Below are positions 1 through 64,000 of a stretch of DNA of 64,000 nt, piece after piece (the stretch's first letter is position 1; each line of letters opens with the position of its first letter). The DNA is from Prescottella soli. GTDB lineage: Bacteria; Actinomycetota; Actinomycetes; Mycobacteriales; Mycobacteriaceae. The stretch covers positions 1,984,001 through 2,048,000 of the forward strand of contig NZ_CP157276.1 in NCBI RefSeq assembly GCF_040024445.1. The letters run 5' to 3'. A program made the translations under genes and the position numbers. Below the pieces are notes generated by a model. That model was not told the DNA's origin and searched no databases. It worked only from the letters and a program-made list of their open reading frames with translations.

Positions 1-228
1 TCGGCGCGGGGCGCACGGAATGCGCCAGCAATGCCAACGACGGCAACACCGTCTCCGGGTTGGGGTCGGAGGTCAGAAGCAGCAGCTCCACTCAACCTCA
101 CTCTCTTGCGCCGCGAATGCCGGCGAAGGGCCGACACCGAGTGGACCGACGTTCTCGTTCGCGCACAGATTAGCGCGAGATCGCACCTTACCGCCGCACC
201 GGTACCTGGCAGGGCCGGTAAGAATGGT
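1..228. other. left-edge region without a supported gene
   Basis: No convincing coding sequence is seen here. The long frame that runs into lmeA from position 31 has no signal-like start and unusual composition, so this stretch is read as the upstream region of lmeA. A gene transcribed leftward could begin beyond the window edge. Confidence 0.4.
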
Positions 229-1014
229 GTGGTGCGGAAACTGATCATCGGACTGGTGTGCCTCGTCGGACTCGCCGTCGTCGTCGACTTCGGCGCCGCC
301 GCCTACTCCGAGTACCGCGTCTCGCGTGCCCTGCGCGAGGGCGGCTCCCTGCCCGCCGATCCCGAGGTCACCATCCACGGCTTCCCGTTCCTCACCCAGG
401 CCTGGAACGGCAAGTACGACAACGTCGAGGTCCGCGCCCGCCAGGTGCCGCAGGAGATGATCGGCGACGTGACGATCGAGGCGACACTGAACGGGGTGTC
501 GGTTCCGGCGTCATCGCTGCTCGACGGATCCGTCCGCGAGGTCCCGGTGGACCACCTCGAGGGCCGGATGATGATCGACGCAACCGACCTGGGCAAGTTC
601 CTCGGCATCCCCGACCTGCAGGTTTCCGCGCCGCCTGCGGACAAGTCCGACGGCACCGGCGGGTCCGGCGGGTCCGGTTCCCCGACCACCGGGGGCATCG
701 TGTTCACCGGCACCGTGCCGGTGGGTCCGCTGCAGAAGTCGGTCAGCGTCCAGGCCGACCTGGTGCTGCGCGGTGAGCAGTTGGTGATCGTCGCGACCGA
801 CTTCTACTTCGGTCCCGAGGGCGAGGCCAAATTCACCGTGCCGACGCCGCTGCGACAGGGCGTGCTCGACCTGTTCACCAAGACGATCGACCCGCAGGCA
901 CTGCCGTTCGGTGTCAGGCCCACCGACGTGTACGCCGAAGGCTCGCAGATCGTGATCGAGGGAACCGGCGACAATGTGATCGTCAATCTGGACGAATTGC
1001 AGGCGAAGCTGTGA
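229..1014 (+). CDS. lmeA: LmeA-family phospholipid-binding protein (DUF2993)
   Basis: The protein (261 aa) begins with a hydrophobic membrane anchor (LIIGLVCLVGLAVVV, about residues 4-19) followed by the DUF2993 fold with the conserved stretch FPFLTQAWNGKYDNVEV. In mycobacteria LmeA (Rv0817c) is a periplasmic lipid-binding protein that supports lipomannan mannan elongation; the same role is inferred here. The GTG at 229 (or 232) is chosen because it places the signal anchor at the N terminus; the frame is open back to 31 but that extension looks non-coding. A Gly/Ser-rich linker interrupts the middle of the domain. The stop overlaps the thioredoxin start by 4 bases, and the order lmeA-thioredoxin-cysA2-sseC matches M. 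tuberculosis. Confidence 0.85.
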   Translation: MVRKLIIGLVCLVGLAVVVDFGAAAYSEYRVSRALREGGSLPADPEVTIHGFPFLTQAWNGKYDNVEVRARQVPQEMIGDVTIEATLNGVSVPASSLLDGSVREVPVDHLEGRMMIDATDLGKFLGIPDLQVSAPPADKSDGTGGSGGSGSPTTGGIVFTGTVPVGPLQKSVSVQADLVLRGEQLVIVATDFYFGPEGEAKFTVPTPLRQGVLDLFTKTIDPQALPFGVRPTDVYAEGSQIVIEGTGDNVIVNLDELQAKL

Positions 1015-1484
1015 CCGCCCTCCTGATCCTGGCTGTCGCGGTCGTCGCCACCCTCGCGGTCGGGCTCGCGTTGCGCAGCCGCTCGGGCAAGGTCCGGGCC
1101 TCCGGCCCCGTCCCGACCGCGGCCGTCGACGACGAGCGCCTCGTGCGTCTCGCGGAGGCCGGCGTCGGCGCGACCGGGCGACCGATCGTGCTCCATTTCT
1201 CCGCGGACTGGTGCGGCCCGTGCGCCGCGGTCCGGCGCGTGATCGGACAGGTCCTCAGCAAGCTCGAGGCGGGTACCCCCGACGACCCGGCGGCCACCGA
1301 GATCGAGCTCGACATCGACGAGAATCCGTCCCTGGCAAAGAGTCTCGGCGTCCTGTCGCTGCCGACCACGTTCATCCTCGACGGCGAGCTGACCGAACGC
1401 TTCCGAATCTCCGGAGTGCCGTCGGCCGCGGACCTCGAGTCGGCCCTCGTGCCTCTTCTCGAACCGGGACAACCCAAATCCTGA
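1011..1484 (+). CDS. thiX: membrane-anchored thioredoxin-fold protein (ThiX-like)
   Basis: A thioredoxin-fold protein of 157 aa with the redox motif WCGPC (Cys68 and Cys71) and the cis-proline region LPTTFI. An N-terminal hydrophobic segment (residues 2-21) suggests tethering to the membrane with the redox domain outside. It is the positional counterpart of Rv0816c. The GTG start at 1011 overlaps the lmeA stop (GTGA), so translation is probably coupled. Its substrate is unknown; it sits just before sulfur-transfer genes and may reduce a partner such as the following DUF4395 membrane protein, which is inference. Confidence 0.88.
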   Translation: MTALLILAVAVVATLAVGLALRSRSGKVRASGPVPTAAVDDERLVRLAEAGVGATGRPIVLHFSADWCGPCAAVRRVIGQVLSKLEAGTPDDPAATEIELDIDENPSLAKSLGVLSLPTTFILDGELTERFRISGVPSAADLESALVPLLEPGQPKS

Positions 1485-1493
1485 AAAACCAGG

Positions 1494-1499
1494 TACGCT
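1494..1499 (+). promoter_or_regulatory. -10 hexamer of leaderless promoter for the polycysteine leader
   Basis: TACGCT fits the actinobacterial TANNNT -10 element. It ends 7 bases before the GTG at 1507, which places the transcription start at or next to that GTG. Confidence 0.6.
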
Positions 1500-1506
1500 C
1501 CACCAC

Positions 1507-1593
1507 GTGTACGCCAACCACGAGCTGATGCTCACCCGTCGCCGCGCAGTCGACCTGTGCCGCCTCGGTGGTTGTTGCTGTCCCTGCTGTTGA
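1507..1593 (+). CDS. polycysteine leader peptide (cysteine-responsive uORF)
   Basis: A 28-codon reading frame starts at GTG 1507 and ends at TGA 1591-1593. Its C terminus is DLCRLGGCCCPCC, with six Cys in the last eleven residues. The start lies 7 bases after a -10 hexamer, so it should be translated from a leaderless mRNA. Mycobacteria have leaderless polycysteine sORFs of this form that act as cysteine-responsive attenuators of sulfur operons, including one ahead of the cysA2 homolog. Here it precedes DUF4395, cysA2 and sseC. A CTCCT at 1610-1614, 17 bases past the leader stop, is complementary to the AGGAG (1724-1728) before DUF4395, so Shine-Dalgarno sequestration relieved by stalling is plausible; that pairing is inference. 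Confidence 0.82.
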   Translation: MYANHELMLTRRRAVDLCRLGGCCCPCC

Positions 1594-1736
1594 TCACGCA
1601 GACGGTCGACTCCTCTCTGTTCCAGCGTTCTCGCTGACGGTCCCCGCCCGTGATCGGTGAAATCCCGAAATCCGGTTCTTGCCGCGCCGTCACGCCGGCA
1701 TGTCACAGCACTCGGTAACCCGCAGGAGCACTTCCG

Positions 1737-2204
1737 ATGTCCACACCTACTCTCTCGACTCAGCAGGTCGACGTGCGCGGCCCGCGGTTCGCCGCGTGGA
1801 TCACCACCGCGGTCCTGGTCGTCGTGCTGGCCCTGTCCACGGTCTCGACCCTCGCGGCCGGGCTGTTGCTGGCCGTCCAGGCCGTCGTGTTCGCCGTCGG
1901 CGCCGTCGCCGGACCGCGGCGCAGCCCGTACGGGCAGCTGTTCGCGCACCTGGTCGCGCCGCGGCTAGGTCCGACCGTCGAACGCGAGCCCGTCCCGCCG
2001 CTGCGGTTCGCGCAGCTGGTGGGCCTGGTCTTCGCGGTAATCGGCACCGCCGCGTTCCTTCTGGGCGCGGGCCTGGTCGGCGGAATCGCCACCGGTTTCG
2101 CACTGTTCGCGGCACTGCTCAACGCCGCGTTCGGCATCTGCCTCGGCTGCCAGCTCTATCCGCTGGTCTCGCGACTCCGCGGCGCGACGCCGCATCCGGC
2201 CTGA
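1737..2204 (+). CDS. DUF4395 integral membrane protein
   Basis: The protein (155 aa) has about four hydrophobic segments (roughly residues 17-50, 90-108 and 115-142) and a CLGC motif near residue 138, typical of DUF4395 proteins found next to thioredoxins and rhodaneses. ATG 1737 follows AGGAG with 8 bases between. It is the first full gene after the polycysteine leader and leads the cysA2-sseC genes. The paired cysteines could carry thiol or persulfide chemistry across the membrane together with the upstream thioredoxin; no activity can be assigned from sequence. Confidence 0.8.
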   Translation: MSTPTLSTQQVDVRGPRFAAWITTAVLVVVLALSTVSTLAAGLLLAVQAVVFAVGAVAGPRRSPYGQLFAHLVAPRLGPTVEREPVPPLRFAQLVGLVFAVIGTAAFLLGAGLVGGIATGFALFAALLNAAFGICLGCQLYPLVSRLRGATPHPA

Positions 2205-2298
2205 CCAGCACCACAGCTTTTCCACCCGCACGGGTCTCGCACCCGCGCAGCGTTCCCACGCTTGTCTCCACGCCGTACCGAACCCGAAAGGACAACCC

Positions 2299-3132
2299 AT
2301 GGCTCGCTCCGACGTCCTGGTCTCCGCAGACTGGGCAGAGCAGAACCTCAACGCCCCCAAGACCGTCTTCATCGAGGTCGACGAGGACACCGCCGCGTAC
2401 GACGGCGGCCACATCGAGGGCGCGATCAAGCTCGACTGGCGCAAGGATCTGCAGGACGGCGTCCGCCGCGACTTCCTGAACCAGGAGCAGTTCTCCGCCC
2501 TGCTGTCCGCGAAGGGCGTCGCCAACGACGACACCGTGGTGCTCTACGGCGGCAACAACAACTGGTTCGCGGCCTACGCCTACTGGTACTTCAAGCTGTA
2601 CGGCCACCAGGACATCAAGCTGATCGACGGTGGGCGCAAGAAGTGGGAGCTCGACGGCCGTCCGCTGTCGAAGGAGACCGTCACCCGCCCGGCCACCGAG
2701 TACCAGGCCGCCGCGGCCGACACCTCGATCCGCGCCTTCCGCGACGACGTGATCGCCGCGATCGGCTCCGCGAACCTGGTCGACGTGCGCTCCCCCGACG
2801 AGTACTCCGGCAAGATCCTCGCGCCGGCGCACCTGCCGCAGGAGCAGGCGCAGCAGCGCGGTCACGTCCCGGGCGCCATCAACATCCCGTGGAGCACCAC
2901 CGCGAACGAGGACGGTACCTTCAAGTCCGACGCGGACCTCGCGAAGCTGTACGCGGACAAGGGATTCGACGAATCCAAGGACACCATCGCCTACTGCCGC
3001 ATCGGCGAGCGCTCGAGCCACACCTGGTTCGTGCTGCAGGAGATCCTCGGCAAGCAGAACGTGAAGAACTACGACGGCAGCTGGGTCGAGTACGGCTCGC
3101 TGGTCGGCGCACCGATCGAGTTGGGAGCATAA
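2299..3132 (+). CDS. cysA2: thiosulfate/3-mercaptopyruvate sulfurtransferase, two rhodanese domains
   Basis: Length 277 aa, the usual size for actinobacterial CysA2/SseA-type sulfurtransferases. Two rhodanese domains are visible: an inactive N-terminal one (to about residue 125) and an active C-terminal one. The C-terminal loop AYCRIGERSSH carries catalytic Cys233. The family transfers sulfane sulfur from thiosulfate or mercaptopyruvate to thiol acceptors in the cytoplasm. GAAAGGAC before ATG 2299 serves as ribosome binding site. It is followed 5 bases later by sseC, and its expression is probably set by the upstream cysteine leader. Confidence 0.93.
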   Translation: MARSDVLVSADWAEQNLNAPKTVFIEVDEDTAAYDGGHIEGAIKLDWRKDLQDGVRRDFLNQEQFSALLSAKGVANDDTVVLYGGNNNWFAAYAYWYFKLYGHQDIKLIDGGRKKWELDGRPLSKETVTRPATEYQAAAADTSIRAFRDDVIAAIGSANLVDVRSPDEYSGKILAPAHLPQEQAQQRGHVPGAINIPWSTTANEDGTFKSDADLAKLYADKGFDESKDTIAYCRIGERSSHTWFVLQEILGKQNVKNYDGSWVEYGSLVGAPIELGA

Positions 3133-3137
3133 GAGAT

Positions 3138-3443
3138 ATGTGCGGAGCACCTGTTCAGACCCAGACCCTGCCCGCGGGCGTCGACGTCGAGAAGGAAACC
3201 GTCATCACCGGCCGCGTCCTGGCCGCTGACGGCCAGCCGGTGGGCGGCGCGTTCGTGCGCCTGCTCGACGGCACCGACGAGTTCACGGCCGAGGTCGTCG
3301 CGTCCGCGACGGGCGACTTCCGCTTCTTCGCCGCCCCCGGCGACTGGAAGGTGCGTGCACTGTCCAGCTCCGGCAACGGCGACGTGCGGATCAACCCGTC
3401 GAGCGCCGGCGTCCACAACGTCGACGTGACCGTCGCCAAGTAG
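3138..3443 (+). CDS. sseC: DUF1416 protein (SseC-like)
   Basis: A 101-aa protein starting MCGAP, with an Ig-like/carboxypeptidase-regulatory-like beta domain (TVITGRVLAADGQPVGGAFV) typical of DUF1416. These small proteins are always found behind CysA2-type sulfurtransferases (Rv0814c, SseC2) and are assumed to work in sulfur metabolism; the biochemical role is unknown. The N-terminal Cys2 is conserved in the family and could accept sulfur. ATG 3138 lies 5 bases after the cysA2 stop; a strong hairpin terminator follows. Confidence 0.9.
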   Translation: MCGAPVQTQTLPAGVDVEKETVITGRVLAADGQPVGGAFVRLLDGTDEFTAEVVASATGDFRFFAAPGDWKVRALSSSGNGDVRINPSSAGVHNVDVTVAK

Positions 3444-3461
3444 GCCGACACCCGAATCTGC

Positions 3462-3494
3462 GTGGGGCCCACTCCGATACGGAGTGGGCCTCAC
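3462..3494. terminator. bidirectional hairpin terminator
   Basis: A 14-bp stem with a single G-T wobble (3462-3475 with 3481-3494) closes a 5-base loop. It sits between the convergent sseC and cutinase-like genes and is followed by a TTTCG tract on the plus side. Confidence 0.75.
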
Positions 3495-3503
3495 GTCGTT
3501 TCG

Positions 3504-4808
3504 TCAGCCGGACGACCCCGCTGAACCTGTCGAGGCTGCCGAAGCTTCCGAGCCGGCCGAACCGGTCGGCGTCTGCGAGACGTCGTTACGCGCCAGACCG
3601 CTGATCCAGTCGACGAGCTTCTCGCTGTCGCCGAACAAGGGGGCGGGGCCAGGGAGCCAGTACAGCAGGTGCTGGATCGCGCCCAGGAAGATATACGGCC
3701 CGAGGATCAGGTCGACGATGCCGCGGTTGTCCTCGACGAACCCGGCGCCCTCGGCGGCCAGCTTGGCCCGAACGACGTCGGCGCCCGGGCCGCGCGCCCA
3801 GGCCTCCAGTGCCGCAATCCGTTCCGGCGTGGCCGCTGCCGTCGCCGCGTCGTCCCGATACGTCTGGTCGGCGACCATCCGCAGCACGTCGAGCAGCGAC
3901 TCGTCGGACGTGAACCAGTTCTCGCGCGTGACGATGTGCGCGATCGCGCGGGCCGACATCTGCGAGACCACCCGACCGAAGTCGGCGAACGTCTGCACCG
4001 GGTTCAGCAGGGTGAACCGCATCTGCCCGAGGACCCCGAGGGCGAGTTCGAGGACGGCGATGTCCGGCGGAGCATCACACGCGATGTCGTATGGGCGGCA
4101 GTCGTAGAGGATCTTGCCCTCGAGGGCGCCGTAGTCCGCCGGCTCCGACGACATGAACCCGCCACCGCCGGGCCCGGGCTCCCCCAGCGACGGGGTGCCC
4201 GCGGGCCGGTACGGATCGCCGACGAGGGCTACGCCCGCGATGTCGTCCGCGGTCACCGTCGCCGAGGCGTCGCGGTGGCCGAGTTCGCGGGCGACCCGCT
4301 CGGTGACCTCGCCGCCGACGCTGTACCCGAGCAGGACGAACCGGGTGGCGTCGCCGCACTGCGCCTTCTTCTCGTCGAGGATGCGGTTGGTCGATGCCAC
4401 GCCCGCCGCCACCGAATCCTGATAGGTGGGCACGTCCTCGAGGACACCCACGCCGTACGTCGACGGATACGGCACGTACATCCAGCCGACGGTGCCCGGC
4501 TGGTCCCGGTTGGCCTCGCCCAGCGGAACGGTGACGTTCGAGAGCCAGTTGGCCCACGGCACGCGTTCCTTGTCGTCGAAGGGGTCGCGGTCGACGGTCG
4601 AGTCCGTGGCCCCGGACACCGCGAGCACCAGGATGTCGGGGCAGCCGTCGCCGTAGTTGTCGGCGTTCTTCACCGGACCGTTCTGCGACCCCGACCCCGA
4701 CCCGGACCCGGACGAACCGGCGCTCTCGGCGGCGGAAGGCGCCGCCGAAACGAACAGCGACGACACGACCGCACCGGCCAGCGCGGCCACCATCCCCCGA
4801 CGACCCAT
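3504..4808 (-). CDS. secreted cutinase-like serine hydrolase
   Basis: Predicted secreted protein of 434 aa. The signal peptide MGRRGMVAALAG...SAAPSAA is followed by a Gly/Ser-rich linker and an alpha/beta-hydrolase domain that opens CPDILVLAVSGA, as in cutinase-like (Culp) proteins. The nucleophile elbow is LGYSVGGEV (Ser about residue 163). Paired cysteines (CPDI, CRPYDIACD) fit cutinase-type disulfides. The family hydrolyses esters outside the cell; the natural substrate is not predictable. ATG 4808 is chosen over the longer frame (to 4931) because it gives a clean signal peptide and has GGAGGT 6 bases upstream. The C terminus ends in a low-complexity Ser/Ala/Gly tail. Confidence 0.85.
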   Translation of the reverse strand: MGRRGMVAALAGAVVSSLFVSAAPSAAESAGSSGSGSGSGSQNGPVKNADNYGDGCPDILVLAVSGATDSTVDRDPFDDKERVPWANWLSNVTVPLGEANRDQPGTVGWMYVPYPSTYGVGVLEDVPTYQDSVAAGVASTNRILDEKKAQCGDATRFVLLGYSVGGEVTERVARELGHRDASATVTADDIAGVALVGDPYRPAGTPSLGEPGPGGGGFMSSEPADYGALEGKILYDCRPYDIACDAPPDIAVLELALGVLGQMRFTLLNPVQTFADFGRVVSQMSARAIAHIVTRENWFTSDESLLDVLRMVADQTYRDDAATAAATPERIAALEAWARGPGADVVRAKLAAEGAGFVEDNRGIVDLILGPYIFLGAIQHLLYWLPGPAPLFGDSEKLVDWISGLARNDVSQTPTGSAGSEASAASTGSAGSSG

Positions 4809-4959
4809 CGACACCTCCGACGTGTTCACCCCCGCAGGCGTGACAGTTCGCGATTCGTTCAGTTTCCGAAGCACCGTACTACCGCGGTGGGCGCATCGAT
4901 CGGAATTGACCGAGATGGCAGGGCGAACCACCGATTTCGGACGATCCAGGGGTCCGGTC

Positions 4960-4965
4960 TAAGAT
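4960..4965 (+). promoter_or_regulatory. possible -10 hexamer for the small membrane peptide
   Basis: TAAGAT ends 7 bases before an in-frame GTG at 4973. If used, translation would begin at 4973 from a leaderless message rather than at ATG 4964, which the hexamer overlaps. Confidence 0.4.
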
Positions 4966-5071
4966 GACCCTCGTGGTCATTTTCTTCGAGGTTATGCTTG
5001 TCCTTGCCGCCATCCTGATCACCTGGTTCTCGCTGTATGTCGTGTACCGGTTGGTCACCGACAAGCCGTGA
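4964..5071 (+). CDS. 35-residue single-span membrane peptide
   Basis: ATG 4964 opens a 35-codon frame that encodes an almost entirely hydrophobic helix ([19 protein letters not shown]) and ends LVTDKP. Its stop overlaps the GTG of the next gene (GTGA at 5068-5071), the usual sign of a translated, coupled upstream gene. An in-frame GTG at 4973 preceded by a -10-like hexamer is an alternative start giving 32 aa. No function is recognised; a role linked to the nitrobindin-like protein is inference. Confidence 0.65.
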
Positions 5072-5775
5072 GCCAGGATCCCGACGCGGGCAACGATTCG
5101 ACGCCCGCGCAGCCTGACGACACCCAGTCGCACGTTGTCCGAGGCAGCGGCGACCGGGCGGTTGCCAATGCCGAGGAGCGAGCCAAGGAGACGGCGGGGC
5201 GCAACATCGCGAACCTGCCGGATCTGCCGCTGCCCGACGACACCGCGAATCTGCGGTTCGGGCCCGATCTGCACCCCGGCATGCTCGCACTACTGCCGCT
5301 GGTCGGCGTGTGGCGCGGCGAGGGCGAGGGCCACGATCCGGAAACCGGCGACTACCCGTTCGGCCAGCAGATCGTCGTGTCACACGACGGCGGCAACTAT
5401 CTGACCTGGGAGTCCCGCTCCTGGCGTCTCGACGCCGACGGCGCGTACGTGGGTCCCGATCAGCGTGAGAGCGGCTACTGGCGTGTCGCCGGCGACGGCA
5501 TCCCCGGCAGCACCAACGAAGAGGTCATCGAACTCCTCCTCACGCATGCGTCGGGCGTCGTCGAGCTGTTCTACGGCCAGGCACTCACGCAGTCGTCGTG
5601 GGAACTCGCGACCGACGTCGTGATCCGCAGCGAGTCCGGCGAGCTGATCGGTGGCGCCAAGCGCCTCTACGGCATCGTCGAGGGCGGCGACCTGGCCTAC
5701 GTCGAGGAGCGTGTCGTCGCGGACGGCCCCCTCGAGCCCCGGTTCTCTGCGCGCCTCTCGCGCTACATCGGCTGA
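5068..5775 (+). CDS. nitrobindin-like heme-binding beta-barrel protein (FABP-like)
   Basis: The protein is 235 aa with a disordered acidic N-terminal 60 residues, then a lipocalin-like ten-strand barrel starting [14 protein letters not shown], the family hallmark GxWxGxG. It is the counterpart of Rv0813c, classed with bacterial and human nitrobindins that bind ferric heme and convert peroxynitrite. A role in handling reactive nitrogen species is family-based inference. The GTG start overlaps the stop of the upstream membrane peptide. The C terminus [10 protein letters not shown] closes the barrel. Confidence 0.88.
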
Positions 5776-6222
5776 ACTAGCCTCACGAACAGCAGCGACC
5801 CCCGAGCCGTCCACTGGCGACGCTCGGGGCGTCGTGCGTGGAGTTCCGGTCTGGACACGACCGGACGACTCGGGGGTCGGGTAGCTGCCTGGGATTCGCC
5901 AGCCGCGGTGCAGGCGAGCCGATGGCTCGCTCCGCAGGCTCCGCTCGCGCGAATTCCGAGAGCATCGTGGCTAGCTGACAGCCACCTCACGTGTCCGTTT
6001 GTCATTCAACTTCAGACCACCTCCTTCCTCGTGTACGCCCGAAGCTACGCCCGGCCCGAACACTCGGCAACGGGTTTTTCGGTGGAAGTGACCCACGAAA
6101 CGAACGAGCCCCGTCCTGGACGCTTCCAGGACGGGGCTCGATTCCTTGCTGCAATGCCCTGAACGGGAGTTCACGGCACGTTTTCACGGTCGGACCGTGT
6201 CGTGAATTCCCGTTCGGCGGTA
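5776..6222. other. 447-bp intergenic region with hairpins
   Basis: No plausible gene is seen. It contains two competing hairpins at 5797-5878 (a stem CCCGAGC/GCTCGGG at 5801-5828, and a longer-range 10-bp pairing of 5797-5806 with 5869-5878) and a strong hairpin at 6106-6139. Short frames here have no ribosome binding site or protein-like composition. Confidence 0.6.
6106..6139. terminator. hairpin terminator after the secreted DUF11-like gene
   Basis: A perfect 14-bp stem (6106-6119 with 6126-6139) encloses a 6-base loop. On the minus strand it lies about 84 bases beyond the stop at 6223 and is followed by a T-rich run; it may also stop plus-strand transcription. Confidence 0.65.
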
Positions 6223-7008
6223 CTAGCTGGCGCTCTTGAGAACGTTGCTGATGATGTCGCCGATGAAGCCGGCCGGGTTCTCGATGATCGCCGAGCCGGC
6301 CGACCCGGTGGTGCCGCCTGCACCGTCGGAAGATCCGAAGCCCAGGTTCGCCGATCCGGTGGTCACGGTCTCGCCGGGGTTCTGCGGGCGGATCGTGGTG
6401 TAGGCGCCGATCGGGTTGAACTTCTGGGTCGAGCCGAAGAGGTTGACGTTGAAGCTGACGCCGCTGTCGAGGTGGGCCCCGACCTTGGCGTCCTGCGGCA
6501 CGAGGTACTGGAGTTCGACGGTCACGGTCTTGCTACCCGTCGTCGACAGCGCCCAGCCGGCGCCGTTCTCGACGCTGACCGTCCCGTTGGCCGCGTCGAC
6601 GACCGCACTGACGGGCTCCGTCTTCTGGCCGCCGATCAGGTGCCACGCATTGACCTTGGCACTGCCCTGGACGTAAGTGAATCCGGCGGGATGGTGGTCG
6701 ATGACCTTGGCCAGGTACCGGTCGGGGTGGCCGGTGAGCGAGAACGTCGTCCGATAGGTCACCTTCTGACCGGGTGCGACGGAGCCGCCGACGACCTCCT
6801 TGGTGACCTTGATGTTGTCAGTCGTCTTCGTGGCCGAACTGGGGTATTCACCCGCGTTCTCACCAGCGCTGCCGGAGGAACCGAGCGATCCGAGCGAACC
6901 GGTTGCCGGTGCGGCGAAGGCCGTACCCGCTCCGAGTCCGATTCCTCCCGCGAGCACGGCCGCGGCGGCAACGGAGGCCGCGACGCGGCGAGACAGAGGT
7001 CGAGACAT
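6223..7008 (-). CDS. secreted protein with DUF11-like beta-sandwich domain, paralog 1
   Basis: This 261-aa protein has a Sec signal peptide (MSRPLSRRVAASVAAAAVLA, cleavage near AFAAPA), a Gly/Ser-rich linker, and one beta-sandwich domain resembling DUF11/isopeptide-type surface modules (VTYRTTFSLTGHPDRYLAKVIDHHPAGF). It ends with a short helix, PAGFIGDIISNVLKSAS. A paralog with the same layout lies at 33378-34100. ATG 7008 is preferred because GGAG lies 9 bases upstream; the frame extends to 7071. Two KstR-like palindromes lie upstream (7057-7070 and 7238-7251), suggesting sterol-linked control. The function is unknown. Confidence 0.82.
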   Translation of the reverse strand: MSRPLSRRVAASVAAAAVLAGGIGLGAGTAFAAPATGSLGSLGSSGSAGENAGEYPSSATKTTDNIKVTKEVVGGSVAPGQKVTYRTTFSLTGHPDRYLAKVIDHHPAGFTYVQGSAKVNAWHLIGGQKTEPVSAVVDAANGTVSVENGAGWALSTTGSKTVTVELQYLVPQDAKVGAHLDSGVSFNVNLFGSTQKFNPIGAYTTIRPQNPGETVTTGSANLGFGSSDGAGGTTGSAGSAIIENPAGFIGDIISNVLKSAS

Positions 7009-7056
7009 GTACCAATCTCCTTCGTTCGTCCTGACGAGGGGGAAATCAGGATGGTG

Positions 7057-7070
7057 TAGAACACGTTCCA
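7057..7070. promoter_or_regulatory. KstR-like box 1
   Basis: TAGAACACGTTCCA matches the mycobacterial/rhodococcal KstR pattern TnnAACnnGTTnnA. It is centred about 55 bases upstream of the ATG at 7008. Confidence 0.5.
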
Positions 7071-7237
7071 ATATCGACTCGCCAAACTGCGCATACCGTG
7101 CACATTTCGGTGAATGCGATCACATGATGCCACCAATCCGGACGTTCGTCCAAAGATGCAGGACAGCAGGTAGCGGCACATTTTACGGACCGAAACATGT
7201 AACAGTCGACATGGCCTTTACGATTATCGGCCGAAAG

Positions 7238-7251
7238 TAGAACGCGTTACA
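7238..7251. promoter_or_regulatory. KstR-like box 2
   Basis: TAGAACGCGTTACA also matches TnnAACnnGTTnnA. It lies 180 bases further from the secreted-protein gene, in the AT-richer stretch 7080-7260 between that gene and cydC. Confidence 0.4.
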
Positions 7252-7289
7252 GTATGACGGATCCGTGAGGGCTGAGCCGTTAGCCGTGG

Positions 7290-9017
7290 TCAGGAGTGGC
7301 GCGCCGAGTCGAACCCGGCACGTTCACTGACACGATCCACCGGGACGCCCCGACCGTTGCCCACCGTCACGACCCGGTCCGCGTGCGTCGTCGGTGGCAA
7401 CTGGTGAGTGACGAGGACCACGGTGCGGTCCGCGTCGACGAGCACGGAATCCCGGTCGAGTAGCGCGCACAGCATCGCCGCTCCGTCGGTCGCGTCGAGG
7501 TGTTCGGTCGGCTCGTCGAGCAGGAGCACCTGCGCCGGCGAGACCAGCGCGCGGGCCAACAGCAGCCGTCGACGCTGCCCGCCCGAGATCGCCCGGGCAC
7601 CACCGCCCAGCGGCGTGTGCACCCCGCGCGGGAGCTGGGACACCCACTCCCCCAGCCCCACTGTCGCCAGCGCTTCGAGGGCCTGCTCCTCGGTGAGGTC
7701 TCCGCGGGCGACGCGCAGGTTCTCGAGCACCGACGTGTCGAACACGTGGGCGTCCTCGGCGAAGAAGCCGATCCGGTGGCGCAGATCGTCCGGCCGATAC
7801 TGCTCGATCGGCACGCCGTCGGCCGACACCGTCCCGTCGACCGGCGGCAGCAGGCCGGCCAGGGTCATCAGCAGCGTCGTCTTCCCGGCGCCGCTCGCAC
7901 CGACAATCGCGATGCGGCTGCCCGGCGCGATGTCCAGATCGAGCGCCGCCGTCACGCGTTCGCTGCCCGGCCAGCCGCATCGCAGATCCCGGGCCCGAAT
8001 GTGACCGGGCCCGACCGGCACCTCGGTCCCCGCGGGCTGCGGTTCCCCGGCCCGGTCGACGAGGGCGAGAATCCGCCCCGACGCGATCCGGGCCCGGGTC
8101 AGTGCGATCGCCGCCGCAGGCAGCGCTCCCGTCGCCTCGAACGCCGCGAGCGGAACGAGGACGACGATCGCCAGCGACATCGGCGTCATGCCCCCGGGAG
8201 CCCCGCCGTCCGGCCCATAGAGCGCGATGCCGATCAACAGGGACCCCAGCACGCTCGCCCCGATCGCGAGCGGCGTGGCGGCCGCCGCGAACGCGGCCGG
8301 CATCGCCGCCCGGTCGGTGGCGCGCACGGCGTCCCGGTTCGCGTTCTCGGCACCGGCGAGGACGTCGTCCAACCGTCCGGCCACCCGCAACTCGGCGGCG
8401 TGGTCGAGCGCGGTCACCGCGGTCTCGCTGAACAGTGCCGTCGCCGCGGCACTGTCCGACTCCGCCAGACTCGCGGCCCGGGCCGACAGCCACGGCGCCA
8501 GCACCCCCGACACGGCGAGCGCCACTGCCAGCACCGCCGCGGCGGCCGGCGAGATCAGCCCGAGCAGAACCACTGCGGACAGGGCCAGGATCACCGAGAC
8601 GGCGATCGGGATGATCGCCCGGACCACCACGTCGCCGAGCGCGTCGACGTCGGCGCCGGTGCGCGCCAACAGGTCTCCGCGACGAAGACCGGCCGCGGCC
8701 GCGGGATCGCCGTCGGCGAGGCGGCGGTAGAGCATCGTCCGAGCCGACGTGGTGCCGCGCAGCGCGGCGTCGTGCGTCGCCAGGCGCTCGAGGTAGCGGA
8801 AGATGCCGCGGGAGATACCGAGGGCGCGCACGGCGACCACCGCGACCGACAGGTCCAGCACCGGCGGCATCTGCCACGCGCGGGTGATCAGCCACGCCGA
8901 AAGCGCCGCCAGCGCGAGTGCGCTCCCGAGCGTCGCCACACCCGCGGCGATCGCGGCCAGCACCCGCCGCGGCTGCAGATCCAGGAGGCGAAGCGCCCGC
9001 AGCAGATCACGATTCAT
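7290..9017 (-). CDS. cydC: thiol reductant ABC exporter subunit CydC
   Basis: Fused membrane/ATPase ABC protein of 575 aa. The N-terminal half has six hydrophobic helices; the C-terminal half has Walker A GASGAGKTT, signature SGGQRRRLLLARAL and Walker B LLLDEPTEHLD. CydDC exports cysteine and glutathione to the periplasm and is needed for assembly of cytochrome bd. ATG 9017 is used because it overlaps the cydD stop by 11 bases; the frame is open a few codons further. It is the last gene of cydABDC. No clear terminator is seen after the stop. Confidence 0.92.
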   Translation of the reverse strand: MNRDLLRALRLLDLQPRRVLAAIAAGVATLGSALALAALSAWLITRAWQMPPVLDLSVAVVAVRALGISRGIFRYLERLATHDAALRGTTSARTMLYRRLADGDPAAAAGLRRGDLLARTGADVDALGDVVVRAIIPIAVSVILALSAVVLLGLISPAAAAVLAVALAVSGVLAPWLSARAASLAESDSAAATALFSETAVTALDHAAELRVAGRLDDVLAGAENANRDAVRATDRAAMPAAFAAAATPLAIGASVLGSLLIGIALYGPDGGAPGGMTPMSLAIVVLVPLAAFEATGALPAAAIALTRARIASGRILALVDRAGEPQPAGTEVPVGPGHIRARDLRCGWPGSERVTAALDLDIAPGSRIAIVGASGAGKTTLLMTLAGLLPPVDGTVSADGVPIEQYRPDDLRHRIGFFAEDAHVFDTSVLENLRVARGDLTEEQALEALATVGLGEWVSQLPRGVHTPLGGGARAISGGQRRRLLLARALVSPAQVLLLDEPTEHLDATDGAAMLCALLDRDSVLVDADRTVVLVTHQLPPTTHADRVVTVGNGRGVPVDRVSERAGFDSARHS

Positions 9018-10740
9018 GGGACGCACCGACTTCCTGACGGGCCTCGACCTCGATCACCCGGTCACCGACGGCGAGCACGCTCGGCCGGTGCCCCACCACC
9101 ACGACCGTGCGTCCGGTGCGGGCGAGTGCCCGCAACGACGTCAACACCGTCCGCTCGGTGTCGTCGTCGAGGTGCGCGGTCGGTTCGTCGAGCAGCAACA
9201 CCGGCCGCGGCGACACGAGCAGGCGGGTGAGAGCGAGCCGCTGGCGCTGGCCGAGCGACAGTCCCAGTCCCCCGGCGCCGACCACGCTGCCCCAGCCGTG
9301 CGGCAACTCCTGCAGCACGGCGTCGAATCCGGTTGCCCGGCAGGCCTGCCGGACCTCGTCGGAGTCGACGTCGATGTCGCCGGCGAGCGCGAGGTTCTCC
9401 ACCAGCGTCCCGGGAACGATGACCGGATGCTGCGGGAGCCACGCGATCTGCGCCCACCAACCGGACGGGTCTAGGTCCTCGACGTCGACCCCGGCCACGG
9501 AAACCGAACCGTCGTCGGGGGCGGTCAGCCCCAGAACTGTCTGCAGCGCAGTCGACTTCCCCGATCCGTTGGCACCGGTCAGCACCGTCACCTCGCCGGG
9601 GACACAGCGCGCGTCGAGTCGGTGAGGGGCCGTCCCCGACCGGGATCGCACACTCACACCGGCGAGTTCGACGACGGCGCCGTCCGCCACGACCTCTGCG
9701 GTGCCGGACGCGTCACGGCGTGGCGCCTGGTCGAGCACTCCGAAGGCCTTGCTCGCGGCGGCGAGCCCGTCCTCGGCCGCGTGGAACTGGGTGCCGACCA
9801 TGCGCAGCGGCAGATACACCTCGGGCGCGAGGATGAGCGCGATGATGCCGGGCTCGAGTTCCATGTTGCCGAACACCAGGCGCAGGCCGATGCTGACGGC
9901 GATGAGCGCCACCGACAGCGTCGCGAGCAGCTCGAGCACCATCGACGACAGGAACGCCACGCGCAGCGACGACATCGTGGTCTTGCGGTGTGCGTCACCG
10001 AGTTCGCGGACCCGCGTGGCCGGGCCGTGTTCGCGGCCCAGGGCCCGCAGGGTCGGCAGGCCGGCGATCAGGTCCAGCAGCTGCCCCGACAGCCGGGTGA
10101 GGGCGGCGAGCGTCTGCTCGGACTTCCCCTTGGTGAGCATCCCGATCAGGATCATGAACACCGGGATGAGCGGCAGCGTGACGACGACGATCATCGCCGC
10201 GGTCAGGTCCTGGAAGGCGATCACCAGGAACGTCGCCGGCGTGAGCGTGGCCGCCAGGATCAGCGCCGGCAGGTAACCGGTGAGGTAGGGCGCGATCGCC
10301 CGCACCCCCCGGGTGAGCACGGTCGCGATCTCGTCGCGGCGCGGATCCAGCGTGCGGGGCGGCATCCGCACCGCGGCCTGCAGGACCTCGACCTCGAGTT
10401 CGGAGACGACGCGGTTGGCCGAGCGGTGCGCGTAGCGCGCGTGCAGCCACACCGCCAGCACCCGCACCGCCACGGCGACCGCGAGCCACGTCAGCTCGGT
10501 CCGCCAGTCCGCGACGCTGCGCCGATCCGAGGTGATGACGCCGGCCAGGATCGTGCCGATCAGGACGGCCGACGCGATCACCATCGCGACGTTGACCGCC
10601 GACAGCACCACCGTGAGGATCAGGTAGCCCCGCGCCGAAGCCGAGTACTTCCACAGACGGGGGTCGACGGGGCCCCCGGATCGTCCTGCGCGCCCCGCCC
10701 GTCGTCGAGCCCGGGCGGGGCGTTCGGTCGCTGTACTCAT
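9007..10740 (-). CDS. cydD: thiol reductant ABC exporter subunit CydD
   Basis: This 577-aa ABC transporter half has six transmembrane helices, Walker A GANGSGKST, signature LSLGQRQRLALTRLL and Walker B LLLDEPTAHLD followed by an H-loop (VVVVGHRPS). It pairs with CydC to export low-molecular-weight thiols. The start at 10740 overlaps the cydB stop by 4 bases (ATGA), so the two are translationally coupled. A basic Arg/Ala-rich N terminus precedes the first helix. The frame continues upstream to 10878 but that part is antisense to cydB. Confidence 0.93.
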   Translation of the reverse strand: MSTATERPARARRRAGRAGRSGGPVDPRLWKYSASARGYLILTVVLSAVNVAMVIASAVLIGTILAGVITSDRRSVADWRTELTWLAVAVAVRVLAVWLHARYAHRSANRVVSELEVEVLQAAVRMPPRTLDPRRDEIATVLTRGVRAIAPYLTGYLPALILAATLTPATFLVIAFQDLTAAMIVVVTLPLIPVFMILIGMLTKGKSEQTLAALTRLSGQLLDLIAGLPTLRALGREHGPATRVRELGDAHRKTTMSSLRVAFLSSMVLELLATLSVALIAVSIGLRLVFGNMELEPGIIALILAPEVYLPLRMVGTQFHAAEDGLAAASKAFGVLDQAPRRDASGTAEVVADGAVVELAGVSVRSRSGTAPHRLDARCVPGEVTVLTGANGSGKSTALQTVLGLTAPDDGSVSVAGVDVEDLDPSGWWAQIAWLPQHPVIVPGTLVENLALAGDIDVDSDEVRQACRATGFDAVLQELPHGWGSVVGAGGLGLSLGQRQRLALTRLLVSPRPVLLLDEPTAHLDDDTERTVLTSLRALARTGRTVVVVGHRPSVLAVGDRVIEVEARQEVGASHES

Positions 10741-11774
10741 CCGACCTTCGAGGATCCGGCCTTGCGAGGCAGGCCGATCGACGGCGGGATCTGCTTCGTG
10801 GAGATCCGCTTCCGGAACACCCAGTACGTCCAGCCCTGGTAGATCAGCACGATCGGTGTGAGTATCACTGCCGCCCAACTCATCACCGTCAGCGTGTAGT
10901 GGCTCGACGACGCGTTCTGGATCGTGAGGTTGAACGCCGGATCGGTCGTCGACGGCATCACGTTCGGGTACAGCGAGGCGAACAGCAACACGGTGGTCGC
11001 CATGACCGCGAGCGTGGTGAACGCGAACGCCCAGCCCTCACGCTCGGCCCGGGTGAGCACCACCACCGCGATGACCGCGATCGCCGCGAGCGCCACCAGG
11101 ATCCACGTCCAGCCCTTGCCGTAGGCCAGCTGGGTCCACAGCACGAACCCGCCCGCGATGGGCACGGTCGGGATGGCGAGCTTCTTCGCGATGTCCGCGG
11201 CGTCGATCCGCACGTCGTCGGCGGTCTTGAGGGCGATGAACACCGCACCGTGCAGGGCGAACACGAGCGCGGTCGTGATGCCACCGAGCAGCGCGTACGG
11301 GTTGAGCAGCTCGAAGAAGTTGGACGTCACCTGCTTGTCTGCGTTGATCGCGACGCCGCGGACGATGTTCGCGAACGCGACACCCCACAGCACCGCCGGC
11401 ACCCAGGAGCCGATCATGATGCCCAGGTCGGCCCGCCAGCGCCACTTGTCGTCGTCGATCTTGCCGCGCCATTCGATCGCGACGATCCGCAGGATCAGCG
11501 CCACCAGAATGAGCAGCAACGGCAGGTAGAACCCGGAGAACAGCGTTGCGTACCAGTCGGGGAACGCCGCGAACAACGCACCGCCACCGGTGATCAGCCA
11601 CACCTCGTTCCCATCCCAGACCGGCCCGATCGTGTTGAGGAGGACACGACGTCGGTTGTCCGTCTTACCGAGTACCGGCATCAGCATTCCGACGCCGAAG
11701 TCGAAGCCCTCCAACACGAAGTAGCCCGTGAAGAGCACCGCGATGAGGATGAACCAGAATTCCTGCAGTCCCAT
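10737..11774 (-). CDS. cydB: cytochrome bd ubiquinol oxidase subunit II
   Basis: The protein is 345 aa with about eight or nine membrane helices. The N-terminal signature LEGFDFGVGML is diagnostic for CydB. Together with CydA it forms the high-affinity, proton-pump-independent terminal oxidase that works at low oxygen and resists nitric oxide and sulfide. ATG 11774 follows the cydA stop with a 9-base gap containing GGAG. Length is normal for the actinobacterial type. Confidence 0.95.
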   Translation of the reverse strand: MGLQEFWFILIAVLFTGYFVLEGFDFGVGMLMPVLGKTDNRRRVLLNTIGPVWDGNEVWLITGGGALFAAFPDWYATLFSGFYLPLLLILVALILRIVAIEWRGKIDDDKWRWRADLGIMIGSWVPAVLWGVAFANIVRGVAINADKQVTSNFFELLNPYALLGGITTALVFALHGAVFIALKTADDVRIDAADIAKKLAIPTVPIAGGFVLWTQLAYGKGWTWILVALAAIAVIAVVVLTRAEREGWAFAFTTLAVMATTVLLFASLYPNVMPSTTDPAFNLTIQNASSSHYTLTVMSWAAVILTPIVLIYQGWTYWVFRKRISTKQIPPSIGLPRKAGSSKVG

Positions 11775-11783
11775 GACGGTCTC

Positions 11784-13301
11784 CTAGTACGCGAACGACA
11801 GTTGCTCTTCGGGCTCCGGTTCGCCCGGCTCGCCCGGACCACCAGCCCCCGGTTTCGGGCCCGCGACCGGCGGATGCAGATCGTGTGGCGACGGCCCCTC
11901 GATCGCGTACCGGCGAATCAGGTAGAACCACACGACACCCAGAGCGCCGTACAGCAGTGTGAACACGATCAGCGACGTCAGGACGAGTCCGGCCGAATGA
12001 TCCGAGACACCCTGGTCGACGGTGAGCCGGATCATGTCGACGCCGGTCGGGTTCGGTGCGACCACCCACGGCTGGCGGCCCATCTCGGTGAAGATCCAGC
12101 CCGCACTGTTGGCCAGGAACGGTGTCGGAATCGCGATGAGGCACAGCCACTTGAACCATTTCTGGTCCGGGACACGACCACCGCGAGTGACCCACAGTCC
12201 GGCCAGTGCCAGCGCCAGCGAACCGGCCGCCAGGCCGATCATCGCGCGGAAGGACCAGTACGTGACGAAGAGGTTGGGGCGGTAGTTGCCGGGGCCGAAC
12301 TTGTCGACGTACTGCGCCTGCAGGTCCTCGACACCCTGCAGCGTCACCCCGCTGAACTTGCCCTCGGCGAGCCACGGCAGCACGTACGGGACCTTGATCA
12401 CGTGGTTGACGCTGTCGCAGTTGTTGTGGGTGCCGACCGTGAGAACCGAGAAGTCGGGGTCGGTCTCCGTGTGGCACAAGGACTCCGCGGACGCCATCTT
12501 CATCGGCTGCTGCTGGAACATGAGCTTGCCCTGGACGTCACCGGTGTAGATGAGGCCGATGCCGGCGATGATCATCACGAGCATGCCGAGCCGCGCGGCC
12601 GGCCGGAACATCCCGCGCGCGTCCTGGACGAGGGTTTCGGCCTCCTCCGGCGCAGCGGTCTTGGACTTGCGCATGTTGCGCACCATCCACCATCCGGCGA
12701 TACCGAGGACGAAGGTGGATGCGGTCAGGAATCCGCCGGCTACCGCGTGGAAGTAGGCGGCGATCGCGGTGTTGTTGCTGAGCAGCGCCCAGATGCTCTC
12801 GAGTTCGGCTCGTCCGGTCTCCGGGTTGAACTTCGCGCCCACCGGATGCTGCATGAACGAGTTGGCGACGATGATGAAGTATGCCGACGCGTTCACACCG
12901 ATCGCGGCCAGCCAGATCGTCGCGAGATGAACGCCCTTGGGCAGGCGCGTCCAGCCGAAGATCCACAGACCGAGGAAGGTCGATTCCAGGAAGAACGCGA
13001 CGAGGCCCTCGAGTGCGAGTGGTGCGCCGAATACGTCACCGACGAAGCGGGAGTACTCGCTCCAGTTCATGCCGAACTGGAATTCCTGCACGATGCCTGT
13101 CGCGACACCGATCGCGAAGTTGATGAGGAAGAACTTGCCGAAGAACTTGGTGAGGCGATACCAGTGGTCCTTCTTGGTCACCACCCACATGGTCTGCATG
13201 ATCGCGACCAGTGGTGCCAGTCCGATCGTGAGCGGAACGAAGATGAAGTGATAGACGGTGGTGATTCCGAACTGCCACCGGGAGACATCCAAGACATCCA
13301 T
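11784..13301 (-). CDS. cydA: cytochrome bd ubiquinol oxidase subunit I
   Basis: Heme-carrying subunit of cytochrome bd, 505 aa. Visible landmarks are the axial-ligand helix TTVYHFIFVPLTIG near the N terminus, the quinol-loop region, AYFHAVAGGF (second heme ligand His) and the conserved GRQPW. The Q loop is short, as in other actinobacteria. It leads the cydABDC operon. A 150-base upstream region holds a -10-like TAGGTT (13445-13450) and a perfect palindrome at 13414-13430. In M. tuberculosis cydABDC lies elsewhere (Rv1620c-1623c), so here the operon interrupts the conserved block. Confidence 0.95.
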   Translation of the reverse strand: MDVLDVSRWQFGITTVYHFIFVPLTIGLAPLVAIMQTMWVVTKKDHWYRLTKFFGKFFLINFAIGVATGIVQEFQFGMNWSEYSRFVGDVFGAPLALEGLVAFFLESTFLGLWIFGWTRLPKGVHLATIWLAAIGVNASAYFIIVANSFMQHPVGAKFNPETGRAELESIWALLSNNTAIAAYFHAVAGGFLTASTFVLGIAGWWMVRNMRKSKTAAPEEAETLVQDARGMFRPAARLGMLVMIIAGIGLIYTGDVQGKLMFQQQPMKMASAESLCHTETDPDFSVLTVGTHNNCDSVNHVIKVPYVLPWLAEGKFSGVTLQGVEDLQAQYVDKFGPGNYRPNLFVTYWSFRAMIGLAAGSLALALAGLWVTRGGRVPDQKWFKWLCLIAIPTPFLANSAGWIFTEMGRQPWVVAPNPTGVDMIRLTVDQGVSDHSAGLVLTSLIVFTLLYGALGVVWFYLIRRYAIEGPSPHDLHPPVAGPKPGAGGPGEPGEPEPEEQLSFAY

Positions 13302-13413
13302 GGCTACTCCGAGAACTCGGCCCGTAGGACAGGCTTCGGGTTCGAGACGTGGGCGTCCGCTCGATCCCTGTGCACAAAGCTACTGCCGGGCGTACTTCCC
13401 CGCAGCTGTTTGT

Positions 13414-13430
13414 TACTACGGAATGTAGTA
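13414..13430. promoter_or_regulatory. palindrome TACTAC-N5-GTAGTA, candidate operator of cydABDC
   Basis: A perfect 6-bp inverted repeat, TACTACGGAATGTAGTA, lies just downstream of the putative cydA -10 element, where a repressor would block transcription. It resembles the TACTACA/TGTAGTA half-sites of MecI/BlaI-family repressors with one mismatch. The assignment to that family is inference. Confidence 0.5.
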
Positions 13431-13444
13431 GACCATCCGGTTCA

Positions 13445-13450
13445 AACCTA
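13445..13450 (-). promoter_or_regulatory. candidate -10 hexamer of the cydABDC promoter
   Basis: TAGGTT on the minus strand would start transcription near 13438, giving a 5' leader of about 137 bases that contains the palindrome 13414-13430. Confidence 0.4.
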
Positions 13451-13457
13451 GCCGGGA

Positions 13458-14318
13458 TCAGTTCGAGCCGACCGTCTCCACCGCCAACCCCACCAGCGAG
13501 GTCACATCCTCGGCCGCGGGCGGAACCGGCAACTTCAGCCCGTCCAGGGTGTGCACGCGGGCAGCCAGAGTGATACTCGAAATCAACCAAACCCCCTCCG
13601 CTGCAATCAGATCGGCCGGAAAGAGGGGTGCATACTCACACGTGTACCCCTTGTCCGGGGCCACCTCGAACAGCGCCTTCTGGGTGGTGCCGGGAAGGAT
13701 GCTCTGATCCGGTGGCGGAGTGATCAACGTCTTACCCCGGGCGATCACGACGGTGGAGCGCGGACCCTCCAGAACGCGGCCCTCGCTGCTCGTGAAGACC
13801 ACGTCGTCGGCGCCGTGCGATTGCGCGTGCCGCAGGGCCGCCATGTTCGTCGCGTACGACAGGGTCTTCGCGCCCAACAGTTGCCACGGCGCCGTCGCCG
13901 ACAGATCGACCGAGAAGCCGCGGCGCAGGGTCATCGCCGAGACGCCGTCGCGGCGGGCCTGCAGCACCCGCTCGGCCACCGGACCCACGGTGATGAACGC
14001 GGTCGGCGGGCCGCCACCCTCACGGCCGCGGCTGAGTACCAGCCGCATCCACCCCTCCCGGTCGCTGCCCCACTCCCGGGCCGCAGTCTCGATCGCCCGG
14101 GACCACAGCCCGCGCCCGGGCCACGGCAAGGCGAGGGCCCGCGCCGACGACTCCAGCCGGTCGAGATGAAGCGCTGGTTTGCACGCCCGGCCGTCGCGTA
14201 CCAGCAGCGTCTCGAACACGCCGTCGCCGCGAACCACAGCGAGGTCGTCCACGTGCAGGAGGGGCTCGTCTGCGTCGCGCACCTGCCCGTCCAGCGTCAC
14301 CAGCACCTGCTCTGCCAT
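13458..14318 (-). CDS. pabC: aminotransferase class IV (aminodeoxychorismate lyase-like)
   Basis: A fold-type IV PLP enzyme of 286 aa. The N-terminal motif VVRGDGVFETLLV and the LGAKTLSYATNM segment with the PLP-binding lysine are typical, and EGRVLEGPRSTVV matches the cofactor-phosphate region. It corresponds to Rv0812 and probably makes 4-aminobenzoate for folate; branched-chain or D-amino-acid aminotransferase activity cannot be excluded. ATG 14318 is supported by a TATGGT hexamer ending 6 bases upstream, so the message is probably leaderless. It is divergent from the folate-binding ygfZ gene, itself also leaderless. Confidence 0.86.
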   Translation of the reverse strand: MAEQVLVTLDGQVRDADEPLLHVDDLAVVRGDGVFETLLVRDGRACKPALHLDRLESSARALALPWPGRGLWSRAIETAAREWGSDREGWMRLVLSRGREGGGPPTAFITVGPVAERVLQARRDGVSAMTLRRGFSVDLSATAPWQLLGAKTLSYATNMAALRHAQSHGADDVVFTSSEGRVLEGPRSTVVIARGKTLITPPPDQSILPGTTQKALFEVAPDKGYTCEYAPLFPADLIAAEGVWLISSITLAARVHTLDGLKLPVPPAAEDVTSLVGLAVETVGSN

Positions 14319-14324
14319 GCGCCC

Positions 14325-14330
14325 ACCATA
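14325..14330 (-). promoter_or_regulatory. -10 hexamer, leaderless pabC promoter
   Basis: TATGGT on the minus strand ends 6 bases before ATG 14318. This fits a leaderless transcript; no Shine-Dalgarno is present. Confidence 0.6.
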
Positions 14331-14394
14331 GCCAAAACCCCGCACTACCTGCAGTTCCGATACCGCTTCGCGGGGCATGCCCGACTTCCGCTCC

Positions 14395-14400
14395 TAGAAT
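14395..14400 (+). promoter_or_regulatory. -10 hexamer, leaderless ygfZ promoter
   Basis: TAGAAT ends 6 bases before the GTG at 14407. No Shine-Dalgarno is present. Confidence 0.65.
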
Positions 14401-14406
14401 GTCCGT

Positions 14407-15537
14407 GTGGCCGACTCTCCGCTCGTTGCACCCAGTCCACTGCTCTCCACGCCCGGCGCGGTACCGCCGCCCGAGGGATCGCCCGATACCGGCGTCGCCT
14501 GGCACTACGGCGACCCGTTCGCCGAACAGCGCGCCGCGACCCGCGCGGTCGCCGTCGTCGACCGCTCCCACCGGTTCGTGATCGCGATCTCCGGCGACGA
14601 GCGCCTGACGTGGCTGCACACCATCTCCAGCCAGCACGTCGCGGCCCTGCCGGACCGCACCAGCGCCGAGAACCTCAGCCTCGACCTCAACGGCCGGATC
14701 GAGCACCACTGGGTGCAGACCGACATCGACGGCGTCACCTGGATCGACACCGAGGCCGACCGCGGACCCGACCTGCTGGGCTTCCTGCAGAAGATGGTGT
14801 TCTGGTCCAAGGCCGAACCCCGCGACGGCAACGACATGGCCGTGCTGAGCCTGATCGGCCCCGACGCGACCTCGCCCGCGGTGCTCGCGGCGCTGGGCGT
14901 CACCGACCTGCCGGACGTCTACCAGGCGGTGTCGCTGGAGGGCGGCGGGTTCCTGCGCCGGATGCCGTGGCCCACCGCGGACTCGTTCGACCTCCTGGTG
15001 CCGCGCTCCGACCTGCCCCGGTGGTGGACCGCGCTCACCGACGCCGGGGCCCGACCGGCCGGATCGTGGGCGTTCGAGGCCCTGCGGGTGGCCGCGTACC
15101 GGCCGCGCATCGGCGTGGACACCGACGACCGCACCATCCCCCACGAGGCCGGCTGGATCGGCGGCCCCGCCGAGCACGGCGCCGTGCACCTCGACAAGGG
15201 CTGCTACCGCGGCCAGGAGACCGTGGCGCGCGTGCACAACCTCGGGAAGCCGCCGCGGCACCTGGTGATGCTGCACCTCGACGGCTCCGCCGAGGGTCGC
15301 CCCGAGGTGGGCGAGGCGGTGACCGCCGACGGCCGCGCCGTCGGGCGACTCGGCACCGTCGTCGACCACTTCGAGTGGGGGCCCATCGCGCTCGCGCTCG
15401 TGAAGCGGACCGTGCCCGCGGACACCGCACTCGTGACCGGACCCTGCGCCGCGTCGATCGACGAGGACTCCGTGCCCCGGCACGACGAGGTCCAGGCGGG
15501 GCGGGAAGCCGTCGACCGGTTGCGCGGCCGCCGGTGA
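14407..15537 (+). CDS. ygfZ: YgfZ/GcvT-family tetrahydrofolate-binding protein
   Basis: The protein is 376 aa. The signature KGCYRGQETVARV, with the conserved Cys, identifies the YgfZ family, which binds tetrahydrofolate and helps maintain iron-sulfur enzymes under oxidative stress. The overall fold is that of GcvT. It matches Rv0811c by position and content. GTG 14407 is preceded by a perfect TAGAAT with 6 bases between, so it is probably translated leaderlessly. The stop overlaps the MOSC gene start (GTGA). Confidence 0.9.
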   Translation: MADSPLVAPSPLLSTPGAVPPPEGSPDTGVAWHYGDPFAEQRAATRAVAVVDRSHRFVIAISGDERLTWLHTISSQHVAALPDRTSAENLSLDLNGRIEHHWVQTDIDGVTWIDTEADRGPDLLGFLQKMVFWSKAEPRDGNDMAVLSLIGPDATSPAVLAALGVTDLPDVYQAVSLEGGGFLRRMPWPTADSFDLLVPRSDLPRWWTALTDAGARPAGSWAFEALRVAAYRPRIGVDTDDRTIPHEAGWIGGPAEHGAVHLDKGCYRGQETVARVHNLGKPPRHLVMLHLDGSAEGRPEVGEAVTADGRAVGRLGTVVDHFEWGPIALALVKRTVPADTALVTGPCAASIDEDSVPRHDEVQAGREAVDRLRGRR

Positions 15538-16184
15538 CGGGGCGCGTCGAGGCGGTGTGCGTCGTGTTCGCCGAGCGCGACGCCCCGAGCAAACGGTCAC
15601 CGCGCACGGCCATCGACAAGCGGCCCGTCGACGGCCCGGTGCGGGTCGAGCTGGGCGGGGTCACCGGCGACCACGTGTGCGACACGAAGTTCCACGGCGG
15701 CCGCGACAAGGCCGTCTACGCGTACTCCGCGGAGGAAGCGGACCGGTGGGGTGACGAGCTCGGCCGGTCCCTCGCACCCGGCTGGTTCGGGGAGAACATC
15801 CGTGTGGTGGGCGTCCCGACCACCGACGCGGTGATCGGAACTCGCTGGCGGATCGGCACCACCGAGCTCGAGGTCACCGAGCCGCGGGTGCCGTGCGGGA
15901 CGTTCGCGCACTGGACCGGCGAACCGCAGTGGGTCAAACGCTTCACCGCGCGCGCCGACGTCGGCGCCTACCTGCGGGTGCTGGCGCCCGGGCACCTGCA
16001 GGCCGGTGACCCGGTGGAGGTCCTGTCGGTCCCGGCGCACGGGGTGACCGTCCGCGACGTGTTCGTGGGCGACGACCCTGCCCGGCTGCGCGCGCTCCTC
16101 GCCGGGCAACCCGATCTCGCGGACGGGGCGGACGCCCGCGTCCGGAAGTTCCTGAGCCGTCTGGAAGAACAGGTGTCGTCGTGA
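15534..16184 (+). CDS. MOSC domain-containing protein
   Basis: A MOSC-domain protein of 216 aa (YiiM-like). The conserved pattern FHGGRDKAVYAY, GENIRV and EVTEPRVPCGTF includes the conserved Cys thought to carry sulfur to molybdenum cofactor in related enzymes. A small C-terminal extension follows. The GTG at 15534 overlaps the ygfZ stop by 4 bases. The frame is open far upstream (to 13551), but that part is antisense to pabC and out of frame with ygfZ and is not coding. The substrate is unknown; YiiM relatives reduce N-hydroxylated compounds. Confidence 0.87.
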   Translation: MTGRVEAVCVVFAERDAPSKRSPRTAIDKRPVDGPVRVELGGVTGDHVCDTKFHGGRDKAVYAYSAEEADRWGDELGRSLAPGWFGENIRVVGVPTTDAVIGTRWRIGTTELEVTEPRVPCGTFAHWTGEPQWVKRFTARADVGAYLRVLAPGHLQAGDPVEVLSVPAHGVTVRDVFVGDDPARLRALLAGQPDLADGADARVRKFLSRLEEQVSS

Positions 16185-17134
16185 GTGTCGAACTGGTGGA
16201 AGTGGTCCGATCCGGATTCCGTGAGTGCGTGCACCGCGGATCGCTGGTGGTGCTCGCTCCGGACGGCACGCCCACGCTCGCGCACGGCGAGGTGCACACC
16301 CCGATCTACCCGCGCTCGTCGAACAAGCCCATGCAGGCGGTGGCGCTGCTCCGCAGCGGATTCGTGCCGCGCTCGACCGAGGAGCTGGCGATCGCGTCGG
16401 CGTCGCACGAGGGCGAGACGGCGCACGTCGAACTGGTCGAGGCGCTCCTGAGTCGTGCGGGGCTGGACGAGACGCATCTGCAGTGTCCGCCGGACCTGCC
16501 CGCGAACGAGCTGGCCCGGGCCGAGGTCCTCACGTCCGGCAATCCCCCGCGCACGGTCTACATGAACTGCTCGGGCAAGCACGCCGCCATGCTCGCCGCG
16601 TGTGCGGCCAACGGATGGCCCACCGACTCGTACCTCGACCCGGGCCACCCGCTGCAGCGGACGGTCATCGACACGGTCGCCGAGCTCAGCGGCGAACCGG
16701 AGACCGAACTGGGCATCGACGGCTGCGGGCTGCCGATCATCCCGCTGTCGCTGACCAACCTGGCCCGCGCGTACTCCCGGCTCGTCACCGCGGCGCCGGG
16801 TTCCCCGGAGCGGTCCGTGGCCGACGCGATCCGCGCGCACCCGCACGTGATCTCCGGGACCGGCCGCGACGACGCACGGCTCATGCCGGCGGTACCGGGA
16901 CTGCTGTGCAAGGCCGGCGCCGACGGCATCCACGCCGGGGCGCTGCCGGACGGCACCGCGTTCGCGTTCAAGATCGACGACGGGCACGAACGCGCGCGCC
17001 TCCCGCTGACCGCCGCGCTGCTGCACCGACTCGGCGTCACGTGGTCGGAGGATCACGCCGCACTGGCCTCACAGCCGGTTCTCGGCGGCGGCGCCCGCGT
17101 CGGCACCATCCGTGCCGTTCCCGGCGTGTTCTAG
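16181..17134 (+). CDS. asparaginase (rhizobial type II family, PF06089)
   Basis: The protein is 317 aa. The motif RSSNKP (Ser46/47 and Lys49) and MNCSGKHAAML match the Rhizobium etli type L-asparaginase family, a Ser-Lys enzyme with a metal-binding Cys, unrelated to E. coli AnsA/AnsB. It should hydrolyse L-asparagine to aspartate and ammonia in the cytoplasm. The GTG 16181 start overlaps the MOSC stop (GTGA), making a ygfZ-MOSC-asparaginase operon. Confidence 0.87.
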   Translation: MSVELVEVVRSGFRECVHRGSLVVLAPDGTPTLAHGEVHTPIYPRSSNKPMQAVALLRSGFVPRSTEELAIASASHEGETAHVELVEALLSRAGLDETHLQCPPDLPANELARAEVLTSGNPPRTVYMNCSGKHAAMLAACAANGWPTDSYLDPGHPLQRTVIDTVAELSGEPETELGIDGCGLPIIPLSLTNLARAYSRLVTAAPGSPERSVADAIRAHPHVISGTGRDDARLMPAVPGLLCKAGADGIHAGALPDGTAFAFKIDDGHERARLPLTAALLHRLGVTWSEDHAALASQPVLGGGARVGTIRAVPGVF

Positions 17135-17232
17135 CCTGCAGAAACCCCGCATCACAGCAGCTCACGGGGCCTGTGAGACAAATCAGACACTGCCGGGGAC
17201 GGGACGTGGGAGCGGAAGTGACTTTTCCACGC

Positions 17233-17238
17233 TAGAGT
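17233..17238 (+). promoter_or_regulatory. -10 hexamer upstream of DUF3073 gene
   Basis: TAGAGT would start transcription near 17245, inside the inverted repeat 17235-17264. Confidence 0.45.
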
Positions 17239-17264
17239 GTTGAGCAGGAAAACATTCAACACTC
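17235..17264. promoter_or_regulatory. 9-bp inverted repeat over the DUF3073 promoter
   Basis: GAGTGTTGA (17235-17243) and TCAACACTC (17256-17264) form a perfect inverted repeat with a 12-base spacer, overlapping the putative -10 and start site. It could be an operator or a 5' mRNA hairpin. Confidence 0.5.
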
Positions 17265-17319
17265 ACGCGGGGCCGCCAAATTCCCCAGGCCGCCCCGCGA
17301 AAGCGCGAGGGGGTCAGCC

Positions 17320-17535
17320 ATGGGCCGCGGCCGGGCTAAGGCAAAGCAGACCAAGGTTGCACGGGAGCTCAAGTACAGCTCGCCGTCCACGGATTTCGAC
17401 AGCTTGCAACGAGAGCTCTCGAACGGCGGAGCACCGAGCTCGCCCCGCAACGGCGGAGTGATCGCGGACAAGCGCGCCGACGAGGATCCTCGCTCGCGCT
17501 GGGATGAGGACGACTACGACGACTGGCGTCGTTGA
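17320..17535 (+). CDS. DUF3073 protein
   Basis: A 71-aa hydrophilic protein, MGRGRAKAKQTKVARELKY..., basic at the N terminus and very acidic at the C terminus (DEDDYDDW). It is the actinobacteria-specific DUF3073 family (Rv0810c counterpart). Charge distribution suggests nucleic-acid or ribosome association, which is inference; no function is established. GAGGGGG lies before ATG 17320. It is a single-gene unit closed by a strong terminator. Confidence 0.88.
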   Translation: MGRGRAKAKQTKVARELKYSSPSTDFDSLQRELSNGGAPSSPRNGGVIADKRADEDPRSRWDEDDYDDWRR

Positions 17536-17565
17536 CTGTCGTAACCGACGTCACCTGATTACCTC

Positions 17566-17601
17566 GAAATGAGGGGGAGCCCGACGGCTCCCCCTCATTT
17601 C
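17566..17601. terminator. 16-bp hairpin terminator after DUF3073
   Basis: A perfect 16-bp stem (17566-17581 with 17586-17601) has a CGAC tetraloop and an A-rich 5' and T-rich 3' base. It suits termination in both directions. Confidence 0.8.
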
Positions 17602-17643
17602 GTGGTATCCGGCGGTCGCCGTCCCTGTCGGGAACTGACGCAT

Positions 17644-17691
17644 GACGACATCGTCCCCGGGATCCTTGTGGACCCCGGGGACGATGTCGTC
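17644..17691 (-). terminator. 18-bp hairpin terminator after purM
   Basis: A perfect 18-bp stem (17644-17661 with 17674-17691) with a 12-base loop lies 15 bases beyond the purM stop on the minus strand. Confidence 0.75.
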
Positions 17692-17705
17692 GGTTCGTGC
17701 AGGTG

Positions 17706-18785
17706 TCAGAAGCGCGGGTGATCGCCCAGGAGCAGCGCACGTGCCGCGTCGGCGTCCGACGCCTTCTTGATGCTGCCGAGCGTCCAGCAGTCGATGTGGC
17801 GGGCCGTGAGGACCGCCAGAGCGCGGTCCACGTCCTCGGGCGCCACGATCGCAACCATGCCGACGCCCATGTTGAACGTCTGCTCCATCTCGGCGCGCTC
17901 GACGCGACCGCGCTGCGCGATCATCGTGAAGATCGGTGCCGGGCTCCAGGTGCCGCGATCCAGCTCGGCGACGAGGCCCTTGGGCATCACGCGCGCGAGG
18001 TTGTTCGCGAGACCGCCGCCGGTGACGTGGCAGAAGGTGCGCACGTCGGTCTCGGCCGCCAGCGCCAGGCAGTCCTTGGCGTAGATCTTGGTGGGCTCGA
18101 GCAGCTCCTCACCGAGGGTGCGGCCGAACTCGTCGACGTGACCGGTCAGCGACATGCGATCGATCTCGAGCAGCACCTTGCGGGCCAGCGAGTAGCCGTT
18201 GGAGTGCAGGCCCGACGCCCCCATGCCGATCACGACGTCGCCCGGGCGGACCCGGTCCGGCCCCAGCACCTGGTCGGCCTCGACGACGCCGACACCGGTC
18301 GCGGACAGGTCGTAGTCACCATCCGCCATCACACCGGGGTGCTCGGCCGTCTCGCCACCGAGCAGCGCGCAGCCGGCCTGGATGCAGCCCTCGGCGATGC
18401 CGCCGACGATCTCCGCGACGCGCTCCGGCACGACGCGGCCGACGGCGATGTAGTCCTGCAGGAACAGCGGCTCGGCGCCGCACACGACGAGGTCGTCGAC
18501 GACCATCGCGACCAGGTCGAGGCCGACCGTGTCGTGCTTGTCCATCGCCTGCGCGACCGCGAGCTTGGTGCCGACGCCGTCGGTGGAGGCCGCGAGCAGC
18601 GGCTCCTTGTAGTCACCCTTGAGTGAGAACAGACCGGCGAACCCGCCGAGGCCGCCCATGACCTCGGGGCGGCTGGCCTTCTTCGCCAGCGGGGCGAACA
18701 GCTCGACTGCCCGGTCGCCCGCTTCGATGTCCACTCCGGCGGCGGCGTACGAAGCGCCCTGCGTGCGGGTACTGTCCTCGGTCAT
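17706..18785 (-). CDS. purM: phosphoribosylformylglycinamidine cyclo-ligase (AIR synthetase)
   Basis: PurM of 359 aa. It converts FGAM to AIR with ATP, step five of de novo purine synthesis. Recognisable segments are YAAAGVDIEAGD at the N terminus, STDGVGTKLAVAQ and GASGLHSNGYSLAR. ATG 18785 has GGAG about 9 bases upstream; the frame continues upstream without purM similarity. A palindrome at 18859-18879 sits at its predicted transcription start. It follows purF on the same strand after a 141-base gap with its own promoter. Confidence 0.95.
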   Translation of the reverse strand: MTEDSTRTQGASYAAAGVDIEAGDRAVELFAPLAKKASRPEVMGGLGGFAGLFSLKGDYKEPLLAASTDGVGTKLAVAQAMDKHDTVGLDLVAMVVDDLVVCGAEPLFLQDYIAVGRVVPERVAEIVGGIAEGCIQAGCALLGGETAEHPGVMADGDYDLSATGVGVVEADQVLGPDRVRPGDVVIGMGASGLHSNGYSLARKVLLEIDRMSLTGHVDEFGRTLGEELLEPTKIYAKDCLALAAETDVRTFCHVTGGGLANNLARVMPKGLVAELDRGTWSPAPIFTMIAQRGRVERAEMEQTFNMGVGMVAIVAPEDVDRALAVLTARHIDCWTLGSIKKASDADAARALLLGDHPRF

Positions 18786-18858
18786 CGGTTTCTGGCTCCA
18801 GCCTTGATCTCGGTGAATGTCGACTTCGGCGCCAGCCGTCGTCGGGCATACGGGTACA

Positions 18859-18879
18859 GCGCAATCACCTCGATTGCGC
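18859..18879. promoter_or_regulatory. palindrome GCGCAATC-N5-GATTGCGC at the purM start site
   Basis: A perfect 8-bp inverted repeat lies directly downstream of the putative purM -10 (18884-18889). It may be an operator or a leader hairpin. Confidence 0.45.
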
Positions 18880-18883
18880 CCTA

Positions 18884-18889
18884 ACGCTA
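18884..18889 (-). promoter_or_regulatory. -10 hexamer of purM
   Basis: TAGCGT on the minus strand would give a start near 18877 and a leader of about 92 bases. Confidence 0.4.
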
Positions 18890-18926
18890 CCGGAGTACCC
18901 ACGGCACCCCGGCAGCGTCCTGCGAA

Positions 18927-20507
18927 CTAGGGGCGCGACAGCGCGTCCGCGTTGTCGTTGTCATGGCTGACCGCCGCGCCCGCGGCCGACTCCAACATCC
19001 CCTCGAGGACGTTCTTGCCGATGCCCCCCTCCGGGAGCGCGATCGGGTAGGTGCCGTCGAAGCACGCCGCGCACAGACGCGAGCGGGGCTGCTCGGTGGC
19101 CGCGACCATGCCGTCGATCGAGATGTAGCCGAGCGAATCGGCACCGATCGACCGGCGCACGCCGTCGAGCATCTCGTCGAACGTGGCATTCACGCCGCTG
19201 CCCTCGGCACCGTTCGCGATGAGCTCGGCGGGCGACGCGAAGTCGATGCCGTAGAAGCACGGCCACTTGACCGGCGGCGAGGCGATGCGCACGTGGATCT
19301 CGAGCGCGCCGGCCTCACGGAGCATGCGGATCAGCGCGCGCTGGGTGTTGCCGCGCACGATCGAGTCGTCGACGACGACGAGACGCTTGCCGCGGATGAC
19401 TTCCTTGAGCGGGTTCAGCTTCAGCCGGATGCCCAGCTGACGGATGGTCTGCGACGGCTGGATGAACGTGCGGCCCACGTAGGCGTTCTTCATCAGGCCC
19501 TGGCCGTAGGGGATGCCCGAGCCCTGCGCGTAGCCGACCGCGGCGGGGGTGCCCGACTCCGGCACCGGGATCACCAGGTCGCCCTCGGCGGGGTGCTCCT
19601 TGGCGAGGCGGCGGCCGATCTCCACGCGGGTCGAATGCACCGAACGACCGGAGATCACGCTGTCGGGGCGAGCGAGGTAGACGTACTCGAACACGCAGCC
19701 CTTGGGCTCCGGGTTCGCGAACCGCGAGGACCGGACGCCGTCGGCGTCGATCGCGAGCAGCTCACCGGGCTCGATCTCGCGCACGAACGACGCACCGACG
19801 ATGTCGAGGGCGGCGGTCTCGCTCGCGACCACCCAGCCACGGTCGAGTCGACCCAGACAGAGCGGGCGGATGCCGTGCGGATCGCGCGCCGCGTACAGCG
19901 TGTGCTCGTCCATGAAGGTCAGGCAGAACGCACCGCGCAGCGTCGGCAGCAGCTTCATCGCGGCCTGCTCGAGCGTGCTGTCGGCGGCGGCGTGCGCCAG
20001 CAGGGCGCCGACGATGTCGGAGTCCGACGTGGCCGCACCGGGGCGCTTCTCGTTGATCAGTCCGGCCTCGCGGGCGCGCTGCGCCAGCTCGGCGGTGTTC
20101 ACGAGGTTGCCGTTGTGGCCCAGCGCGACGCCGGTGCCGGCGGCGGTAGTGCGGAAGATCGGCTGTGCGTTCTCCCACGTCGTGGAGCCCGTGGTCGAGT
20201 AGCGGCAGTGGCCGACGGCGACATGCCCCGGCATCGCGCCGAGGGTCTGCTCGTCGAACACCTGACTGACCAGGCCGAGGTCCTTGAAGACCAGCACCTG
20301 CGAGCCGTCGGCGACGGCGATGCCGGCGGCCTCCTGGCCACGATGTTGGAGGGCATAGAGCCCGTAGTACGTGAGCTTGGCGACGTCCTCACCCGGCGCC
20401 CAGACGCCGAAGACGCCACACTCCTCACGAGGTTCGTTCTCGTCCTCGTCCGGTGCGGTCGTAGCGAGAAGGTTCCGACTGTTGACCGACAGTTCGGCAC
20501 GAGTCAC
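18927..20507 (-). CDS. purF: amidophosphoribosyltransferase
   Basis: The protein is 526 aa. It catalyses the committed step of purine synthesis, PRPP plus glutamine to phosphoribosylamine. After a propeptide of about 29 residues the mature N-terminal nucleophile appears as EECGVFGV. The PRPP loop is VVVDDSIVRGNT. C-terminal cysteines (CAACFDGTYP) fit the iron-sulfur-type PurF found in Bacillus and actinobacteria. It starts at GTG 20507 in a short untranslated leader behind TAGAAT (20551-20556). Confidence 0.95.
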   Translation of the reverse strand: MTRAELSVNSRNLLATTAPDEDENEPREECGVFGVWAPGEDVAKLTYYGLYALQHRGQEAAGIAVADGSQVLVFKDLGLVSQVFDEQTLGAMPGHVAVGHCRYSTTGSTTWENAQPIFRTTAAGTGVALGHNGNLVNTAELAQRAREAGLINEKRPGAATSDSDIVGALLAHAAADSTLEQAAMKLLPTLRGAFCLTFMDEHTLYAARDPHGIRPLCLGRLDRGWVVASETAALDIVGASFVREIEPGELLAIDADGVRSSRFANPEPKGCVFEYVYLARPDSVISGRSVHSTRVEIGRRLAKEHPAEGDLVIPVPESGTPAAVGYAQGSGIPYGQGLMKNAYVGRTFIQPSQTIRQLGIRLKLNPLKEVIRGKRLVVVDDSIVRGNTQRALIRMLREAGALEIHVRIASPPVKWPCFYGIDFASPAELIANGAEGSGVNATFDEMLDGVRRSIGADSLGYISIDGMVAATEQPRSRLCAACFDGTYPIALPEGGIGKNVLEGMLESAAGAAVSHDNDNADALSRP

Positions 20508-20550
20508 AGCAAACGCTCCCTAAGGGGATTCGGTGCGGGGGGCGTGCCCC

Positions 20551-20556
20551 ATTCTA
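20551..20556 (-). promoter_or_regulatory. -10 hexamer of purF
   Basis: TAGAAT on the minus strand would start transcription near 20544, leaving a leader of about 37 bases before purF. Confidence 0.5.
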
Positions 20557-20626
20557 ACGACCGCGCTCACATGACTCGACCCTCGGTGCTCCGGATCACG
20601 TCGAAGCGACGCCCGTCACACACCGA

Positions 20627-21013
20627 TCACAGGCGAAGCAGCGGCAACCAGTGGCCGATCTCCCCCGCCCGGCTGCCCGACGCGTCGAGCGATCCGGCGG
20701 CGGTCGCGTCGTCGAAGCCGACCAGTCCGGTCACCAACTGCAGCCAGGTCCGGGGGTCGGTCTCGACGACGTTCGGCGGCGTGCCACGGGTGTGCCGGGG
20801 CCCCTCGATGCACTGCACCGCGACGAACGGCGGCACCCGCACCTCGACGCTCGAACCGGGGGCGATCTGTTCGAGGGTGCGGGCGCTGAGCCGGACCGCG
20901 GCCGCCAGCACGGCGCGGGCCGGCTTCGTGTCGTCCTCGCCCCGCAGCCACGGCCCGACGGCGAGCAGGGCGCTGCGGAGTTCGGCGGGATCGACGGCAC
21001 GACGGGCTGGCAT
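20627..21013 (-). CDS. sterol-carrier-family protein (Rv0807-like)
   Basis: The protein is 128 aa. Segments RAVLAAAVRLSARTLEQIAPG and VEVRVPPFVAVQCIEGPRHTRGTPPNVVE match the small actinobacterial protein encoded next to purF (Rv0807), annotated as a sterol-carrier/SCP2-like family. No catalytic residue is evident. ATG 21013 is chosen over the longer frame, which overlaps the divergent PPOX gene; an AT-rich TAGATT hexamer lies 8 bases upstream, so the message may be leaderless. Ligand unknown. Confidence 0.7.
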   Translation of the reverse strand: MPARRAVDPAELRSALLAVGPWLRGEDDTKPARAVLAAAVRLSARTLEQIAPGSSVEVRVPPFVAVQCIEGPRHTRGTPPNVVETDPRTWLQLVTGLVGFDDATAAGSLDASGSRAGEIGHWLPLLRL

Positions 21014-21071
21014 GGAGGGTGAATCTACTGACCGTCGGAACAACCCCGCGAGCGGCGCGGTTGCACCAGCC

Positions 21072-21518
21072 ATGAGCACCGACGTCGATACACAGCGTCC
21101 GCTTCTCGATCTCGTTGCGTCACAGAACAAGGCGATTCTCGCGACGCTCAAGCGCGACGGGCGACCGCAGCTGTCCAATGTCCTGTACGCGTGGGATCCG
21201 GGAACCCGCACCGCCCGGGTCTCGGTGACCGCGGACCGCGCCAAGACCCGCAACGCCGCGCGCGACCCGCGGGTCTCCCTGCACGTGAGCGCACCGGACT
21301 TCTGGAGCTACGCCGTCCTCGAGGGCGACGCGGAACTGTCCGCGGTCGCGGCCGATCCACACGACGCCGCAGTCGACGAACTCGTCGAGACGTACCGCGC
21401 GGCGGCCGGACGCGAGCACGAGGACTGGGACCAGTTCCGGCGCGCGATGATCGACGAGCGCCGCCAGGTTCTGCGGATCCACGCCGACCGGGTGTACGGC
21501 ATGGCCGGGCTGCCCTGA
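21072..21518 (+). CDS. PPOX-class F420-dependent oxidoreductase
   Basis: Split-barrel flavin/F420 protein of 148 aa. The sequence LVASQNKAILATLKRDGRPQLSNVLY and the KTRNAARDPRVSLHV segment are typical of actinobacterial F420H2-dependent PPOX-fold reductases. The substrate is unknown; relatives reduce biliverdin or quinones. ATG 21072 gives the family's usual N terminus. It is divergent from the SCP2-like gene and converges on the CPBP protease gene, with a 6-base gap. Confidence 0.85.
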   Translation: MSTDVDTQRPLLDLVASQNKAILATLKRDGRPQLSNVLYAWDPGTRTARVSVTADRAKTRNAARDPRVSLHVSAPDFWSYAVLEGDAELSAVAADPHDAAVDELVETYRAAAGREHEDWDQFRRAMIDERRQVLRIHADRVYGMAGLP

Positions 21519-21524
21519 CACCAC

Positions 21525-22199
21525 TCACATCGGTGGCAGCGGCACCTCGGCGACATCGGTGGTCACCTGGATCCGGCGAAGCAGCAGTGCGCCGCCGACG
21601 TTGACGGCCAGGTGCAGCAGGGCCGGTGCGAGCACGCTGCCGCTGCGGGCGCGCAGACGGTCGAAGACGACCGACGCCAGCGCCGTGAACGCGACGGTGC
21701 CGGGCACCGAGTCGTTCGCGACGTGCGCCGGGTGCACGTGCCAGAGACCGAAGGCGGCCGCGCGCACCGTGGCGGCCGCCGACGCAGGCCACGCCCGGTC
21801 GGTGAGCGCGGTCAGCACCCCGCGGAACAGCAGCTCCTCGGTGATCACGGTGCCGAACGGGATGTGCGCGCCCACCCACTCGGCGAAGTCGTGGCGCACC
21901 TCGCCGGACACAGCGAACCTGCTGTGCAGCGACGGCATCGCCAGCGCCACCGCGTAGCCGACGACGGGGATCGCGGCGGCGGCACTCCCCCACACCAATC
22001 CGGCCCGGAAGTTCGCGAGACCCAGTTCTTCTCGACGCAGCCCGCTCGCCAGCCCGACACCGGTCGCACCGACCGACAGGAGGGTTCCCGCGGTCGCGCG
22101 ACTGCGCGGCGACAGCCGCAGCGCGGGCTGTACCGCGTTGTTCCACGCCACCAGCGCCACCGACGACACCGCCGCGGCGACCGACGGCGCGGGTCTCAC
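21525..22199 (-). CDS. CPBP-family intramembrane glutamic endopeptidase (CAAX protease-like)
   Basis: This 224-aa membrane protein contains the Abi/CPBP motifs TEELLFRGVL (EExxxR), FGLWHV and HLAVNV, with about six helices. Such proteases cleave within membranes; in bacteria they are linked to bacteriocin self-immunity or protein processing. The GTG start at 22199 overlaps the stop of the Abhydrolase_9 gene (GTGA). The frame runs on upstream to 22685 antisense to known coding and is rejected. Confidence 0.83.
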   Translation of the reverse strand: MRPAPSVAAAVSSVALVAWNNAVQPALRLSPRSRATAGTLLSVGATGVGLASGLRREELGLANFRAGLVWGSAAAAIPVVGYAVALAMPSLHSRFAVSGEVRHDFAEWVGAHIPFGTVITEELLFRGVLTALTDRAWPASAAATVRAAAFGLWHVHPAHVANDSVPGTVAFTALASVVFDRLRARSGSVLAPALLHLAVNVGGALLLRRIQVTTDVAEVPLPPM

Positions 22200-23980
22200 T
22201 TCTCGGGCCCGTCGTGCCCGCGCAGCGACTCGAGCACGCCGCGCGCGCGTTCGGTGTCGGCCGGTGTCCAGCCTTGGGGCTGGGCGACCGCGACCCAGCC
22301 GTCGAGGATCGTGGTGCCGTAGTTGTGCCCGTGCCCGTCCGGGACTCCGGCCGCATTCGCGAGATCCGCGCTGACCTGCCAGAACGTCACGAACGGGAAC
22401 CATTTCATCGACGGCAGCCGATCGAATCCCGGTGGCTCGGTCAGCCAGTCGGGGCGCGCGAAGATCAGGTCGGGCGACCACCACACCACCGGGTCGGACG
22501 GGTGCTGGATGTACAGCACCCGCGGTTCGAGCCACGGTCCCGGCGCCCCGGGAATGGCGGCGGCGTCGTCCGCGAACCGGACGACCAGACCGTCCGCGTA
22601 CACGGGTTGGACCTCGGGCGTGCCGGGGTCGCGCCGCTCGGTGAGTGACTGCCACAGCGGGTTCGCGTTGGGCGGCCCCACCCACAGCACACCGTCGACG
22701 GTCTCGCGGATGTCGGCGAGACCGGAGAACGCCCCTTCTCCGGCCTGGGTGCCGAGGCTCTCGCCGTACACGTACAGCTTGGGCCGGGTGGCCTCGGGCT
22801 TGGTGAGCCAGCGGTCGTGCACCGCATGGATCAGCGCATCGCCGGCGACGGCCGCCTTACCGCGGTCGGCGATGAACGAGATCCAGCTGGGCAGGTACGA
22901 GTACTGGGCGGCGACCAGCGCACTGTCGCCGTTCTCGACGAGTTCGATCGCCTGCGCCGCGGTCGGGTTGACCCAGCCGGTGCCGGTGGTCGGGATGATG
23001 ACGAGCGCCTTGCGCTCGAAGGCCCCGGTCCGGTCGAGTTCGTCGACCACGACCTTCATCCGGGCGGCGGTGTCGTCCGCGCTCTCGAGCCCGGCGTAGA
23101 CACGGATGGGTTCCTTCGCGGGCTTGCCGTTGGCGGCGGTCAGCTCGCCGGCGTGGATGCCGCCGGAGACGAAGTTGCGTCCCTCGAAGCCCAGGGTGTC
23201 CCACGGCGCCAGCGACATCGGGCTGCCCGACTTCTCGGGCAGGAGGGGCTGCACGGCGCCGGCGCGGGTCTCGTTGTTCTGCAGGCTGAAGGCCGAGTTG
23301 ACGGCGGCGTAGCCGACGCGCAGCAGGATGCCGTCGACCAGCATGAACACCAGCACCAGCACGACGGCGAGGCCGGCGGCCGAGGCGGCCGGCGGTGGGA
23401 TCTTGAGCAGCCGGTTGAGTTGGTGCGCCACCCACCGGACGAGATCGCGCAGCACCCGCCACAGCGAGATGATCGCGGCCGCGACGAGGGCACTCAGGCC
23501 GAGCGTGCGGAAGTAGCCGGTGGTGGTCGTGCCCTCGGCGTTCATGAGCGTCGACAGTTCGCGCTGCCAGCCGGCCGAGTAGGTCAGCATGATCAGTGCC
23601 GCGACGATGGACAGCACCGGCACCGCGACCTTGAGGGCGAGCATGATCCGGCCGGGCAGCGGCCACCACGATCGGCGGGCCAGTCCGAATTCCCAGACCA
23701 GCCATCCGATCGCGGTGCCGACGGCATAGCCGATCGCGGCGCTGATGCCGCCGATCAGGCCCTGGAAGAGCCAGTCACGCGGCAGCAGCGACGGCGTCAG
23801 CGACCAGCAGAAGAACAGCGTTCCGAACGCGATTCCCGTGAAGTCGAGGTGCAGCAGACCCCACGCCCACACGACGAGCGGGTGCCGCTGGTCGAACCCG
23901 GGGGTGACGGCAGGGGTCGACGGCTGCGGGTCCTCCCGCAGCTCAGCGACCGCCTCCCGTTCGACCCCCGAGTCCGTCAC
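22196..23980 (-). CDS. Abhydrolase_9 family membrane hydrolase
   Basis: The protein is 594 aa. The N-terminal half has four or five membrane helices (from LLHLDFTGIAFGTLFF); the C-terminal half is an alpha/beta-hydrolase-like domain with the elbow YVYGESLGTQAGE. This layout matches the Abhydrolase_9_N/Abhydrolase_9 (formerly DUF2319) family of actinobacteria. Activity and substrate are unknown; an envelope esterase is plausible. The GTG start at 23980 is only 3 bases after purL, and the stop overlaps the CPBP gene, so the three form one transcription unit. Confidence 0.83.
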   Translation of the reverse strand: MTDSGVEREAVAELREDPQPSTPAVTPGFDQRHPLVVWAWGLLHLDFTGIAFGTLFFCWSLTPSLLPRDWLFQGLIGGISAAIGYAVGTAIGWLVWEFGLARRSWWPLPGRIMLALKVAVPVLSIVAALIMLTYSAGWQRELSTLMNAEGTTTTGYFRTLGLSALVAAAIISLWRVLRDLVRWVAHQLNRLLKIPPPAASAAGLAVVLVLVFMLVDGILLRVGYAAVNSAFSLQNNETRAGAVQPLLPEKSGSPMSLAPWDTLGFEGRNFVSGGIHAGELTAANGKPAKEPIRVYAGLESADDTAARMKVVVDELDRTGAFERKALVIIPTTGTGWVNPTAAQAIELVENGDSALVAAQYSYLPSWISFIADRGKAAVAGDALIHAVHDRWLTKPEATRPKLYVYGESLGTQAGEGAFSGLADIRETVDGVLWVGPPNANPLWQSLTERRDPGTPEVQPVYADGLVVRFADDAAAIPGAPGPWLEPRVLYIQHPSDPVVWWSPDLIFARPDWLTEPPGFDRLPSMKWFPFVTFWQVSADLANAAGVPDGHGHNYGTTILDGWVAVAQPQGWTPADTERARGVLESLRGHDGPEK

Positions 23981-23983
23981 ACA

Positions 23984-26263
23984 TCACCCAAACAGTGCCG
24001 GGAGGGTCGATTCGAACGTCTGGCGCAGCTCGGCCAGAGTGACCGAGAACTGTCCCTGCACCTCGACCGAGTCGGAGCCCTCGTCCACGACGCCGATGCG
24101 GACCCACGGCAGACCACGGGCCGAGCACATGCCGGTGAAGCGGGTCTCCTCGGTGCGCGGCACCGCGACCAGCACGCGCCCGGTCGACTCGGAGAACAGC
24201 GTCACGAACGGGTCGGCATCCTCCGGCAGCAGGATCCGGCAGCCGGTCTCGCCGGCCAGCGCGGCCTCGACGACGGCCTGCGCGAGGCCGCCCTCGGACA
24301 GGTCGTGCGCGGCGGAGATCAGGCCGTCGCGCGAGCCGGCCAGCAGGATGTCGGCCAGCAGCCGCTCCCGCTCGAGGTCGACCTTCGGCGGCACGCCACC
24401 GAGGTGGCCGTGCTCGACCTGCGCCCAGATCGAGCCGTCGAACTCGTCTCGAGTCTCACCGAGGAGGATCAGCGTCTCGCCGGGCTCGAGGCCGAGGCCG
24501 GTGGGGATGCGACGGTGCACGTCGTCGATCACACCGAGGACGGCGACGACCGGCGTCGGCAGGATCGCGGTGGATCCGGTCTGGTTGTAGAAGCTGACGT
24601 TGCCGCCGGTGACCGGGATGCCCAGCTCGGCGCAGCCGTCGGCGAGGCCGCGCACGGCCTGCTGGAACTGCCACATCACGCCCGGGTCCTCGGGCGAACC
24701 GAAGTTGAGGCAGTTGGAGACGGCCTTCGGGGTGGCGCCGGTGACGGCGACGTTGCGGTACGCCTCGGCGAGCGCGAGCTGCGCGCCGGCGTACGGATCG
24801 AGCATGGTGTAGCGGCCCGACGCGTCGGTGGCCAGCGCGATGCCGCGTCCGGTCTCCTCGTCGATGCGGACCACGCCGCCGTCGGCGTTCTCGGCGAGCA
24901 CGGTGTTGCCGCGCACGTAGCGGTCGTACTGCTCGGTGATCCACTTGCGGCTGCACAGCGCCGGCGACGCGATCATCTTCAGCAGCGTCGCCTGGAGCTC
25001 GTCGGCGGTCTCGGGACGCTTCAGGTCCGCGGTGGTGTTCGCGATCAGCGCGTCCTGGGTGTCGGGACGCTGGACGGGACGCTCGTAGACGGGACCCTCG
25101 TGGGCGATGGTGCGCGCGGGGGCGTCGACGACGGTCTCGCCGTGCCAGTCGATGACGAGGTGCTCGCCGTCGGTGACCTCACCGATCACGGTGGCGAGGA
25201 CGTCCCACTTCTTGCAGACCTCCATGAACGCGTCGACGTTCTCGGGGGTGACGACCGCGCACATGCGCTCCTGCGACTCGCTGGAGAGCACCTCGGCGGC
25301 GGTCATGCCGGTGGCGCGCATGGGGACCTTGTCCAGGTCGATGTGCATGCCGCCGTCACCGGCCGCGGCCAGCTCCGACGTCGCGCAGGACAGCCCGGCA
25401 CCGCCGAGGTCCTGGATGCCGACGACGAGCTTGGCCTTGTACAGGTCGAGGCAGCACTCGATGAGCACCTTCTCGGTGAACGGGTCGCCCACCTGGACAG
25501 CGGGCAGCTTCTTGGGGCGGCCGCCGGAGCTCTCGTCGAACGTCTCCGACGCCAGCACCGACACGCCACCGATGCCGTCGAGGCCGGTGCGCGCACCGAA
25601 CAGGATGATCTTGTTGCCGGCGCCCGACGCGAACGCCAGGTGCAGGTCCTCGACGCGCATCGCGCCCGCGCACAGCGCGTTGACGAGCGGGTTGCCCTGG
25701 TAGGAGGCGTCGAACACCGTCTCGCCGCCGACGTTGGGCAGGCCGAGGGAGTTGCCGTAGCCGCCGACGCCGCGCACGACGCCGTCGACGACGCGGCGGG
25801 TGTCGGCGTGGTCCGCGGCACCGAAGCGCAGCTGGTCCATGACCGCGATCGGACGCGCGCCCATCGCCATGATGTCGCGGACGATGCCGCCGACGCCGGT
25901 CGCCGCGCCCTGGTAGGGCTCGATGTACGACGGGTGGTTGTGCGACTCGACCTTGAAGGTCACGGCCCAGCCGTCGCCGATGTCGACGACGCCCGCGTTC
26001 TCGCCGATACCGGCGAGCATCGACGCGCGCATCTCGTCGGTGGTGGTCTCACCGAAGTACTTGAGGTGGACCTTGGAGGACTTGTAGGAGCAGTGCTCGC
26101 TCCACATCACCGAGTACATCGCGAGCTCGGCGTCGGTGGGACGGCGGCCGAGAATCTCCTTGATGCGGGCGTACTCGTCGTCCTTGAGGCCCAGTTCCTT
26201 GAACGGCTGAGCGACGTCGGGAGTCGCGGAAGCGTGAGTGACGGTATCTACCTGCGGAGACAC
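23984..26263 (-). CDS. purL: phosphoribosylformylglycinamidine synthase subunit PurL
   Basis: The protein is 759 aa, the small PurL type that works with separate PurQ (glutaminase) and PurS. It makes FGAM from FGAR, ATP and ammonia delivered by PurQ. Conserved stretches include [27 protein letters not shown] and [13 protein letters not shown] 26263 is selected with an AGGGAAGGGA site upstream and a TAGACT -10 at 26328-26333. purQ and purS lie about 12 kb away, not in the same operon. Confidence 0.95.
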
Positions 26264-26327
26264 GGGGCGTGTGGTCCCTTCCCTCTGGGATCGAATCGGC
26301 AGGCCGGGCGGCGCGCTGCCAGGGCAA

Positions 26328-26333
26328 AGTCTA
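26328..26333 (-). promoter_or_regulatory. -10 hexamer of purL
   Basis: TAGACT on the minus strand would start transcription near 26321, with a leader of roughly 58 bases carrying a purine-rich ribosome binding site. Confidence 0.45.
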
Positions 26334-26477
26334 GCCGGGGTCGCCGACGCACCGTGCACCCAGTGCTCGCCGGTCGGTTAACCTGGCCCCGTTTCGCGCG
26401 CGGGGCGGAAGAAGTCCGGCCCCTCGATGTCATCGACCGATCCGTCGGGTAAGCGGACTGAAGCAATACGACCTCCC

Positions 26478-26888
26478 TCAGGGAACACGTCGGAGCCGTA
26501 CCGAGGCACCGGTGAACAGACCGGCCGCGACGACGATCTGGCCCAGCAGCAGCGACGCGGGCAACGCCATCAGTTCCCAACCGGTCGATCCGAACTCCAG
26601 CGCCCATACGATGATCACGACGGCCAGTACCACCGTCGCAATCTGTCCGAGCGCCATCAGCAGTCGAGCGATGTCCACCCGTACGCCACGGCGCACGAGC
26701 CCGAACAGGCCGGCCGCAGCCCCCACGAGTGCGGCAATCAACCCGATCGGCGTCGGTAGCACCACCATCAACTCGAACAGCGGGCCTGGCTCGACCATCC
26801 CGGTGCTCACCAGTTGAGGCACCACGAACAGCCACACCGAGACGGTGCACAACACCGACACGGCGGACGCGGCCGTAAGCGTCTTCAT
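26478..26888 (-). CDS. small four-helix membrane protein of unknown function
   Basis: The protein is 136 aa with four hydrophobic segments (roughly residues 5-25, 40-64, 75-96 and 104-125) and a short basic C terminus. No family is recognised. ATG 26888 is supported by TAGGTT ending 6 bases upstream, so the gene is probably expressed from a leaderless mRNA. It stands alone between purL and the cyclase operon. Confidence 0.7.
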   Translation of the reverse strand: MKTLTAASAVSVLCTVSVWLFVVPQLVSTGMVEPGPLFELMVVLPTPIGLIAALVGAAAGLFGLVRRGVRVDIARLLMALGQIATVVLAVVIIVWALEFGSTGWELMALPASLLLGQIVVAAGLFTGASVRLRRVP

Positions 26889-26894
26889 GATCGA

Positions 26895-26900
26895 AACCTA
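26895..26900 (-). promoter_or_regulatory. -10 hexamer, leaderless promoter of membrane protein gene
   Basis: TAGGTT on the minus strand ends 6 bases before ATG 26888. Confidence 0.55.
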
Positions 26901-26996
26901 GCCCAGCGCAGGAGGGGACGGGGGCGGCCCGTGCGCCGAGCGGCAGGCCGTCCTGTCCTGCGCCTCACCGTCCGACTTCGGCCTCACTCGCCCGAC

Positions 26997-27015
26997 TGTT
27001 CACTCTGACTGAACA
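26997..27015. promoter_or_regulatory. operator TGTTCA-N7-TGAACA upstream of the cyclase operon
   Basis: A perfect inverted repeat whose core GTTCA-N7-TGAAC recurs at the start of the XRE-TetR regulator gene (31460-31476). Additional CTGAAC/GTTCAG half-sites follow at 27087-27092, 27096-27101 and 27111-27116. Confidence 0.65.
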
Positions 27016-27139
27016 AGCCTCGAATCCCGGCGGACCAATCATCAAGTGGGGGTTGACTACGCGGCCTTTCGCCTGCCACCCTCTCCCTGAACCGCCTGAA
27101 CGCTCGCTCGGTTCAGTTCATTGGGAGGAAGGGAAGCGC

Positions 27140-28105
27140 ATGTCCGCCGACATCGAACTGTCAGATCTCACGGATCTGCTGGATGCATCACCCAGCAACT
27201 GGGGCAAGTGGGGGGCTGACGACGAAGTCGGCAGCCTCAACTACCTGACCGCCGAGCAGGTCATCGCCGGCGCGGCGCTGATCCGGCGCGGGTCGGTCTT
27301 CACGCTCCAGCGACTGATCGGGGACCCGAAGGGCGATCCGGTGTGGCCCGGTCGATCACCGGCCGCGCGCGAGATGATCTACGACGAATCCGATTGGGAC
27401 GAAGGCGGTTCGGGCCCCTGCTTCCCCGGTGGGCTCCACTACGCCGACGACAAGATCGAGGCCTTCCTGCAGGGTTCGACGCAGTACGACGCCCTCGGCC
27501 ACGTCTGGTACGACGGCAAGATCTGGAACGGCTACGACGCCCGCACCACGGTCGGCGGCATGGACAAGGCCGGCGTGGAACCGATCGCCCAGCGCGGTGT
27601 CGTCGGCAGGGCGATCCTGCTCGACATGGCGCGACACTTCGGCAAGGAGTTCCTGGGGCAGCGCGAGACCTTCGACCACAACGATCTCGAGGCCTGCGCG
27701 GAGCGTCAGGGGATCGAGATCCGGAACCGCGACATCATCATCATCCGCACCAACCATCTCGAGATGTTCTTCCGCGACCGGGACGCCTTCTACGCCGACT
27801 TCTGTGAGCCCGGCCTGGTCTACTCCCCCGAACTGGTCAAGTGGTTCCAGGACAAGGAGATTCCCAACCTCGTCACCGACACCATCGCCAACGAGGTGAC
27901 CACCGATCCCAACAACGGGATGGCGCTGGTCCTGCACAACGCCCTGATGCGCAACCTGGGCGTGGCCTTCACCGAGATCTGCGATCTCGAGAAGCTCGCC
28001 GCCGACTGCGCCGAGGACGGAACCTACGAGTTCTTCTACGTCGCGGCCCCGCTGAAGATCCATCAGGCCACCGGCGCCCCGGTGAACCCGGTGGTGATCA
28101 AGTGA
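27140..28105 (+). CDS. cyclase-family metal hydrolase (kynurenine formamidase-like)
   Basis: Putative metal-dependent hydrolase of 321 aa. It matches the cyclase superfamily (PF04199) that includes isatin hydrolase and kynurenine formamidase; the metal-site region reads GSTQYDALGHVWYDG, a variant of the usual HxGTHxDxxxH. It may open a ring or hydrolyse an amide/lactone before CoA activation. ATG 27140 has GGGAGGAAGGGA upstream; the frame from 27053 lacks support. The stop overlaps the CoA ligase start (GTGA), so it heads a three-gene operon with ligase and SDR. Confidence 0.83.
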   Translation: MSADIELSDLTDLLDASPSNWGKWGADDEVGSLNYLTAEQVIAGAALIRRGSVFTLQRLIGDPKGDPVWPGRSPAAREMIYDESDWDEGGSGPCFPGGLHYADDKIEAFLQGSTQYDALGHVWYDGKIWNGYDARTTVGGMDKAGVEPIAQRGVVGRAILLDMARHFGKEFLGQRETFDHNDLEACAERQGIEIRNRDIIIIRTNHLEMFFRDRDAFYADFCEPGLVYSPELVKWFQDKEIPNLVTDTIANEVTTDPNNGMALVLHNALMRNLGVAFTEICDLEKLAADCAEDGTYEFFYVAAPLKIHQATGAPVNPVVIK

Positions 28106-29778
28106 CCTACCGGGACCGCCCCTGGCTGCGCCTCTATCCGGAGGGACTGAGCCCCGACATCACCCCGGAGTTCCGCAACGGTCTCGACATGTTCCGATCG
28201 GCGGTGCGGCGCGCCCCGGACATGCCCGCCATCAGGTACTTCGACGGGACGCTGACCTACGGCGAACTCGATGCCGCCTCGGACGCCCTCGCGAACCACC
28301 TGCAGCGCGGCGGCTTCGGCCGCGGCGACCGTCTGGCGCTGTTCGTCCAGAACAACCCGGCGTTCGTCATCGGACTGCTGGCCGCATGGAAGTGCGGCGG
28401 TGCCGGCGTCGCCGTCAACCCGATGAACAAGCAACGAGAGGTCGCCTATCTGCTGCAGGACTCGGGCGCACGGGCGTTGCTCGTCCTCGACGACCTGTAC
28501 GAGTCGGTGGCGGAACCCGTGCTCGGACAGGAGGAGACGTCGGTCGAACTGGTCGTGACGACGTCGGCGCTCGACGGGCAGCGACGCGACGACGAGCGCG
28601 TGTTCGGTGGACTGGCCCGACGGAGCCTGCCCACCGACGACCTGTACACCATCATCGCCGACCACGACGGACGCCGTCCCGCCCCGGTGACGCTCGCGGG
28701 CGACGACCTCGCGATCCTCACCTACACCTCGGGGACGACCGGTAAGCCGAAGGGCGCCGTCAATACTCACGCGAACTTTGCGTTCAACGCCCAGACGTAC
28801 CGCGACTGGGCCCACCTGCGTGACGGCGACCCGGTGCTCGGAATCGCCCCGCTCTTCCACATCTCCGGACTCGTCGGGCACATCATGGTGGCGTTCCTGA
28901 CGGCGTCACCGGTCGTCCTCTCGCACCGCTTCCAACCGGAGGTGATGCTCGATTCCATCCGGGAGCACCGCCCGGTGTTCACCATCGGCGCGATCACCGC
29001 TTTCATCGCGCTGGCCGGCGCGGACGGCGCCTGCCCAGACGACTTCTCGTCGCTGCGTGCGGTCTACTCGGGCGGCGCGCCCGTGGCGCCGGCGGTCGCG
29101 GACCGCCTGGAATCGATTTTCGGGACCTATATCCACAACATCTACGGGCTCACCGAGACGAGTTCCCCCTCGCACGCGGTGCCCGCGGGGATGCGCGCGC
29201 CGGTCGATCCCGAGTCCGGTGCCCTCTCGGTCGGCGTGCCCGTGTTCAACACCGTCGTCCGGGTGCTCGACGAGCACGGCAACGAGGTTGCCGCCGGGCA
29301 GGTCGGGGAGTTCGCCACGACCGGTCCGCAGGTGGCGCCCGGCTACTGGAACAACCCGGAGGCGACCGCCGAGTCCATGCCGGGCGGCGAGTTGCGCACC
29401 GGGGACGTCGGATTCATGGACGCGGAGGGCTGGTTCTATCTGGTCGACCGCAAGAAGGACATGATCAACGCCTCCGGCTACAAGGTGTGGCCGCGCGAGG
29501 TCGAGGACGTGCTGTACGGTCACCCCGCCGTCCGGGAGGCCGCGGTCGTGGGCATCCCCGACGAGTACCGCGGCGAGACCGTGAAGGCTTTCGTGTCGCT
29601 CGCTCCGGGCACTTCGGCGACGGAGGAGGAGCTGATCGAGTTCTGTCGCGAGCGCATGGCGGCCTACAAGTACCCCCGCTCGATCGTGGTGGTCTCCGAG
29701 CTGCCGAAGACCGCGACCGGGAAGATCCTGCGTCGGGCAATGCGCGACAACGGAATTCCGGCGGCGGGAGCACTGTGA
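28102..29778 (+). CDS. acyl-CoA synthetase (AMP-forming), module copy 1
   Basis: This 558-aa ANL-superfamily ligase carries the P-loop LTYTSGTTGKPKGAV, the adenylate motif YGLTETSSPSHA, the hinge VDRKKDMINASGYKVWPREVE and the C-terminal catalytic lysine in KTATGKILRR. It activates a carboxylic acid as its CoA thioester. A close paralog lies at 31590. GTG 28102 overlaps the cyclase stop and the TGA overlaps the SDR start (TGATG). Substrate unknown; a non-fatty-acid catabolic intermediate is likely from context. Confidence 0.9.
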   Translation: MTYRDRPWLRLYPEGLSPDITPEFRNGLDMFRSAVRRAPDMPAIRYFDGTLTYGELDAASDALANHLQRGGFGRGDRLALFVQNNPAFVIGLLAAWKCGGAGVAVNPMNKQREVAYLLQDSGARALLVLDDLYESVAEPVLGQEETSVELVVTTSALDGQRRDDERVFGGLARRSLPTDDLYTIIADHDGRRPAPVTLAGDDLAILTYTSGTTGKPKGAVNTHANFAFNAQTYRDWAHLRDGDPVLGIAPLFHISGLVGHIMVAFLTASPVVLSHRFQPEVMLDSIREHRPVFTIGAITAFIALAGADGACPDDFSSLRAVYSGGAPVAPAVADRLESIFGTYIHNIYGLTETSSPSHAVPAGMRAPVDPESGALSVGVPVFNTVVRVLDEHGNEVAAGQVGEFATTGPQVAPGYWNNPEATAESMPGGELRTGDVGFMDAEGWFYLVDRKKDMINASGYKVWPREVEDVLYGHPAVREAAVVGIPDEYRGETVKAFVSLAPGTSATEEELIEFCRERMAAYKYPRSIVVVSELPKTATGKILRRAMRDNGIPAAGAL

Positions 29779-30605
29779 TGGGGCCCGAACTGAGTGGATC
29801 GGTCGCCATCGTGACCGGCGCTGCGCACGGACTCGGGTTCGCCCTCGGGCGCGAGTTGCTGGGCCGCGGATGCCGCGTGGTCCTGGCCGACCGGGACGAA
29901 GGCGGCGTGCAGGTGGCCGGCGAGACACTGCGCCTGGAACACGGCGACCGGGTCAGGTGGATCGCCGGGGACGCCTCGGACGCACACGACATCGAACGCT
30001 CGGTGGCGCTCGCCGAGGAGGCTTTCGGTCCGGTGGACCTGTACGTCGCGAACGCCGGTGTCTTCCAGGGCTTCGGCCTGGACGCCTCGGACGAGCAGTG
30101 GACCACGTCGTGGGAAGTAAACGTACAGGCCCACGTACGCGCCGCCCGCCTTCTCGTCCCGTCGTGGCTGCAGCGAGGCGGTGGTCGTTTCGTGTCCATC
30201 GCCTCGGCGGCGGGACTGCTGACCCAGTTGGGGTCGCCGACGTACTCGGTGACCAAGCACGCCACCGTGGGATTCGCCGAGTGGCTTGCCGTCACGTACG
30301 GCGACCTGGGCGTATCGGTGACCTGCGTGTGCCCGATGGGTATCGCGACCGCAATGATCGGTGACGCCTCCGAATCGGCGGACCGTGAGATGCGATCGGC
30401 CGCCGCCACGATCACCCGCGCGGGCGAAGTGATGACGCCGGAAGAGGTTGCCCGCCAGGCGATCGACGGTGTCGACCGCAATCAGTTCCTCGTCCTTCCC
30501 CACCCCGAGGTGGCCGACTTCCGTGCCCGGAAGGCCGCCGACATCGACCGTTGGATCTCGGGAATGCAGCGACACAGGCGCGCCACCGACGCCGCAGTCG
30601 ACTGA
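29778..30605 (+). CDS. short-chain dehydrogenase/reductase
   Basis: A classical SDR of 275 aa: cofactor motif TGAAHGLG (residues 13-20), NAG (92-94), catalytic Ser143 and YSVTK (Tyr156, Lys160). Asp38 after the second strand (LADRD) favours NAD. It probably oxidises a hydroxyl group in the pathway served by the cyclase and CoA ligase. The ATG shares one base with the ligase stop. It converges on the regulator gene with a 6-base gap. Confidence 0.9.
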   Translation: MGPELSGSVAIVTGAAHGLGFALGRELLGRGCRVVLADRDEGGVQVAGETLRLEHGDRVRWIAGDASDAHDIERSVALAEEAFGPVDLYVANAGVFQGFGLDASDEQWTTSWEVNVQAHVRAARLLVPSWLQRGGGRFVSIASAAGLLTQLGSPTYSVTKHATVGFAEWLAVTYGDLGVSVTCVCPMGIATAMIGDASESADREMRSAAATITRAGEVMTPEEVARQAIDGVDRNQFLVLPHPEVADFRARKAADIDRWISGMQRHRRATDAAVD

Positions 30606-30611
30606 TCGGGG

Positions 30612-31478
30612 CTAGGAGTACGCCGGTCGCATGCCGAGCATCGCGCGGGCGTGACCGGCGTACTCCTGCGCGATCTGCTCCGGGGAGAGCGGGCCGATCG
30701 GGTCGAACCACTGGGGCAGCGCGGTGCACATCGTGGTGATCGCCCGCGCGGTCGTGTAGGGCCGAGGATGGGTGACCGCGCCCGCAGCGGCCGCCCGATC
30801 GAGTTCGGCGTCCATCAGTCCCTGCAGCGCGCGCCGCTCCCCTGCGATGCGGGCCGCCGCGGGCTCCTCCAGGCTTCGGGTCTCGCTGGTACCGACCACC
30901 GCGATGTCGCTGCGCACCACGTAGTAGAGCGACAGTGCCTCCACCATGTTCGAGTAGCGCTCGACCGGATCCGAACCGCCGTCGTCGCGGGCCCGGATCA
31001 GCCGCGGCCGCAGTTCCTCCATGATCATGTCGACGATGGCGACCAGCAGGCTCTGCTTGCTGCGGTAGTGGTGATAGACGCCCGCCACGCTGATACCGGC
31101 ACCGTCGGCGATCATCCGCATGGTCGCCGCGTGATAGCCGGTCTCCGTGAACACGTCTATCGCCGAACCCAACACCGGATCGACCGACAACGGTGCGAAC
31201 TCACGCCACGTCCCCTCCGCGCCGGCGACCGGATCCACGACCGACGGTTCGGCGACCGGGCCGTCGAGCAACCGTTTGACCGGAATCCGGAGCTCCTCGG
31301 CGATCTCCTGGAGGCGCGCCAACGTGGGCGAGACCTTGTCATTCTCGATCGCGCTCATCGTTCCGATGCTCACGCCGAGACGGGCCGCCAGCTCGCGGAG
31401 GGTCAACCCCACGAGGTTTCGCTCGCGGCGCACATTCGGGCCCACAGCGACAGCAGCTCGTTCAGCCATGCTGAACAT
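30612..31478 (-). CDS. XRE-TetR fusion transcriptional regulator
   Basis: The protein is 288 aa and contains two DNA-binding domains. Residues about 10-70 form an XRE/Cro-type helix-turn-helix (LTLRELAARLGVSIGTMSAIEN); residues about 100-150 form a TetR-type one (MRMIADGAGISVAGVYHHYRSK), followed by a TetR ligand domain. Such fusions are uncommon. It is divergent from the second CoA ligase and convergent with the cyclase operon, and is the likely repressor of both. A palindrome GTTCA-N7-TGAAC covers its start codon (31460-31476), suggesting autoregulation. ATG 31478 is used; ATG 31469 is also possible. Confidence 0.88.
   Translation of the reverse strand: MFSMAERAAVAVGPNVRRERNLVGLTLRELAARLGVSIGTMSAIENDKVSPTLARLQEIAEELRIPVKRLLDGPVAEPSVVDPVAGAEGTWREFAPLSVDPVLGSAIDVFTETGYHAATMRMIADGAGISVAGVYHHYRSKQSLLVAIVDMIMEELRPRLIRARDDGGSDPVERYSNMVEALSLYYVVRSDIAVVGTSETRSLEEPAAARIAGERRALQGLMDAELDRAAAAGAVTHPRPYTTARAITTMCTALPQWFDPIGPLSPEQIAQEYAGHARAMLGMRPAYS
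31460..31476. promoter_or_regulatory. operator GTTCA-N7-TGAAC over the regulator start codon
   Basis: GTTCAGCCATGCTGAAC is a perfect 7-bp palindrome around CAT. It shares core and 7-base spacing with the site at 26997-27015. Confidence 0.65.
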
Positions 31479-31520
31479 GGTAGCCACCGGATCACCAGGT
31501 CCGATCACGTCTCGTGTCGT

Positions 31521-31526
31521 AGGGTT
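31521..31526 (+). promoter_or_regulatory. -10 hexamer of the second CoA ligase gene
   Basis: TAGGGT would start transcription near 31533, about 57 bases before GTG 31590 and close to the regulator operator. Confidence 0.35.
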
Positions 31527-31589
31527 TAGTGCGTCTCGCCGAGGGCCCTCCGGGGCGGCAAGCGGTGCGGGATCGAGAGAGGTGAGAAG

Positions 31590-33230
31590 GTGACGTCCCC
31601 GAAGAGGCCGTGGCTGGCCGGTTTCCCCGCCGAACATCCCGGTTCGATCACTCCCGACTTCGACACCGCGTTGGCGATGGTCGACGCCGCGGTGCAGCGG
31701 GGGCCAGAGGCCGTCGCCCTCCACTACTTCGACGGCACCGTCTCCTACGGCGAACTGAGCTCGGCGGCAGACGCTCTCGCCTGCCACCTCCAGGGACTGG
31801 GATTCGGCCGCGGCGACCGACTGGCGCTGTGCACGCAGAACAACCCGGCCTTCCTGATCGGTGTCGTCGCGGCGTGGCGAGCGGGGGGCACGCCCGTGGC
31901 GCTCAGCCCCATGTGCAAGGAACGGGAGTTCGCCCATTTCGTGAACGACTGCGAACCCAAGGCGCTCCTCGTCCTCGAGGACGTGTTCCAGACCGTCGCG
32001 CCCGCGGCGCTTCGCTCATGCCCCATCGAGAACGTCGTCACCGTGTCCGCACTCGACGGCCAGAGTCGCAACGATCCCCGCCTGTTCGCGTCGACCCACC
32101 GGATCCCGACGGGCGCCACCGACCTGTACGAACTGGTTGGCGCCCACGACCGCACCCGCCGCCCGACGATCGCCGACAGCCCCACTCCGGACGACCTGGC
32201 GATGATCATGTACACCTCCGGAACCACCGGTGTTCCGAAGGGAGCCATGCTGTCTCACCGCAACCTCGTCTTCAGCGCGCAGGTGTACCGGGATTGGGCA
32301 CGACTGGGTCCGAGCGACCGCGTGCTCGGGCTCTCGCCGCTGTTCCACATCTCGGGGCTGGTGGGACACGTGATGGTGGGCTTCCTGCTGGGATCGCCTC
32401 TGGTGCTGTCACACCGCTTCCACCCGGAGGTGATGATCGACTCCGTTCGTGAGCACCGGCCGACGTTCGCGATGGCCGCGATCACCGCCTACATCGCGCT
32501 GGCCGACGCCGGGGCGAACGCCACCGACCTCGACTCGCTGGCCGCGCTGTATTCGGGCGGTGCGCCGGTGTCCCCCGCCGTCCTGGCCCGACTCGAAACC
32601 GCATTCGGCAAGTACATCCACAACATGTACGGCCTGACCGAGACGAGTTCGCCGTCGCACGCCGTGCCGCTCGGCCGGCGAGCACCGGTGGACCCCGAAA
32701 CCGGGGTGCTGTCGGTCGGAATTCCGGTGTACAACACGGATGTTCGAGTGATCGACGAAGCGGGTCAGGACGTTCCAGTAGGCGACGTCGGTGAGCTCGT
32801 GACCACCGGGCCGCAGGTCGTCCCCGGATACTGGCCGAACGCGGATGTCGGTGCGACGGAGACCGGTACGAACACGTTCCTTACCGGCGACGTCGGATTC
32901 ATGGATGGCGACGGCTGGTTCTACGTCCTGGACCGCAAGAACGACGTCATCAACGCGTCCGGGTACAAGATCTGGCCGCGCGAGGTCGAGGAGGTTCTGC
33001 TGAACCATCCCGACGTGAAAGAAGCTGCGGTGGTGTGCATTCCGGACGACTACCGAGGCGAGTCGGTGAAGGCCTTCGTCGTTGTCCGCGATGGCGCCGA
33101 ACTCAGCGAACTTGACCTCATCGAGCACGGTCGTCGTTCGATGGCCGCCTTCAAGTACCCCCGCGAGGTTCAGTTCGTAGCCGCACTGCCGAGAACCGTC
33201 ACGGGAAAGCTGATCCGCAGCCAGCTGTGA
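31590..33230 (+). CDS. acyl-CoA synthetase (AMP-forming), module copy 2
   Basis: ANL-superfamily ligase of 546 aa, closely similar to the product of 28102 along its length (shared openings such as EGLSPDITPEF/PGSITPDFDTA, and YGLTETSSPSHAVP). Motifs include MYTSGTTGVPKGAM and LDRKNDVINASGYKIWP, with the terminal lysine in TVTGKLIRS. GTG 31590 has GAGAGGTGAG upstream. It stands alone on its transcript, divergent from the XRE-TetR regulator. The two copies may act on different acids of one pathway or be redundant. Confidence 0.9.
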   Translation: MTSPKRPWLAGFPAEHPGSITPDFDTALAMVDAAVQRGPEAVALHYFDGTVSYGELSSAADALACHLQGLGFGRGDRLALCTQNNPAFLIGVVAAWRAGGTPVALSPMCKEREFAHFVNDCEPKALLVLEDVFQTVAPAALRSCPIENVVTVSALDGQSRNDPRLFASTHRIPTGATDLYELVGAHDRTRRPTIADSPTPDDLAMIMYTSGTTGVPKGAMLSHRNLVFSAQVYRDWARLGPSDRVLGLSPLFHISGLVGHVMVGFLLGSPLVLSHRFHPEVMIDSVREHRPTFAMAAITAYIALADAGANATDLDSLAALYSGGAPVSPAVLARLETAFGKYIHNMYGLTETSSPSHAVPLGRRAPVDPETGVLSVGIPVYNTDVRVIDEAGQDVPVGDVGELVTTGPQVVPGYWPNADVGATETGTNTFLTGDVGFMDGDGWFYVLDRKNDVINASGYKIWPREVEEVLLNHPDVKEAAVVCIPDDYRGESVKAFVVVRDGAELSELDLIEHGRRSMAAFKYPREVQFVAALPRTVTGKLIRSQL

Positions 33231-33279
33231 GCTGCGGGTGCGCGCCCTCGAGATCGAGGTTCGCGCGCAAACGAAAAGA

Positions 33280-33325
33280 CCTCCGGCCGATGATCGCGTC
33301 CGAGACACGACCATCGAACCGGAGG
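33280..33325. terminator. hairpin terminator after CoA ligase 2
   Basis: CCTCCGG (33280-33286) pairs with CCGGAGG (33319-33325), with a further CGATG/CATCG inner stem. It lies between the convergent ligase and secreted-protein genes. Confidence 0.5.
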
Positions 33326-33377
33326 CCCGCGTCGTCAGGCGCCGACGCGCCGCCCTCGGGCGCGCGCGGCGAACTTG

Positions 33378-34100
33378 CTAGCTGCCGTTCTGCAGGACCC
33401 GGGTGATGGCGTCACCGAGGACGTTGCTGATCGACCCGGTCGAGGACAGCTGGCCGTCGGCCGAGCCGAGGCCGCTGGTGTCGAGGCTGCCGCTCACGGC
33501 CTCGCCGGCGTTCTTGCCGCGGCCGGTGAAGCAGGACGTCAGGCCCGGGAAGTCGGCGCCGACACCGACGGTGCCGCCCGTGGAGATGCCGCCACTGGTG
33601 ACCAGGTCGCCGGCCTTCACGCCGTCCGGGACCACGTAGGTGATCTCGAGGGTGACGGGGTTACCGGAGTTCACGAACCACCCGGTGCTGGTGGCGCTCC
33701 ACCCGGCACCGTTCTTGGTCGGGGTCACGGTCTCGGTGATCTGCGACCCGGGGAGCGCATGGAGGGCAGTCACCCGCGCCTTCACGGGCGCGCCGAACCC
33801 GGCCGGCGGGTAGTCGGTGATCCGGTCGACGTAGGGGTTGCCGATGCCGGTGGTGCCGACGACCGTCTTGTAGGTCACCTCGTTGCCGGCGGCCGCCTCC
33901 GTGACGTCCACGGTCTTGCTGTAGGTGTGCGTGACACCCACCGTCCAAAAGTCCTGCTTGGTCGTGTTCGACGACTGCTGGCACACGGGTGCGGCAGCCG
34001 CGGTTCCGGCGCTGAAGCCGACTCCGGCGGTGACACCCGCTGCGACGATCGCGGCTGACGCGGCTGCTGCCGCAACGCGGCGCAGGGAGGTACGAGACAT
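33378..34100 (-). CDS. secreted protein with DUF11-like domain, paralog 2
   Basis: The protein is 240 aa: a Sec signal peptide (MSRTSLRRVAAAAASAAIVA, cleavage near TAAAAP), a beta-sandwich domain with EVTYKTVVGTTGIGNPYVDRITDYPPAGFG, and a C terminus SNVLGDAITRVLQNGS. Domain order and the PPAGF/HPAGF and SNVL motifs match the protein at 6223-7008, so the two are paralogs. Two Cys (PVCQ and TSCF) may form a disulfide absent from paralog 1. ATG 34100 is supported by GGAG upstream; the frame extends to 34331. A palindrome TGGAC-N4-GTCCA lies 124-137 bases upstream. Confidence 0.82.
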   Translation of the reverse strand: MSRTSLRRVAAAAASAAIVAAGVTAGVGFSAGTAAAAPVCQQSSNTTKQDFWTVGVTHTYSKTVDVTEAAAGNEVTYKTVVGTTGIGNPYVDRITDYPPAGFGAPVKARVTALHALPGSQITETVTPTKNGAGWSATSTGWFVNSGNPVTLEITYVVPDGVKAGDLVTSGGISTGGTVGVGADFPGLTSCFTGRGKNAGEAVSGSLDTSGLGSADGQLSSTGSISNVLGDAITRVLQNGS

Positions 34101-34223
34101 GCAGAGTTCTCCATTCGGTCCGTGAAGGGCCGCCGCCGTGTGCCGAACTCCCCACAGTCGGCTCAGGCGCAACCCTGGTCCACCCGTACGGGTCGACACG
34201 AGTACAACCGTCGCCATTTCTAC

Positions 34224-34237
34224 TGGACCAGCGTCCA
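34224..34237. promoter_or_regulatory. palindrome TGGAC-N4-GTCCA
   Basis: A perfect 5-bp inverted repeat with TetR-operator-like geometry lies between secreted paralog 2 and pepC. The cognate regulator is not identifiable. Confidence 0.35.
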
Positions 34238-34269
34238 ATTCCGCAGGAAAACGGGGAAAATGGTCCCAA

Positions 34270-35562
34270 CTACCGAACCGGCGTGAGGAAGGCCGCGAGT
34301 GCGTCGGCGTACATTCGGACATCCTTCGCACCCATCAGCTCTCGCGCCGAGTGCATGGCCAGCTGCGGGGCCCCGACGTCGACGGTCGACAGGCCGGTCC
34401 GGGACGCGGTGATCGGCCCGATCGTCGACCCGCACGGCAGGTCGGCGCGATGCATGTACCGCTGCAGCGGAACCCCGGCACGGTCGCAGGCCAGCGCGAA
34501 TTCCGCGGCGCCCGTGGCGTCGGATGCGTACCGCAGATTCTGGTTGACCTTGAGCACCGGGCCGCCGTTGATCTCGATGCGGTGCGCCGGTTCGTGGCGG
34601 TCGGGGTAGTTCGGGTGGGTGGCGTGCGCCATGTCGCCCGACGCGCACACCGAGCCGGACATCGCCCGCAGGAAGTCCTCGCGCCCGCCGCCGCGCAGCA
34701 GCACGATGCGTTCGAGGACCGAGTTGAGCAGGTCCGAGAAGGCGCCGCGGTCGGACATGCTGCCGACCTCCTCGTGGTCGAACAGCGCGAGCACCGGCGT
34801 GCCGTCGCCCGGTTCGGCGACGGCCGCGAGCAGCGCCTGGGTGCCGGCGTAGCAGGTGCCCAGGTTGTCGAGGCGCGGGGCGCTCACCAGCGACGAGTCC
34901 ACACCGACAACGGCGGACGGCGCCAGGTCGTGCGTCATCAGCTCCCACCCGAGCACCGAGCCCGCGTCCACGCCTGCCTCGCCGGCGAGGAACCCGATGA
35001 ACGAGCGCGGCTCGCCACCGCTCCCCCACACGGCGTTGACGTGCCGCTGCGGGTCCAACTGGACGCCCTTGCGGTCCTCGGACAGGTGGATCGCCAGCTG
35101 CGGCACCCGCAGGATCGGGCGATCGACCCGCACCAGCACCTCCTCGACCGCGTCACCGGAGCGGACGCTGAGCCGCCCGGAGATGCCGAGGTCGCGGTCG
35201 AGCCACGAGTTGAGCCACGCGCCGCCGTACGGTTCCAGACCGACGAGCTGCCAGCCGGCCGACACCAGATCGGGGTGCTGCTTGACGCGCAGGTTGGGGC
35301 TGTCGGTGTGGCCGCCGACGATCCGGAACGGTGCCGAGGGACCGTCCCCCGCCGGCCCCTCGGTGCTCCACGCGATCAGCGATCCACCCCGGATCAGGTA
35401 GTACCGGCCGGGCGCCGACGGCCACGCGTCGGTCTCCCGCAGCTCGGTGAATCCGTTCTCGGCCAGCTCGGCCGCGACCGTCGCGCACACGTGGAACGGC
35501 GACGGCGAGGCGTCGACGAACGAACACAATCCCTGGGCGTCGGCCTGCGTCATCGATGGCAT
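34270..35562 (-). CDS. pepC: M18 family aminopeptidase
   Basis: Metallopeptidase of 430 aa (aspartyl aminopeptidase type, Rv0800 counterpart). Zinc-ligand regions are visible as [25 protein letters not shown] and the C-terminal MHSARELMG. It releases N-terminal residues, usually acidic ones, in the cytoplasm. The ATG at 35562 or the in-frame ATG at 35553 could be used; a CATGAT hexamer 6 bases before 35562 raises the possibility of a leaderless start. Confidence 0.92.
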
Positions 35563-35585
35563 ACGACAATCATGCAGTACCGGAC

Positions 35586-35936
35586 TCAGTGCGCTCCGGA
35601 GATGCAGAACTGGTTGCCCTGCGGGTCGGCGAACACCACCCAGCGGAAGCCGTCCATGTTCTCGCGGTGCACCTCGGTGGCACCTGCCGCCAGCACCCGC
35701 TCGACCTCGGCGTCGAGGTCAGGCGACGACAGGTCCATGTGCTGGCGGTTCTTGCCGGGCGCCGGGTCGTCCACCTTCTGGAAGCCGAGTTTGTGCGCCC
35801 AGCCGGCGACCGCGACCATGTAGAACCAGCCGTCGTTCTCCTGCTCGATCGTGCCGCCGGTCAGATCGGCCCACCACTTCGCGAGCGGGCCGGGGTCGGT
35901 CGAGTCGATCGTGATCATGCCGAGTGTGAGTGCCAT
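35586..35936 (-). CDS. VOC/glyoxalase-family protein
   Basis: The protein is 116 aa with a paired beta-alpha-beta-beta-beta fold ([25 protein letters not shown] ... [16 protein letters not shown]). It belongs to the vicinal-oxygen-chelate superfamily; metal ligands are not clear enough to name a reaction, and antibiotic-binding roles are possible. ATG 35936 follows TAGCGT by 6 bases, so it is probably leaderless. It is 23 bases upstream of pepC on the same strand. Confidence 0.82.
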
Positions 35937-35942
35937 GGCAGG

Positions 35943-35948
35943 ACGCTA
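35943..35948 (-). promoter_or_regulatory. -10 hexamer, leaderless VOC gene promoter
   Basis: TAGCGT on the minus strand ends 6 bases before ATG 35936. Confidence 0.55.
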
Positions 35949-35968
35949 ACGCGGGGGTCCGACAAACG

Positions 35969-36457
35969 TCAGCGTTCCGGCAGCACGGGCAGCATACACA
36001 CCGAGTCGAGACCGAGCACGTGGTTGAGACGCCCGGAGGCGATCCACGACCCGATGCACATGCTCAGCTCGACGATCTCGCGCTGGCTGTAGTGCTCGGT
36101 CATCCGCGTCCAGAACTCGTCGTCCAGATTGTGGTGATCCAGCGCGTACCGCTCCGCGTACTCGGCGGCCAGACGGGTCCGGTCGTCGAAAGCGTCTGTG
36201 GTTCGCCAGCTCTCGACGGCCTCGAAGAACGCGTCCTCGACCTTCTCGCCGTCGCGCTCGGTGCGCCAGTCCATGCACACGATGCAACCGTTGATCTGGG
36301 CGATACGCAGCCGTGCGGCCTCGAACTCGCGCAGCCCCAGCGTGGACTCGGAGTAGACCGCCAGCGACAGCTTGGACGCCGGGATGCCGATGGCGGGCAC
36401 CAGTTCGCCCCACACGTAGCCGACGGGGTCCTTGCCCTCGGGGATGTCGATTCTCAT
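35969..36457 (-). CDS. carboxymuconolactone decarboxylase-family protein
   Basis: The protein is 162 aa. The segment RIAQINGCIVCMDWRTE has the CxxC of AhpD-like/CMD proteins, which act as thiol peroxidase partners or decarboxylases; the usual downstream histidine is replaced. ATG 36457 overlaps the stop of the upstream DapB-like gene (ATGA), so the pair is co-translated. The specific role is unknown. Confidence 0.85.
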   Translation of the reverse strand: MRIDIPEGKDPVGYVWGELVPAIGIPASKLSLAVYSESTLGLREFEAARLRIAQINGCIVCMDWRTERDGEKVEDAFFEAVESWRTTDAFDDRTRLAAEYAERYALDHHNLDDEFWTRMTEHYSQREIVELSMCIGSWIASGRLNHVLGLDSVCMLPVLPER

Positions 36458-37581
36458 TGCTGGATCCTTCCGGTTGTCCCCAGTGTGCCCGCCGCTGCCG
36501 TGTCTGTCGCCGAAAATCCCAGTGCCGGTGAGGGCCGTAGCGGCACGTCGAGGGCGTCGTACAGTCCCGGTTCGGCGTCGACGAGCCAGTCGATCGCATT
36601 GACCAAACGTCCGACGGCGGTCGCATTGCCGCCCGCGGCCCGGCTGCCGCCCTCGTCGGTGGCCTCCACCGAGACCTCGATTCGCGGGCGGCCCTCGACG
36701 ATCACGCGGTGCGCCCCGGCGCCGCCGTCAGGTGGCATGGGCCAGTCGGTGGCACACGACGGATGGATCCGGGTGACGTGTTCGACGACGATCCGCGGCA
36801 CTCCCCCGACGATGCCCTGCACCTCGAACCGCAGCGCGCCCTGCGTCCCGGCTGCGAACTCGCCCATCGTGGCGGTGGTGACGTCCGCGTCGAGGGGACG
36901 GCGCTGCACGGTCTCGCGGATCTCGTCGAGGTCGACGCCGAGCGCGCGCGCCATCAGCCGAATCTGCCCGCCCCACACCATCGTCGGCACGGTCGGCGCG
37001 ATCATCGGTGGCTCGTAGTCCATCGGCTGCCCCATGCCGACGAGGTAGCGCACCGAATCGGGTTGGTCGTACGTGGAGTAGTCGAAGATCTCCTGACAGC
37101 GGAGGACGTCCACGACGGACCCCAGACCGCTGAGCAGCAACGGCAGGATGTCGTTGCCCCAGCCCGGATCGACGCCAGACACGAACAGGGACCCGCCGGC
37201 GGCCCTGATCGCGTCGACGATCGGTTCGCGGATGTCGGGCGGGGCGCTGCGGTGGTCGTACAACGCGTACACCGACGGCGTCACCACGACGGCCCCTGTG
37301 CGCAGGATCTTCACGATGTCGACGAGGGCGTCGTCGGGCCGGATGTCGCCGGACGCCGCGTACACGACCGCGCCGGGGCGGGTGGCGAGGACGGCGTCGA
37401 TGTCGTCGGTCGCGGCGACCCCGAGGTCTGCGCCGACGTCACCCAGGTCGCCCGCGTCCCGGCCGACCTTCGCGGGGTCGTGGACCAGGACCGCGGACAG
37501 TTCGAGGCGGGGATTCGCGTGCACCGCGCGGATCGCCGCGCGGCCGACGTTGCCGGTGCCCCAGACGACGGTGGTGATCAT
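36454..37581 (-). CDS. NAD(P)-dependent DapB-like oxidoreductase
   Basis: Oxidoreductase of 375 aa. The N-terminal Rossmann motif VVWGTGNVGRAAIRA and the GVDPGWGNDILPLLLSG segment place it with the dihydrodipicolinate-reductase-like family common in mycobacteria, related to 2,4-diaminopentanoate dehydrogenase rather than true DapB. Substrate unknown. ATG 37581 follows TAGCGT with 7 bases between, indicating a leaderless start; the longer frame to 37656 is rejected on that basis. Confidence 0.82.
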   Translation of the reverse strand: MITTVVWGTGNVGRAAIRAVHANPRLELSAVLVHDPAKVGRDAGDLGDVGADLGVAATDDIDAVLATRPGAVVYAASGDIRPDDALVDIVKILRTGAVVVTPSVYALYDHRSAPPDIREPIVDAIRAAGGSLFVSGVDPGWGNDILPLLLSGLGSVVDVLRCQEIFDYSTYDQPDSVRYLVGMGQPMDYEPPMIAPTVPTMVWGGQIRLMARALGVDLDEIRETVQRRPLDADVTTATMGEFAAGTQGALRFEVQGIVGGVPRIVVEHVTRIHPSCATDWPMPPDGGAGAHRVIVEGRPRIEVSVEATDEGGSRAAGGNATAVGRLVNAIDWLVDAEPGLYDALDVPLRPSPALGFSATDTAAAGTLGTTGRIQQ

Positions 37582-37588
37582 GCGCGGG

Positions 37589-37594
37589 ACGCTA
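37589..37594 (-). promoter_or_regulatory. -10 hexamer, leaderless DapB-like gene promoter
   Basis: TAGCGT on the minus strand ends 7 bases before ATG 37581. Confidence 0.55.
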
Positions 37595-37633
37595 GCGAAC
37601 ACGCGGGGTTCTCGTACCCACTTCCGCACAGAC

Positions 37634-37676
37634 GAAGGGACCCTCCGGTCGCTCACAGCGACCGGAGGGTCCCTTC
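37634..37676 (-). terminator. 20-bp hairpin terminator after purSQ
   Basis: A perfect 20-bp stem (37634-37653 with 37657-37676) closes on a 3-base loop 24 bases beyond the purQ stop. It is one of the strongest hairpins in the window. Confidence 0.8.
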
Positions 37677-37699
37677 AGGTCTCGGCGGGTGCCGACGGA

Positions 37700-38377
37700 T
37701 CAGGCCGTCAGGACACTCTCGAGGACGGAGTAGAACATGCCGAGTCCGTCATCGCTCGGGCCGGTCAGCGCCTCGGTGGCGTGCTCGGGGTGCGGCATGA
37801 GGCCCACGACGCGACCGTTGGCCGACGCGACGCCGGCGATGCCGCGCTGCGAGCCGTTCGGGTTGTCGCCGGCGTAGCGGAACACCACACGGCCCTCGCC
37901 CTCGAGCTCGTCGAGCACCTGCTCGGACGCCTGGTAGCGGCCCTCACCGGACTTGAGCGGGACCAGGATCTCGGCGCCCGCCTCGTAGCGCGACGACCAC
38001 GCCGTGCTGTTGGACTCGACCTTGAGCCACTGGTCGCGGCAGATGAAGTGCAGGCCCTGGTTGCGGGTCAGCGCGCCCGGCAGCAGGCCGGCCTCGCACA
38101 GCACCTGGAAGCCGTTGCAGATGCCGAGCACCGGCATGCCGCCCTCGGCGGCCTTGACGACCTCACCCATGACGGGCGCGAAGCGCGCGATGGCGCCGCA
38201 GCGCAGGTAGTCGCCGTACGAGAAGCCGCCGGGAACGATGACCGCGTCGACACCCTTGAGGTCGGCGTCGCCGTGCCACAGGCTCACGGCCTCGCCACCG
38301 GCGAGGCGGACGGCGCGGGCGGCGTCGACGTCGTCGAGCGTGCCCGGGAACGTGATGACTCCGATGCGCGCGCTCAC
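37700..38377 (-). CDS. purQ: phosphoribosylformylglycinamidine synthase, glutaminase subunit PurQ
   Basis: Class I glutamine amidotransferase of 225 aa with the nucleophile motif [10 protein letters not shown] and the catalytic His/Glu in MPHPEHA. It supplies ammonia to PurL in the PurLQS complex. GTG 38377 overlaps the purS stop (GTGA). Confidence 0.96.
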
Positions 38378-38610
38378 TGGACTCGCGTGACCTTCCAGTC
38401 CTCGATCACCGTGTTCGCCAGCAGCGACTCGGCGATCGTCGCGAGCTCGTCGTCGCTGACGTTGTCGTCGACCTCGAGCTCGAAACGCTTACCCTGACGA
38501 ACATCCGACACACCGGCATGACCGAGTCGGGACAGGGCCCCGACAATGGCCTGCCCCTGCGGGTCGAGAATTTCGGCCTTGGGCATGACATCGACAACGA
38601 CACGGGCCAC
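38374..38610 (-). CDS. purS: phosphoribosylformylglycinamidine synthase subunit PurS
   Basis: The 78-aa protein bridges PurL and PurQ in the FGAM synthase complex. [19 protein letters not shown] is the family N terminus. GTG 38610 is chosen because GAGGAG lies 6 bases upstream and the length fits; the 14-residue extension to 38652 lacks similarity. Confidence 0.93.
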
Positions 38611-38752
38611 GTGCTGCTCCTCGCTATGGCTGGTTTCCGCCCGGGATCGCACCGGGCATGCAGGAGTTTACCGGGCAGCCCGGTCCGCTCCCGCACCGAG
38701 TGAACCTCCGGCGTCACCCCCACCCACAGGTGTGATCCCGCATACTCGGATC

Positions 38753-39400
38753 ATGCGACTCACGCACTTCGGCCATTCCTGTGTCCTGGTGGAACTCGAC
38801 GGAGCAAAGATCCTGTTCGATCCCGGTAACTTTTCGCACGGATTCGAGGGAATCACCGGGCTCGACGCCATCCTGATCACCCACCAGCACCCGGACCATG
38901 CGGACCCCGCCCGCCTGCCCGCGCTCGTGGAGGCCAACCCGGGCGCCGACCTCTACGCGGATCCGCAGACGACGGCGCTGCTCGGCGAGGCGTGGACCGC
39001 GGTGTACCCCGGCGACGTCTTCAACGTCGGCGAGGTCCAGGTGACCGGCACCGGTGGCACGCACGCGGTGATCCACCCGGAGATCCCGCTGATCGACAAC
39101 ACCGCGTACCTGCTCGGCGACGCCGAGAACCCGGCCAAGCTGATGCACCCGGGCGACTCGCTGTTCGTCCCGGAGCAGAAGGTCGACGTCCTGGCGATCC
39201 CGGCCGCCGCCCCGTGGATGAAGATCTCCGAGTCCGTCGACTACCTGCGCGCGGTGCACCCGCGGGTCGCGGTGCCGATCCACCAGGGCATCGTCGCGAA
39301 GGAGGCCCGCGGCATCTACTACGGTCGGCTCACCGAAATGGGCCCGGGCGGAACGGAATTCCGCGTGCTGCCCGAGGAGTCGAGCGTCGAGGTGTCCTGA
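38753..39400 (+). CDS. MBL-fold metal-dependent hydrolase
   Basis: A UlaG/YcbL-like metallo-beta-lactamase-fold protein of 215 aa. Metal ligands appear in LTHFGHSCVLVE, ITHQHPDHAD (HxHxDH) and VPIHQG. Substrate unknown. ATG 38753 has a CATACT hexamer 6 bases before it, so a leaderless start is possible. It converges on the DUF2334 gene with a 14-base gap. Confidence 0.88.
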   Translation: MRLTHFGHSCVLVELDGAKILFDPGNFSHGFEGITGLDAILITHQHPDHADPARLPALVEANPGADLYADPQTTALLGEAWTAVYPGDVFNVGEVQVTGTGGTHAVIHPEIPLIDNTAYLLGDAENPAKLMHPGDSLFVPEQKVDVLAIPAAAPWMKISESVDYLRAVHPRVAVPIHQGIVAKEARGIYYGRLTEMGPGGTEFRVLPEESSVEVS

Positions 39401-39414
39401 ACGGACACCTGCTG

Positions 39415-40119
39415 TCACGCCACCTCGCGGACACCCTCCTGGAGCGGCCAGCGGTAGACGGCCGGCTGCGCCCCGTGGTGCAGCGTGAGGTCGACGGCGT
39501 CGAGCAGCGCCTGGCGGGGCCCGGTCCGGCCGAGCTGCTTGGCGGAGATCGCCAGGCGCACCAGGCGCCCGCGCCGGGCGCCGCGGGATGCGCCGAGCAC
39601 CAGCGACCGGCACCGCCACGGTTCGGCGCGGAAGCCGTCGCCGAGTCCGAGGACATGGCTGCGCACGCTGGTGCCGTGGGCCAGATCGCGGATCGCGGTC
39701 ATGCCGGCGAGCAGCCGGAACCCGCTGCTCGGCAGCACCGAGACGGCGCCCGGGGACGCGACCCAGCGGGGCGCCGCGAACAGTCGCGTCCGCAGGCCCA
39801 CCTCCTCGAGCACGCGGTCGGCGGCCAGCAGGCGCAGCCGGGCCTCGTGTTCGGGCAACACCGCGAACTCGGCGCGGCGGCGCTTGGTGGCGGCCTGGTC
39901 GTAGCCGTGCAGGACGATCGCATCGCCGCGGTCGCGTCGCTCGCGCAGCCAGTCCTGCGTGACGGTGTCGGCCACCAACCTGTACTTGTCCTTGAGTCGC
40001 GGGGCGACCAGCAGCGACAACGGGACGGATCTGCGGTCCATCTCGGTCGCGAAATCCGCGACCACCTGGACCGTCTCGTCTCTGATCCCCGACACCGACA
40101 CGATCACCTGTCCGGTCAT
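39415..40119 (-). CDS. DUF2334 polysaccharide-deacetylase-like protein
   Basis: The protein is 234 aa. VIVSVSGIRDETVQVVADFATEMDRR, AIVLHGYDQ and RLFAAPRWVAS fit the DUF2334 branch of the NodB-like deacetylase fold (Rv0787-type); the first metal-binding Asp motif appears degenerate. Role unknown, possibly polysaccharide modification. ATG 40119 is selected over the frame start at 40170, which lacks support. Confidence 0.78.
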   Translation of the reverse strand: MTGQVIVSVSGIRDETVQVVADFATEMDRRSVPLSLLVAPRLKDKYRLVADTVTQDWLRERRDRGDAIVLHGYDQAATKRRRAEFAVLPEHEARLRLLAADRVLEEVGLRTRLFAAPRWVASPGAVSVLPSSGFRLLAGMTAIRDLAHGTSVRSHVLGLGDGFRAEPWRCRSLVLGASRGARRGRLVRLAISAKQLGRTGPRQALLDAVDLTLHHGAQPAVYRWPLQEGVREVA

Positions 40120-40156
40120 GGCTTCGAGGGTGGCAGCCGCAGGTGAACAGCAGACA

Positions 40157-40199
40157 GCGCCCGCACACACATTCGGTGGACGAATGCTCGTGCGGGCGC
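40157..40199 (-). terminator. two-part hairpin terminator after glutathione peroxidase
   Basis: An outer 10-bp stem (40157-40166 with 40190-40199) encloses an inner 6-bp stem CATTCG/CGAATG with a 5-base loop. It is 30 bases beyond the gpx stop on the minus strand. Confidence 0.7.
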
Positions 40200-40228
40200 C
40201 GTCGGATGGTGCCCTGAGGGGGACAGAC

Positions 40229-40723
40229 CTAGCGGGGCAGCACGGCCTCGATCGCCGCGATGACCTCGGGAGCGTCGGGCTCGGTGCGCGGACGGAAGCG
40301 GTTGGCGACGGTGCCGTCGGGGGCGATGAGGAACTTCTCGAAGTTCCACTGGATGTCGCCCGCGGTGCCGTCGGCGTCGGTGGCCTGGGTGAGCTCGGCG
40401 TACAGCGGATGCCGGTTCTCGCCGTTGACCTCGATCTTCTCCGTCAGCGGGAAGGTGACGCCGTAGGTGGTGGAGCAGAAGGTCTGGATCTCCTCCGGCG
40501 TGCCCGGCTCCTGGCCCATGAACTGGTTGCACGGGATGCCGATGACGCTCAGACCGCGCTCGGCGTACTCGGAGGCCAGCTTCTCGAGGGCCGTGTACTG
40601 CGGCGTCAGGCCGCACTTCGAGGCCACGTTCACCACGAGGACTGCGCGGCCGCCGTACTCGCCCAGGCTCGTCGGCACGCCGCCGAGGGTGTTGATCGTG
40701 ATGTCTTGCAGCGGAGTCGTCAT
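40229..40723 (-). CDS. gpx: glutathione peroxidase-family thiol peroxidase
   Basis: The protein is 164 aa. VNVASKCGLTPQY carries peroxidatic Cys37 (Cys, not selenocysteine), with PCNQF and WNFEKFLI providing the conserved Gln and Trp. Actinobacterial homologs use thioredoxin or mycothiol/mycoredoxin rather than glutathione. ATG 40723 follows TAGGTT by 7 bases, so it is probably leaderless; the longer frame is rejected. Confidence 0.92.
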   Translation of the reverse strand: MTTPLQDITINTLGGVPTSLGEYGGRAVLVVNVASKCGLTPQYTALEKLASEYAERGLSVIGIPCNQFMGQEPGTPEEIQTFCSTTYGVTFPLTEKIEVNGENRHPLYAELTQATDADGTAGDIQWNFEKFLIAPDGTVANRFRPRTEPDAPEVIAAIEAVLPR

Positions 40724-40730
40724 GCGCACC

Positions 40731-40736
40731 AACCTA
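40731..40736 (-). promoter_or_regulatory. -10 hexamer, leaderless gpx promoter
   Basis: TAGGTT on the minus strand ends 7 bases before ATG 40723. Confidence 0.55.
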
Positions 40737-40809
40737 GCCAAGCCCTCGGACTCGTGCTTGTCCCATGCGCGGGCCCCATGCGTCGGAAATGCCATCCGTC
40801 CCACGAACA

Positions 40810-42222
40810 TCAGGCCTCCACCAACTCTCGCTCGGCGGTCTTCGCGGGCACCGGTGTGTCCGACGCCTCGCTCGGTGCGTCGTGATCGTCGACCATGGTC
40901 GACTCGTCGAACGGCAGTTCACCGGCGAGAACGGTGCGGACCCGGTCGGTGTCGACGGTCTTCGTCCACGTGCCGACCAGCAGGGTCGCGACGGCGTTGC
41001 CGGAAAAGTTGGTGACGGCACGCGCCTCGGACATGAAACGGTCGATACCGACGATCAGGCCGACGCCGTCGAGCAGTTCGGGCCGGTGGCTCTGCAGACC
41101 GCCCGCGAGCGTCGCGAGACCCGCGCCGCTGACACCCGCCGCGCCCTTCGACGCGATGATCATGAAGACCAGCAGCGACGCCTGCTCGGTCAGCGACAGC
41201 GGCTGCCCCATCGCGTCGGCGATGAAGATCGACGCCATCGTCAGGTAGATCGCGGTGCCGTCGAGGTTGAACGAGTAGCCGGTGGGCACGACGACGCCGA
41301 CGGTGGTGCGCTCGACGCCGATGTGCTCCATCTTCGCGATGAGCCGCGGCAGGGCCGACTCGGACGACGACGTCGCGAAGATCAGCAGGTATTCGCGGGC
41401 CAGGTAGCGCACGAGCTTGAAGATCGAGACCCCGGCGACCGCGCGCAGGATGCTTCCGAGCACGCCGAACACGAAGATCAGGCAGGTCAGGTAGAAGCCG
41501 AGCATCAGCGCGCCGAGCTGGACGACGGCGCCGAGCCCGGTCTGCCCGACGACGTTGGCGATCGCGCCGAACGCGCCGATCGGTGCCAGCCACAGGATCA
41601 TCGAGAGGACCTTGAACACGAGCTTCTGCACGTGACCGACGCCGCGCAGGATCGGCTCGCCCTGCTTACCCATGGCTTGGACGCCGAATCCGACGAGCAG
41701 CGCGATGAACAGGGTCTGCAGAACACTGCCCGAGGTGAGCGACGACAGCATCGTGGTGGGGATGATCGACGCGATGAAGTCCATCGTGCCGCCCGCGGCG
41801 TGAGCCTTGTCCGCCAGGGCCGCACCGGTGCTCGCGGTGTCGGCGGTGATATGCAGGCCGCTGCCGGGATCGAGGAGGTTGCCGACGACGAGACCGATGC
41901 CGAGGGCGACTGTCGACATGCCGATGAAGTAGGCGAGTGCGAGCCCGCCGACCTTGCCGACGCTCGCGGCCGCGCGCACCGATCCGATGCCGAGGACGAT
42001 GGTGCAGAAGATGACGGGGCTGATCATCATCTTGATCAGGTCCACGAACATGGTGCCGAGCACGCCGAGCGACTTACCGGCCTCCGGCGCGAGCCACCCG
42101 ACCAGTACGCCGGCGACGACGGCGATGATGACGCCGACATACAGCCAGTGCGTCTTGTCCCGCGGTTTCCCGGGCTGGGCAGGTTGCGCCGCGCCCAGCG
42201 TCCCTGTTGCACTCGTGCTCAT
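40810..42222 (-). CDS. dctA: dicarboxylate/amino acid:cation symporter (DctA family)
   Basis: The protein is 470 aa with about eight helices and two re-entrant loops. KMMISPVIFCTIVLGIGS, ATSSSESALPRLI (serine-rich HP1) and GYSFNLDGTAIYL are hallmark motifs of the DAACS family. It probably imports C4-dicarboxylates (succinate, fumarate, malate) or aspartate/glutamate with sodium or protons. It is divergent from a CitA/CitB-type two-component pair, its likely regulator. The start at 42222 follows AGAGGACACC. Confidence 0.92.
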   Translation of the reverse strand: MSTSATGTLGAAQPAQPGKPRDKTHWLYVGVIIAVVAGVLVGWLAPEAGKSLGVLGTMFVDLIKMMISPVIFCTIVLGIGSVRAAASVGKVGGLALAYFIGMSTVALGIGLVVGNLLDPGSGLHITADTASTGAALADKAHAAGGTMDFIASIIPTTMLSSLTSGSVLQTLFIALLVGFGVQAMGKQGEPILRGVGHVQKLVFKVLSMILWLAPIGAFGAIANVVGQTGLGAVVQLGALMLGFYLTCLIFVFGVLGSILRAVAGVSIFKLVRYLAREYLLIFATSSSESALPRLIAKMEHIGVERTTVGVVVPTGYSFNLDGTAIYLTMASIFIADAMGQPLSLTEQASLLVFMIIASKGAAGVSGAGLATLAGGLQSHRPELLDGVGLIVGIDRFMSEARAVTNFSGNAVATLLVGTWTKTVDTDRVRTVLAGELPFDESTMVDDHDAPSEASDTPVPAKTAERELVEA

Positions 42223-42263
42223 GAGGTGTCCTCTGGATCGGGGGATTTCTCGGAGGTGGTGTG

Positions 42264-42290
42264 CGTGATCGTCGAGTGACTGCGATCACG
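42264..42290. promoter_or_regulatory. inverted repeat CGTGATCG-N11-CGATCACG between dctA and its sensor kinase
   Basis: A perfect 8-bp inverted repeat in the 147-base divergent region. It is a candidate binding site for the adjacent response regulator. Confidence 0.5.
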
Positions 42291-42369
42291 TCGTACCGCC
42301 CGGGAGAATGCTGGTACCGATCCAGGCACCGGAGAAGTTTGTGTTCATAAGTTTCACGGGAGGACTGAC

Positions 42370-44007
42370 GTGGCCCGGGCCGTGTCCCGCAAACCGTTGA
42401 GCGTCGCGCGGCAACTGCTGATTCTCCAGTTGGTGGTGTTGACGCTGGTTGTGACGGCGATCGCCGCGCTGACGCTCCTCGACGAGCGTCGTGACTCCGA
42501 CGACGCGACCCGGCGGGAAGTGACCGGCATCGCAGAGACCCTGGCGCTGTCCGGTTCGACGATCGCGGCGCTGCGGTCGCCCGATCCCACCGCGGCCCTG
42601 CAGCCGGAGGTCGAACGGATCCGGCTGGCGACGGGTACCGACTTCATCGTCGTGATGGCACCCGATCGGACGCGGTACACGCATCCCGATCCGACACTGA
42701 TCGGGATGCCCTTCGAGGGGCACATCGAGCGGGCGCTGGCGGGCGAGACGTTCACCGAGTCGTACTCGGGTTCGCTCGGTCCGTCGATCCGGGCGGTCAC
42801 GCCGGTGCGGGACAACGGGCAACTGCTCGGTCTGGTGGCGGTCGGGGTGACCCGTGAACGCATCGGCGAGCAGTTCACGAAGGGGCTGCCGCCGATGATC
42901 GGGATCTTCGCGATCGCGGTCGGGATCGCCTCGATCGGCTCGGTCCTGGTGAGCAACCGACTGCGGCGCCAGACGCTGGGCCTGGACCCCGATCAGCTGC
43001 GCCGCCTCTACGAGCACCACGACGCGGTGCTGCGCTCGATCTCCGAGGGCCTGATCGTGTTCGGCCGGGACCGGGACGGCCGGGCCCGGGTGGATGTGGT
43101 GAACGACGAGGCCCGCCGCCTGTTGTGGCTGCCGGACGGCCCGATCACCCCGGAACAGCTGCCCGAGACCCTGCGCCGGATCGGTCCGGACGCCGACGAG
43201 GAACAGGACGAGGTGCACCTGACGGCGGACCGGGTGCTGCTCGTGGGACGCGCACCCGTGTTGTGGGAGGCCCGACGCATCGGCACGGTCGTGACGCTGC
43301 GCGACCACACCGAGCTGCAGAGCGCACTGGGCGAACTCGATTCCGCCCGCAGCGTCGCCGAGTCGTTGCGCGCGCAGGCCCACGAATACGCGAACCGTCT
43401 GCACACGATCGTGACGATGGTCGAGCTGGGCCGCAGCGACGAGGCGGTCGCGTTCACCACGGCCGAACTGGCGACGTCGCAGCAGCTGATCGACCGTCTC
43501 ACCGCCGCCGTGCACGAGCCGGCGCTCGCGGCACTGTTGCTGGGCAAGGTGACGGAGGCGGCGCAGCAGGGCGTCGAGCTGACGGTCACCGAGGACACCG
43601 CACTCGGCCCGACCCGCGCGCTGAGCCCGCTCGAACTCGTGACCGTGGTGGGGAATCTGATCGACAACGCGATCGAGGCGGCGCGGGTGTCGGACGACGA
43701 CAGCCCTTGGGTGGAAGTGACCGTGGCGGAGGAGGATTCGACGCTCGTCATCCGCGTCGCCGACAGCGGACCCGGCATGGATCCCGAGACGCTCGTGCAG
43801 GCGACGACCCGCGGCTACTCGACCAAACAGGTGGACGGGCGGCCGGCGCGCCAACGCGGCCTCGGTCTGGCGCTGGTGGCCCAGGTGGTGGCCCGGCACG
43901 GCGGCCGACTGCGCACCGAGCCCTCGCTGGCGGGCATGCTGGTGATCGAGATTCCACTGCCGACGGCGACGCGGCCGGACGAAAGCGGGAAGGACGGTGA
44001 CCGATGA
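42370..44007 (+). CDS. CitA/DcuS-type sensor histidine kinase
   Basis: The protein is 545 aa. It has an N-terminal membrane helix (about 14-38), an extracytoplasmic sCache/PAS domain (DFIVVMAPDRTRYTHPDPTLIG), a second helix (about 175-197), a cytoplasmic PAS, the H box AHEYANRLHTI with His338, and ATP-binding motifs NLIDNAIEAA and DSGPGMDPE. This is the layout of citrate/C4-dicarboxylate sensors. GTG 42370 has GGGAGGA upstream. The stop overlaps the regulator gene (ATGA). Confidence 0.92.
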   Translation: MARAVSRKPLSVARQLLILQLVVLTLVVTAIAALTLLDERRDSDDATRREVTGIAETLALSGSTIAALRSPDPTAALQPEVERIRLATGTDFIVVMAPDRTRYTHPDPTLIGMPFEGHIERALAGETFTESYSGSLGPSIRAVTPVRDNGQLLGLVAVGVTRERIGEQFTKGLPPMIGIFAIAVGIASIGSVLVSNRLRRQTLGLDPDQLRRLYEHHDAVLRSISEGLIVFGRDRDGRARVDVVNDEARRLLWLPDGPITPEQLPETLRRIGPDADEEQDEVHLTADRVLLVGRAPVLWEARRIGTVVTLRDHTELQSALGELDSARSVAESLRAQAHEYANRLHTIVTMVELGRSDEAVAFTTAELATSQQLIDRLTAAVHEPALAALLLGKVTEAAQQGVELTVTEDTALGPTRALSPLELVTVVGNLIDNAIEAARVSDDDSPWVEVTVAEEDSTLVIRVADSGPGMDPETLVQATTRGYSTKQVDGRPARQRGLGLALVAQVVARHGGRLRTEPSLAGMLVIEIPLPTATRPDESGKDGDR

Positions 44008-44708
44008 TCCGCGTGCTGATCGTCGAGGACGAACCGTTGATCGCCGAGGCGCACCGCTCGTATGTCGAACGCGTCGAGGGCTTCTCGGTCCACGCGGTGG
44101 TACACACCGCCGGCGACGGGATGCGTGCCGTGGCCGAGGCCGCGACCTCCGACGAGCCGATCGACCTGGTCCTGCTCGACATCGGTCTCCCCGACGCGAG
44201 CGGACTCGATCTCGCGGGGGCACTGAGCGGCCTGCGCCCGAGCCCCGGGATCATCGCCGTCACGTCGGCCCGCGACCTCGACGTCGTGCGGACCGCGGTG
44301 ACGCGCGGGGTCGTGCTGTATCTACTCAAGCCGTTCACGTTCGCGGCACTGCGCGACAAGCTCGAGCACTTCCGCGAGTTCCGGGCCGCGCTCCCCGCGG
44401 GCGGAACCGCAGCGAGCCAGCGCGACATCGATCGGGCGATGGCGGTGCTGCGCAGCGCCGACCAGCGCGCCACCACTCCGAAAGGTGTTGCCCCGCAGAC
44501 CGCGGACCTGATCGGAGCGTGTGTGCGTGACGCCGACGGACCGTTGACGGCGGCCGAAGTCGCGACCGCGGCCGGGGTGTCCCGGGTGACGGCGTGGCGC
44601 TACCTGGAACGCCTCGCCGACGACGGCGTGCTGGAACGACGGACCCAGTACGGGCGGACGGGACGCCCCCAGGTGCGCTACAGCTGGGCGGCCTCCTCGT
44701 CGCGCTGA
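44004..44708 (+). CDS. CitB-family response regulator
   Basis: A receiver domain with phosphoacceptor Asp59 (LVLLDIGLPDASG) and conserved Lys in YLLKPFTF, then a C-terminal winged helix (TAAEVATAAGVSRVTAWRYLERL), total 234 aa. This is the CitB/DpiA type. It probably activates dctA in response to extracellular dicarboxylate sensed by the partner kinase. The start overlaps the kinase stop by 4 bases. Confidence 0.92.
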   Translation: MIRVLIVEDEPLIAEAHRSYVERVEGFSVHAVVHTAGDGMRAVAEAATSDEPIDLVLLDIGLPDASGLDLAGALSGLRPSPGIIAVTSARDLDVVRTAVTRGVVLYLLKPFTFAALRDKLEHFREFRAALPAGGTAASQRDIDRAMAVLRSADQRATTPKGVAPQTADLIGACVRDADGPLTAAEVATAAGVSRVTAWRYLERLADDGVLERRTQYGRTGRPQVRYSWAASSSR

Positions 44709-44818
44709 CCGTCTGCGGCAGGCGTCGCTCAGAAGCGCCCGCCGTGTCGACCGCCCACGCGGACCGTGCCGTCGTACGGAACGCCGGATTGATGTGATGC
44801 ACGGCACAATCAACTCTT

Positions 44819-44849
44819 TCAGTCGGCGACTGACGTGGTCGCCGACTGA
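44819..44849 (+). promoter_or_regulatory. 12-bp inverted repeat abutting the MHS transporter ribosome binding site
   Basis: TCAGTCGGCGAC (44819-44830) and GTCGCCGACTGA (44838-44849) are perfectly complementary with a 7-base loop. The Shine-Dalgarno AAGGAG starts at the last base of the repeat, 10 bases before ATG 44859. It may be an operator or an mRNA hairpin controlling initiation. Confidence 0.55.
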
Positions 44850-44858
44850 AGGAGCGCA

Positions 44859-46214
44859 ATGCAACCCCTGAACACGACGCACCCGGATCCCTCTCCGGTG
44901 GACTCACGCCGAGCTCTGATCTCCAGTTTCCTGGGATCCACAGTCGAGTACTACGACTTCTTGCTCTACGGCGCCGCGGCAGGCTTGGTCTTCCCGAAGT
45001 TGTTCTTCCCGGACACGATGGACCCCGGCCTGGGCTCCACCCTGTCGTTCGTCATCCTGCTCGCCGGATACATCTCGAGGCCGATCGGCGGCATCCTCTT
45101 CGGCCACTTCGGCGACAAGTACGGCCGCAAGAACATCCTGGTCATCACGTTGTTGATGATGGGTCTGGTGTCCGTCGCCATCGGCCTGATGCCGACCTAC
45201 GCGACGATCGGTGTGGCGGCACCGCTGATCCTCGTCGCGCTTCGCATCGTCCAAGGCCTGGCCGTCGGCGGTGAGTGGGCGGGAGCCACCCTGATGGCGG
45301 CCGAGCACGTGAACGAGGAACGTCGCGGGTTCGCCGCATCGATCGCGGTCACCGGCGGGCCCACCGGATCCGTCCTCGCGACCTTGGTTCTCGCCCTCTT
45401 CTCCGGTCTCCCCGACGACGCCTTCCTCAGCTGGGGATGGCGCGTGCCGTTCCTGCTCTCCGCGGTGCTCGTGATCGTGGGTCTGTTCCTGCGCTACCGC
45501 GTCACGGAATCCCCCGACTTCGCGAAGGCGCAGGCGGCCGGCGAGGTACGCACCGGCACACCGATTCTCCGTGTGCTGAAGAAGTACCCCCGTTCCACCG
45601 TGTACGGCATTCTCGCCGCCGCGGGACCGCTGTTCATGCAGGCGCTCCTCGCGGTGTGGATGGTTCCCTACATCGCCGCCCAGGGCACGGTTCCCCGCCA
45701 GGACGCGCTCTACATGCTGACCTTCTCGAGCGTGCTGCACATCTTCGCGATTCCGTTCTTCGCGGCGCTCTCCGACCGGTTCGGACGCCGACGGGTCATG
45801 CTCGCCGGCGCGGCGATTTCCGTCGCCCTCGTCTTCCCGATGTTCGCGCTGTTCAACTCCGACAGCTACTGGCTGGTCGCACTCGGCTTCCTGGTGGGCA
45901 ACCCGATCATCCAGGCGTCGATGTACGGCCCGATCGGCGCGTTCCTCGCGGAGAAGTTCGAGACCCGGGATCGCTACACGGGCGTCTCGCTGACCTTCCA
46001 GCTCGGCTCGGTCCTCGGCGCCGGAACCGCACCGCTCCTTGCCAACTGGCTGTACCGCCTCGACAACGGCGGCGGCACCGACAACATCGCGTGGTACTTC
46101 GTCGCGCTCATCGCAGTGTCGGCCCTCGCGGTCTTCCTGTCGAAGGAGACCCTGAACAGACTGCGCACCACCGCCCCGCACACGGTGGATGCGAGCGTGT
46201 CCGCCAACAGCTGA
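44859..46214 (+). CDS. MHS-family MFS transporter
   Basis: A 12-helix metabolite:proton symporter of 451 aa. The opening STVEYYDFLLYGAAAGLVFPKLFFP and the loop FGHFGDKYGRKN identify the MHS branch of the major facilitator superfamily (ShiA/ProP/KgtP relatives), which imports organic acids or osmolytes. Substrate cannot be read from sequence. ATG 44859 has AAGGAG upstream. It follows the two-component pair after 150 bases and may belong to the same organic-acid uptake programme, which is inference. Confidence 0.9.
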   Translation: MQPLNTTHPDPSPVDSRRALISSFLGSTVEYYDFLLYGAAAGLVFPKLFFPDTMDPGLGSTLSFVILLAGYISRPIGGILFGHFGDKYGRKNILVITLLMMGLVSVAIGLMPTYATIGVAAPLILVALRIVQGLAVGGEWAGATLMAAEHVNEERRGFAASIAVTGGPTGSVLATLVLALFSGLPDDAFLSWGWRVPFLLSAVLVIVGLFLRYRVTESPDFAKAQAAGEVRTGTPILRVLKKYPRSTVYGILAAAGPLFMQALLAVWMVPYIAAQGTVPRQDALYMLTFSSVLHIFAIPFFAALSDRFGRRRVMLAGAAISVALVFPMFALFNSDSYWLVALGFLVGNPIIQASMYGPIGAFLAEKFETRDRYTGVSLTFQLGSVLGAGTAPLLANWLYRLDNGGGTDNIAWYFVALIAVSALAVFLSKETLNRLRTTAPHTVDASVSANS

Positions 46215-46220
46215 CGACGC

Positions 46221-46259
46221 GTTCCGGCGGTGCCGCCCGTGTGGGGGCACCGCCGGAAC
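46221..46259. terminator. bidirectional hairpin terminator
   Basis: A perfect 14-bp stem (46221-46234 with 46246-46259) with an 11-base loop lies between the convergent MHS transporter and ptrB. Confidence 0.75.
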
Positions 46260-46274
46260 GTCGGTGTCAGCCGA

Positions 46275-48392
46275 TCAGGAAGCGCCCGCGGTCTCGAGCA
46301 CCCATGCGTACTCGAACGCGACTTCCTTCCACTTCTCGTAGCGTCCGCTGACGCCGCCGTGCCCGGCGCTCATCTCGGTCTTGAGCAGGAGCGGAGCACC
46401 GCCGGTCTTCGTGGACCGCAGCGCCGCAACCCATTTCGCCGGTTCGACATACAGCACCCGGGTGTCGTTGATGCTCGTGATCGCCAGGATCGCCGGGTAG
46501 TCCTTGGCCTCGACGTTCTCGTAGGGGCTGTAGGACCGCATGTACGCGTACACGTTCGGGTCCTCGAGCGGGTTGCCCCACTCGTCCCACTCGATCACCG
46601 TGAGCGGCAGCGAGGGATCCAGGATCGACGTGAGCGGGTCGACGAACGGCACGTTCGCGAGGATCCCGGCGAACAGTTCCGGGGCGAGGTTCGCAACCGC
46701 GCCCACCAGCAGACCACCCGCGCTGCCGCCGTCGGCGACCAACTGCTCCGACGTGGTGCGCCCCTCGTCGATGAGATGACGGGCGCACGCGACGAAGTCG
46801 GTGAAGGTGTTCTTCTTGGTGAGCGTCTTGCCGTTCTCGTACCAGTGCCGCCCCATCTCGCCGCCGCCGCGCACGTGCGCGACCGCGAAGACCATGCCGC
46901 GATCGAGCAGCGACAGCCGCGCCACCGAGAATGCCGGGTCCATGCTGGCCTCGTAGGAACCGTATCCGTACAGCAGCGTGGGTGCCGGATCTCCGCCGAT
47001 TCCCTTGCGCCGCACCACCGACAGCGGGATGCGGGTGCCGTCGTCGGCGATGGCCCACTCGCGGTGCTGCTCGTAGTCGGCGGGATCGAACCCGCCCAGG
47101 ACCGGCTGCGACTTGCGCAGGACCAGTTCACCGGTCGCCAGCTGGTAGTCGTACACCCGCGACGGGGTGATGAACGACGTGTAGCCGATCCGCAGCGTCG
47201 GCTGCTCCCACTCCGGGTTGGAACCGAGACCGACCGAGAACAGTTCCTCGGCGAACTCCATCTCGGTGAGCTCGCCGTAGCCCTCGGGAGTGAGCGGCCA
47301 GATGGCCACCCGCGTCAGCACGTCGCGGCGGTAGCTGAGGACCAGGTGGTCGGCGAACGTGTCGATGTCCTCGAGCCGCACGTCGTGGCGGTGCGGAACG
47401 AGGATCTCCATCGCGTTCGGATCCGCGACCGGAGCCTGCGCCAGGACGAAGTTCTCGGCCTTCCGTCCGTCGACGACGTCGTTGTGCAGGATGAGGAACC
47501 GGTCCTCGCCCGCGATCACGGCGTGCTCGGCCGCGTACTCGACGCCCTCGCGTCGCGGCAGGATCACCCGGAAGTCGCCCTCGGGGTTCGCGGACTCGAG
47601 GATCCAGCCCTCGGTGGTGACCTTCGATCCGAGCCAGATCATCAGGTACTTCTCGCTGCGGGTGGATCCGACCGACACCCAGTAGCGCTCGTCCGGCTCG
47701 TGGAAGACCCGCACGTCCTGGTCCGGTCGGGTGCCGAGCTTGTGCCGCCACACCGTGTCCGGTCGCCACGACTCGTCCACCGTCAGGTAGAAGACGTGCT
47801 GGTGGTCGATGGCCCACGTCGCACCCGGCGCGGTGTTCGGGATCTCGTCGGCGAGCATCTCACCGGTGACGAGGTTCTTGAACCGCAGCGTGTACCGCTC
47901 GTCGCCGATCACGTCCACCGCGTACGCGAGCAGCGTGCCGTCGTGACTCACCGAGAACGCGCCGAGCGAGAAGAACTCGTGCCCCTCGGCCTCGGCGTTG
48001 CCGTCGAGGAGGACCTGTTCGCCGTCGATCGCCGTGTCGGCGGACAGCTCGGGCGGGGTCCAGTCGTCCTGTCCGGCGATCGGGCACCTGCAGTGGACGC
48101 CGTACTGCTTGCCCTCGACCGTACGGGAGTAGTACCACCACTGGCCGAGACGCGTCGGCACCGACATGTCGGTTTCCTGCGTGCGCGACTTGATCTCCTG
48201 GAAGACCTTCTCGCGCAACGGCTCCAGGTGCTCGAGTTGTTGCGCGGTGTATGCGTTCTCCGCCTCGAGGTACTCGATGACCTCCGGGTCCTCCTTGTCC
48301 CGCAACCACTCGTAGTGGTCGACGAACGTGTCCCCGTGATGGGTGCGCTCGAACGGCACCCGCTTGGCGACCGGCGGAGTCGACGCGCTCAT
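46275..48392 (-). CDS. ptrB: oligopeptidase B (S9 family serine peptidase)
   Basis: Prolyl-oligopeptidase-family enzyme of 705 aa: an N-terminal beta-propeller (HGDTFVDHYEWLRDK start) and a C-terminal alpha/beta-hydrolase domain with DGGSAGGLLVGA (Ser557) and the terminal His in MSAGHGG. It cleaves short peptides after basic residues in the cytoplasm. In M. tuberculosis the equivalent is split into two genes (ptrBa/ptrBb); here it is one intact frame. ATG 48392 lies 1 base after the purC stop. Confidence 0.93.
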   Translation of the reverse strand: MSASTPPVAKRVPFERTHHGDTFVDHYEWLRDKEDPEVIEYLEAENAYTAQQLEHLEPLREKVFQEIKSRTQETDMSVPTRLGQWWYYSRTVEGKQYGVHCRCPIAGQDDWTPPELSADTAIDGEQVLLDGNAEAEGHEFFSLGAFSVSHDGTLLAYAVDVIGDERYTLRFKNLVTGEMLADEIPNTAPGATWAIDHQHVFYLTVDESWRPDTVWRHKLGTRPDQDVRVFHEPDERYWVSVGSTRSEKYLMIWLGSKVTTEGWILESANPEGDFRVILPRREGVEYAAEHAVIAGEDRFLILHNDVVDGRKAENFVLAQAPVADPNAMEILVPHRHDVRLEDIDTFADHLVLSYRRDVLTRVAIWPLTPEGYGELTEMEFAEELFSVGLGSNPEWEQPTLRIGYTSFITPSRVYDYQLATGELVLRKSQPVLGGFDPADYEQHREWAIADDGTRIPLSVVRRKGIGGDPAPTLLYGYGSYEASMDPAFSVARLSLLDRGMVFAVAHVRGGGEMGRHWYENGKTLTKKNTFTDFVACARHLIDEGRTTSEQLVADGGSAGGLLVGAVANLAPELFAGILANVPFVDPLTSILDPSLPLTVIEWDEWGNPLEDPNVYAYMRSYSPYENVEAKDYPAILAITSINDTRVLYVEPAKWVAALRSTKTGGAPLLLKTEMSAGHGGVSGRYEKWKEVAFEYAWVLETAGAS

Positions 48393-48393
48393 C

Positions 48394-49278
48394 TCAGCCC
48401 ACCCAATCCTCGAACGACAGGCCCGAGATGCGCTCGTACGCTTCGATGTACCGGGCGCGAGTGGCATCGACGATGTCCTGCGGCAGCGGCGGGGGCGGGG
48501 TGTCCGACGCACGGTCCCACCCGGATGCGGGGCTGGTGAGCCAGTTGCGCACGAACTGCTTGTCGAAGCTCGGCTGCACCTTGCCGGGCTCGTAGCCCTC
48601 GTCCGGCCAGTACCGCGACGAGTCCGGCGTCAGCACCTCGTCGGCCAGGACCAGGTTGCCGTCGGCGTCGAGTCCGAACTCGAACTTGGTGTCGGCGAGG
48701 ATGATCCCGCGATCCCGGGCGAAGCTGGCGGCCCGGAAGTAGATGTCGAGCGTGTCGTCCCGCAGCTTGACGGCGAGGTCCTGGCCGACCTTGTCGACGA
48801 CGGCCTGGAAGTCGATGTTCTCGTCGTGATCACCGAGCTCCGCCTTGCTGGCCGGGGTGAAGATCGGCTCGGGCAGCTGGCTGGCCTCGACCAGACCCTC
48901 GGGGAGTTCGACACCGCACACCGCGCCGGTGGCCTGGTAGTCCAGCAGCCCCGAGCCCGTCAGGTAGCCGCGGGCCACGCACTCGACCGGGAGCATGTTC
49001 AGCTTGCGGACCACCAGCGCGCGTCCGAGGACCTCCTCGGGGATGCGCTCGTCGAGCGGATCGCCCGCGAGGTGGTTGGTGCCGCCGAGCTTCTCGAAGA
49101 AGAACACGCTCATCGCGGTGAGCACCCGGCCCTTGTCCGGGATGGGCGTCGAGAGCACGTGGTCGTAGGCCGAGATCCGGTCACTCGCGACCAGCAGCAG
49201 GTGCTCGTCGTCGATCGTGTACAGATCGCGGACCTTGCCGCCGGCCAGGTGGGAGTAGGACTCGAGTGAAGGACGCAC
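48394..49278 (-). CDS. purC: phosphoribosylaminoimidazole-succinocarboxamide synthase (SAICAR synthetase)
   Basis: The protein is 294 aa. It joins CAIR and aspartate to make [33 protein letters not shown] and [12 protein letters not shown] are family signatures. GTG 49278 follows TAGGGT by 6 bases, so it is probably leaderless. It is co-transcribed with ptrB as in mycobacteria. Confidence 0.95.
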
Positions 49279-49284
49279 GTGGCT

Positions 49285-49290
49285 ACCCTA
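49285..49290 (-). promoter_or_regulatory. -10 hexamer, leaderless purC promoter
   Basis: TAGGGT on the minus strand ends 6 bases before GTG 49278. Confidence 0.6.
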
Positions 49291-49419
49291 TCGGTCCTGC
49301 GAATCGACGCACCCCGTGGTCGGCCCCACGACAGGCCTCTCCCGGTGTGGCGGGGACGCCGCGACGGCCGGGGATAGTTAGCCTTGTTCAGAGCTAGCGA
49401 TCGATCGGCGGGAGGGTGG

Positions 49420-50859
49420 ATGGCGACCGGCACGACCGTCGCAGCCAGGGCATCGGTAGGACTGCGTTCGGAGCGCGGCCCGATCCTGCTGTCCCTGATG
49501 CTCAGCACGTCCCTGGTCGCGCTCGACAGCACGATCATCGCGACCGCGGTGCTCACGATCGTCGGCGACCTGGGCGGCTTCACCCAGTTCCCGTGGCTGT
49601 TCTCGATCTATCTGCTGGCGCAGGCCGTGTCGGTGCCGATCTACGGCAAGCTCGCCGACATGTTCGGGCGCAAGCCGGTCATGCACCTGGGCATCGCGCT
49701 GTTCGCGGTCGGGTCGCTGCTGTGCGGCGTCGCGTGGAGCATGCCCGCGCTCATCGTGTTCCGGGCGATCCAGGGCCTGGGCGCCGGCGCGGTGCAGCCG
49801 ATGAGCATGACGATCGCCGGCGACATCTACACCGTGGCCGAACGCGCCAAGGTGCAGGCGTACATCGCCAGTGTGTGGGCCATGTCGGCGGTGCTGGGTC
49901 CGACGCTCGGCGGGGTGTTCTCCGAGTACCTGTCGTGGCGGTGGATCTTCCTGGTCAACCTTCCGCTGTGTGTGCTCGCGGCGTGGATGCTGCAGCGCAA
50001 GTTCACCGAGAACACGACGAAGCGAACGAACACCGGCACCCGGCCGCGCACCGACTACGCGGGCGCGGTCCTGCTCACGACGGGCGCGACGCTGGTGATC
50101 CTCGGACTGCTCGAGGGCGGCCAGGCGTGGGCGTGGGTGTCCCCGGCCGGCATCGGTGTCTTCGTGGCCGGCACCGCTCTCCTGATCGCGTTCGTCCTCG
50201 TCGAGCGCCGCGCCGCGGATCCGATCCTGCCGCTGCACATGCTCACCCGCCGGGTCCTGGTCGCGAGCAGCCTGGCGTCGATGGCGGTCGGCGCGATCGT
50301 GACGGGCCTGACGTCCTACGTGCCGACCTTCGTGCAGGGGGCGCTCGGCACGGGCGCACTGGTCGCGGGCTTCGCGCTGGCGGTGCTCAGCATCGGCTGG
50401 CCGCTCGCCGCGTCGCAGGCCGGACGTTTGTACCTGCGCGTCGGTTTCCGCACCACCCCGTTGATCGGCAGCGCCCTGGTGCTCGCCGGGTCGGTGCTGC
50501 TGACGCTGCTGTCGTCCGCGTCCGCGGTGTGGCACGTCGGAGCCGTCGCCTTCGTCATCGGGTCGGGCCTGGGCCTGATCGCCACGCCGACACTGATCGC
50601 GGCACAGTCCAGCGTCGACTGGAGCGAACGCGGGGTGGTGACGTCGACCAACATGTTCGCCCGCTCGATCGGCAGCGCCGTCGGTGTCGCGGTGTTCGGC
50701 GCCCTCGTCAACTCGCGTGTCGGCGACGTCGCCGAACCGAATCCGACCGATCTCGCCGGCGCGATCCACCTCGTCTTCCTCGGTGTCCTCGGTGTGGCCG
50801 TGCTGCTGACGCTGTCGTCGGCGCTGATGCCGAAGACGCCGAAACCGTCCACGTACTGA
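49420..50859 (+). CDS. emrB: DHA2-family MFS drug exporter (EmrB/QacA type)
   Basis: The protein is 479 aa with about 14 helices. Motif C-like and DHA2 features are LVALDSTIIATAVLTIVGDLGG and LADMFGRKPVMHLG. It corresponds to Rv0783c in the conserved block and probably exports hydrophobic toxins or drugs with proton antiport. ATG 49420 has GGGAGGG upstream; the 12-residue extension to 49384 is less likely. It is divergent from purC. Confidence 0.9.
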   Translation: MATGTTVAARASVGLRSERGPILLSLMLSTSLVALDSTIIATAVLTIVGDLGGFTQFPWLFSIYLLAQAVSVPIYGKLADMFGRKPVMHLGIALFAVGSLLCGVAWSMPALIVFRAIQGLGAGAVQPMSMTIAGDIYTVAERAKVQAYIASVWAMSAVLGPTLGGVFSEYLSWRWIFLVNLPLCVLAAWMLQRKFTENTTKRTNTGTRPRTDYAGAVLLTTGATLVILGLLEGGQAWAWVSPAGIGVFVAGTALLIAFVLVERRAADPILPLHMLTRRVLVASSLASMAVGAIVTGLTSYVPTFVQGALGTGALVAGFALAVLSIGWPLAASQAGRLYLRVGFRTTPLIGSALVLAGSVLLTLLSSASAVWHVGAVAFVIGSGLGLIATPTLIAAQSSVDWSERGVVTSTNMFARSIGSAVGVAVFGALVNSRVGDVAEPNPTDLAGAIHLVFLGVLGVAVLLTLSSALMPKTPKPSTY

Positions 50860-50927
50860 ACCCTCGAATGGACACTCCGGGCCGTCGGAAGCGGACAAGG
50901 CGGACGGGGGCGCGGACCGGGGTCGTC

Positions 50928-50933
50928 TATTCT
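50928..50933 (+). promoter_or_regulatory. -10 hexamer of the B12 riboswitch transcript
   Basis: TATTCT would start transcription near 50940, just before the riboswitch. Confidence 0.45.
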
Positions 50934-50946
50934 TCACGTTGTCGTC

Positions 50947-51098
50947 ACGGTGTTCGGGAAGTCCGGTAGAAGCCGGCGCGGTACTCGCCACTGTGGGCAG
51001 GTACGTCGACTACTCGGGGTTCGACCCCAGCCACTGGATGCGCATGCATCCGGGAAGGCGTAGTCGGCGGTCATCCCTGCCGAGCCAGGAGACCGGCC
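50947..51098 (+). promoter_or_regulatory. cobalamin riboswitch (AdoCbl/B12 aptamer)
   Basis: The region carries the ordered marks of a cobalamin aptamer: GGAAG-TCCGGT near 50958, GCGCGGTACTCGCCACTGTG around 50977-50996, a variable stem region, and the closing B12 box GAGCCAGGAGACCGGCC at 51082-51098. It precedes the binding-protein gene of a BtuFCD-type importer. Downstream, TTCCA (51119-51123) can pair with TGGAA (51131-51135), hiding the GGAAGG before TTG 51147, which fits translational repression by cobalamin. Confidence 0.88.
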
Positions 51099-51146
51099 GT
51101 GACGCAAACCTGCACGTTTTCCACGAGTCATGGAAGGCGGGTCGCT

Positions 51147-52133
51147 TTGCGCACCCACGTCACGCCGCGGATCGTCGCGGCCACGGCGATCACGATCGCC
51201 TCTGCTCTCACCCTGTCCGCCTGCGGCGGATCGTCGAACTCGGACGCCGCCGCCGCGTCGATCTCCCTGCAGAACTGCGGTCGCACCGTCACCATGCCCG
51301 GGCCCGCCGAGCGCGGCGTCACCCTCAATCAGGGTGCCACCGAGTCGGCGCTGTCGATCGGCGCGCAGGACCGGATGGTCGGCACCGCATACCTCGACGA
51401 CGTCGTCGCGCCGCAGTGGCAGGCCGCGTACGCGCAGGTCCCGGTGCTCGACGAGAAGAGCTACCCCAGCCGCGAGGCACTGCTCGAGACCAAGCCGGAC
51501 CTGGTACTGGCGTCGTACTCGAGCGCGTTCGGCGACAAGGGCGTCGGCTCGCAGGAGTCGTTCGACGAACTCGGCATCGCCACCTACGTCTCCCCGTTCG
51601 GCTGCAAGGACAAGTCGAAGCGGCCGCCCGTCGCGTGGGATTCGATCGCTACCGAGATCACCGACTACGGCACCCTGTTCGGCCACGAGGCCGAGGCGCA
51701 GTCCCAGGCCGCCCAGATGCGCGAGACCCTCGCGGGCGTCGAGGCCGCTGCCCCGGCGAAGGGCAGGACCATCTTCTGGTACGACAGCAAGACCACCACG
51801 CCGTACGTCGGGGGCAACGCCGGCGGACCCCAGCTGATCATCGACGCGGTCGGCGGCTCCAACATCTTCGCCGGCATCAACGGCGCGTGGGCCGACGGCA
51901 GCTGGGAGACGGTGCTGAAGGCGAACCCGGACGTCATCGTCCTGGCCGACGCCTCGTGGGACACGGCCGAGGCGAAGAAGGAGTACCTCCGCAACGATCC
52001 GGCACTGAAGGATCTGAAGGCCGTGCGTGACAACGCCTTCGTCGTGGTGCCGTTCTCGACGACCACCCCCGGCCCGCGGCTGATCGAAGGCGCGAGCCTG
52101 GTGGCCGGGCAACTAGGCGGCGAACGGGCATGA
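51147..52133 (+). CDS. ABC transporter substrate-binding lipoprotein (BtuF-like)
   Basis: Class III periplasmic binding protein of 328 aa. The signal peptide RTHVTPRIVAATAITIASA ends in the lipobox LSAC, so it is a lipid-anchored receptor. The mature part (MPGPAERGVTLNQGATESALSIG) has the two-lobe helical-backbone fold used for cobalamin, siderophores and heme. Control by a B12 riboswitch points to cobalamin or a corrinoid as ligand. TTG 51147 (GGAAGG upstream) gives a standard signal length; GTG 51099 is in frame but falls at the riboswitch edge. The stop overlaps the permease start (ATGA). Confidence 0.85.
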   Translation: MRTHVTPRIVAATAITIASALTLSACGGSSNSDAAAASISLQNCGRTVTMPGPAERGVTLNQGATESALSIGAQDRMVGTAYLDDVVAPQWQAAYAQVPVLDEKSYPSREALLETKPDLVLASYSSAFGDKGVGSQESFDELGIATYVSPFGCKDKSKRPPVAWDSIATEITDYGTLFGHEAEAQSQAAQMRETLAGVEAAAPAKGRTIFWYDSKTTTPYVGGNAGGPQLIIDAVGGSNIFAGINGAWADGSWETVLKANPDVIVLADASWDTAEAKKEYLRNDPALKDLKAVRDNAFVVVPFSTTTPGPRLIEGASLVAGQLGGERA

Positions 52134-53188
52134 GCGTGACGACCCGGGTGCCGGCCCGGGTTGCTGCGATGCCCGCGGCCGGCTGGTCGGCGGTGCTGGT
52201 CGCGCTGCTCCTGGTGAGTTGCGCGGCCGGCGTCGCGATCGGTGCGGCCGATCTGTCGATCGGCACCGTGCTGCAGGCGATCGGCGGTCGACTCGGGATC
52301 GGCGACGGCACCGACCTGCTCACCACGCACATCGTCGTCGATCTGCGGATGCCGCGGGTGCTGGCGGCCGCGGCGATCGGCGCCGGCCTCGCGCTCTGCG
52401 GCGCCGTGCTGCAATCGCTGACCGGAAACCAGCTGGCCGATCCATACCTGCTCGGCATGTCCGGGGGCGCGTCGCTCGGCGCGGTCCTGTCCCTCACCAC
52501 CGGCGCGACAGCCGTGGGCGCGTTGGGTTTCGGCGCCGTCTCGTCCACCGCGTTCGTCGGCGCACTCGGAAGCCTGCTGCTGGTGTTCGCCATCGCGACG
52601 TCCCGGTCCGGTGCGCTGATGCCCAATCGCCTCGTCCTCGCCGGAATCGCGGTGGGGCAACTCACGGCAGCCTTGACGTCGGCCCTGGTGATGCTCGGAG
52701 ACCGGGACGCGGCGCGCCGGGTGCTGGACTGGACCCTGGGCTCGGTGGCCGGCGTGCGGTGGTCGGGCCTGATCAGCATTCTGATCGTCCTCGCACTGAC
52801 CACGACCGTCATGCTCGCCCACAGCCGGGTGCTGGACTCGTTCGCGTTCGGTGAACGGGCCGCCGCGAGCCTCGGCACCGACGTCGAACGCTCCCGCTGG
52901 GTGCTGTACGCGACCGCGTCGCTGTGCACGGCGGCGCTCGTCGCGCAGGCCGGGATCATAGGCTTCGTCGGGCTCGTCGTGCCGCATGCGGCCCGCATGC
53001 TCGTCGGACCGCTGCACGCCCGCCTGCTTCCCGCCGTGGCCCTCCTGGGCGCACTGCTGCTGGTGTGGGCCGACATCGCGGCCCGCACCGTACTACCGGG
53101 ACGCGAATTGCCGATCAGCGTCGTCACCGCCGTCGTGGGAGTCCCGGCGTTCGTGTGGCTGCTCCGCCGACGAGGAGCGCAGGCATGA
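52130..53188 (+). CDS. FecCD/BtuC-type ABC permease
   Basis: The protein is 352 aa with about ten helices. LRMPRVLAAAAIGAGLALCGAVLQSLTGNQLADPYLLG is the FecCD signature, and GFVGLVVPHAARMLVG the ATPase-coupling region. It forms the membrane channel of the corrinoid-type importer. ATG 52130 overlaps the binding protein stop, and its own stop overlaps the ATPase start. Confidence 0.93.
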   Translation: MSVTTRVPARVAAMPAAGWSAVLVALLLVSCAAGVAIGAADLSIGTVLQAIGGRLGIGDGTDLLTTHIVVDLRMPRVLAAAAIGAGLALCGAVLQSLTGNQLADPYLLGMSGGASLGAVLSLTTGATAVGALGFGAVSSTAFVGALGSLLLVFAIATSRSGALMPNRLVLAGIAVGQLTAALTSALVMLGDRDAARRVLDWTLGSVAGVRWSGLISILIVLALTTTVMLAHSRVLDSFAFGERAAASLGTDVERSRWVLYATASLCTAALVAQAGIIGFVGLVVPHAARMLVGPLHARLLPAVALLGALLLVWADIAARTVLPGRELPISVVTAVVGVPAFVWLLRRRGAQA

Positions 53189-53994
53189 CCCACCACTCGC
53201 CGGAGTTCCGCGTCGACGACGTCACGTGGTCGCTGGACGGCACGACGATCCTCGACGCCGTGACGTGTCGTGCGCCGGCGGGACAGGTCACCGGGCTGAT
53301 CGGCCCGAACGGTTCCGGCAAGACGTCGCTGCTGTCGGCGATCGCCCGACTCACCCGCCCCTCCCGCGGGCAGATCACGATCGACGGGCAGCCTGTGAAG
53401 GCGATGAACCGGCGCGAGTTCGCGCGGACGGTCGCACTGGTGGAACAGCATTCCGCGACCGAACTCGAGCTGACGGTGGAGCAGATCGTCGAGCTCGGCG
53501 TGATTCCGCACCGGGGCGGCTGGGCCCGGCCGGCCGCCGTGGGCATGGCCGACGTGATCACCGAGAGCCTCGCCATGGCGGGAATCTCGGAGCTGCGACA
53601 CCGGTTGTGGCACAGCCTGTCCGGTGGCGAGAAACAGAAGACGCAGCTCGCCCGGGCGTTTGCGCAGCGCCCCTGCGTGTTGCTGCTGGACGAGCCGACC
53701 AACCACCTCGACGTCTCCGCGTCGCTCGAACTGCTCGATCTGATTCGCCGCCGCGGCCTCACGACCGTGGCCGCCATGCACGACCTGAACCTGGCGGCGA
53801 TGTACTGCGACCACCTCGTGGTGCTCAGCGGAGGCACCGTCGTCACCGAGGGCGCGCCCGAGGTCGTGCTCACCGAGGAACTACTCGCGGACGTCTACGG
53901 ACTCGACGCGATCGTGCAGCCCCATCCCCGCACCGGGCGCCCCATGGTGGTGCTGTGCAGCGCCGCCATGGATGTCGAAAGGTCTTCGCCATGA
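53185..53994 (+). CDS. BtuD/FecE-type ABC ATPase
   Basis: The protein is 269 aa with Walker A GPNGSGKTS, Q-loop LVEQHS, signature LSGGEKQKTQLARA, Walker B LLLDEPTNHLD and switch His in AAMHDLN. It energises import through the neighbouring permease. ATG 53185 overlaps the permease stop (ATGA), and the stop overlaps the CbiX-ferredoxin gene. Confidence 0.94.
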   Translation: MTHHSPEFRVDDVTWSLDGTTILDAVTCRAPAGQVTGLIGPNGSGKTSLLSAIARLTRPSRGQITIDGQPVKAMNRREFARTVALVEQHSATELELTVEQIVELGVIPHRGGWARPAAVGMADVITESLAMAGISELRHRLWHSLSGGEKQKTQLARAFAQRPCVLLLDEPTNHLDVSASLELLDLIRRRGLTTVAAMHDLNLAAMYCDHLVVLSGGTVVTEGAPEVVLTEELLADVYGLDAIVQPHPRTGRPMVVLCSAAMDVERSSP

Positions 53995-54746
53995 ACATGA
54001 TCCGACCCACTCGATGGGCGATCGTCACCGCGCCCACCGACCGCGGTGACGATCCCCGCGATCGACTCGGCGGCGCCCTCGAGGTGCTTCGGGAGCGCCA
54101 CCCCGACATCGAGTTCCGCACCGCGGTCCTCGGCGGATCCGGTCCGACGATCGCCGTGGTCCTGGACGAAGCCGCCGCCGCGGGCGCAGCCGAGGTCGTC
54201 GTGGTGAGCGCGCAGACGGTCCTCGACCGCAAGATCGATGCGTGGTTCCGCCGGGTGATCGGACACTGGCTGCGGGAGCGGTCCGGGACGCCGACCCCGG
54301 ACGTGCGAATCGCCGGCCCGCTGAGCGACTCGGCCGGCTACGCCGACATGCTCGGCGCCGCGATCACCGGGTCGACCGCGCCCGCGCGGACCACCACCGC
54401 TCCCCTGACCTCCCCCGCCTGGGACGAGGTGCCCGGCTTCGCACGGCACGTCCTGGTGTGCCGGGGTCCGCGGTGCTCGGCGCGCGGCGGCCCGGAAACC
54501 GCAGCGGCCCTGGACTCGACGCTCGAAACGCGCGGTCTGGGTGACGACGACGTCCTCGTCACCCAGACCGGATGCATGTTCCCGTGCTCTCAGGCACCCG
54601 TTGTCGCGGTGTACCCCGACAACACCTGGTACGGCGAGATGTGCGCCGACCGTGTCGAACGGTTCGTGGACGAGCACCTCGTCGCGGGCCGGCCGATCGT
54701 CGAGTGGCAGGGCGCTCGGCGGGAATCTGCGATCCTGGAGTCATGA
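53991..54746 (+). CDS. CbiX-like chelatase domain fused to a thioredoxin-like [2Fe-2S] ferredoxin
   Basis: A two-part protein of 251 aa. The N-terminal half (about residues 8-135) resembles CbiX/sirohydrochlorin chelatase folds (WAIVTAPTDRGDDPRDRLGG, AGAAEVVVVSAQTVLDRKID). The C-terminal half is a thioredoxin-like ferredoxin with a CRGPRC pair and TGCMFPC pair, expected to hold a [2Fe-2S] cluster. The His pair normally chelating cobalt in CbiX is not evident, so catalysis is uncertain. Its place in a B12-controlled importer operon suggests cobalt insertion or reductive corrinoid processing. ATG 53991 overlaps the ATPase stop; the stop overlaps the Rdx gene. Confidence 0.78.
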   Translation: MNMIRPTRWAIVTAPTDRGDDPRDRLGGALEVLRERHPDIEFRTAVLGGSGPTIAVVLDEAAAAGAAEVVVVSAQTVLDRKIDAWFRRVIGHWLRERSGTPTPDVRIAGPLSDSAGYADMLGAAITGSTAPARTTTAPLTSPAWDEVPGFARHVLVCRGPRCSARGGPETAAALDSTLETRGLGDDDVLVTQTGCMFPCSQAPVVAVYPDNTWYGEMCADRVERFVDEHLVAGRPIVEWQGARRESAILES

Positions 54747-55036
54747 CGACCGCCGCGCCCCGCGTCACCATCACATACTGCACTCAATGCAACTGGCTGC
54801 TCCGGGCCGGGTGGATGGCGCAGGAACTGTTGAACACCTTCGGCACCGAACTGGGCGAGGTGGCAATGATTCCCGGTACCGGCGGGATCTTCCAAGTCAC
54901 CGCAGGCGAGACACTGGTATGGGATCGCAAGCGCGACAGCGGGTTTCCCGACATCGTGACACTCAAGAAATTGGTGCGTGACGCGGTCGTTCCGGACCGG
55001 GATCTCGGGCACGCAGATCGCAAGCACAACGACTGA
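54743..55036 (+). CDS. Rdx/SelW-family CxxC redox protein
   Basis: The 97-aa protein RVTITYCTQCNWLLRAGWMAQELL has the thioredoxin-like Rdx fold of SelW/SelT/SelH with Cys-X-X-Cys in place of Cys-X-X-Sec. GTGGIFQVTAGETLVWDRK is also typical. It probably mediates thiol redox transfer. It overlaps the preceding gene by 4 bases, so it is the fifth gene of the B12 riboswitch operon. Confidence 0.85.
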   Translation: MTTAAPRVTITYCTQCNWLLRAGWMAQELLNTFGTELGEVAMIPGTGGIFQVTAGETLVWDRKRDSGFPDIVTLKKLVRDAVVPDRDLGHADRKHND

Positions 55037-55183
55037 GCTCGGGGTCTTGACGGTCACTCGATCAGCGACCACTGTTGATCAGAGACATATGGGGCGATAC
55101 CGCACCCAGTGAAACGGCCGACCCCCGTCGCGCGTCGGCCGCACCGATACAGCTGTGCCACCGCACGATGGAGCTGAGGCGTC

Positions 55184-56602
55184 ATGACCACCGACGAGGT
55201 AGAGACCCGCGCAATCGATTCGGATACCACTGACGCAATCACCGGCGTCGTTGCCGGGCTACGAGATATCCACGCGAGCGGACGCACCAGAACCGCGCGG
55301 TGGCGGATCGAGCAACTGCGCGGCATCGAACGAATGCTGGACGAGCGCGAGGACGAGATCACCCGCGCCCTCGCCGAGGATCTGGGTCGCGATCCCTTCG
55401 AGTCCTGGATGACCGACATTCTCGACCTGAAAATCGAGGCCAGGCATGCTCGTAAACACCTGCGACGATGGATGCGCAACCGACCGCAACTGCTGCCGCT
55501 GAATCAGATGCCGGCGTTGGGATGGGTGCAGTACGAACCGCTCGGCGTGGTGCTCGTCATCGGCGCCTGGAATGTCCCGGTGCTGGTCACGCTGGGACCG
55601 CTGATCAATGCCGTGTCGGCGGGGAACTGTGTGGTGGTCAAGCCATCCGAACTCGTCCCCGCATCGTCGCGATTGCTGGCCCGCATGCTCCCCGAGTACG
55701 TCGATCCCAAGGCCGTCGCGGTGGTCGAGGGCGACGGTCGGACCACCCAAGCCCTGCTCGCACAGGGATTCGATCACGCGGTCTTCACCGGCGGCACCGA
55801 GATCGCCCGCAAGATCCTCGCCGGGGCCGCGCCGCACCTGACGCCGGTGACCCTCGAACTCGGCGGCAAGGATCCGGTGATCGTCATGGACGACGCGGAC
55901 CTCGCCGTCGCCGCCCGCCGCATCGCCTGGACCAAGGTTTTCGCCTCCGGGCAAGCCTGCCTCGAGGCCGACTACGTCTTGGCGGCGCGTACCGTCCGGG
56001 ACGAGCTGGTACAGCACCTGGTCCACAGCCTCGAAGAGTTCCGTTCGGAGGGATCACCGCGGGGCCTGCGCATCGTCAACAAACGCCAGTTCGACCGACT
56101 GGCCGGGTACCTCGCCGGCACCAGGGCGAGGGTTGCGTACGGCGGCGGTTGCGATCGGGCGACACTGACCGTCGAGCCGACCGTGCTGGTGGACCCGAGC
56201 CCCGACGAACCGATCATGCGGGAGGAGATCTTCGGGCCGATCCTGCCGGTGCTCGCCGTCGACTCGTTGGACGAGGCCATCGATTTCGTGAAGGCACGAC
56301 CGAAGCCGCTCGCCTCCTACATCTTCACGAAGTCGCCGCGGACGCGCCGCCGGTTCCTCTCCGAGATCAGCTCCGGCGCAGCGGTGGTCAATCATCTCGC
56401 CTACCACGTCGTCGCACCCCAGCTCCCGCTCGGCGGCGTCGGCTCCAGCGGCATGGGGCGGTACCACGGCCGGTGGGGCTTCGAAGAGCTCAGCCACCGG
56501 AAGGCCGTGCTGGTCAAGCCGTTCCGACCCGATCCCCGCTTCGCCTACCCACCCTACGGCGACCGGGCGCGCAAGCTGATCCGGCGGCTGTACCGGGCCT
56601 GA
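55184..56602 (+). CDS. class 3-type aldehyde dehydrogenase
   Basis: The protein is 472 aa. LELGGKDPVIV (general base Glu) and FASGQACLEADYV (nucleophile Cys259) are visible, and the compact length with C-terminal FGPILPVLAVDS and GGVGSSGMGRYHG suits class 3/coniferyl-aldehyde dehydrogenases. It oxidises fatty or aromatic aldehydes to acids with NAD(P). The next gene is a fatty-acid CoA ligase 28 bases away, so aldehyde to acid to acyl-CoA is the likely sequence. The preceding 147 bases hold a small hairpin at 55115-55141. Confidence 0.92.
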   Translation: MTTDEVETRAIDSDTTDAITGVVAGLRDIHASGRTRTARWRIEQLRGIERMLDEREDEITRALAEDLGRDPFESWMTDILDLKIEARHARKHLRRWMRNRPQLLPLNQMPALGWVQYEPLGVVLVIGAWNVPVLVTLGPLINAVSAGNCVVVKPSELVPASSRLLARMLPEYVDPKAVAVVEGDGRTTQALLAQGFDHAVFTGGTEIARKILAGAAPHLTPVTLELGGKDPVIVMDDADLAVAARRIAWTKVFASGQACLEADYVLAARTVRDELVQHLVHSLEEFRSEGSPRGLRIVNKRQFDRLAGYLAGTRARVAYGGGCDRATLTVEPTVLVDPSPDEPIMREEIFGPILPVLAVDSLDEAIDFVKARPKPLASYIFTKSPRTRRRFLSEISSGAAVVNHLAYHVVAPQLPLGGVGSSGMGRYHGRWGFEELSHRKAVLVKPFRPDPRFAYPPYGDRARKLIRRLYRA

Positions 56603-56630
56603 GGGCAGGCGTGGAGCAGGGAGGGCCACA

Positions 56631-58409
56631 ATGAACGCGAGCACCGCCCCCCGGACTCTCTGCGAGGCCTTCCAGCGCACCGCCGCAATCCACCCGGACG
56701 CCGTGGCGCTCCGCACCCCCGGCGACACCGTCGTCGTCACCTGGCGCGAGTACGCACAGCGGGTCCGCCGGATCGCCGCCGGCCTGGCGAAACTCGGTGT
56801 CCGCCACGGTGACACCGTCGGCATCATGCTCACCAACCGGCCCGAGTTCCATCTGGCCGACACCGGCGCGCTGCACGCGGGCGCGACCCCGTTCTCGGTG
56901 TACAACACGCTCGCCCCCGAGCAGCTGAACTACGTGCTCACCAATGCCGGAAACCGAATCATGTTCTGCGAGGACCAGTTCCTGCCCGTCGTACGGAGAG
57001 CAGCCGAAGGCACCGCCGTCAAACGGATCATCTGCGTGGACGGCGCGCCCGGGGGCACCACCAGCTTGGAGGGGCTCGAGTCGGTCGGCGAGCGGGACTT
57101 CGACTTCGAGGCCTCATGGCGCGCCGTCGAACCTTCCGACGTGCTCACCCTCGTCTACACCTCCGGCACCACTGGGCCGCCGAAGGGCGTGGAGTTGACA
57201 CACGCGAACCTGCTCGCAGGGATCGACGCGGCGAGTCGCGTACTACCCATCGGACCCGAGGACCGCATAGTCTCCTTCCTGCCGGACGCGCATATGGCCA
57301 ACCGTTTCGGTACTCACTACGTCTCCATCACCAACGGCGTGCAGGTCATCACCCTGGCGGATATCAAGCAGGCGGTCACCGTGTTGCCCGAGGTCCGGCC
57401 GACGGCCTTCTTCGCAGTGCCGCATGTCTGGTACAAGATCAAGGCTGCGATCGAACTGGCGCTCGCCGAGGAGTCGAGCCCGGTCAAGAAGCGGCTCGCT
57501 CAGTGGGCGATCGGGGTCGGCAGGACAAGGGCCCGCCTGGAGTCGGACGGCAGGTCGGTGCCGCGGAGCCTGGCGCTGCAGCACCAGTTCGCGGACCGGC
57601 TCGTGCTGCGCCCCATCCGTAGGAAGATCGGAATGGACCAGGTGCGTTGGGCCGTGTCCGGAGCGGCGGCCATCTCGCCTGACGTCCTCGAGTTCGTACT
57701 CGGACTCGGTATCCCGTGCAGCGAGTCGTGGGGCATGTCCGAGCTGACCTGCATCGTGACCGTCAACCGCCCGGGAGCCATCCGGATCGGCACCGTAGGG
57801 CAGGCGGTCCCCGGCTCGAAGCTTCGGCTCGCCGAAGACGGCGAACTCCTGGTCTCCGGTCCACTGGTGATGAAGGGCTACCGGGGCGACCCGGCGAAGA
57901 CGGCCGCGGCCATCGATGCAGATGGTTGGCTGCATACCGGCGACATCGCGACTATCGACGAGGACGGCTACGTCCGGATCGTGGACCGGAAGAAGGAACT
58001 GATCATCAACGCGGCGGGCAAGAACATGTCGCCGTCGAACATCGAGGGCACCATCCGCGCGGCCAGCCCGCTGATCGGCGGCGCGGCGGTGATCGGCAAC
58101 GACCGCCCCTACGTCGTCGCCCTGCTGACGCTGGACCCCGACGCCGCGGCCGCCTTCGCGACCCGCAACGGCATCGAGGACGGCTCTCCCGGAGATCTCG
58201 CGTCGAACCCATTGGTACGCACAGAGATCGACCGCGCGATCGCGGCAGCCAACGCACTGCTCTCCCGCGTCGAGCAGATCAAGAAATACACCCTGCTACC
58301 GACGATCTGGGAGCCCGGCGGCGACGAGTTCACCCCGACGATGAAGCTGCGGCGCAAACCCATCGACGCCAAGTACGCGCGCGAGATCGAGTCGCTGTAC
58401 GCGGGGTGA
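56631..58409 (+). CDS. long-chain fatty acid-CoA ligase (FAA1/FadD15-like)
   Basis: ANL ligase of 592 aa. The P-loop LVYTSGTTGPPKGVELTH, SESWGMSELTC, the hinge DGYVRIVDRKKELIINAAGKNMSP and the C-terminal TPTMKLRRKPI correspond to the long-chain FAA1 subfamily. It probably activates the product of the aldehyde dehydrogenase. ATG 56631 has a GGAGGG site nearby (GAGCAGGGAGGGCCACA). It converges with the AraC gene, leaving 12 bases. Confidence 0.92.
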   Translation: MNASTAPRTLCEAFQRTAAIHPDAVALRTPGDTVVVTWREYAQRVRRIAAGLAKLGVRHGDTVGIMLTNRPEFHLADTGALHAGATPFSVYNTLAPEQLNYVLTNAGNRIMFCEDQFLPVVRRAAEGTAVKRIICVDGAPGGTTSLEGLESVGERDFDFEASWRAVEPSDVLTLVYTSGTTGPPKGVELTHANLLAGIDAASRVLPIGPEDRIVSFLPDAHMANRFGTHYVSITNGVQVITLADIKQAVTVLPEVRPTAFFAVPHVWYKIKAAIELALAEESSPVKKRLAQWAIGVGRTRARLESDGRSVPRSLALQHQFADRLVLRPIRRKIGMDQVRWAVSGAAAISPDVLEFVLGLGIPCSESWGMSELTCIVTVNRPGAIRIGTVGQAVPGSKLRLAEDGELLVSGPLVMKGYRGDPAKTAAAIDADGWLHTGDIATIDEDGYVRIVDRKKELIINAAGKNMSPSNIEGTIRAASPLIGGAAVIGNDRPYVVALLTLDPDAAAAFATRNGIEDGSPGDLASNPLVRTEIDRAIAAANALLSRVEQIKKYTLLPTIWEPGGDEFTPTMKLRRKPIDAKYAREIESLYAG

Positions 58410-58421
58410 GGATCCAACGGT

Positions 58422-59375
58422 TCACGCGGCGACAGCGCGGAACGCGGTGGGACTCATGCCGTAACGGACGGTGAAGGCCCGGCTGAACGCCGCCAGGTCG
58501 GCGAACCCGAACCGGGAGATGATCTCCGAGATCGTCGCCTTCGGACGCGCGATCAGTGCCTGCCGGCACCGCTCCAGCCGACGCCCGCGGATCCACTGTG
58601 CGACGGTGTGGCCTTCACCCGCGAACAGTCGGTGCAGGGTGCGCGTGGAGATGTAGAACTCGGCGGCGATCGTCTGGGGTCCCAGTCGCGGATCCGCCAG
58701 GTTCTCCTCGATGAACTCGAGGATCCGCAGCAGCAAGTCCGGCTGCGACGGCTCCGCGGTGTCGGTGCACTGCTCGAGCCCGACGGTGACGGTGAGGGCG
58801 GCAAGTTCGTCGGCGAACCGCATTGCGTTCCGGGCGGACACGTCGACGTCCTGCGATGCGACGCCGGACAGCGTCCTCGACAACAGGCCGGTCAGCCCCG
58901 AGTCGCCGCGCATGGTTCGCGCGGTGAGTCGCTCGGATTCGCCGTCCGCCAACTCGATTCGATTTCGATCCCAGGTGAAGACCATCACGTTCCAGTCCCC
59001 TGGGAAGTCCCAACGGAACGGACGTGCGGTCTCGTACACGGCGAAATCACCCTTCGTGAGCCGGCAGGTCCGACCGTCCTGAGTCAGCTGCGCGGTGCCT
59101 CCCGTGATCAGACCGACGTGGAACAGCTGGGTCGACTCAGCCGAAACCATCCGGTTCGTCCGGAGCACCGACTGCCCACTGGCCTTCAACTCGGCCGCGG
59201 ACAGGTGGCCGAGGTTCTTGAGCTCGACGTGGCCGCGACACGAGTCCCGGTCGGAGGGAAGGATGTCTACGGACACGAACCATTCGCGCAGCAGGTCCGT
59301 CCAGGCGATCGCCGTCTCCGCCGACGCACTGCGGGTGTCCGCCGGTGAGCGGAGACCGAGCTCCCGATCCTCCAT
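58422..59375 (-). CDS. AraC-family transcriptional regulator
   Basis: The protein is 317 aa. The N-terminal sensor resembles the AraC-binding-like domain (HVGLITGGTAQLTQDGRTCRL); the C-terminal two helix-turn-helix units are clear (GPQTIAAEFYISTRTLHRLFAGEGHTVAQWIRGRRLERC ... FGFADLAAFSRAFTVRYGMSP, given here in parts around residues 222-310). It is convergent with the aldehyde dehydrogenase/ligase pair and divergent from the OB-fold gene; either could be the target. Related NphR/FeaR regulators activate aromatic-compound catabolism. Confidence 0.9.
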   Translation of the reverse strand: MEDRELGLRSPADTRSASAETAIAWTDLLREWFVSVDILPSDRDSCRGHVELKNLGHLSAAELKASGQSVLRTNRMVSAESTQLFHVGLITGGTAQLTQDGRTCRLTKGDFAVYETARPFRWDFPGDWNVMVFTWDRNRIELADGESERLTARTMRGDSGLTGLLSRTLSGVASQDVDVSARNAMRFADELAALTVTVGLEQCTDTAEPSQPDLLLRILEFIEENLADPRLGPQTIAAEFYISTRTLHRLFAGEGHTVAQWIRGRRLERCRQALIARPKATISEIISRFGFADLAAFSRAFTVRYGMSPTAFRAVAA

Positions 59376-59582
59376 GGCGACCGCTTCACTCTTCTCGGTG
59401 GCGTTCGGTATCTACAGATCGAGAATCGTTCCACCACAACGAGACAACCGGTCTGTTCTGCGCCGTTTCGGTGCTTCTGACACTCAAACACAATCACGTG
59501 GCGCTCACAACCAACCCCGGTAGGCGCTGCGGCCGACATGATTGCTGTTGCAAGGACACGGAACGTCACGGGAAGTAGTTCG

Positions 59583-59945
59583 ATGCTTGAGAGTCTTACC
59601 TCGCACACCCAGATCGGGCAGGCCGGCGACTACGACACCCCCGCATGGGGCCCGCTGCCGCCGGTCGACCCGATCCACCCGGACCTGGACACCTCCGACC
59701 TCGGCGAGATCCGCGAGTTCACCCGCGGAACGATCGTCTCGGCACGGCAGCCCTTACCGACGCCGCCCGGCCACCAGCGCGGCGAGCCGACCCCGGCGGT
59801 GATCGCCGTGGTGGAGATCGATGACGGCACCTGGATCTGCGCCTGGATCGTGGGGTGCACGTACGACGTGTGCGCCCCAGCGTCCCGGGTGACGGCCGAA
59901 CCGGACCGGGCCCACGACGGCCTGCCCGTCTTCCGCCTCCACTGA
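59583..59945 (+). CDS. OB-fold (DUF35-like) protein
   Basis: The protein is 120 aa. The pattern FTRGTIVSARQ, PAVIAVVEIDDGTW, GCTYDVCAPASRV and DGLPVFRLH follows the strand order of the DUF35 OB-fold that usually accompanies thiolases and acyl-CoA dehydratases, but the N-terminal zinc-ribbon Cys pairs are missing. It may bind acyl-CoA or serve as partner of a distant thiolase; this is inference. ATG 59583 is preferred with GGGAAG upstream over the frame start at 59538. Confidence 0.6.
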   Translation: MLESLTSHTQIGQAGDYDTPAWGPLPPVDPIHPDLDTSDLGEIREFTRGTIVSARQPLPTPPGHQRGEPTPAVIAVVEIDDGTWICAWIVGCTYDVCAPASRVTAEPDRAHDGLPVFRLH

Positions 59946-59959
59946 CCGGCGCAGCAGAT

Positions 59960-60751
59960 TCAGACCACGCCCGGAATCAGTGCCTTCCGGTCGGTCGGGT
60001 ACTCGTCGAACTTCTCCTGATACCACTTGTGCGTCGCCAGCGCCCGGGGGATGAGGTTACCGGCGGTGATGAGGAAGATGACCACGCCGGCCAGCGACCA
60101 AGTCAGCAACGCGAAGCCGGCCCAGGCGATCAGCTCGCCGAGATACGCAGGGCTGGAGACGAATCGGAAGCCGCCACCCATCGGGATGCGGTACTCGGTG
60201 GCTCCGGGGTTGTTCTTGTCGCGCAGGTTGCGGACGATCGACTCGGAGCTCACCAGCAGCGCGAAGCCGCTCAGGTAGATCACCAAACCGACCAGGAACC
60301 GCGGATCGGTGAGCCACTCGGTGCCGTACTGGTGCATGTAGTCGTGGCTGAAGAAGGCGCCGTTGAGGTAGCCGTGCATGCACGTCACCAGCATGCCCAT
60401 ACCGATGACGGAGACGTTGAACGTGCTGCGCTTGCCCGGGACCTGCCGGATCGACAGCGGGAAGAACCAGCCACGGTTTGCGTAGTGCAGCAGCCACACC
60501 GCCGCCAGCACCATCGACGTGGGCTCGAACCGGTTGGGGCCGGTGAGGTAGAAGACTGCGAACACGACGGTCGCGGGAATCTCCATCAGCCACCACCCGA
60601 GCTTCGGGTTCAGGTTGAAGCCGAGATTCGTCGACGAGAAGCGGCCGTACGAGCTCTGCGCAAAGAACCCCCCGACGATCACGAACGCCGCGAAGGCGAA
60701 CGCGCAGGTCAGGACGGTGTCATAGACGGTGTTACCGGTATACCAGTGCAT
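59960..60751 (-). CDS. steroid 5-alpha-reductase (SRD5A/DUF1295-type) homolog
   Basis: The protein is 263 aa with about six or seven membrane helices. The C-terminal half, YRIPMGGGFRFVSSPAYLGE followed by LIAWAGFALLTWS, mirrors the SRD5A1/2 signature for NADPH and steroid binding, ending HKWYQEKFDEYPTDRKALIP. It probably reduces the delta-4 bond of 3-oxo-steroids. ATG 60751 has AAGGA upstream. A KstR-like box lies 74 bases upstream (60825-60838), tying it to sterol control. Confidence 0.85.
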   Translation of the reverse strand: MHWYTGNTVYDTVLTCAFAFAAFVIVGGFFAQSSYGRFSSTNLGFNLNPKLGWWLMEIPATVVFAVFYLTGPNRFEPTSMVLAAVWLLHYANRGWFFPLSIRQVPGKRSTFNVSVIGMGMLVTCMHGYLNGAFFSHDYMHQYGTEWLTDPRFLVGLVIYLSGFALLVSSESIVRNLRDKNNPGATEYRIPMGGGFRFVSSPAYLGELIAWAGFALLTWSLAGVVIFLITAGNLIPRALATHKWYQEKFDEYPTDRKALIPGVV

Positions 60752-60824
60752 CGAAATCCTTCGGTGAGCGCGGTCGGCACAGCGCGCGTCACTCGGCCAC
60801 ACCCACCACGAACCATCAGCAAAC

Positions 60825-60838
60825 TGGAACATGTTCTA
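60825..60838. promoter_or_regulatory. KstR-like box upstream of 5-alpha-reductase
   Basis: TGGAACATGTTCTA matches TnnAACnnGTTnnA, with an uninterrupted GAACATGTTC centre. It lies 74-87 bases upstream of ATG 60751. Confidence 0.6.
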
Positions 60839-60921
60839 CCACGCCGGGGAATCGTCGGTCGACACCTTTCCGGACACCAGTCCACATATGTGGAACTTGA
60901 CCGAGACAGAAGGCGCGGCGA

Positions 60922-61131
60922 CTACGCCGCCGATGCCGCGCCCAGTTCGATCGCCAGGACGCCGGCGATGAGACCGAACGCGGCGACGTAACAGACAGCG
61001 GTCGGCAGCAGCGACCATCGTTGTCGACCACCGTCGGAAGCCTTGAAGCACAACGTTCCCTCCACCTCGACGACGATGGCGCCGGCCGCAGCTGCCGCCC
61101 ATGCTGTCCGAGATCGATCGGGTCGCGGCAC
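60922..61131 (-). pseudogene. truncated SMR (EmrE-like) multidrug transporter remnant
   Basis: A 69-codon frame reads AGAIVVEVEGTLCFKASDGG then SLLPTAVCYVAAFGLIAGVLA, which aligns by eye with the first two helices of EmrE-type proteins, including the membrane-embedded Glu. It ends at a stop where helix 3 should begin, about 40 residues short, and no matching continuation is seen downstream. No good start with ribosome binding site is present. It is read as a decayed gene; a divergent short protein is the alternative. Confidence 0.5.
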
Positions 61132-61192
61132 TGGCGGTGTTCGACCCGCGAGGAATCCTCAACCCGGCCGCGGGTACTGACCTCGCCGGTGG

Positions 61193-62209
61193 TCAGTCCG
61201 GCCGCGGACCGAAGGTGTCGAGCATGACGATCGGCCGGTCGTCCCCGCGCGACTTCGCGTCGATCTCGAGAAGTCCCGCGAACGCCTTCGCGGTGTAGAC
61301 GGGGTCGAGGGGGACGTCGTACTCGGTGCCGACGCGCTGCGCCGCCCGACCCTCGGCGGTGGCGTACCCGTATCCGGGACCGAGATATTCGCGGGTCACG
61401 GTGAGCTCGGCCGCGTCGAGGTCGACGTCGTCGAGCTTCGCGCCCCGCCGACGCAGCAGCGACTCGGTCCGGCGGGCGAGGTCGCGGATCTCGTGCGGAC
61501 CGAGTGGGAGGGTGTCGTTGACGACGACCGCGACGACACCGGTACTGAGGCCGGCCAGTTGCAGACCCAGCAGCAGGCCCGCGACGGTTCCACCGGACCC
61601 GACCGGGGCGACGATCTGCGCCGGCTCCGGGATCTCACCGGCCTCCACCTGCGCACCCAACTCCAGGCCCACCTCGACGTAACCGACCGCCCCGATCGGG
61701 GAGGAGCCGCCCGGGGGCAGGTAGTACGGCAGCCGGCCACCGCGGATGTTGCGGAGCATCAGGTACGGCGCGGCCGCGAACGTGCGGAACTTGTTCCGTG
61801 TGAAGTGCAGCGCGGCGCCGGACCGCTCCAACCGTCCGAGCTGGGCGCGGACGTGGTCGTCGACGGGCTGGTCGATCAGGGCGACAGCCGTCTCGATGTC
61901 GAACTGCCTGGCGTACAACGCGGTCGCCAGACCCCAATTGGTGCCGAGGCCACCGACGGTGATGATCCGCTTGGACTTGCGGGCAATCACGTCCGGGATG
62001 ATCCACTCGAGCTTGCGCACCTTGTTGCCGCCCCAGCCGCCGGACCCGTACACGCTGTCGTCCTTGAGCCAGATCCGGTTTCGAGTTCCGAGTCCCTCGA
62101 GCTTCCGGACCGGGGTGGGCGATTCCCCGAGGCGGACATACGGAAGCGATTCGACGAGCTGAGGGAAGCGTCGATGCAGTTGGGGCGGGGTGGTCGTCAC
62201 GTCACGCAT
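61193..62209 (-). CDS. PLP-dependent enzyme (D-cysteine desulfhydrase / ACC deaminase family)
   Basis: Fold-type II enzyme of 338 aa. GGNKVRKLEWI carries the PLP lysine, TVGGLGTNWGLATALYA and VGSGGTVAGLLLGLQLAGL bind cofactor. Members deaminate D-cysteine or 1-aminocyclopropane-1-carboxylate; the family residues that separate these were not resolved. ATG 62209 overlaps the HIT gene stop by 8 bases; the frame upstream to 62326 overlaps HIT coding and is rejected. Confidence 0.85.
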   Translation of the reverse strand: MRDVTTTPPQLHRRFPQLVESLPYVRLGESPTPVRKLEGLGTRNRIWLKDDSVYGSGGWGGNKVRKLEWIIPDVIARKSKRIITVGGLGTNWGLATALYARQFDIETAVALIDQPVDDHVRAQLGRLERSGAALHFTRNKFRTFAAAPYLMLRNIRGGRLPYYLPPGGSSPIGAVGYVEVGLELGAQVEAGEIPEPAQIVAPVGSGGTVAGLLLGLQLAGLSTGVVAVVVNDTLPLGPHEIRDLARRTESLLRRRGAKLDDVDLDAAELTVTREYLGPGYGYATAEGRAAQRVGTEYDVPLDPVYTAKAFAGLLEIDAKSRGDDRPIVMLDTFGPRPD

Positions 62210-62630
62210 CCTGCACTCCGAGCCGTCCGCGGATCGAACCCGCCAGGTAGTCGAGGTCGGCTCGCGGCGGCGTGCCGGGCCGACCGCGCAGACCGAACCC
62301 GTCACCCACTGTCCGCGGCACCACATGGAGGTGCACGTGGAACACCTCCTGACCGGCCGTCACCCCGTCTGCGAGGAAGAAGTTGATTCCGTCCGCAGCC
62401 ACCGTGCTCTCACGCAACGCGGCCGCCATCCGCTGCCCCACTCGGAAGAGGCGACCGCCGTCGACGGGGTCGAGCGCGGCCAGGTTCGCGGCGTGCGTCT
62501 TGGGCACCACCAGCAGGTGACCGGGCGTGAACGGCCGGATGTCCATGAACGCAATCGTGTGCTCGTCGTCGTACACGATGCTCGCCTCGGCCTCGCCCTC
62601 GACGATGGCGCAGAACACGCAGTGACTCAT
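62202..62630 (-). CDS. HIT-family nucleotide hydrolase/transferase
   Basis: The protein is 142 aa. CVFCAIVEGEAEA (zinc-type N terminus) and the histidine triad HVHLHVVPR define the family, which hydrolyses AMP conjugates or dinucleoside polyphosphates. A TAACAT hexamer 8 bases before ATG 62630 hints at a leaderless start. It is translationally linked to the PLP enzyme. Confidence 0.92.
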   Translation of the reverse strand: MSHCVFCAIVEGEAEASIVYDDEHTIAFMDIRPFTPGHLLVVPKTHAANLAALDPVDGGRLFRVGQRMAAALRESTVAADGINFFLADGVTAGQEVFHVHLHVVPRTVGDGFGLRGRPGTPPRADLDYLAGSIRGRLGVQDA

Positions 62631-62641
62631 GTTTGACGATG

Positions 62642-63196
62642 TTATGCGGCAAACGCCGGCGCGACGTAGCTTCGTACCATGTTTCGTTCCGCCTCCGTGT
62701 CGGAGGCGGGCCACGCCAGCAGTGCCAGCACCACTCGGACGATCCATTGTCCGGCCGCGTCGTCCGTCGCGATCCCGGTGAGCGTCGTCGCGATCCGGGT
62801 GAGATCGGGCGACGCGACAAGGAATTCGTCGGCCGCGCCGGAGCGGGTGTGCGCGAACCAGTGGGACAGCGTCGGGTCGGCGCGCACCGCGGCCACCGAC
62901 GTGAGTATCGCCTCGACCACCCGATCGGCGCCGTCGAGCCCGTCGACGGCCTGCCGCACACGGTCCGCGACGCCGGCCGCGCCCGCCGACACGACCGCTG
63001 CCACCAGTGCCGGCTTACCGCCGACGTAGCGGTAGAGCGTCGCCCGCGAACACCCCGCCCGCTCGGCGACGTCGACCGCGCTCACCCGATCGAATCCACG
63101 CTCGAGGAACAACTCCGTGGCCGCGGCCGTGATCCGCTCGACCGCGAGCACGCGCCGCCGCCCGCCCGCCAGCCAGTCGTCCGCTCCCCCGGCCAT
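62642..63196 (-). CDS. TetR-family transcriptional regulator
   Basis: The protein is 184 aa. The N-terminal helix-turn-helix reads VSAVDVAERAGCSRATLYRYVGGK (split around residues 38-61); the rest is a typical TetR ligand domain. It is divergent from the P450 gene, its probable target. A palindrome GTCTCA-N3-TGAGAC lies 28-42 bases upstream. ATG 63196 has GGAG 6 bases before it; GTG 63217 is in frame but less likely. Confidence 0.88.
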   Translation of the reverse strand: MAGGADDWLAGGRRRVLAVERITAAATELFLERGFDRVSAVDVAERAGCSRATLYRYVGGKPALVAAVVSAGAAGVADRVRQAVDGLDGADRVVEAILTSVAAVRADPTLSHWFAHTRSGAADEFLVASPDLTRIATTLTGIATDDAAGQWIVRVVLALLAWPASDTEAERNMVRSYVAPAFAA

Positions 63197-63223
63197 CCGC
63201 ACTCCGATCACCCGCACACCTTC

Positions 63224-63238
63224 GTCTCAGTGTGAGAC
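63224..63238. promoter_or_regulatory. palindrome GTCTCA-GTG-TGAGAC, candidate TetR operator
   Basis: A perfect 6-bp inverted repeat with a 3-base centre in the divergent TetR/P450 region, located close to the TetR start as expected for an autorepressor. Confidence 0.6.
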
Positions 63239-63409
63239 ATACTCGCCGATCGGTCTACAACACGCTTCTCGCGACCGCGGCACCCACCAGCACGGACGCA
63301 CGACGCCGCCACCAACCGGAGACACCGCGAAACCCCTGGTGAAGTACCCCTTCTCACTTCTCCCCGAACCATTGACACACGTCGCCGACGCCGGGAACGG
63401 TGAAGAAGA

Positions 63410-63423
63410 TGCAACACGTTCGA
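63410..63423. promoter_or_regulatory. KstR-like box upstream of P450
   Basis: TGCAACACGTTCGA matches TnnAACnnGTTnnA. It ends 20 bases before the P450 GTG, where a bound repressor would block transcription. Confidence 0.45.
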
Positions 63424-63443
63424 ACACAGTGAAGGGATGGCCC

Positions 63444-64000
63444 GTGACCGCGACACCACTGGACGGCATCGACATATTCGATCCCGAGCACCTCGACGAC
63501 CCGTACGCCCTCTACGCGGCGCTGCGCGAACACGCGCCCGTCTACCGGGTGCCCGGCACCGACTTCCACCTGGTGTCGTCGTGGGCGCTGGTGACGGAGG
63601 CGCTCGCCCGGCCAGACGACTTCTCGTCGAACCTCACCGGCGCGATGGTGCACCAGCCCGGCGGCCCACCGGTCACGTTCGACATGGACGGCGGCGGCCG
63701 GGCCGTCCACGTCCTCGCCACCGCGGACGATCCCGCCCACGCGCTGCACCGCAAGCTCGTCCTGGCGACGCTCGCCAAGCGCATCCGCACGCTCGGCCCC
63801 ACCGTCGACACGCTCGTCGACGAACTGTGGGACGCAGGCCTGAGATCGGACGGCTCGTTCGAGTGGGCCCGCGACATGGCCGACAAGCTGCCTCTCGCGC
63901 TCGTCGCGAGCCTGATCGGGCTGCCGCAGGAGGACGTCCCACAGCTGCTGGCGTGGGCGTACGACAGCACCGAACTGATCGGCGGCATCGTGACCGGTGA
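63444..64000 (+). CDS. cytochrome P450 (5' part, runs off the window)
   Basis: GTG 63444 (AAGGGA upstream) opens a frame still open at the window end, 185 codons seen. It begins VTATPLDGIDIFDPEHLDDP and contains FHLVSSWALVTEALARPDDFSS and ATADDPAHALHRKLVLATL, the typical bacterial P450 N-terminal fold including the helix C region; the I-helix and heme Cys lie beyond 64000. Substrate unknown; a KstR-like box and TetR palindrome upstream suggest control by sterol or another ligand. Confidence 0.85.
   Translation, partial: MTATPLDGIDIFDPEHLDDPYALYAALREHAPVYRVPGTDFHLVSSWALVTEALARPDDFSSNLTGAMVHQPGGPPVTFDMDGGGRAVHVLATADDPAHALHRKLVLATLAKRIRTLGPTVDTLVDELWDAGLRSDGSFEWARDMADKLPLALVASLIGLPQEDVPQLLAWAYDSTELIGGIVTG

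Follow-up and report, generated by a model that had tools for sequence, protein, structure and literature searches.

What does an operon led by a cobalamin riboswitch do with a protein that joins a chelatase-like domain to a ferredoxin? The question is raised by a locus of Prescottella soli within a 64,000-nucleotide stretch of contig NZ_CP157276.1 (positions 1,984,001 to 2,048,000, the whole of it called here the window), for which a sequence-only reading had suggested that imported corrinoid or cobalt is processed redox-chemically by a dedicated pair, the fusion and an Rdx protein.

Operon layout and transporter identity

The aptamer and the genes that follow it are listed in Table 1. The aptamer match exceeds the RF00174 gathering score of 31.5 (E 3.3e-18, covariance model) and the four gene junctions, read directly, are all 4-base ATGA overlaps, which confirms the arrangement originally noticed, a riboswitch followed by five overlapping genes. 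The start codon of the lipoprotein is a TTG behind GGAAGG; a longer GTG frame of the lipoprotein opens at 51099, within the riboswitch.

Table 1. Features of the riboswitch-led operon, in window positions
Feature	Position	Strand	Basis
Cobalamin riboswitch aptamer RF00174	50931..51115	+	80.4 bits, full-length match
Substrate-binding lipoprotein (Peripla_BP_2; BtuF/CbtJ-like)	51147..52133	+	PF01497 110.6 bits
FecCD-type ABC permease	52130..53188	+	PF01032 284.3 bits
ABC ATPase	53185..53994	+	PF00005 (ABC_tran) 115.8 bits
Fusion protein, 251 aa: degenerate CbiX-like domain and [2Fe-2S] ferredoxin	53991..54746	+	PF01257, AlphaFold, alignments
Predicted chelatase-fold domain of the fusion, residues 7-138	54009..54404	+	
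Thioredoxin-like [2Fe-2S] ferredoxin domain of the fusion, residues 150-247	54438..54731	+	Cys157, 162, 195, 199
Rdx (SelW-like, CTQC), last operon gene	54743..55036	+	PF10262 105.3 bits

The label BtuFCD-like, given earlier to the transporter, holds at the level of the Peripla_BP_2, FecCD and ABC_tran superfamilies but is otherwise loose, all three proteins lying below the NCBIfam cut-offs for B12 transporters (score/cut-off in bits: BtuF 28.9/234, BtuC 212.3/334 and 216.8/461, BtuD 117.4/281). The ATPase is likewise under the cut-off of the corrinoid ATPase model (220.9/537), and against solved permeases the window permease scores 159 bits with FhuB, 153 with HmuU and 133 with BtuC. The best NCBIfam models of the three proteins are those named F420-0 ABC (TIGR03868/69/73), again below cut-off (273.5/392.4 for the lipoprotein with TIGR03868, then 295.4/437.35 and 304.7/372.4); TIGR03868 matches 50/50 lipoproteins scanned, and the siderophore models EitA and EitC are next best for the lipoprotein and the ATPase, respectively.

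Compared with a riboswitch-led operon of the Sinorhizobium meliloti plasmid pSymB, the lipoprotein, permease and ATPase show 30, 45 and 46% identity, which makes the window operon CbtJKL-type as far as that pSymB operon is cbtJKL, an assignment that we infer from plasmid, riboswitch and gene order, the record carrying no gene names here. According to the available part of a review, CbtJKL of pSymB is a Co(II) importer controlled by an AdoCbl riboswitch; the likeness of CbtJ to BtuF had at first led to its being regarded as a cobalamin transporter (PMC7689651). Other riboswitch-led operons annotated as BtuFCD may be cobalt importers. The 35-kb pSymB stretch holds no match to the fusion or to Rdx, and related transporter operons occur with no adjacent fusion (L249, L250); the fusion is therefore not needed for import. 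A related transporter is also carried by plasmid p1 of Rhodococcus M8; a link to nitrile hydratase was discarded, none being annotated in the surrounding 17 kb, where no fusion is annotated either.

The fusion protein

The AlphaFold model of the fusion (pLDDT 91.6, pTM 0.79) matches in fold a class II chelatase (CbiX/SirB) domain and a thioredoxin-like [2Fe-2S] ferredoxin, so that the chelatase fold is predicted and the joining of both domains in one chain is real. The C-terminal part is a thioredoxin-like [2Fe-2S] ferredoxin both by the 2Fe-2S_thioredx family PF01257 (25.0 bits, Pfam cut-off 24.8) and by its four cluster cysteines, kept in 80/80 aligned members, the window included. The label CbiX-like calls for caution: PF01903 (CbiX) is absent from the window protein in Pfam even at E<=1, whereas it is found at that threshold in 36 of the 80 members (best 4.8e-9), and a profile-profile comparison (hhalign) with CbiX, at 96% probability, together with the predicted fold supports it.

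The catalytic His pair of CbiX class II chelatases is not retained. No aligned member (0/80) has His at the first catalytic position, the column being placed by hhalign. The second falls beyond the hhalign-aligned stretch, and within columns 72-86, its expected site, none is conserved as His (maximum 14/80, column 83). Compared with the lobes of ferredoxin-bearing CbiX to see whether it may derive from their C-lobe, the lobe matches N- and C-lobes about equally, with N-lobes slightly higher overall; the fusion tree comprised 88 rows (the window, 79 named loci and eight of 33 family loci). On these alignments, the chelatase domain is a single degenerate class II lobe devoid of the first catalytic His. 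With the first catalytic His lost and no second conserved, cobalt insertion by this half, one of the activities first envisaged, is unlikely. Members of the 80-row alignment do conserve W85, R88, H92 and W93; H92 is kept in 75/80 members and is N in 9/10 distant family members (L058-L067), hence it is not universal and pins down no new metal ligand.

A literature search found no published description of the fusion, in agreement with the earlier statement that no described pathway was recognised; none is present in the available parts of PMC7689651, PMC8305020, PMC8123684, PMC8529089, PMC6593275, PMC4531530, PMC10206600 and PMC2667541. Plasmid records annotate the family as (2Fe-2S) ferredoxin domain-containing protein and, once, as oxidoreductase subunit E.

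Distribution and neighbouring genes

The fusion was found in 34 of 151 genomes of the host's family, and a cobalamin riboswitch lies upstream of the locus in all 34. At 24 of the 33 other family loci it is accompanied by binding protein, permease and ATPase, at eight (L050-L057) by the binding protein only, and at one (L064) it stands alone behind the riboswitch. Since a consensus-motif search was too insensitive, 80 named loci (the best 80 of 163) were analysed with R1, a covariance model that we derived from 24 riboswitches at loci of the fusion family; only plus-strand matches upstream of the fusion were counted among its 108 (weakest used L123, E 6e-7). An upstream riboswitch was found at 62 of the 80 (61 of 79 tallied by script, plus by hand L114, whose fusion the gene caller missed and where the riboswitch lies upstream of the BtuF-like gene). 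An Rfam rescan of 33 of the 80 agreed with R1 in every case, an upstream aptamer being present at 17 and absent from 16. RF00174 occurs somewhere in 78/78 genomes searched (L119 left out), a figure that by itself is silent on position. The 18 named loci without a riboswitch are near cob, cobalt-transport-like or importer genes; 16 aptamer-less loci in cob clusters show that, as far as the sequence viewed reaches, a riboswitch does not precede the fusion everywhere. The riboswitch is present at 6/6 alphaproteobacterial fusion loci examined, these being six of seven listed matches with part of the N-domain (H48 left out), and was not detected at the Rhodococcus pyridinivorans plasmid copy L258 or at L089. 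A phylum-wide count (144/396 genomes) was set aside because most listed matches cover the ferredoxin part only. The link between the fusion and B12 is strong: co-occurrence with B12 riboswitches, proposed at the outset as a check, bears out the assignment of the fusion to corrinoid or cobalt metabolism.

The idea of a dedicated pair did not survive. The last gene encodes a genuine Rdx (PF10262, cut-off 22.6 bits), close to the solved 2fa8, 2oka and 2obk. Rdx is present in 78 of the 151 family genomes and beside the fusion in only 12; it occurs in 55 genomes that lack the fusion, and 11 genomes carry the fusion but no Rdx. It follows the fusion at 11 of the 80 named loci (best 80 of 163), all of Rhodococcus, Prescottella or Speluncibacter. 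This distribution rules out Rdx as dedicated partner of the fusion, and it is probably a passenger of the operon.

Other neighbours recur. Clusters with cobN, cobF, cobQ and cobK accompany the fusion at some loci, cobW directly precedes it in the deep relatives L245 and L246, and cbtA/cbtB-like genes are near it at several Nocardioides loci (cbtA called through a cluster member 42% identical to one Pfam-verified CbtA, cbtB by eye; two of these genes had no NCBIfam match). In haloarchaea, cbtB-cbtA is paired with a separate gene annotated as (2Fe-2S) ferredoxin. The alphaproteobacterial fusions come with either an SBP_bac_5 (Nik/Opp type) importer (L254, L256, L260, L261) or a Peripla_BP_2/FecCD importer and a TonB receptor (L255, L257), with nikR beside L255. 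CobN was found in 60/60 fusion genomes tested (34 of the family and 26 picked from named-loci genomes) and in 4/4 deep relatives tested. Its presence in all 34 family genomes with the fusion (P 0.018, uncorrected for relatedness) is weak evidence because CobN is common in the family (136/151), and the co-occurrence was rejected as statistical proof. The host genome itself encodes CobN and two ordinary two-lobe CbiX/SirB proteins.

Cobalt supply or corrinoid processing

Taking into account (i) the CobN, CobW and CbtBA-like neighbours, (ii) the two importer classes and (iii) the identity to the pSymB operon, we favour cobalt supply over corrinoid processing as the probable function. Cobalt accounts for the neighbours, Nik/Opp-type importers among them, and for the CbtJKL precedent no less well than corrinoid does. 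We propose, giving it slightly less than an even chance, that the locus is a cobalt-acquisition operon under B12-riboswitch control and the fusion a cytoplasmic cobalt-handling factor feeding CobN. In the model, low intracellular cobalamin would let the riboswitch permit expression of the operon, and the lipoprotein, permease and ATPase would import Co2+ or a cobalt chelate, as CbtJKL does. The chelatase lobe, devoid of catalysis, may provide a surface on which cobalt, tetrapyrrole or chelatase docks or is held, while the [2Fe-2S] cluster, once assembled, would reduce the imported cobalt or keep it as Co(II). The cobalt would then be released to the late cobaltochelatase CobN, via CobW where present, the Rdx gene being presumably incidental. 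Of the overall interpretation given before, the tie to corrinoid or cobalt metabolism and to the riboswitch is thus kept, the dedicated pair and cobalt insertion are not, and processing of an imported corrinoid is possible.

The last is the main rival, which we regard as possible although rather doubtful. Cobalamin or cobinamide would be imported, and the fusion would bind the corrinoid on its chelatase lobe and reduce its cobalt, either for decyanation or to take Co(II) to Co(I) ahead of adenosylation by CobO; cob(II)yrinate newly made in the CobN step would be reduced likewise. A riboswitch and the Peripla_BP_2/FecCD family would be just as expected of a corrinoid importer, but the unmet BtuF, BtuC and BtuD cut-offs and the higher FhuB and HmuU scores speak against it, Nik/Opp-type importers, cobW and cbtBA-like genes beside the fusion are not readily explained, and every fusion genome tested has CobN, common though CobN is. 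That the importer carries F420-0 or a siderophore and merely happens to have a B12 riboswitch is the most improbable reading: its best NCBIfam models and the uniform TIGR03868 matches agree with it, against which stand the sub-threshold scores of all three proteins and B12-riboswitch control at most loci.

Two further explanations would leave the lobe a catalytic function. Insertion of cobalt into a tetrapyrrole, as by CbiX, through new catalytic residues such as H92, which shares a helix with W85, R87, R88 and W93, would agree with the predicted class II fold, with the conservation of W85, R88, H92 and W93, with the same type of ferredoxin domain on haloarchaeal CbiX that have N-lobe His, and with the shift of catalytic residues between lobes, HemH using Glu, described in the available part of PMC7689651. 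It is nevertheless improbable, given the missing first His, the columns 72-86 empty of conserved His, the replacement of H92 in distant members and a host already equipped with CobN and two-lobe CbiX/SirB proteins. Even less probable is that the fusion strips imported corrinoid analogues of their cobalt so that the metal can be reused, as thought for chelatase relatives with haem: the first catalytic His is missing here too, and we know of no precedent for enzymatic removal of cobalt from a corrinoid. FetB is among the fold matches of the fusion, and the CobN-like BtuS is needed to assimilate haem-released iron in Bacteroides fragilis (PMC6460266, available part), both of which would suit such an activity.

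To return to cobalt supply, its widest form, which we consider unlikely though well short of improbable, is that the fusion represents an undescribed, widespread cobalt-delivery class that would take cobalt from several riboswitch-controlled importer classes, set its redox state and deliver it to CobN, whether CobW takes part or not. From what is available of PMC10206600, CobNST is calculated as unloaded at the Co(II) levels usual in cells; in vitro, CobW withheld cobalt and, in its GTP-bound form, quenched the chelatase instead of aiding it. The same work proposes a missing GTPase-activating partner. In this widest form of our proposal, the fusion would be a partner that CobW-CobNST appears to lack in vitro. 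Co(II) supply to CobNST in late-pathway cobalamin producers is not settled, and the fusion, tied across Actinobacteria and Alphaproteobacteria to B12 riboswitches, CobN, CobW and metal-type importers, gives a concrete candidate gene.

Among known systems, the transporter is closest to the presumed CbtJKL, in which a cobalamin riboswitch likewise precedes substrate-binding protein, FecCD-like permease and ATPase, but the fusion and Rdx are additions relative to pSymB; with the BtuFCD B12 importer it shares superfamilies, differing in its sub-threshold equivalog scores. CobW, a Co(II) metallochaperone of the late-insertion pathway that works with CobN (PMC10206600, available part), would serve the same cobalt hand-off, but it is an unrelated G3E GTPase and the fusion has no GTPase domain. 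The ferredoxin half shares fold and four cluster Cys with Aquifex Fd, Azotobacter FeSI and HydB/NuoE-type domains, but differs from them in its attachment to a chelatase lobe and in its B12 regulation. With respect to the class II chelatases CbiX, SirB and CfbA (PF01903), the fusion is distinguished by its single lobe, lost catalytic His and attached ferredoxin. The haloarchaeal CbiX L252 and L253 likewise unite chelatase and C-terminal [2Fe-2S] ferredoxin in one chain within a cobalamin cluster, but have two lobes and, by eye, both N-lobe His.

Riboswitch and gene order of the fusion operon

In the window, the cobalamin riboswitch precedes five plus-strand genes, each overlapping the next by an ATGA at all four junctions, bearing out the operon structure proposed in the sequence-only reading. 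Their products match Pfam families Peripla_BP_2, FecCD, ABC_tran, 2Fe-2S_thioredx and Rdx. Read in its longest frame, the lipoprotein gene opens with a GTG inside the riboswitch (51099-51146), and translation likely starts at TTG 51147, preceded by GGAAGG.

Coordinates of features in the window and at loci of relatives
Sequence	Feature	Position	Strand	Remark
Window	Cobalamin riboswitch RF00174	50931-51115	+	80.4 bits, cut-off 31.5
Window	Binding lipoprotein	51147-52130	+	
Window	Fusion (CbiX-like domain and ferredoxin)	53991-54746	+	
Window	Actinobacterial sRNA family Ms_IGR-5, RF02471	5790-6034	-	115.3 bits
L247	Deep actinobacterial fusion operon	6551-9539		adjoins FUR-family regulator and G3E GTPase
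L252	Haloarchaeal cbtB, cbtA, (2Fe-2S) ferredoxin set	10357-11652		as annotated
L253	Haloarchaeal cbtB, cbtA, (2Fe-2S) ferredoxin set	9499-10840		as annotated
L255	Azospirillum brasilense CobN-ExbB-DUF2149 cluster	1-4538		immediately upstream of riboswitch and fusion operon
L258	Rhodococcus pyridinivorans plasmid transporter and fusion copy	779-6783		

Elsewhere in the 5.48 Mb host genome another cobalamin-type aptamer precedes metE, an AdoCbl-II aptamer precedes a ChlID-like/cobO/cobB-like cluster, and a sub-cut-off cobalamin-type aptamer precedes a cbtBA-like pair (gene names in the last two by eye). CobN is also encoded, and Prescottella soli is therefore predicted to synthesise B12 with late insertion of cobalt.

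The link between fusion and B12 riboswitches holds well beyond the window. Of 151 genomes sampled from the host's family, 34 encode the fusion, and at all 33 other loci an RF00174 match that reaches the gathering score lies upstream of the fusion's gene run (34/34 with the window; chance value per gene roughly 0.0015). The whole transporter is present at 24 of these 33 and its binding protein alone at eight; the last, L064, has neither, its lone fusion lying immediately 3' of the riboswitch. The nearest named relatives of the fusion belong to Prescottella and Rhodococcus. Among 80 named loci, the best 80 of 163, the fusion shares its gene run with an upstream cobalamin riboswitch in 62. The remaining 18 comprise 16 in cob clusters, L089, where a transporter is present and no riboswitch was detected, and L102, which has a cbtA-like gene and whose AdoCbl riboswitch lies downstream of the fusion. 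Within the reach of the literature searches, this B12-regulon protein has no earlier description.

Gordonia hydrophobica has two transporter-fusion operons (L088 and L089). Genome G081 holds a transporter operon without adjacent fusion (L249) and, elsewhere, the divergent lone fusion of L064, each behind its own cobalamin riboswitch.

Partner genes of the fusion

Single representatives verified the neighbours CobN, CobF, CobQ, CobK, CobIJ, CobH, CbiB, CobO, CobT, CobS and CobU; that of CobG scored under its cut-off, and those of the cbtA-like and cbtB-like neighbours gave no NCBIfam match. In a quick 88-row tree (the window, 79 named and 8 of the 33 family loci), association with the transporter or its binding protein changes eight times and location in a cob cluster six, well-supported branches forcing at least five changes for each. 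The fusion family has therefore swapped partners repeatedly within one theme.

Four deep relatives beyond Actinomycetes were read. In L245 and L246 a CobW gene lies directly 5' of the fusion; L247 combines the fusion with two SBPs, permease and ATPase; L248 runs SBP, riboswitch, fusion, SBP, permease and ATPase (transporter genes by eye). A riboswitch was detected in one of the four. At six alphaproteobacterial plasmid loci a cobalamin riboswitch precedes the fusion or its operon, all six by our covariance model, built from 24 riboswitches of fusion loci, and four by Rfam. Upstream of the Rhodococcus plasmid copy lie genes for an ArsR-family regulator and a further binding protein, and downstream of it lies merA.

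The dedicated pair of fusion and Rdx did not survive comparison: 78 of the 151 family genomes encode Rdx, which adjoins the fusion in 12. It is found anywhere in 23 of the 34 fusion genomes (P 0.026, uncorrected), and is best taken as a passenger of Rhodococcus/Prescottella operons.

Proposed cobalt supply and transporter cargo

Corrinoid reduction is the step that BtuFCD and CobN alone would share. The fusion's partners also include several importer classes, CbtBA and CobW, and cobalt supply is favoured because it is the step shared by all of these and CobN; it is thus the leading putative function. Against cobalt supply stand transporter operons without adjacent fusion (L249, L250; in a third, L251, the stretch stops at a contig edge) and two fusion copies, L089 and the plasmid-borne L258, at which riboswitch searches found none. 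CobN is present in 60 of 60 fusion genomes tested and in four deep relatives, a weak co-occurrence since 136 of the 151 family genomes encode it anyway.

The window transporter missed the NCBIfam equivalog cut-offs for BtuF, BtuC and BtuD, and its top models, the 'F420-0' set, likewise scored under cut-off. For the permease, solved FhuB and HmuU gave higher scores than BtuC did, and the closest solved structure to the lipoprotein, 4mlz, is named only 'periplasmic binding protein'. All 50 lipoproteins of a clade comprising that of the window and 49 relatives match the 'putative F420-0 ABC transporter' model; this label may merit review, with cobalt or corrinoid as the alternative.

Haloarchaeal cobalamin clusters encode a CbiX with the N-lobe His and a ferredoxin tail of the fusion's type. 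In L252 and L253 a stand-alone [2Fe-2S] protein adjoins the annotated cobalt transporter; the small ferredoxin of L252 matched no Pfam family at E<=1e-4. At four alphaproteobacterial loci (L254, L256, L260, L261) an SBP_bac_5 protein (Nik/Opp class) is encoded after the fusion, and at two others the fusion accompanies Peripla_BP_2/FecCD genes and a TonB receptor, nikR adjoining one. Cobalt as cargo of the Nik-type operons fits PMC2667541, in which two B12-riboswitch-led NikABCDE members are treated as exceptions to nickel specificity. A riboswitch-led operon on Sinorhizobium meliloti pSymB resembles the window transporter at 30% (SBP), 45% (permease) and 46% (ATPase) identity. We infer that this stretch is cbtJKL. 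According to PMC7689651, CbtJKL is a Co(II) importer encoded on pSymB under AdoCbl riboswitch control, once taken for a cobalamin transporter, CbtJ being BtuF-like.
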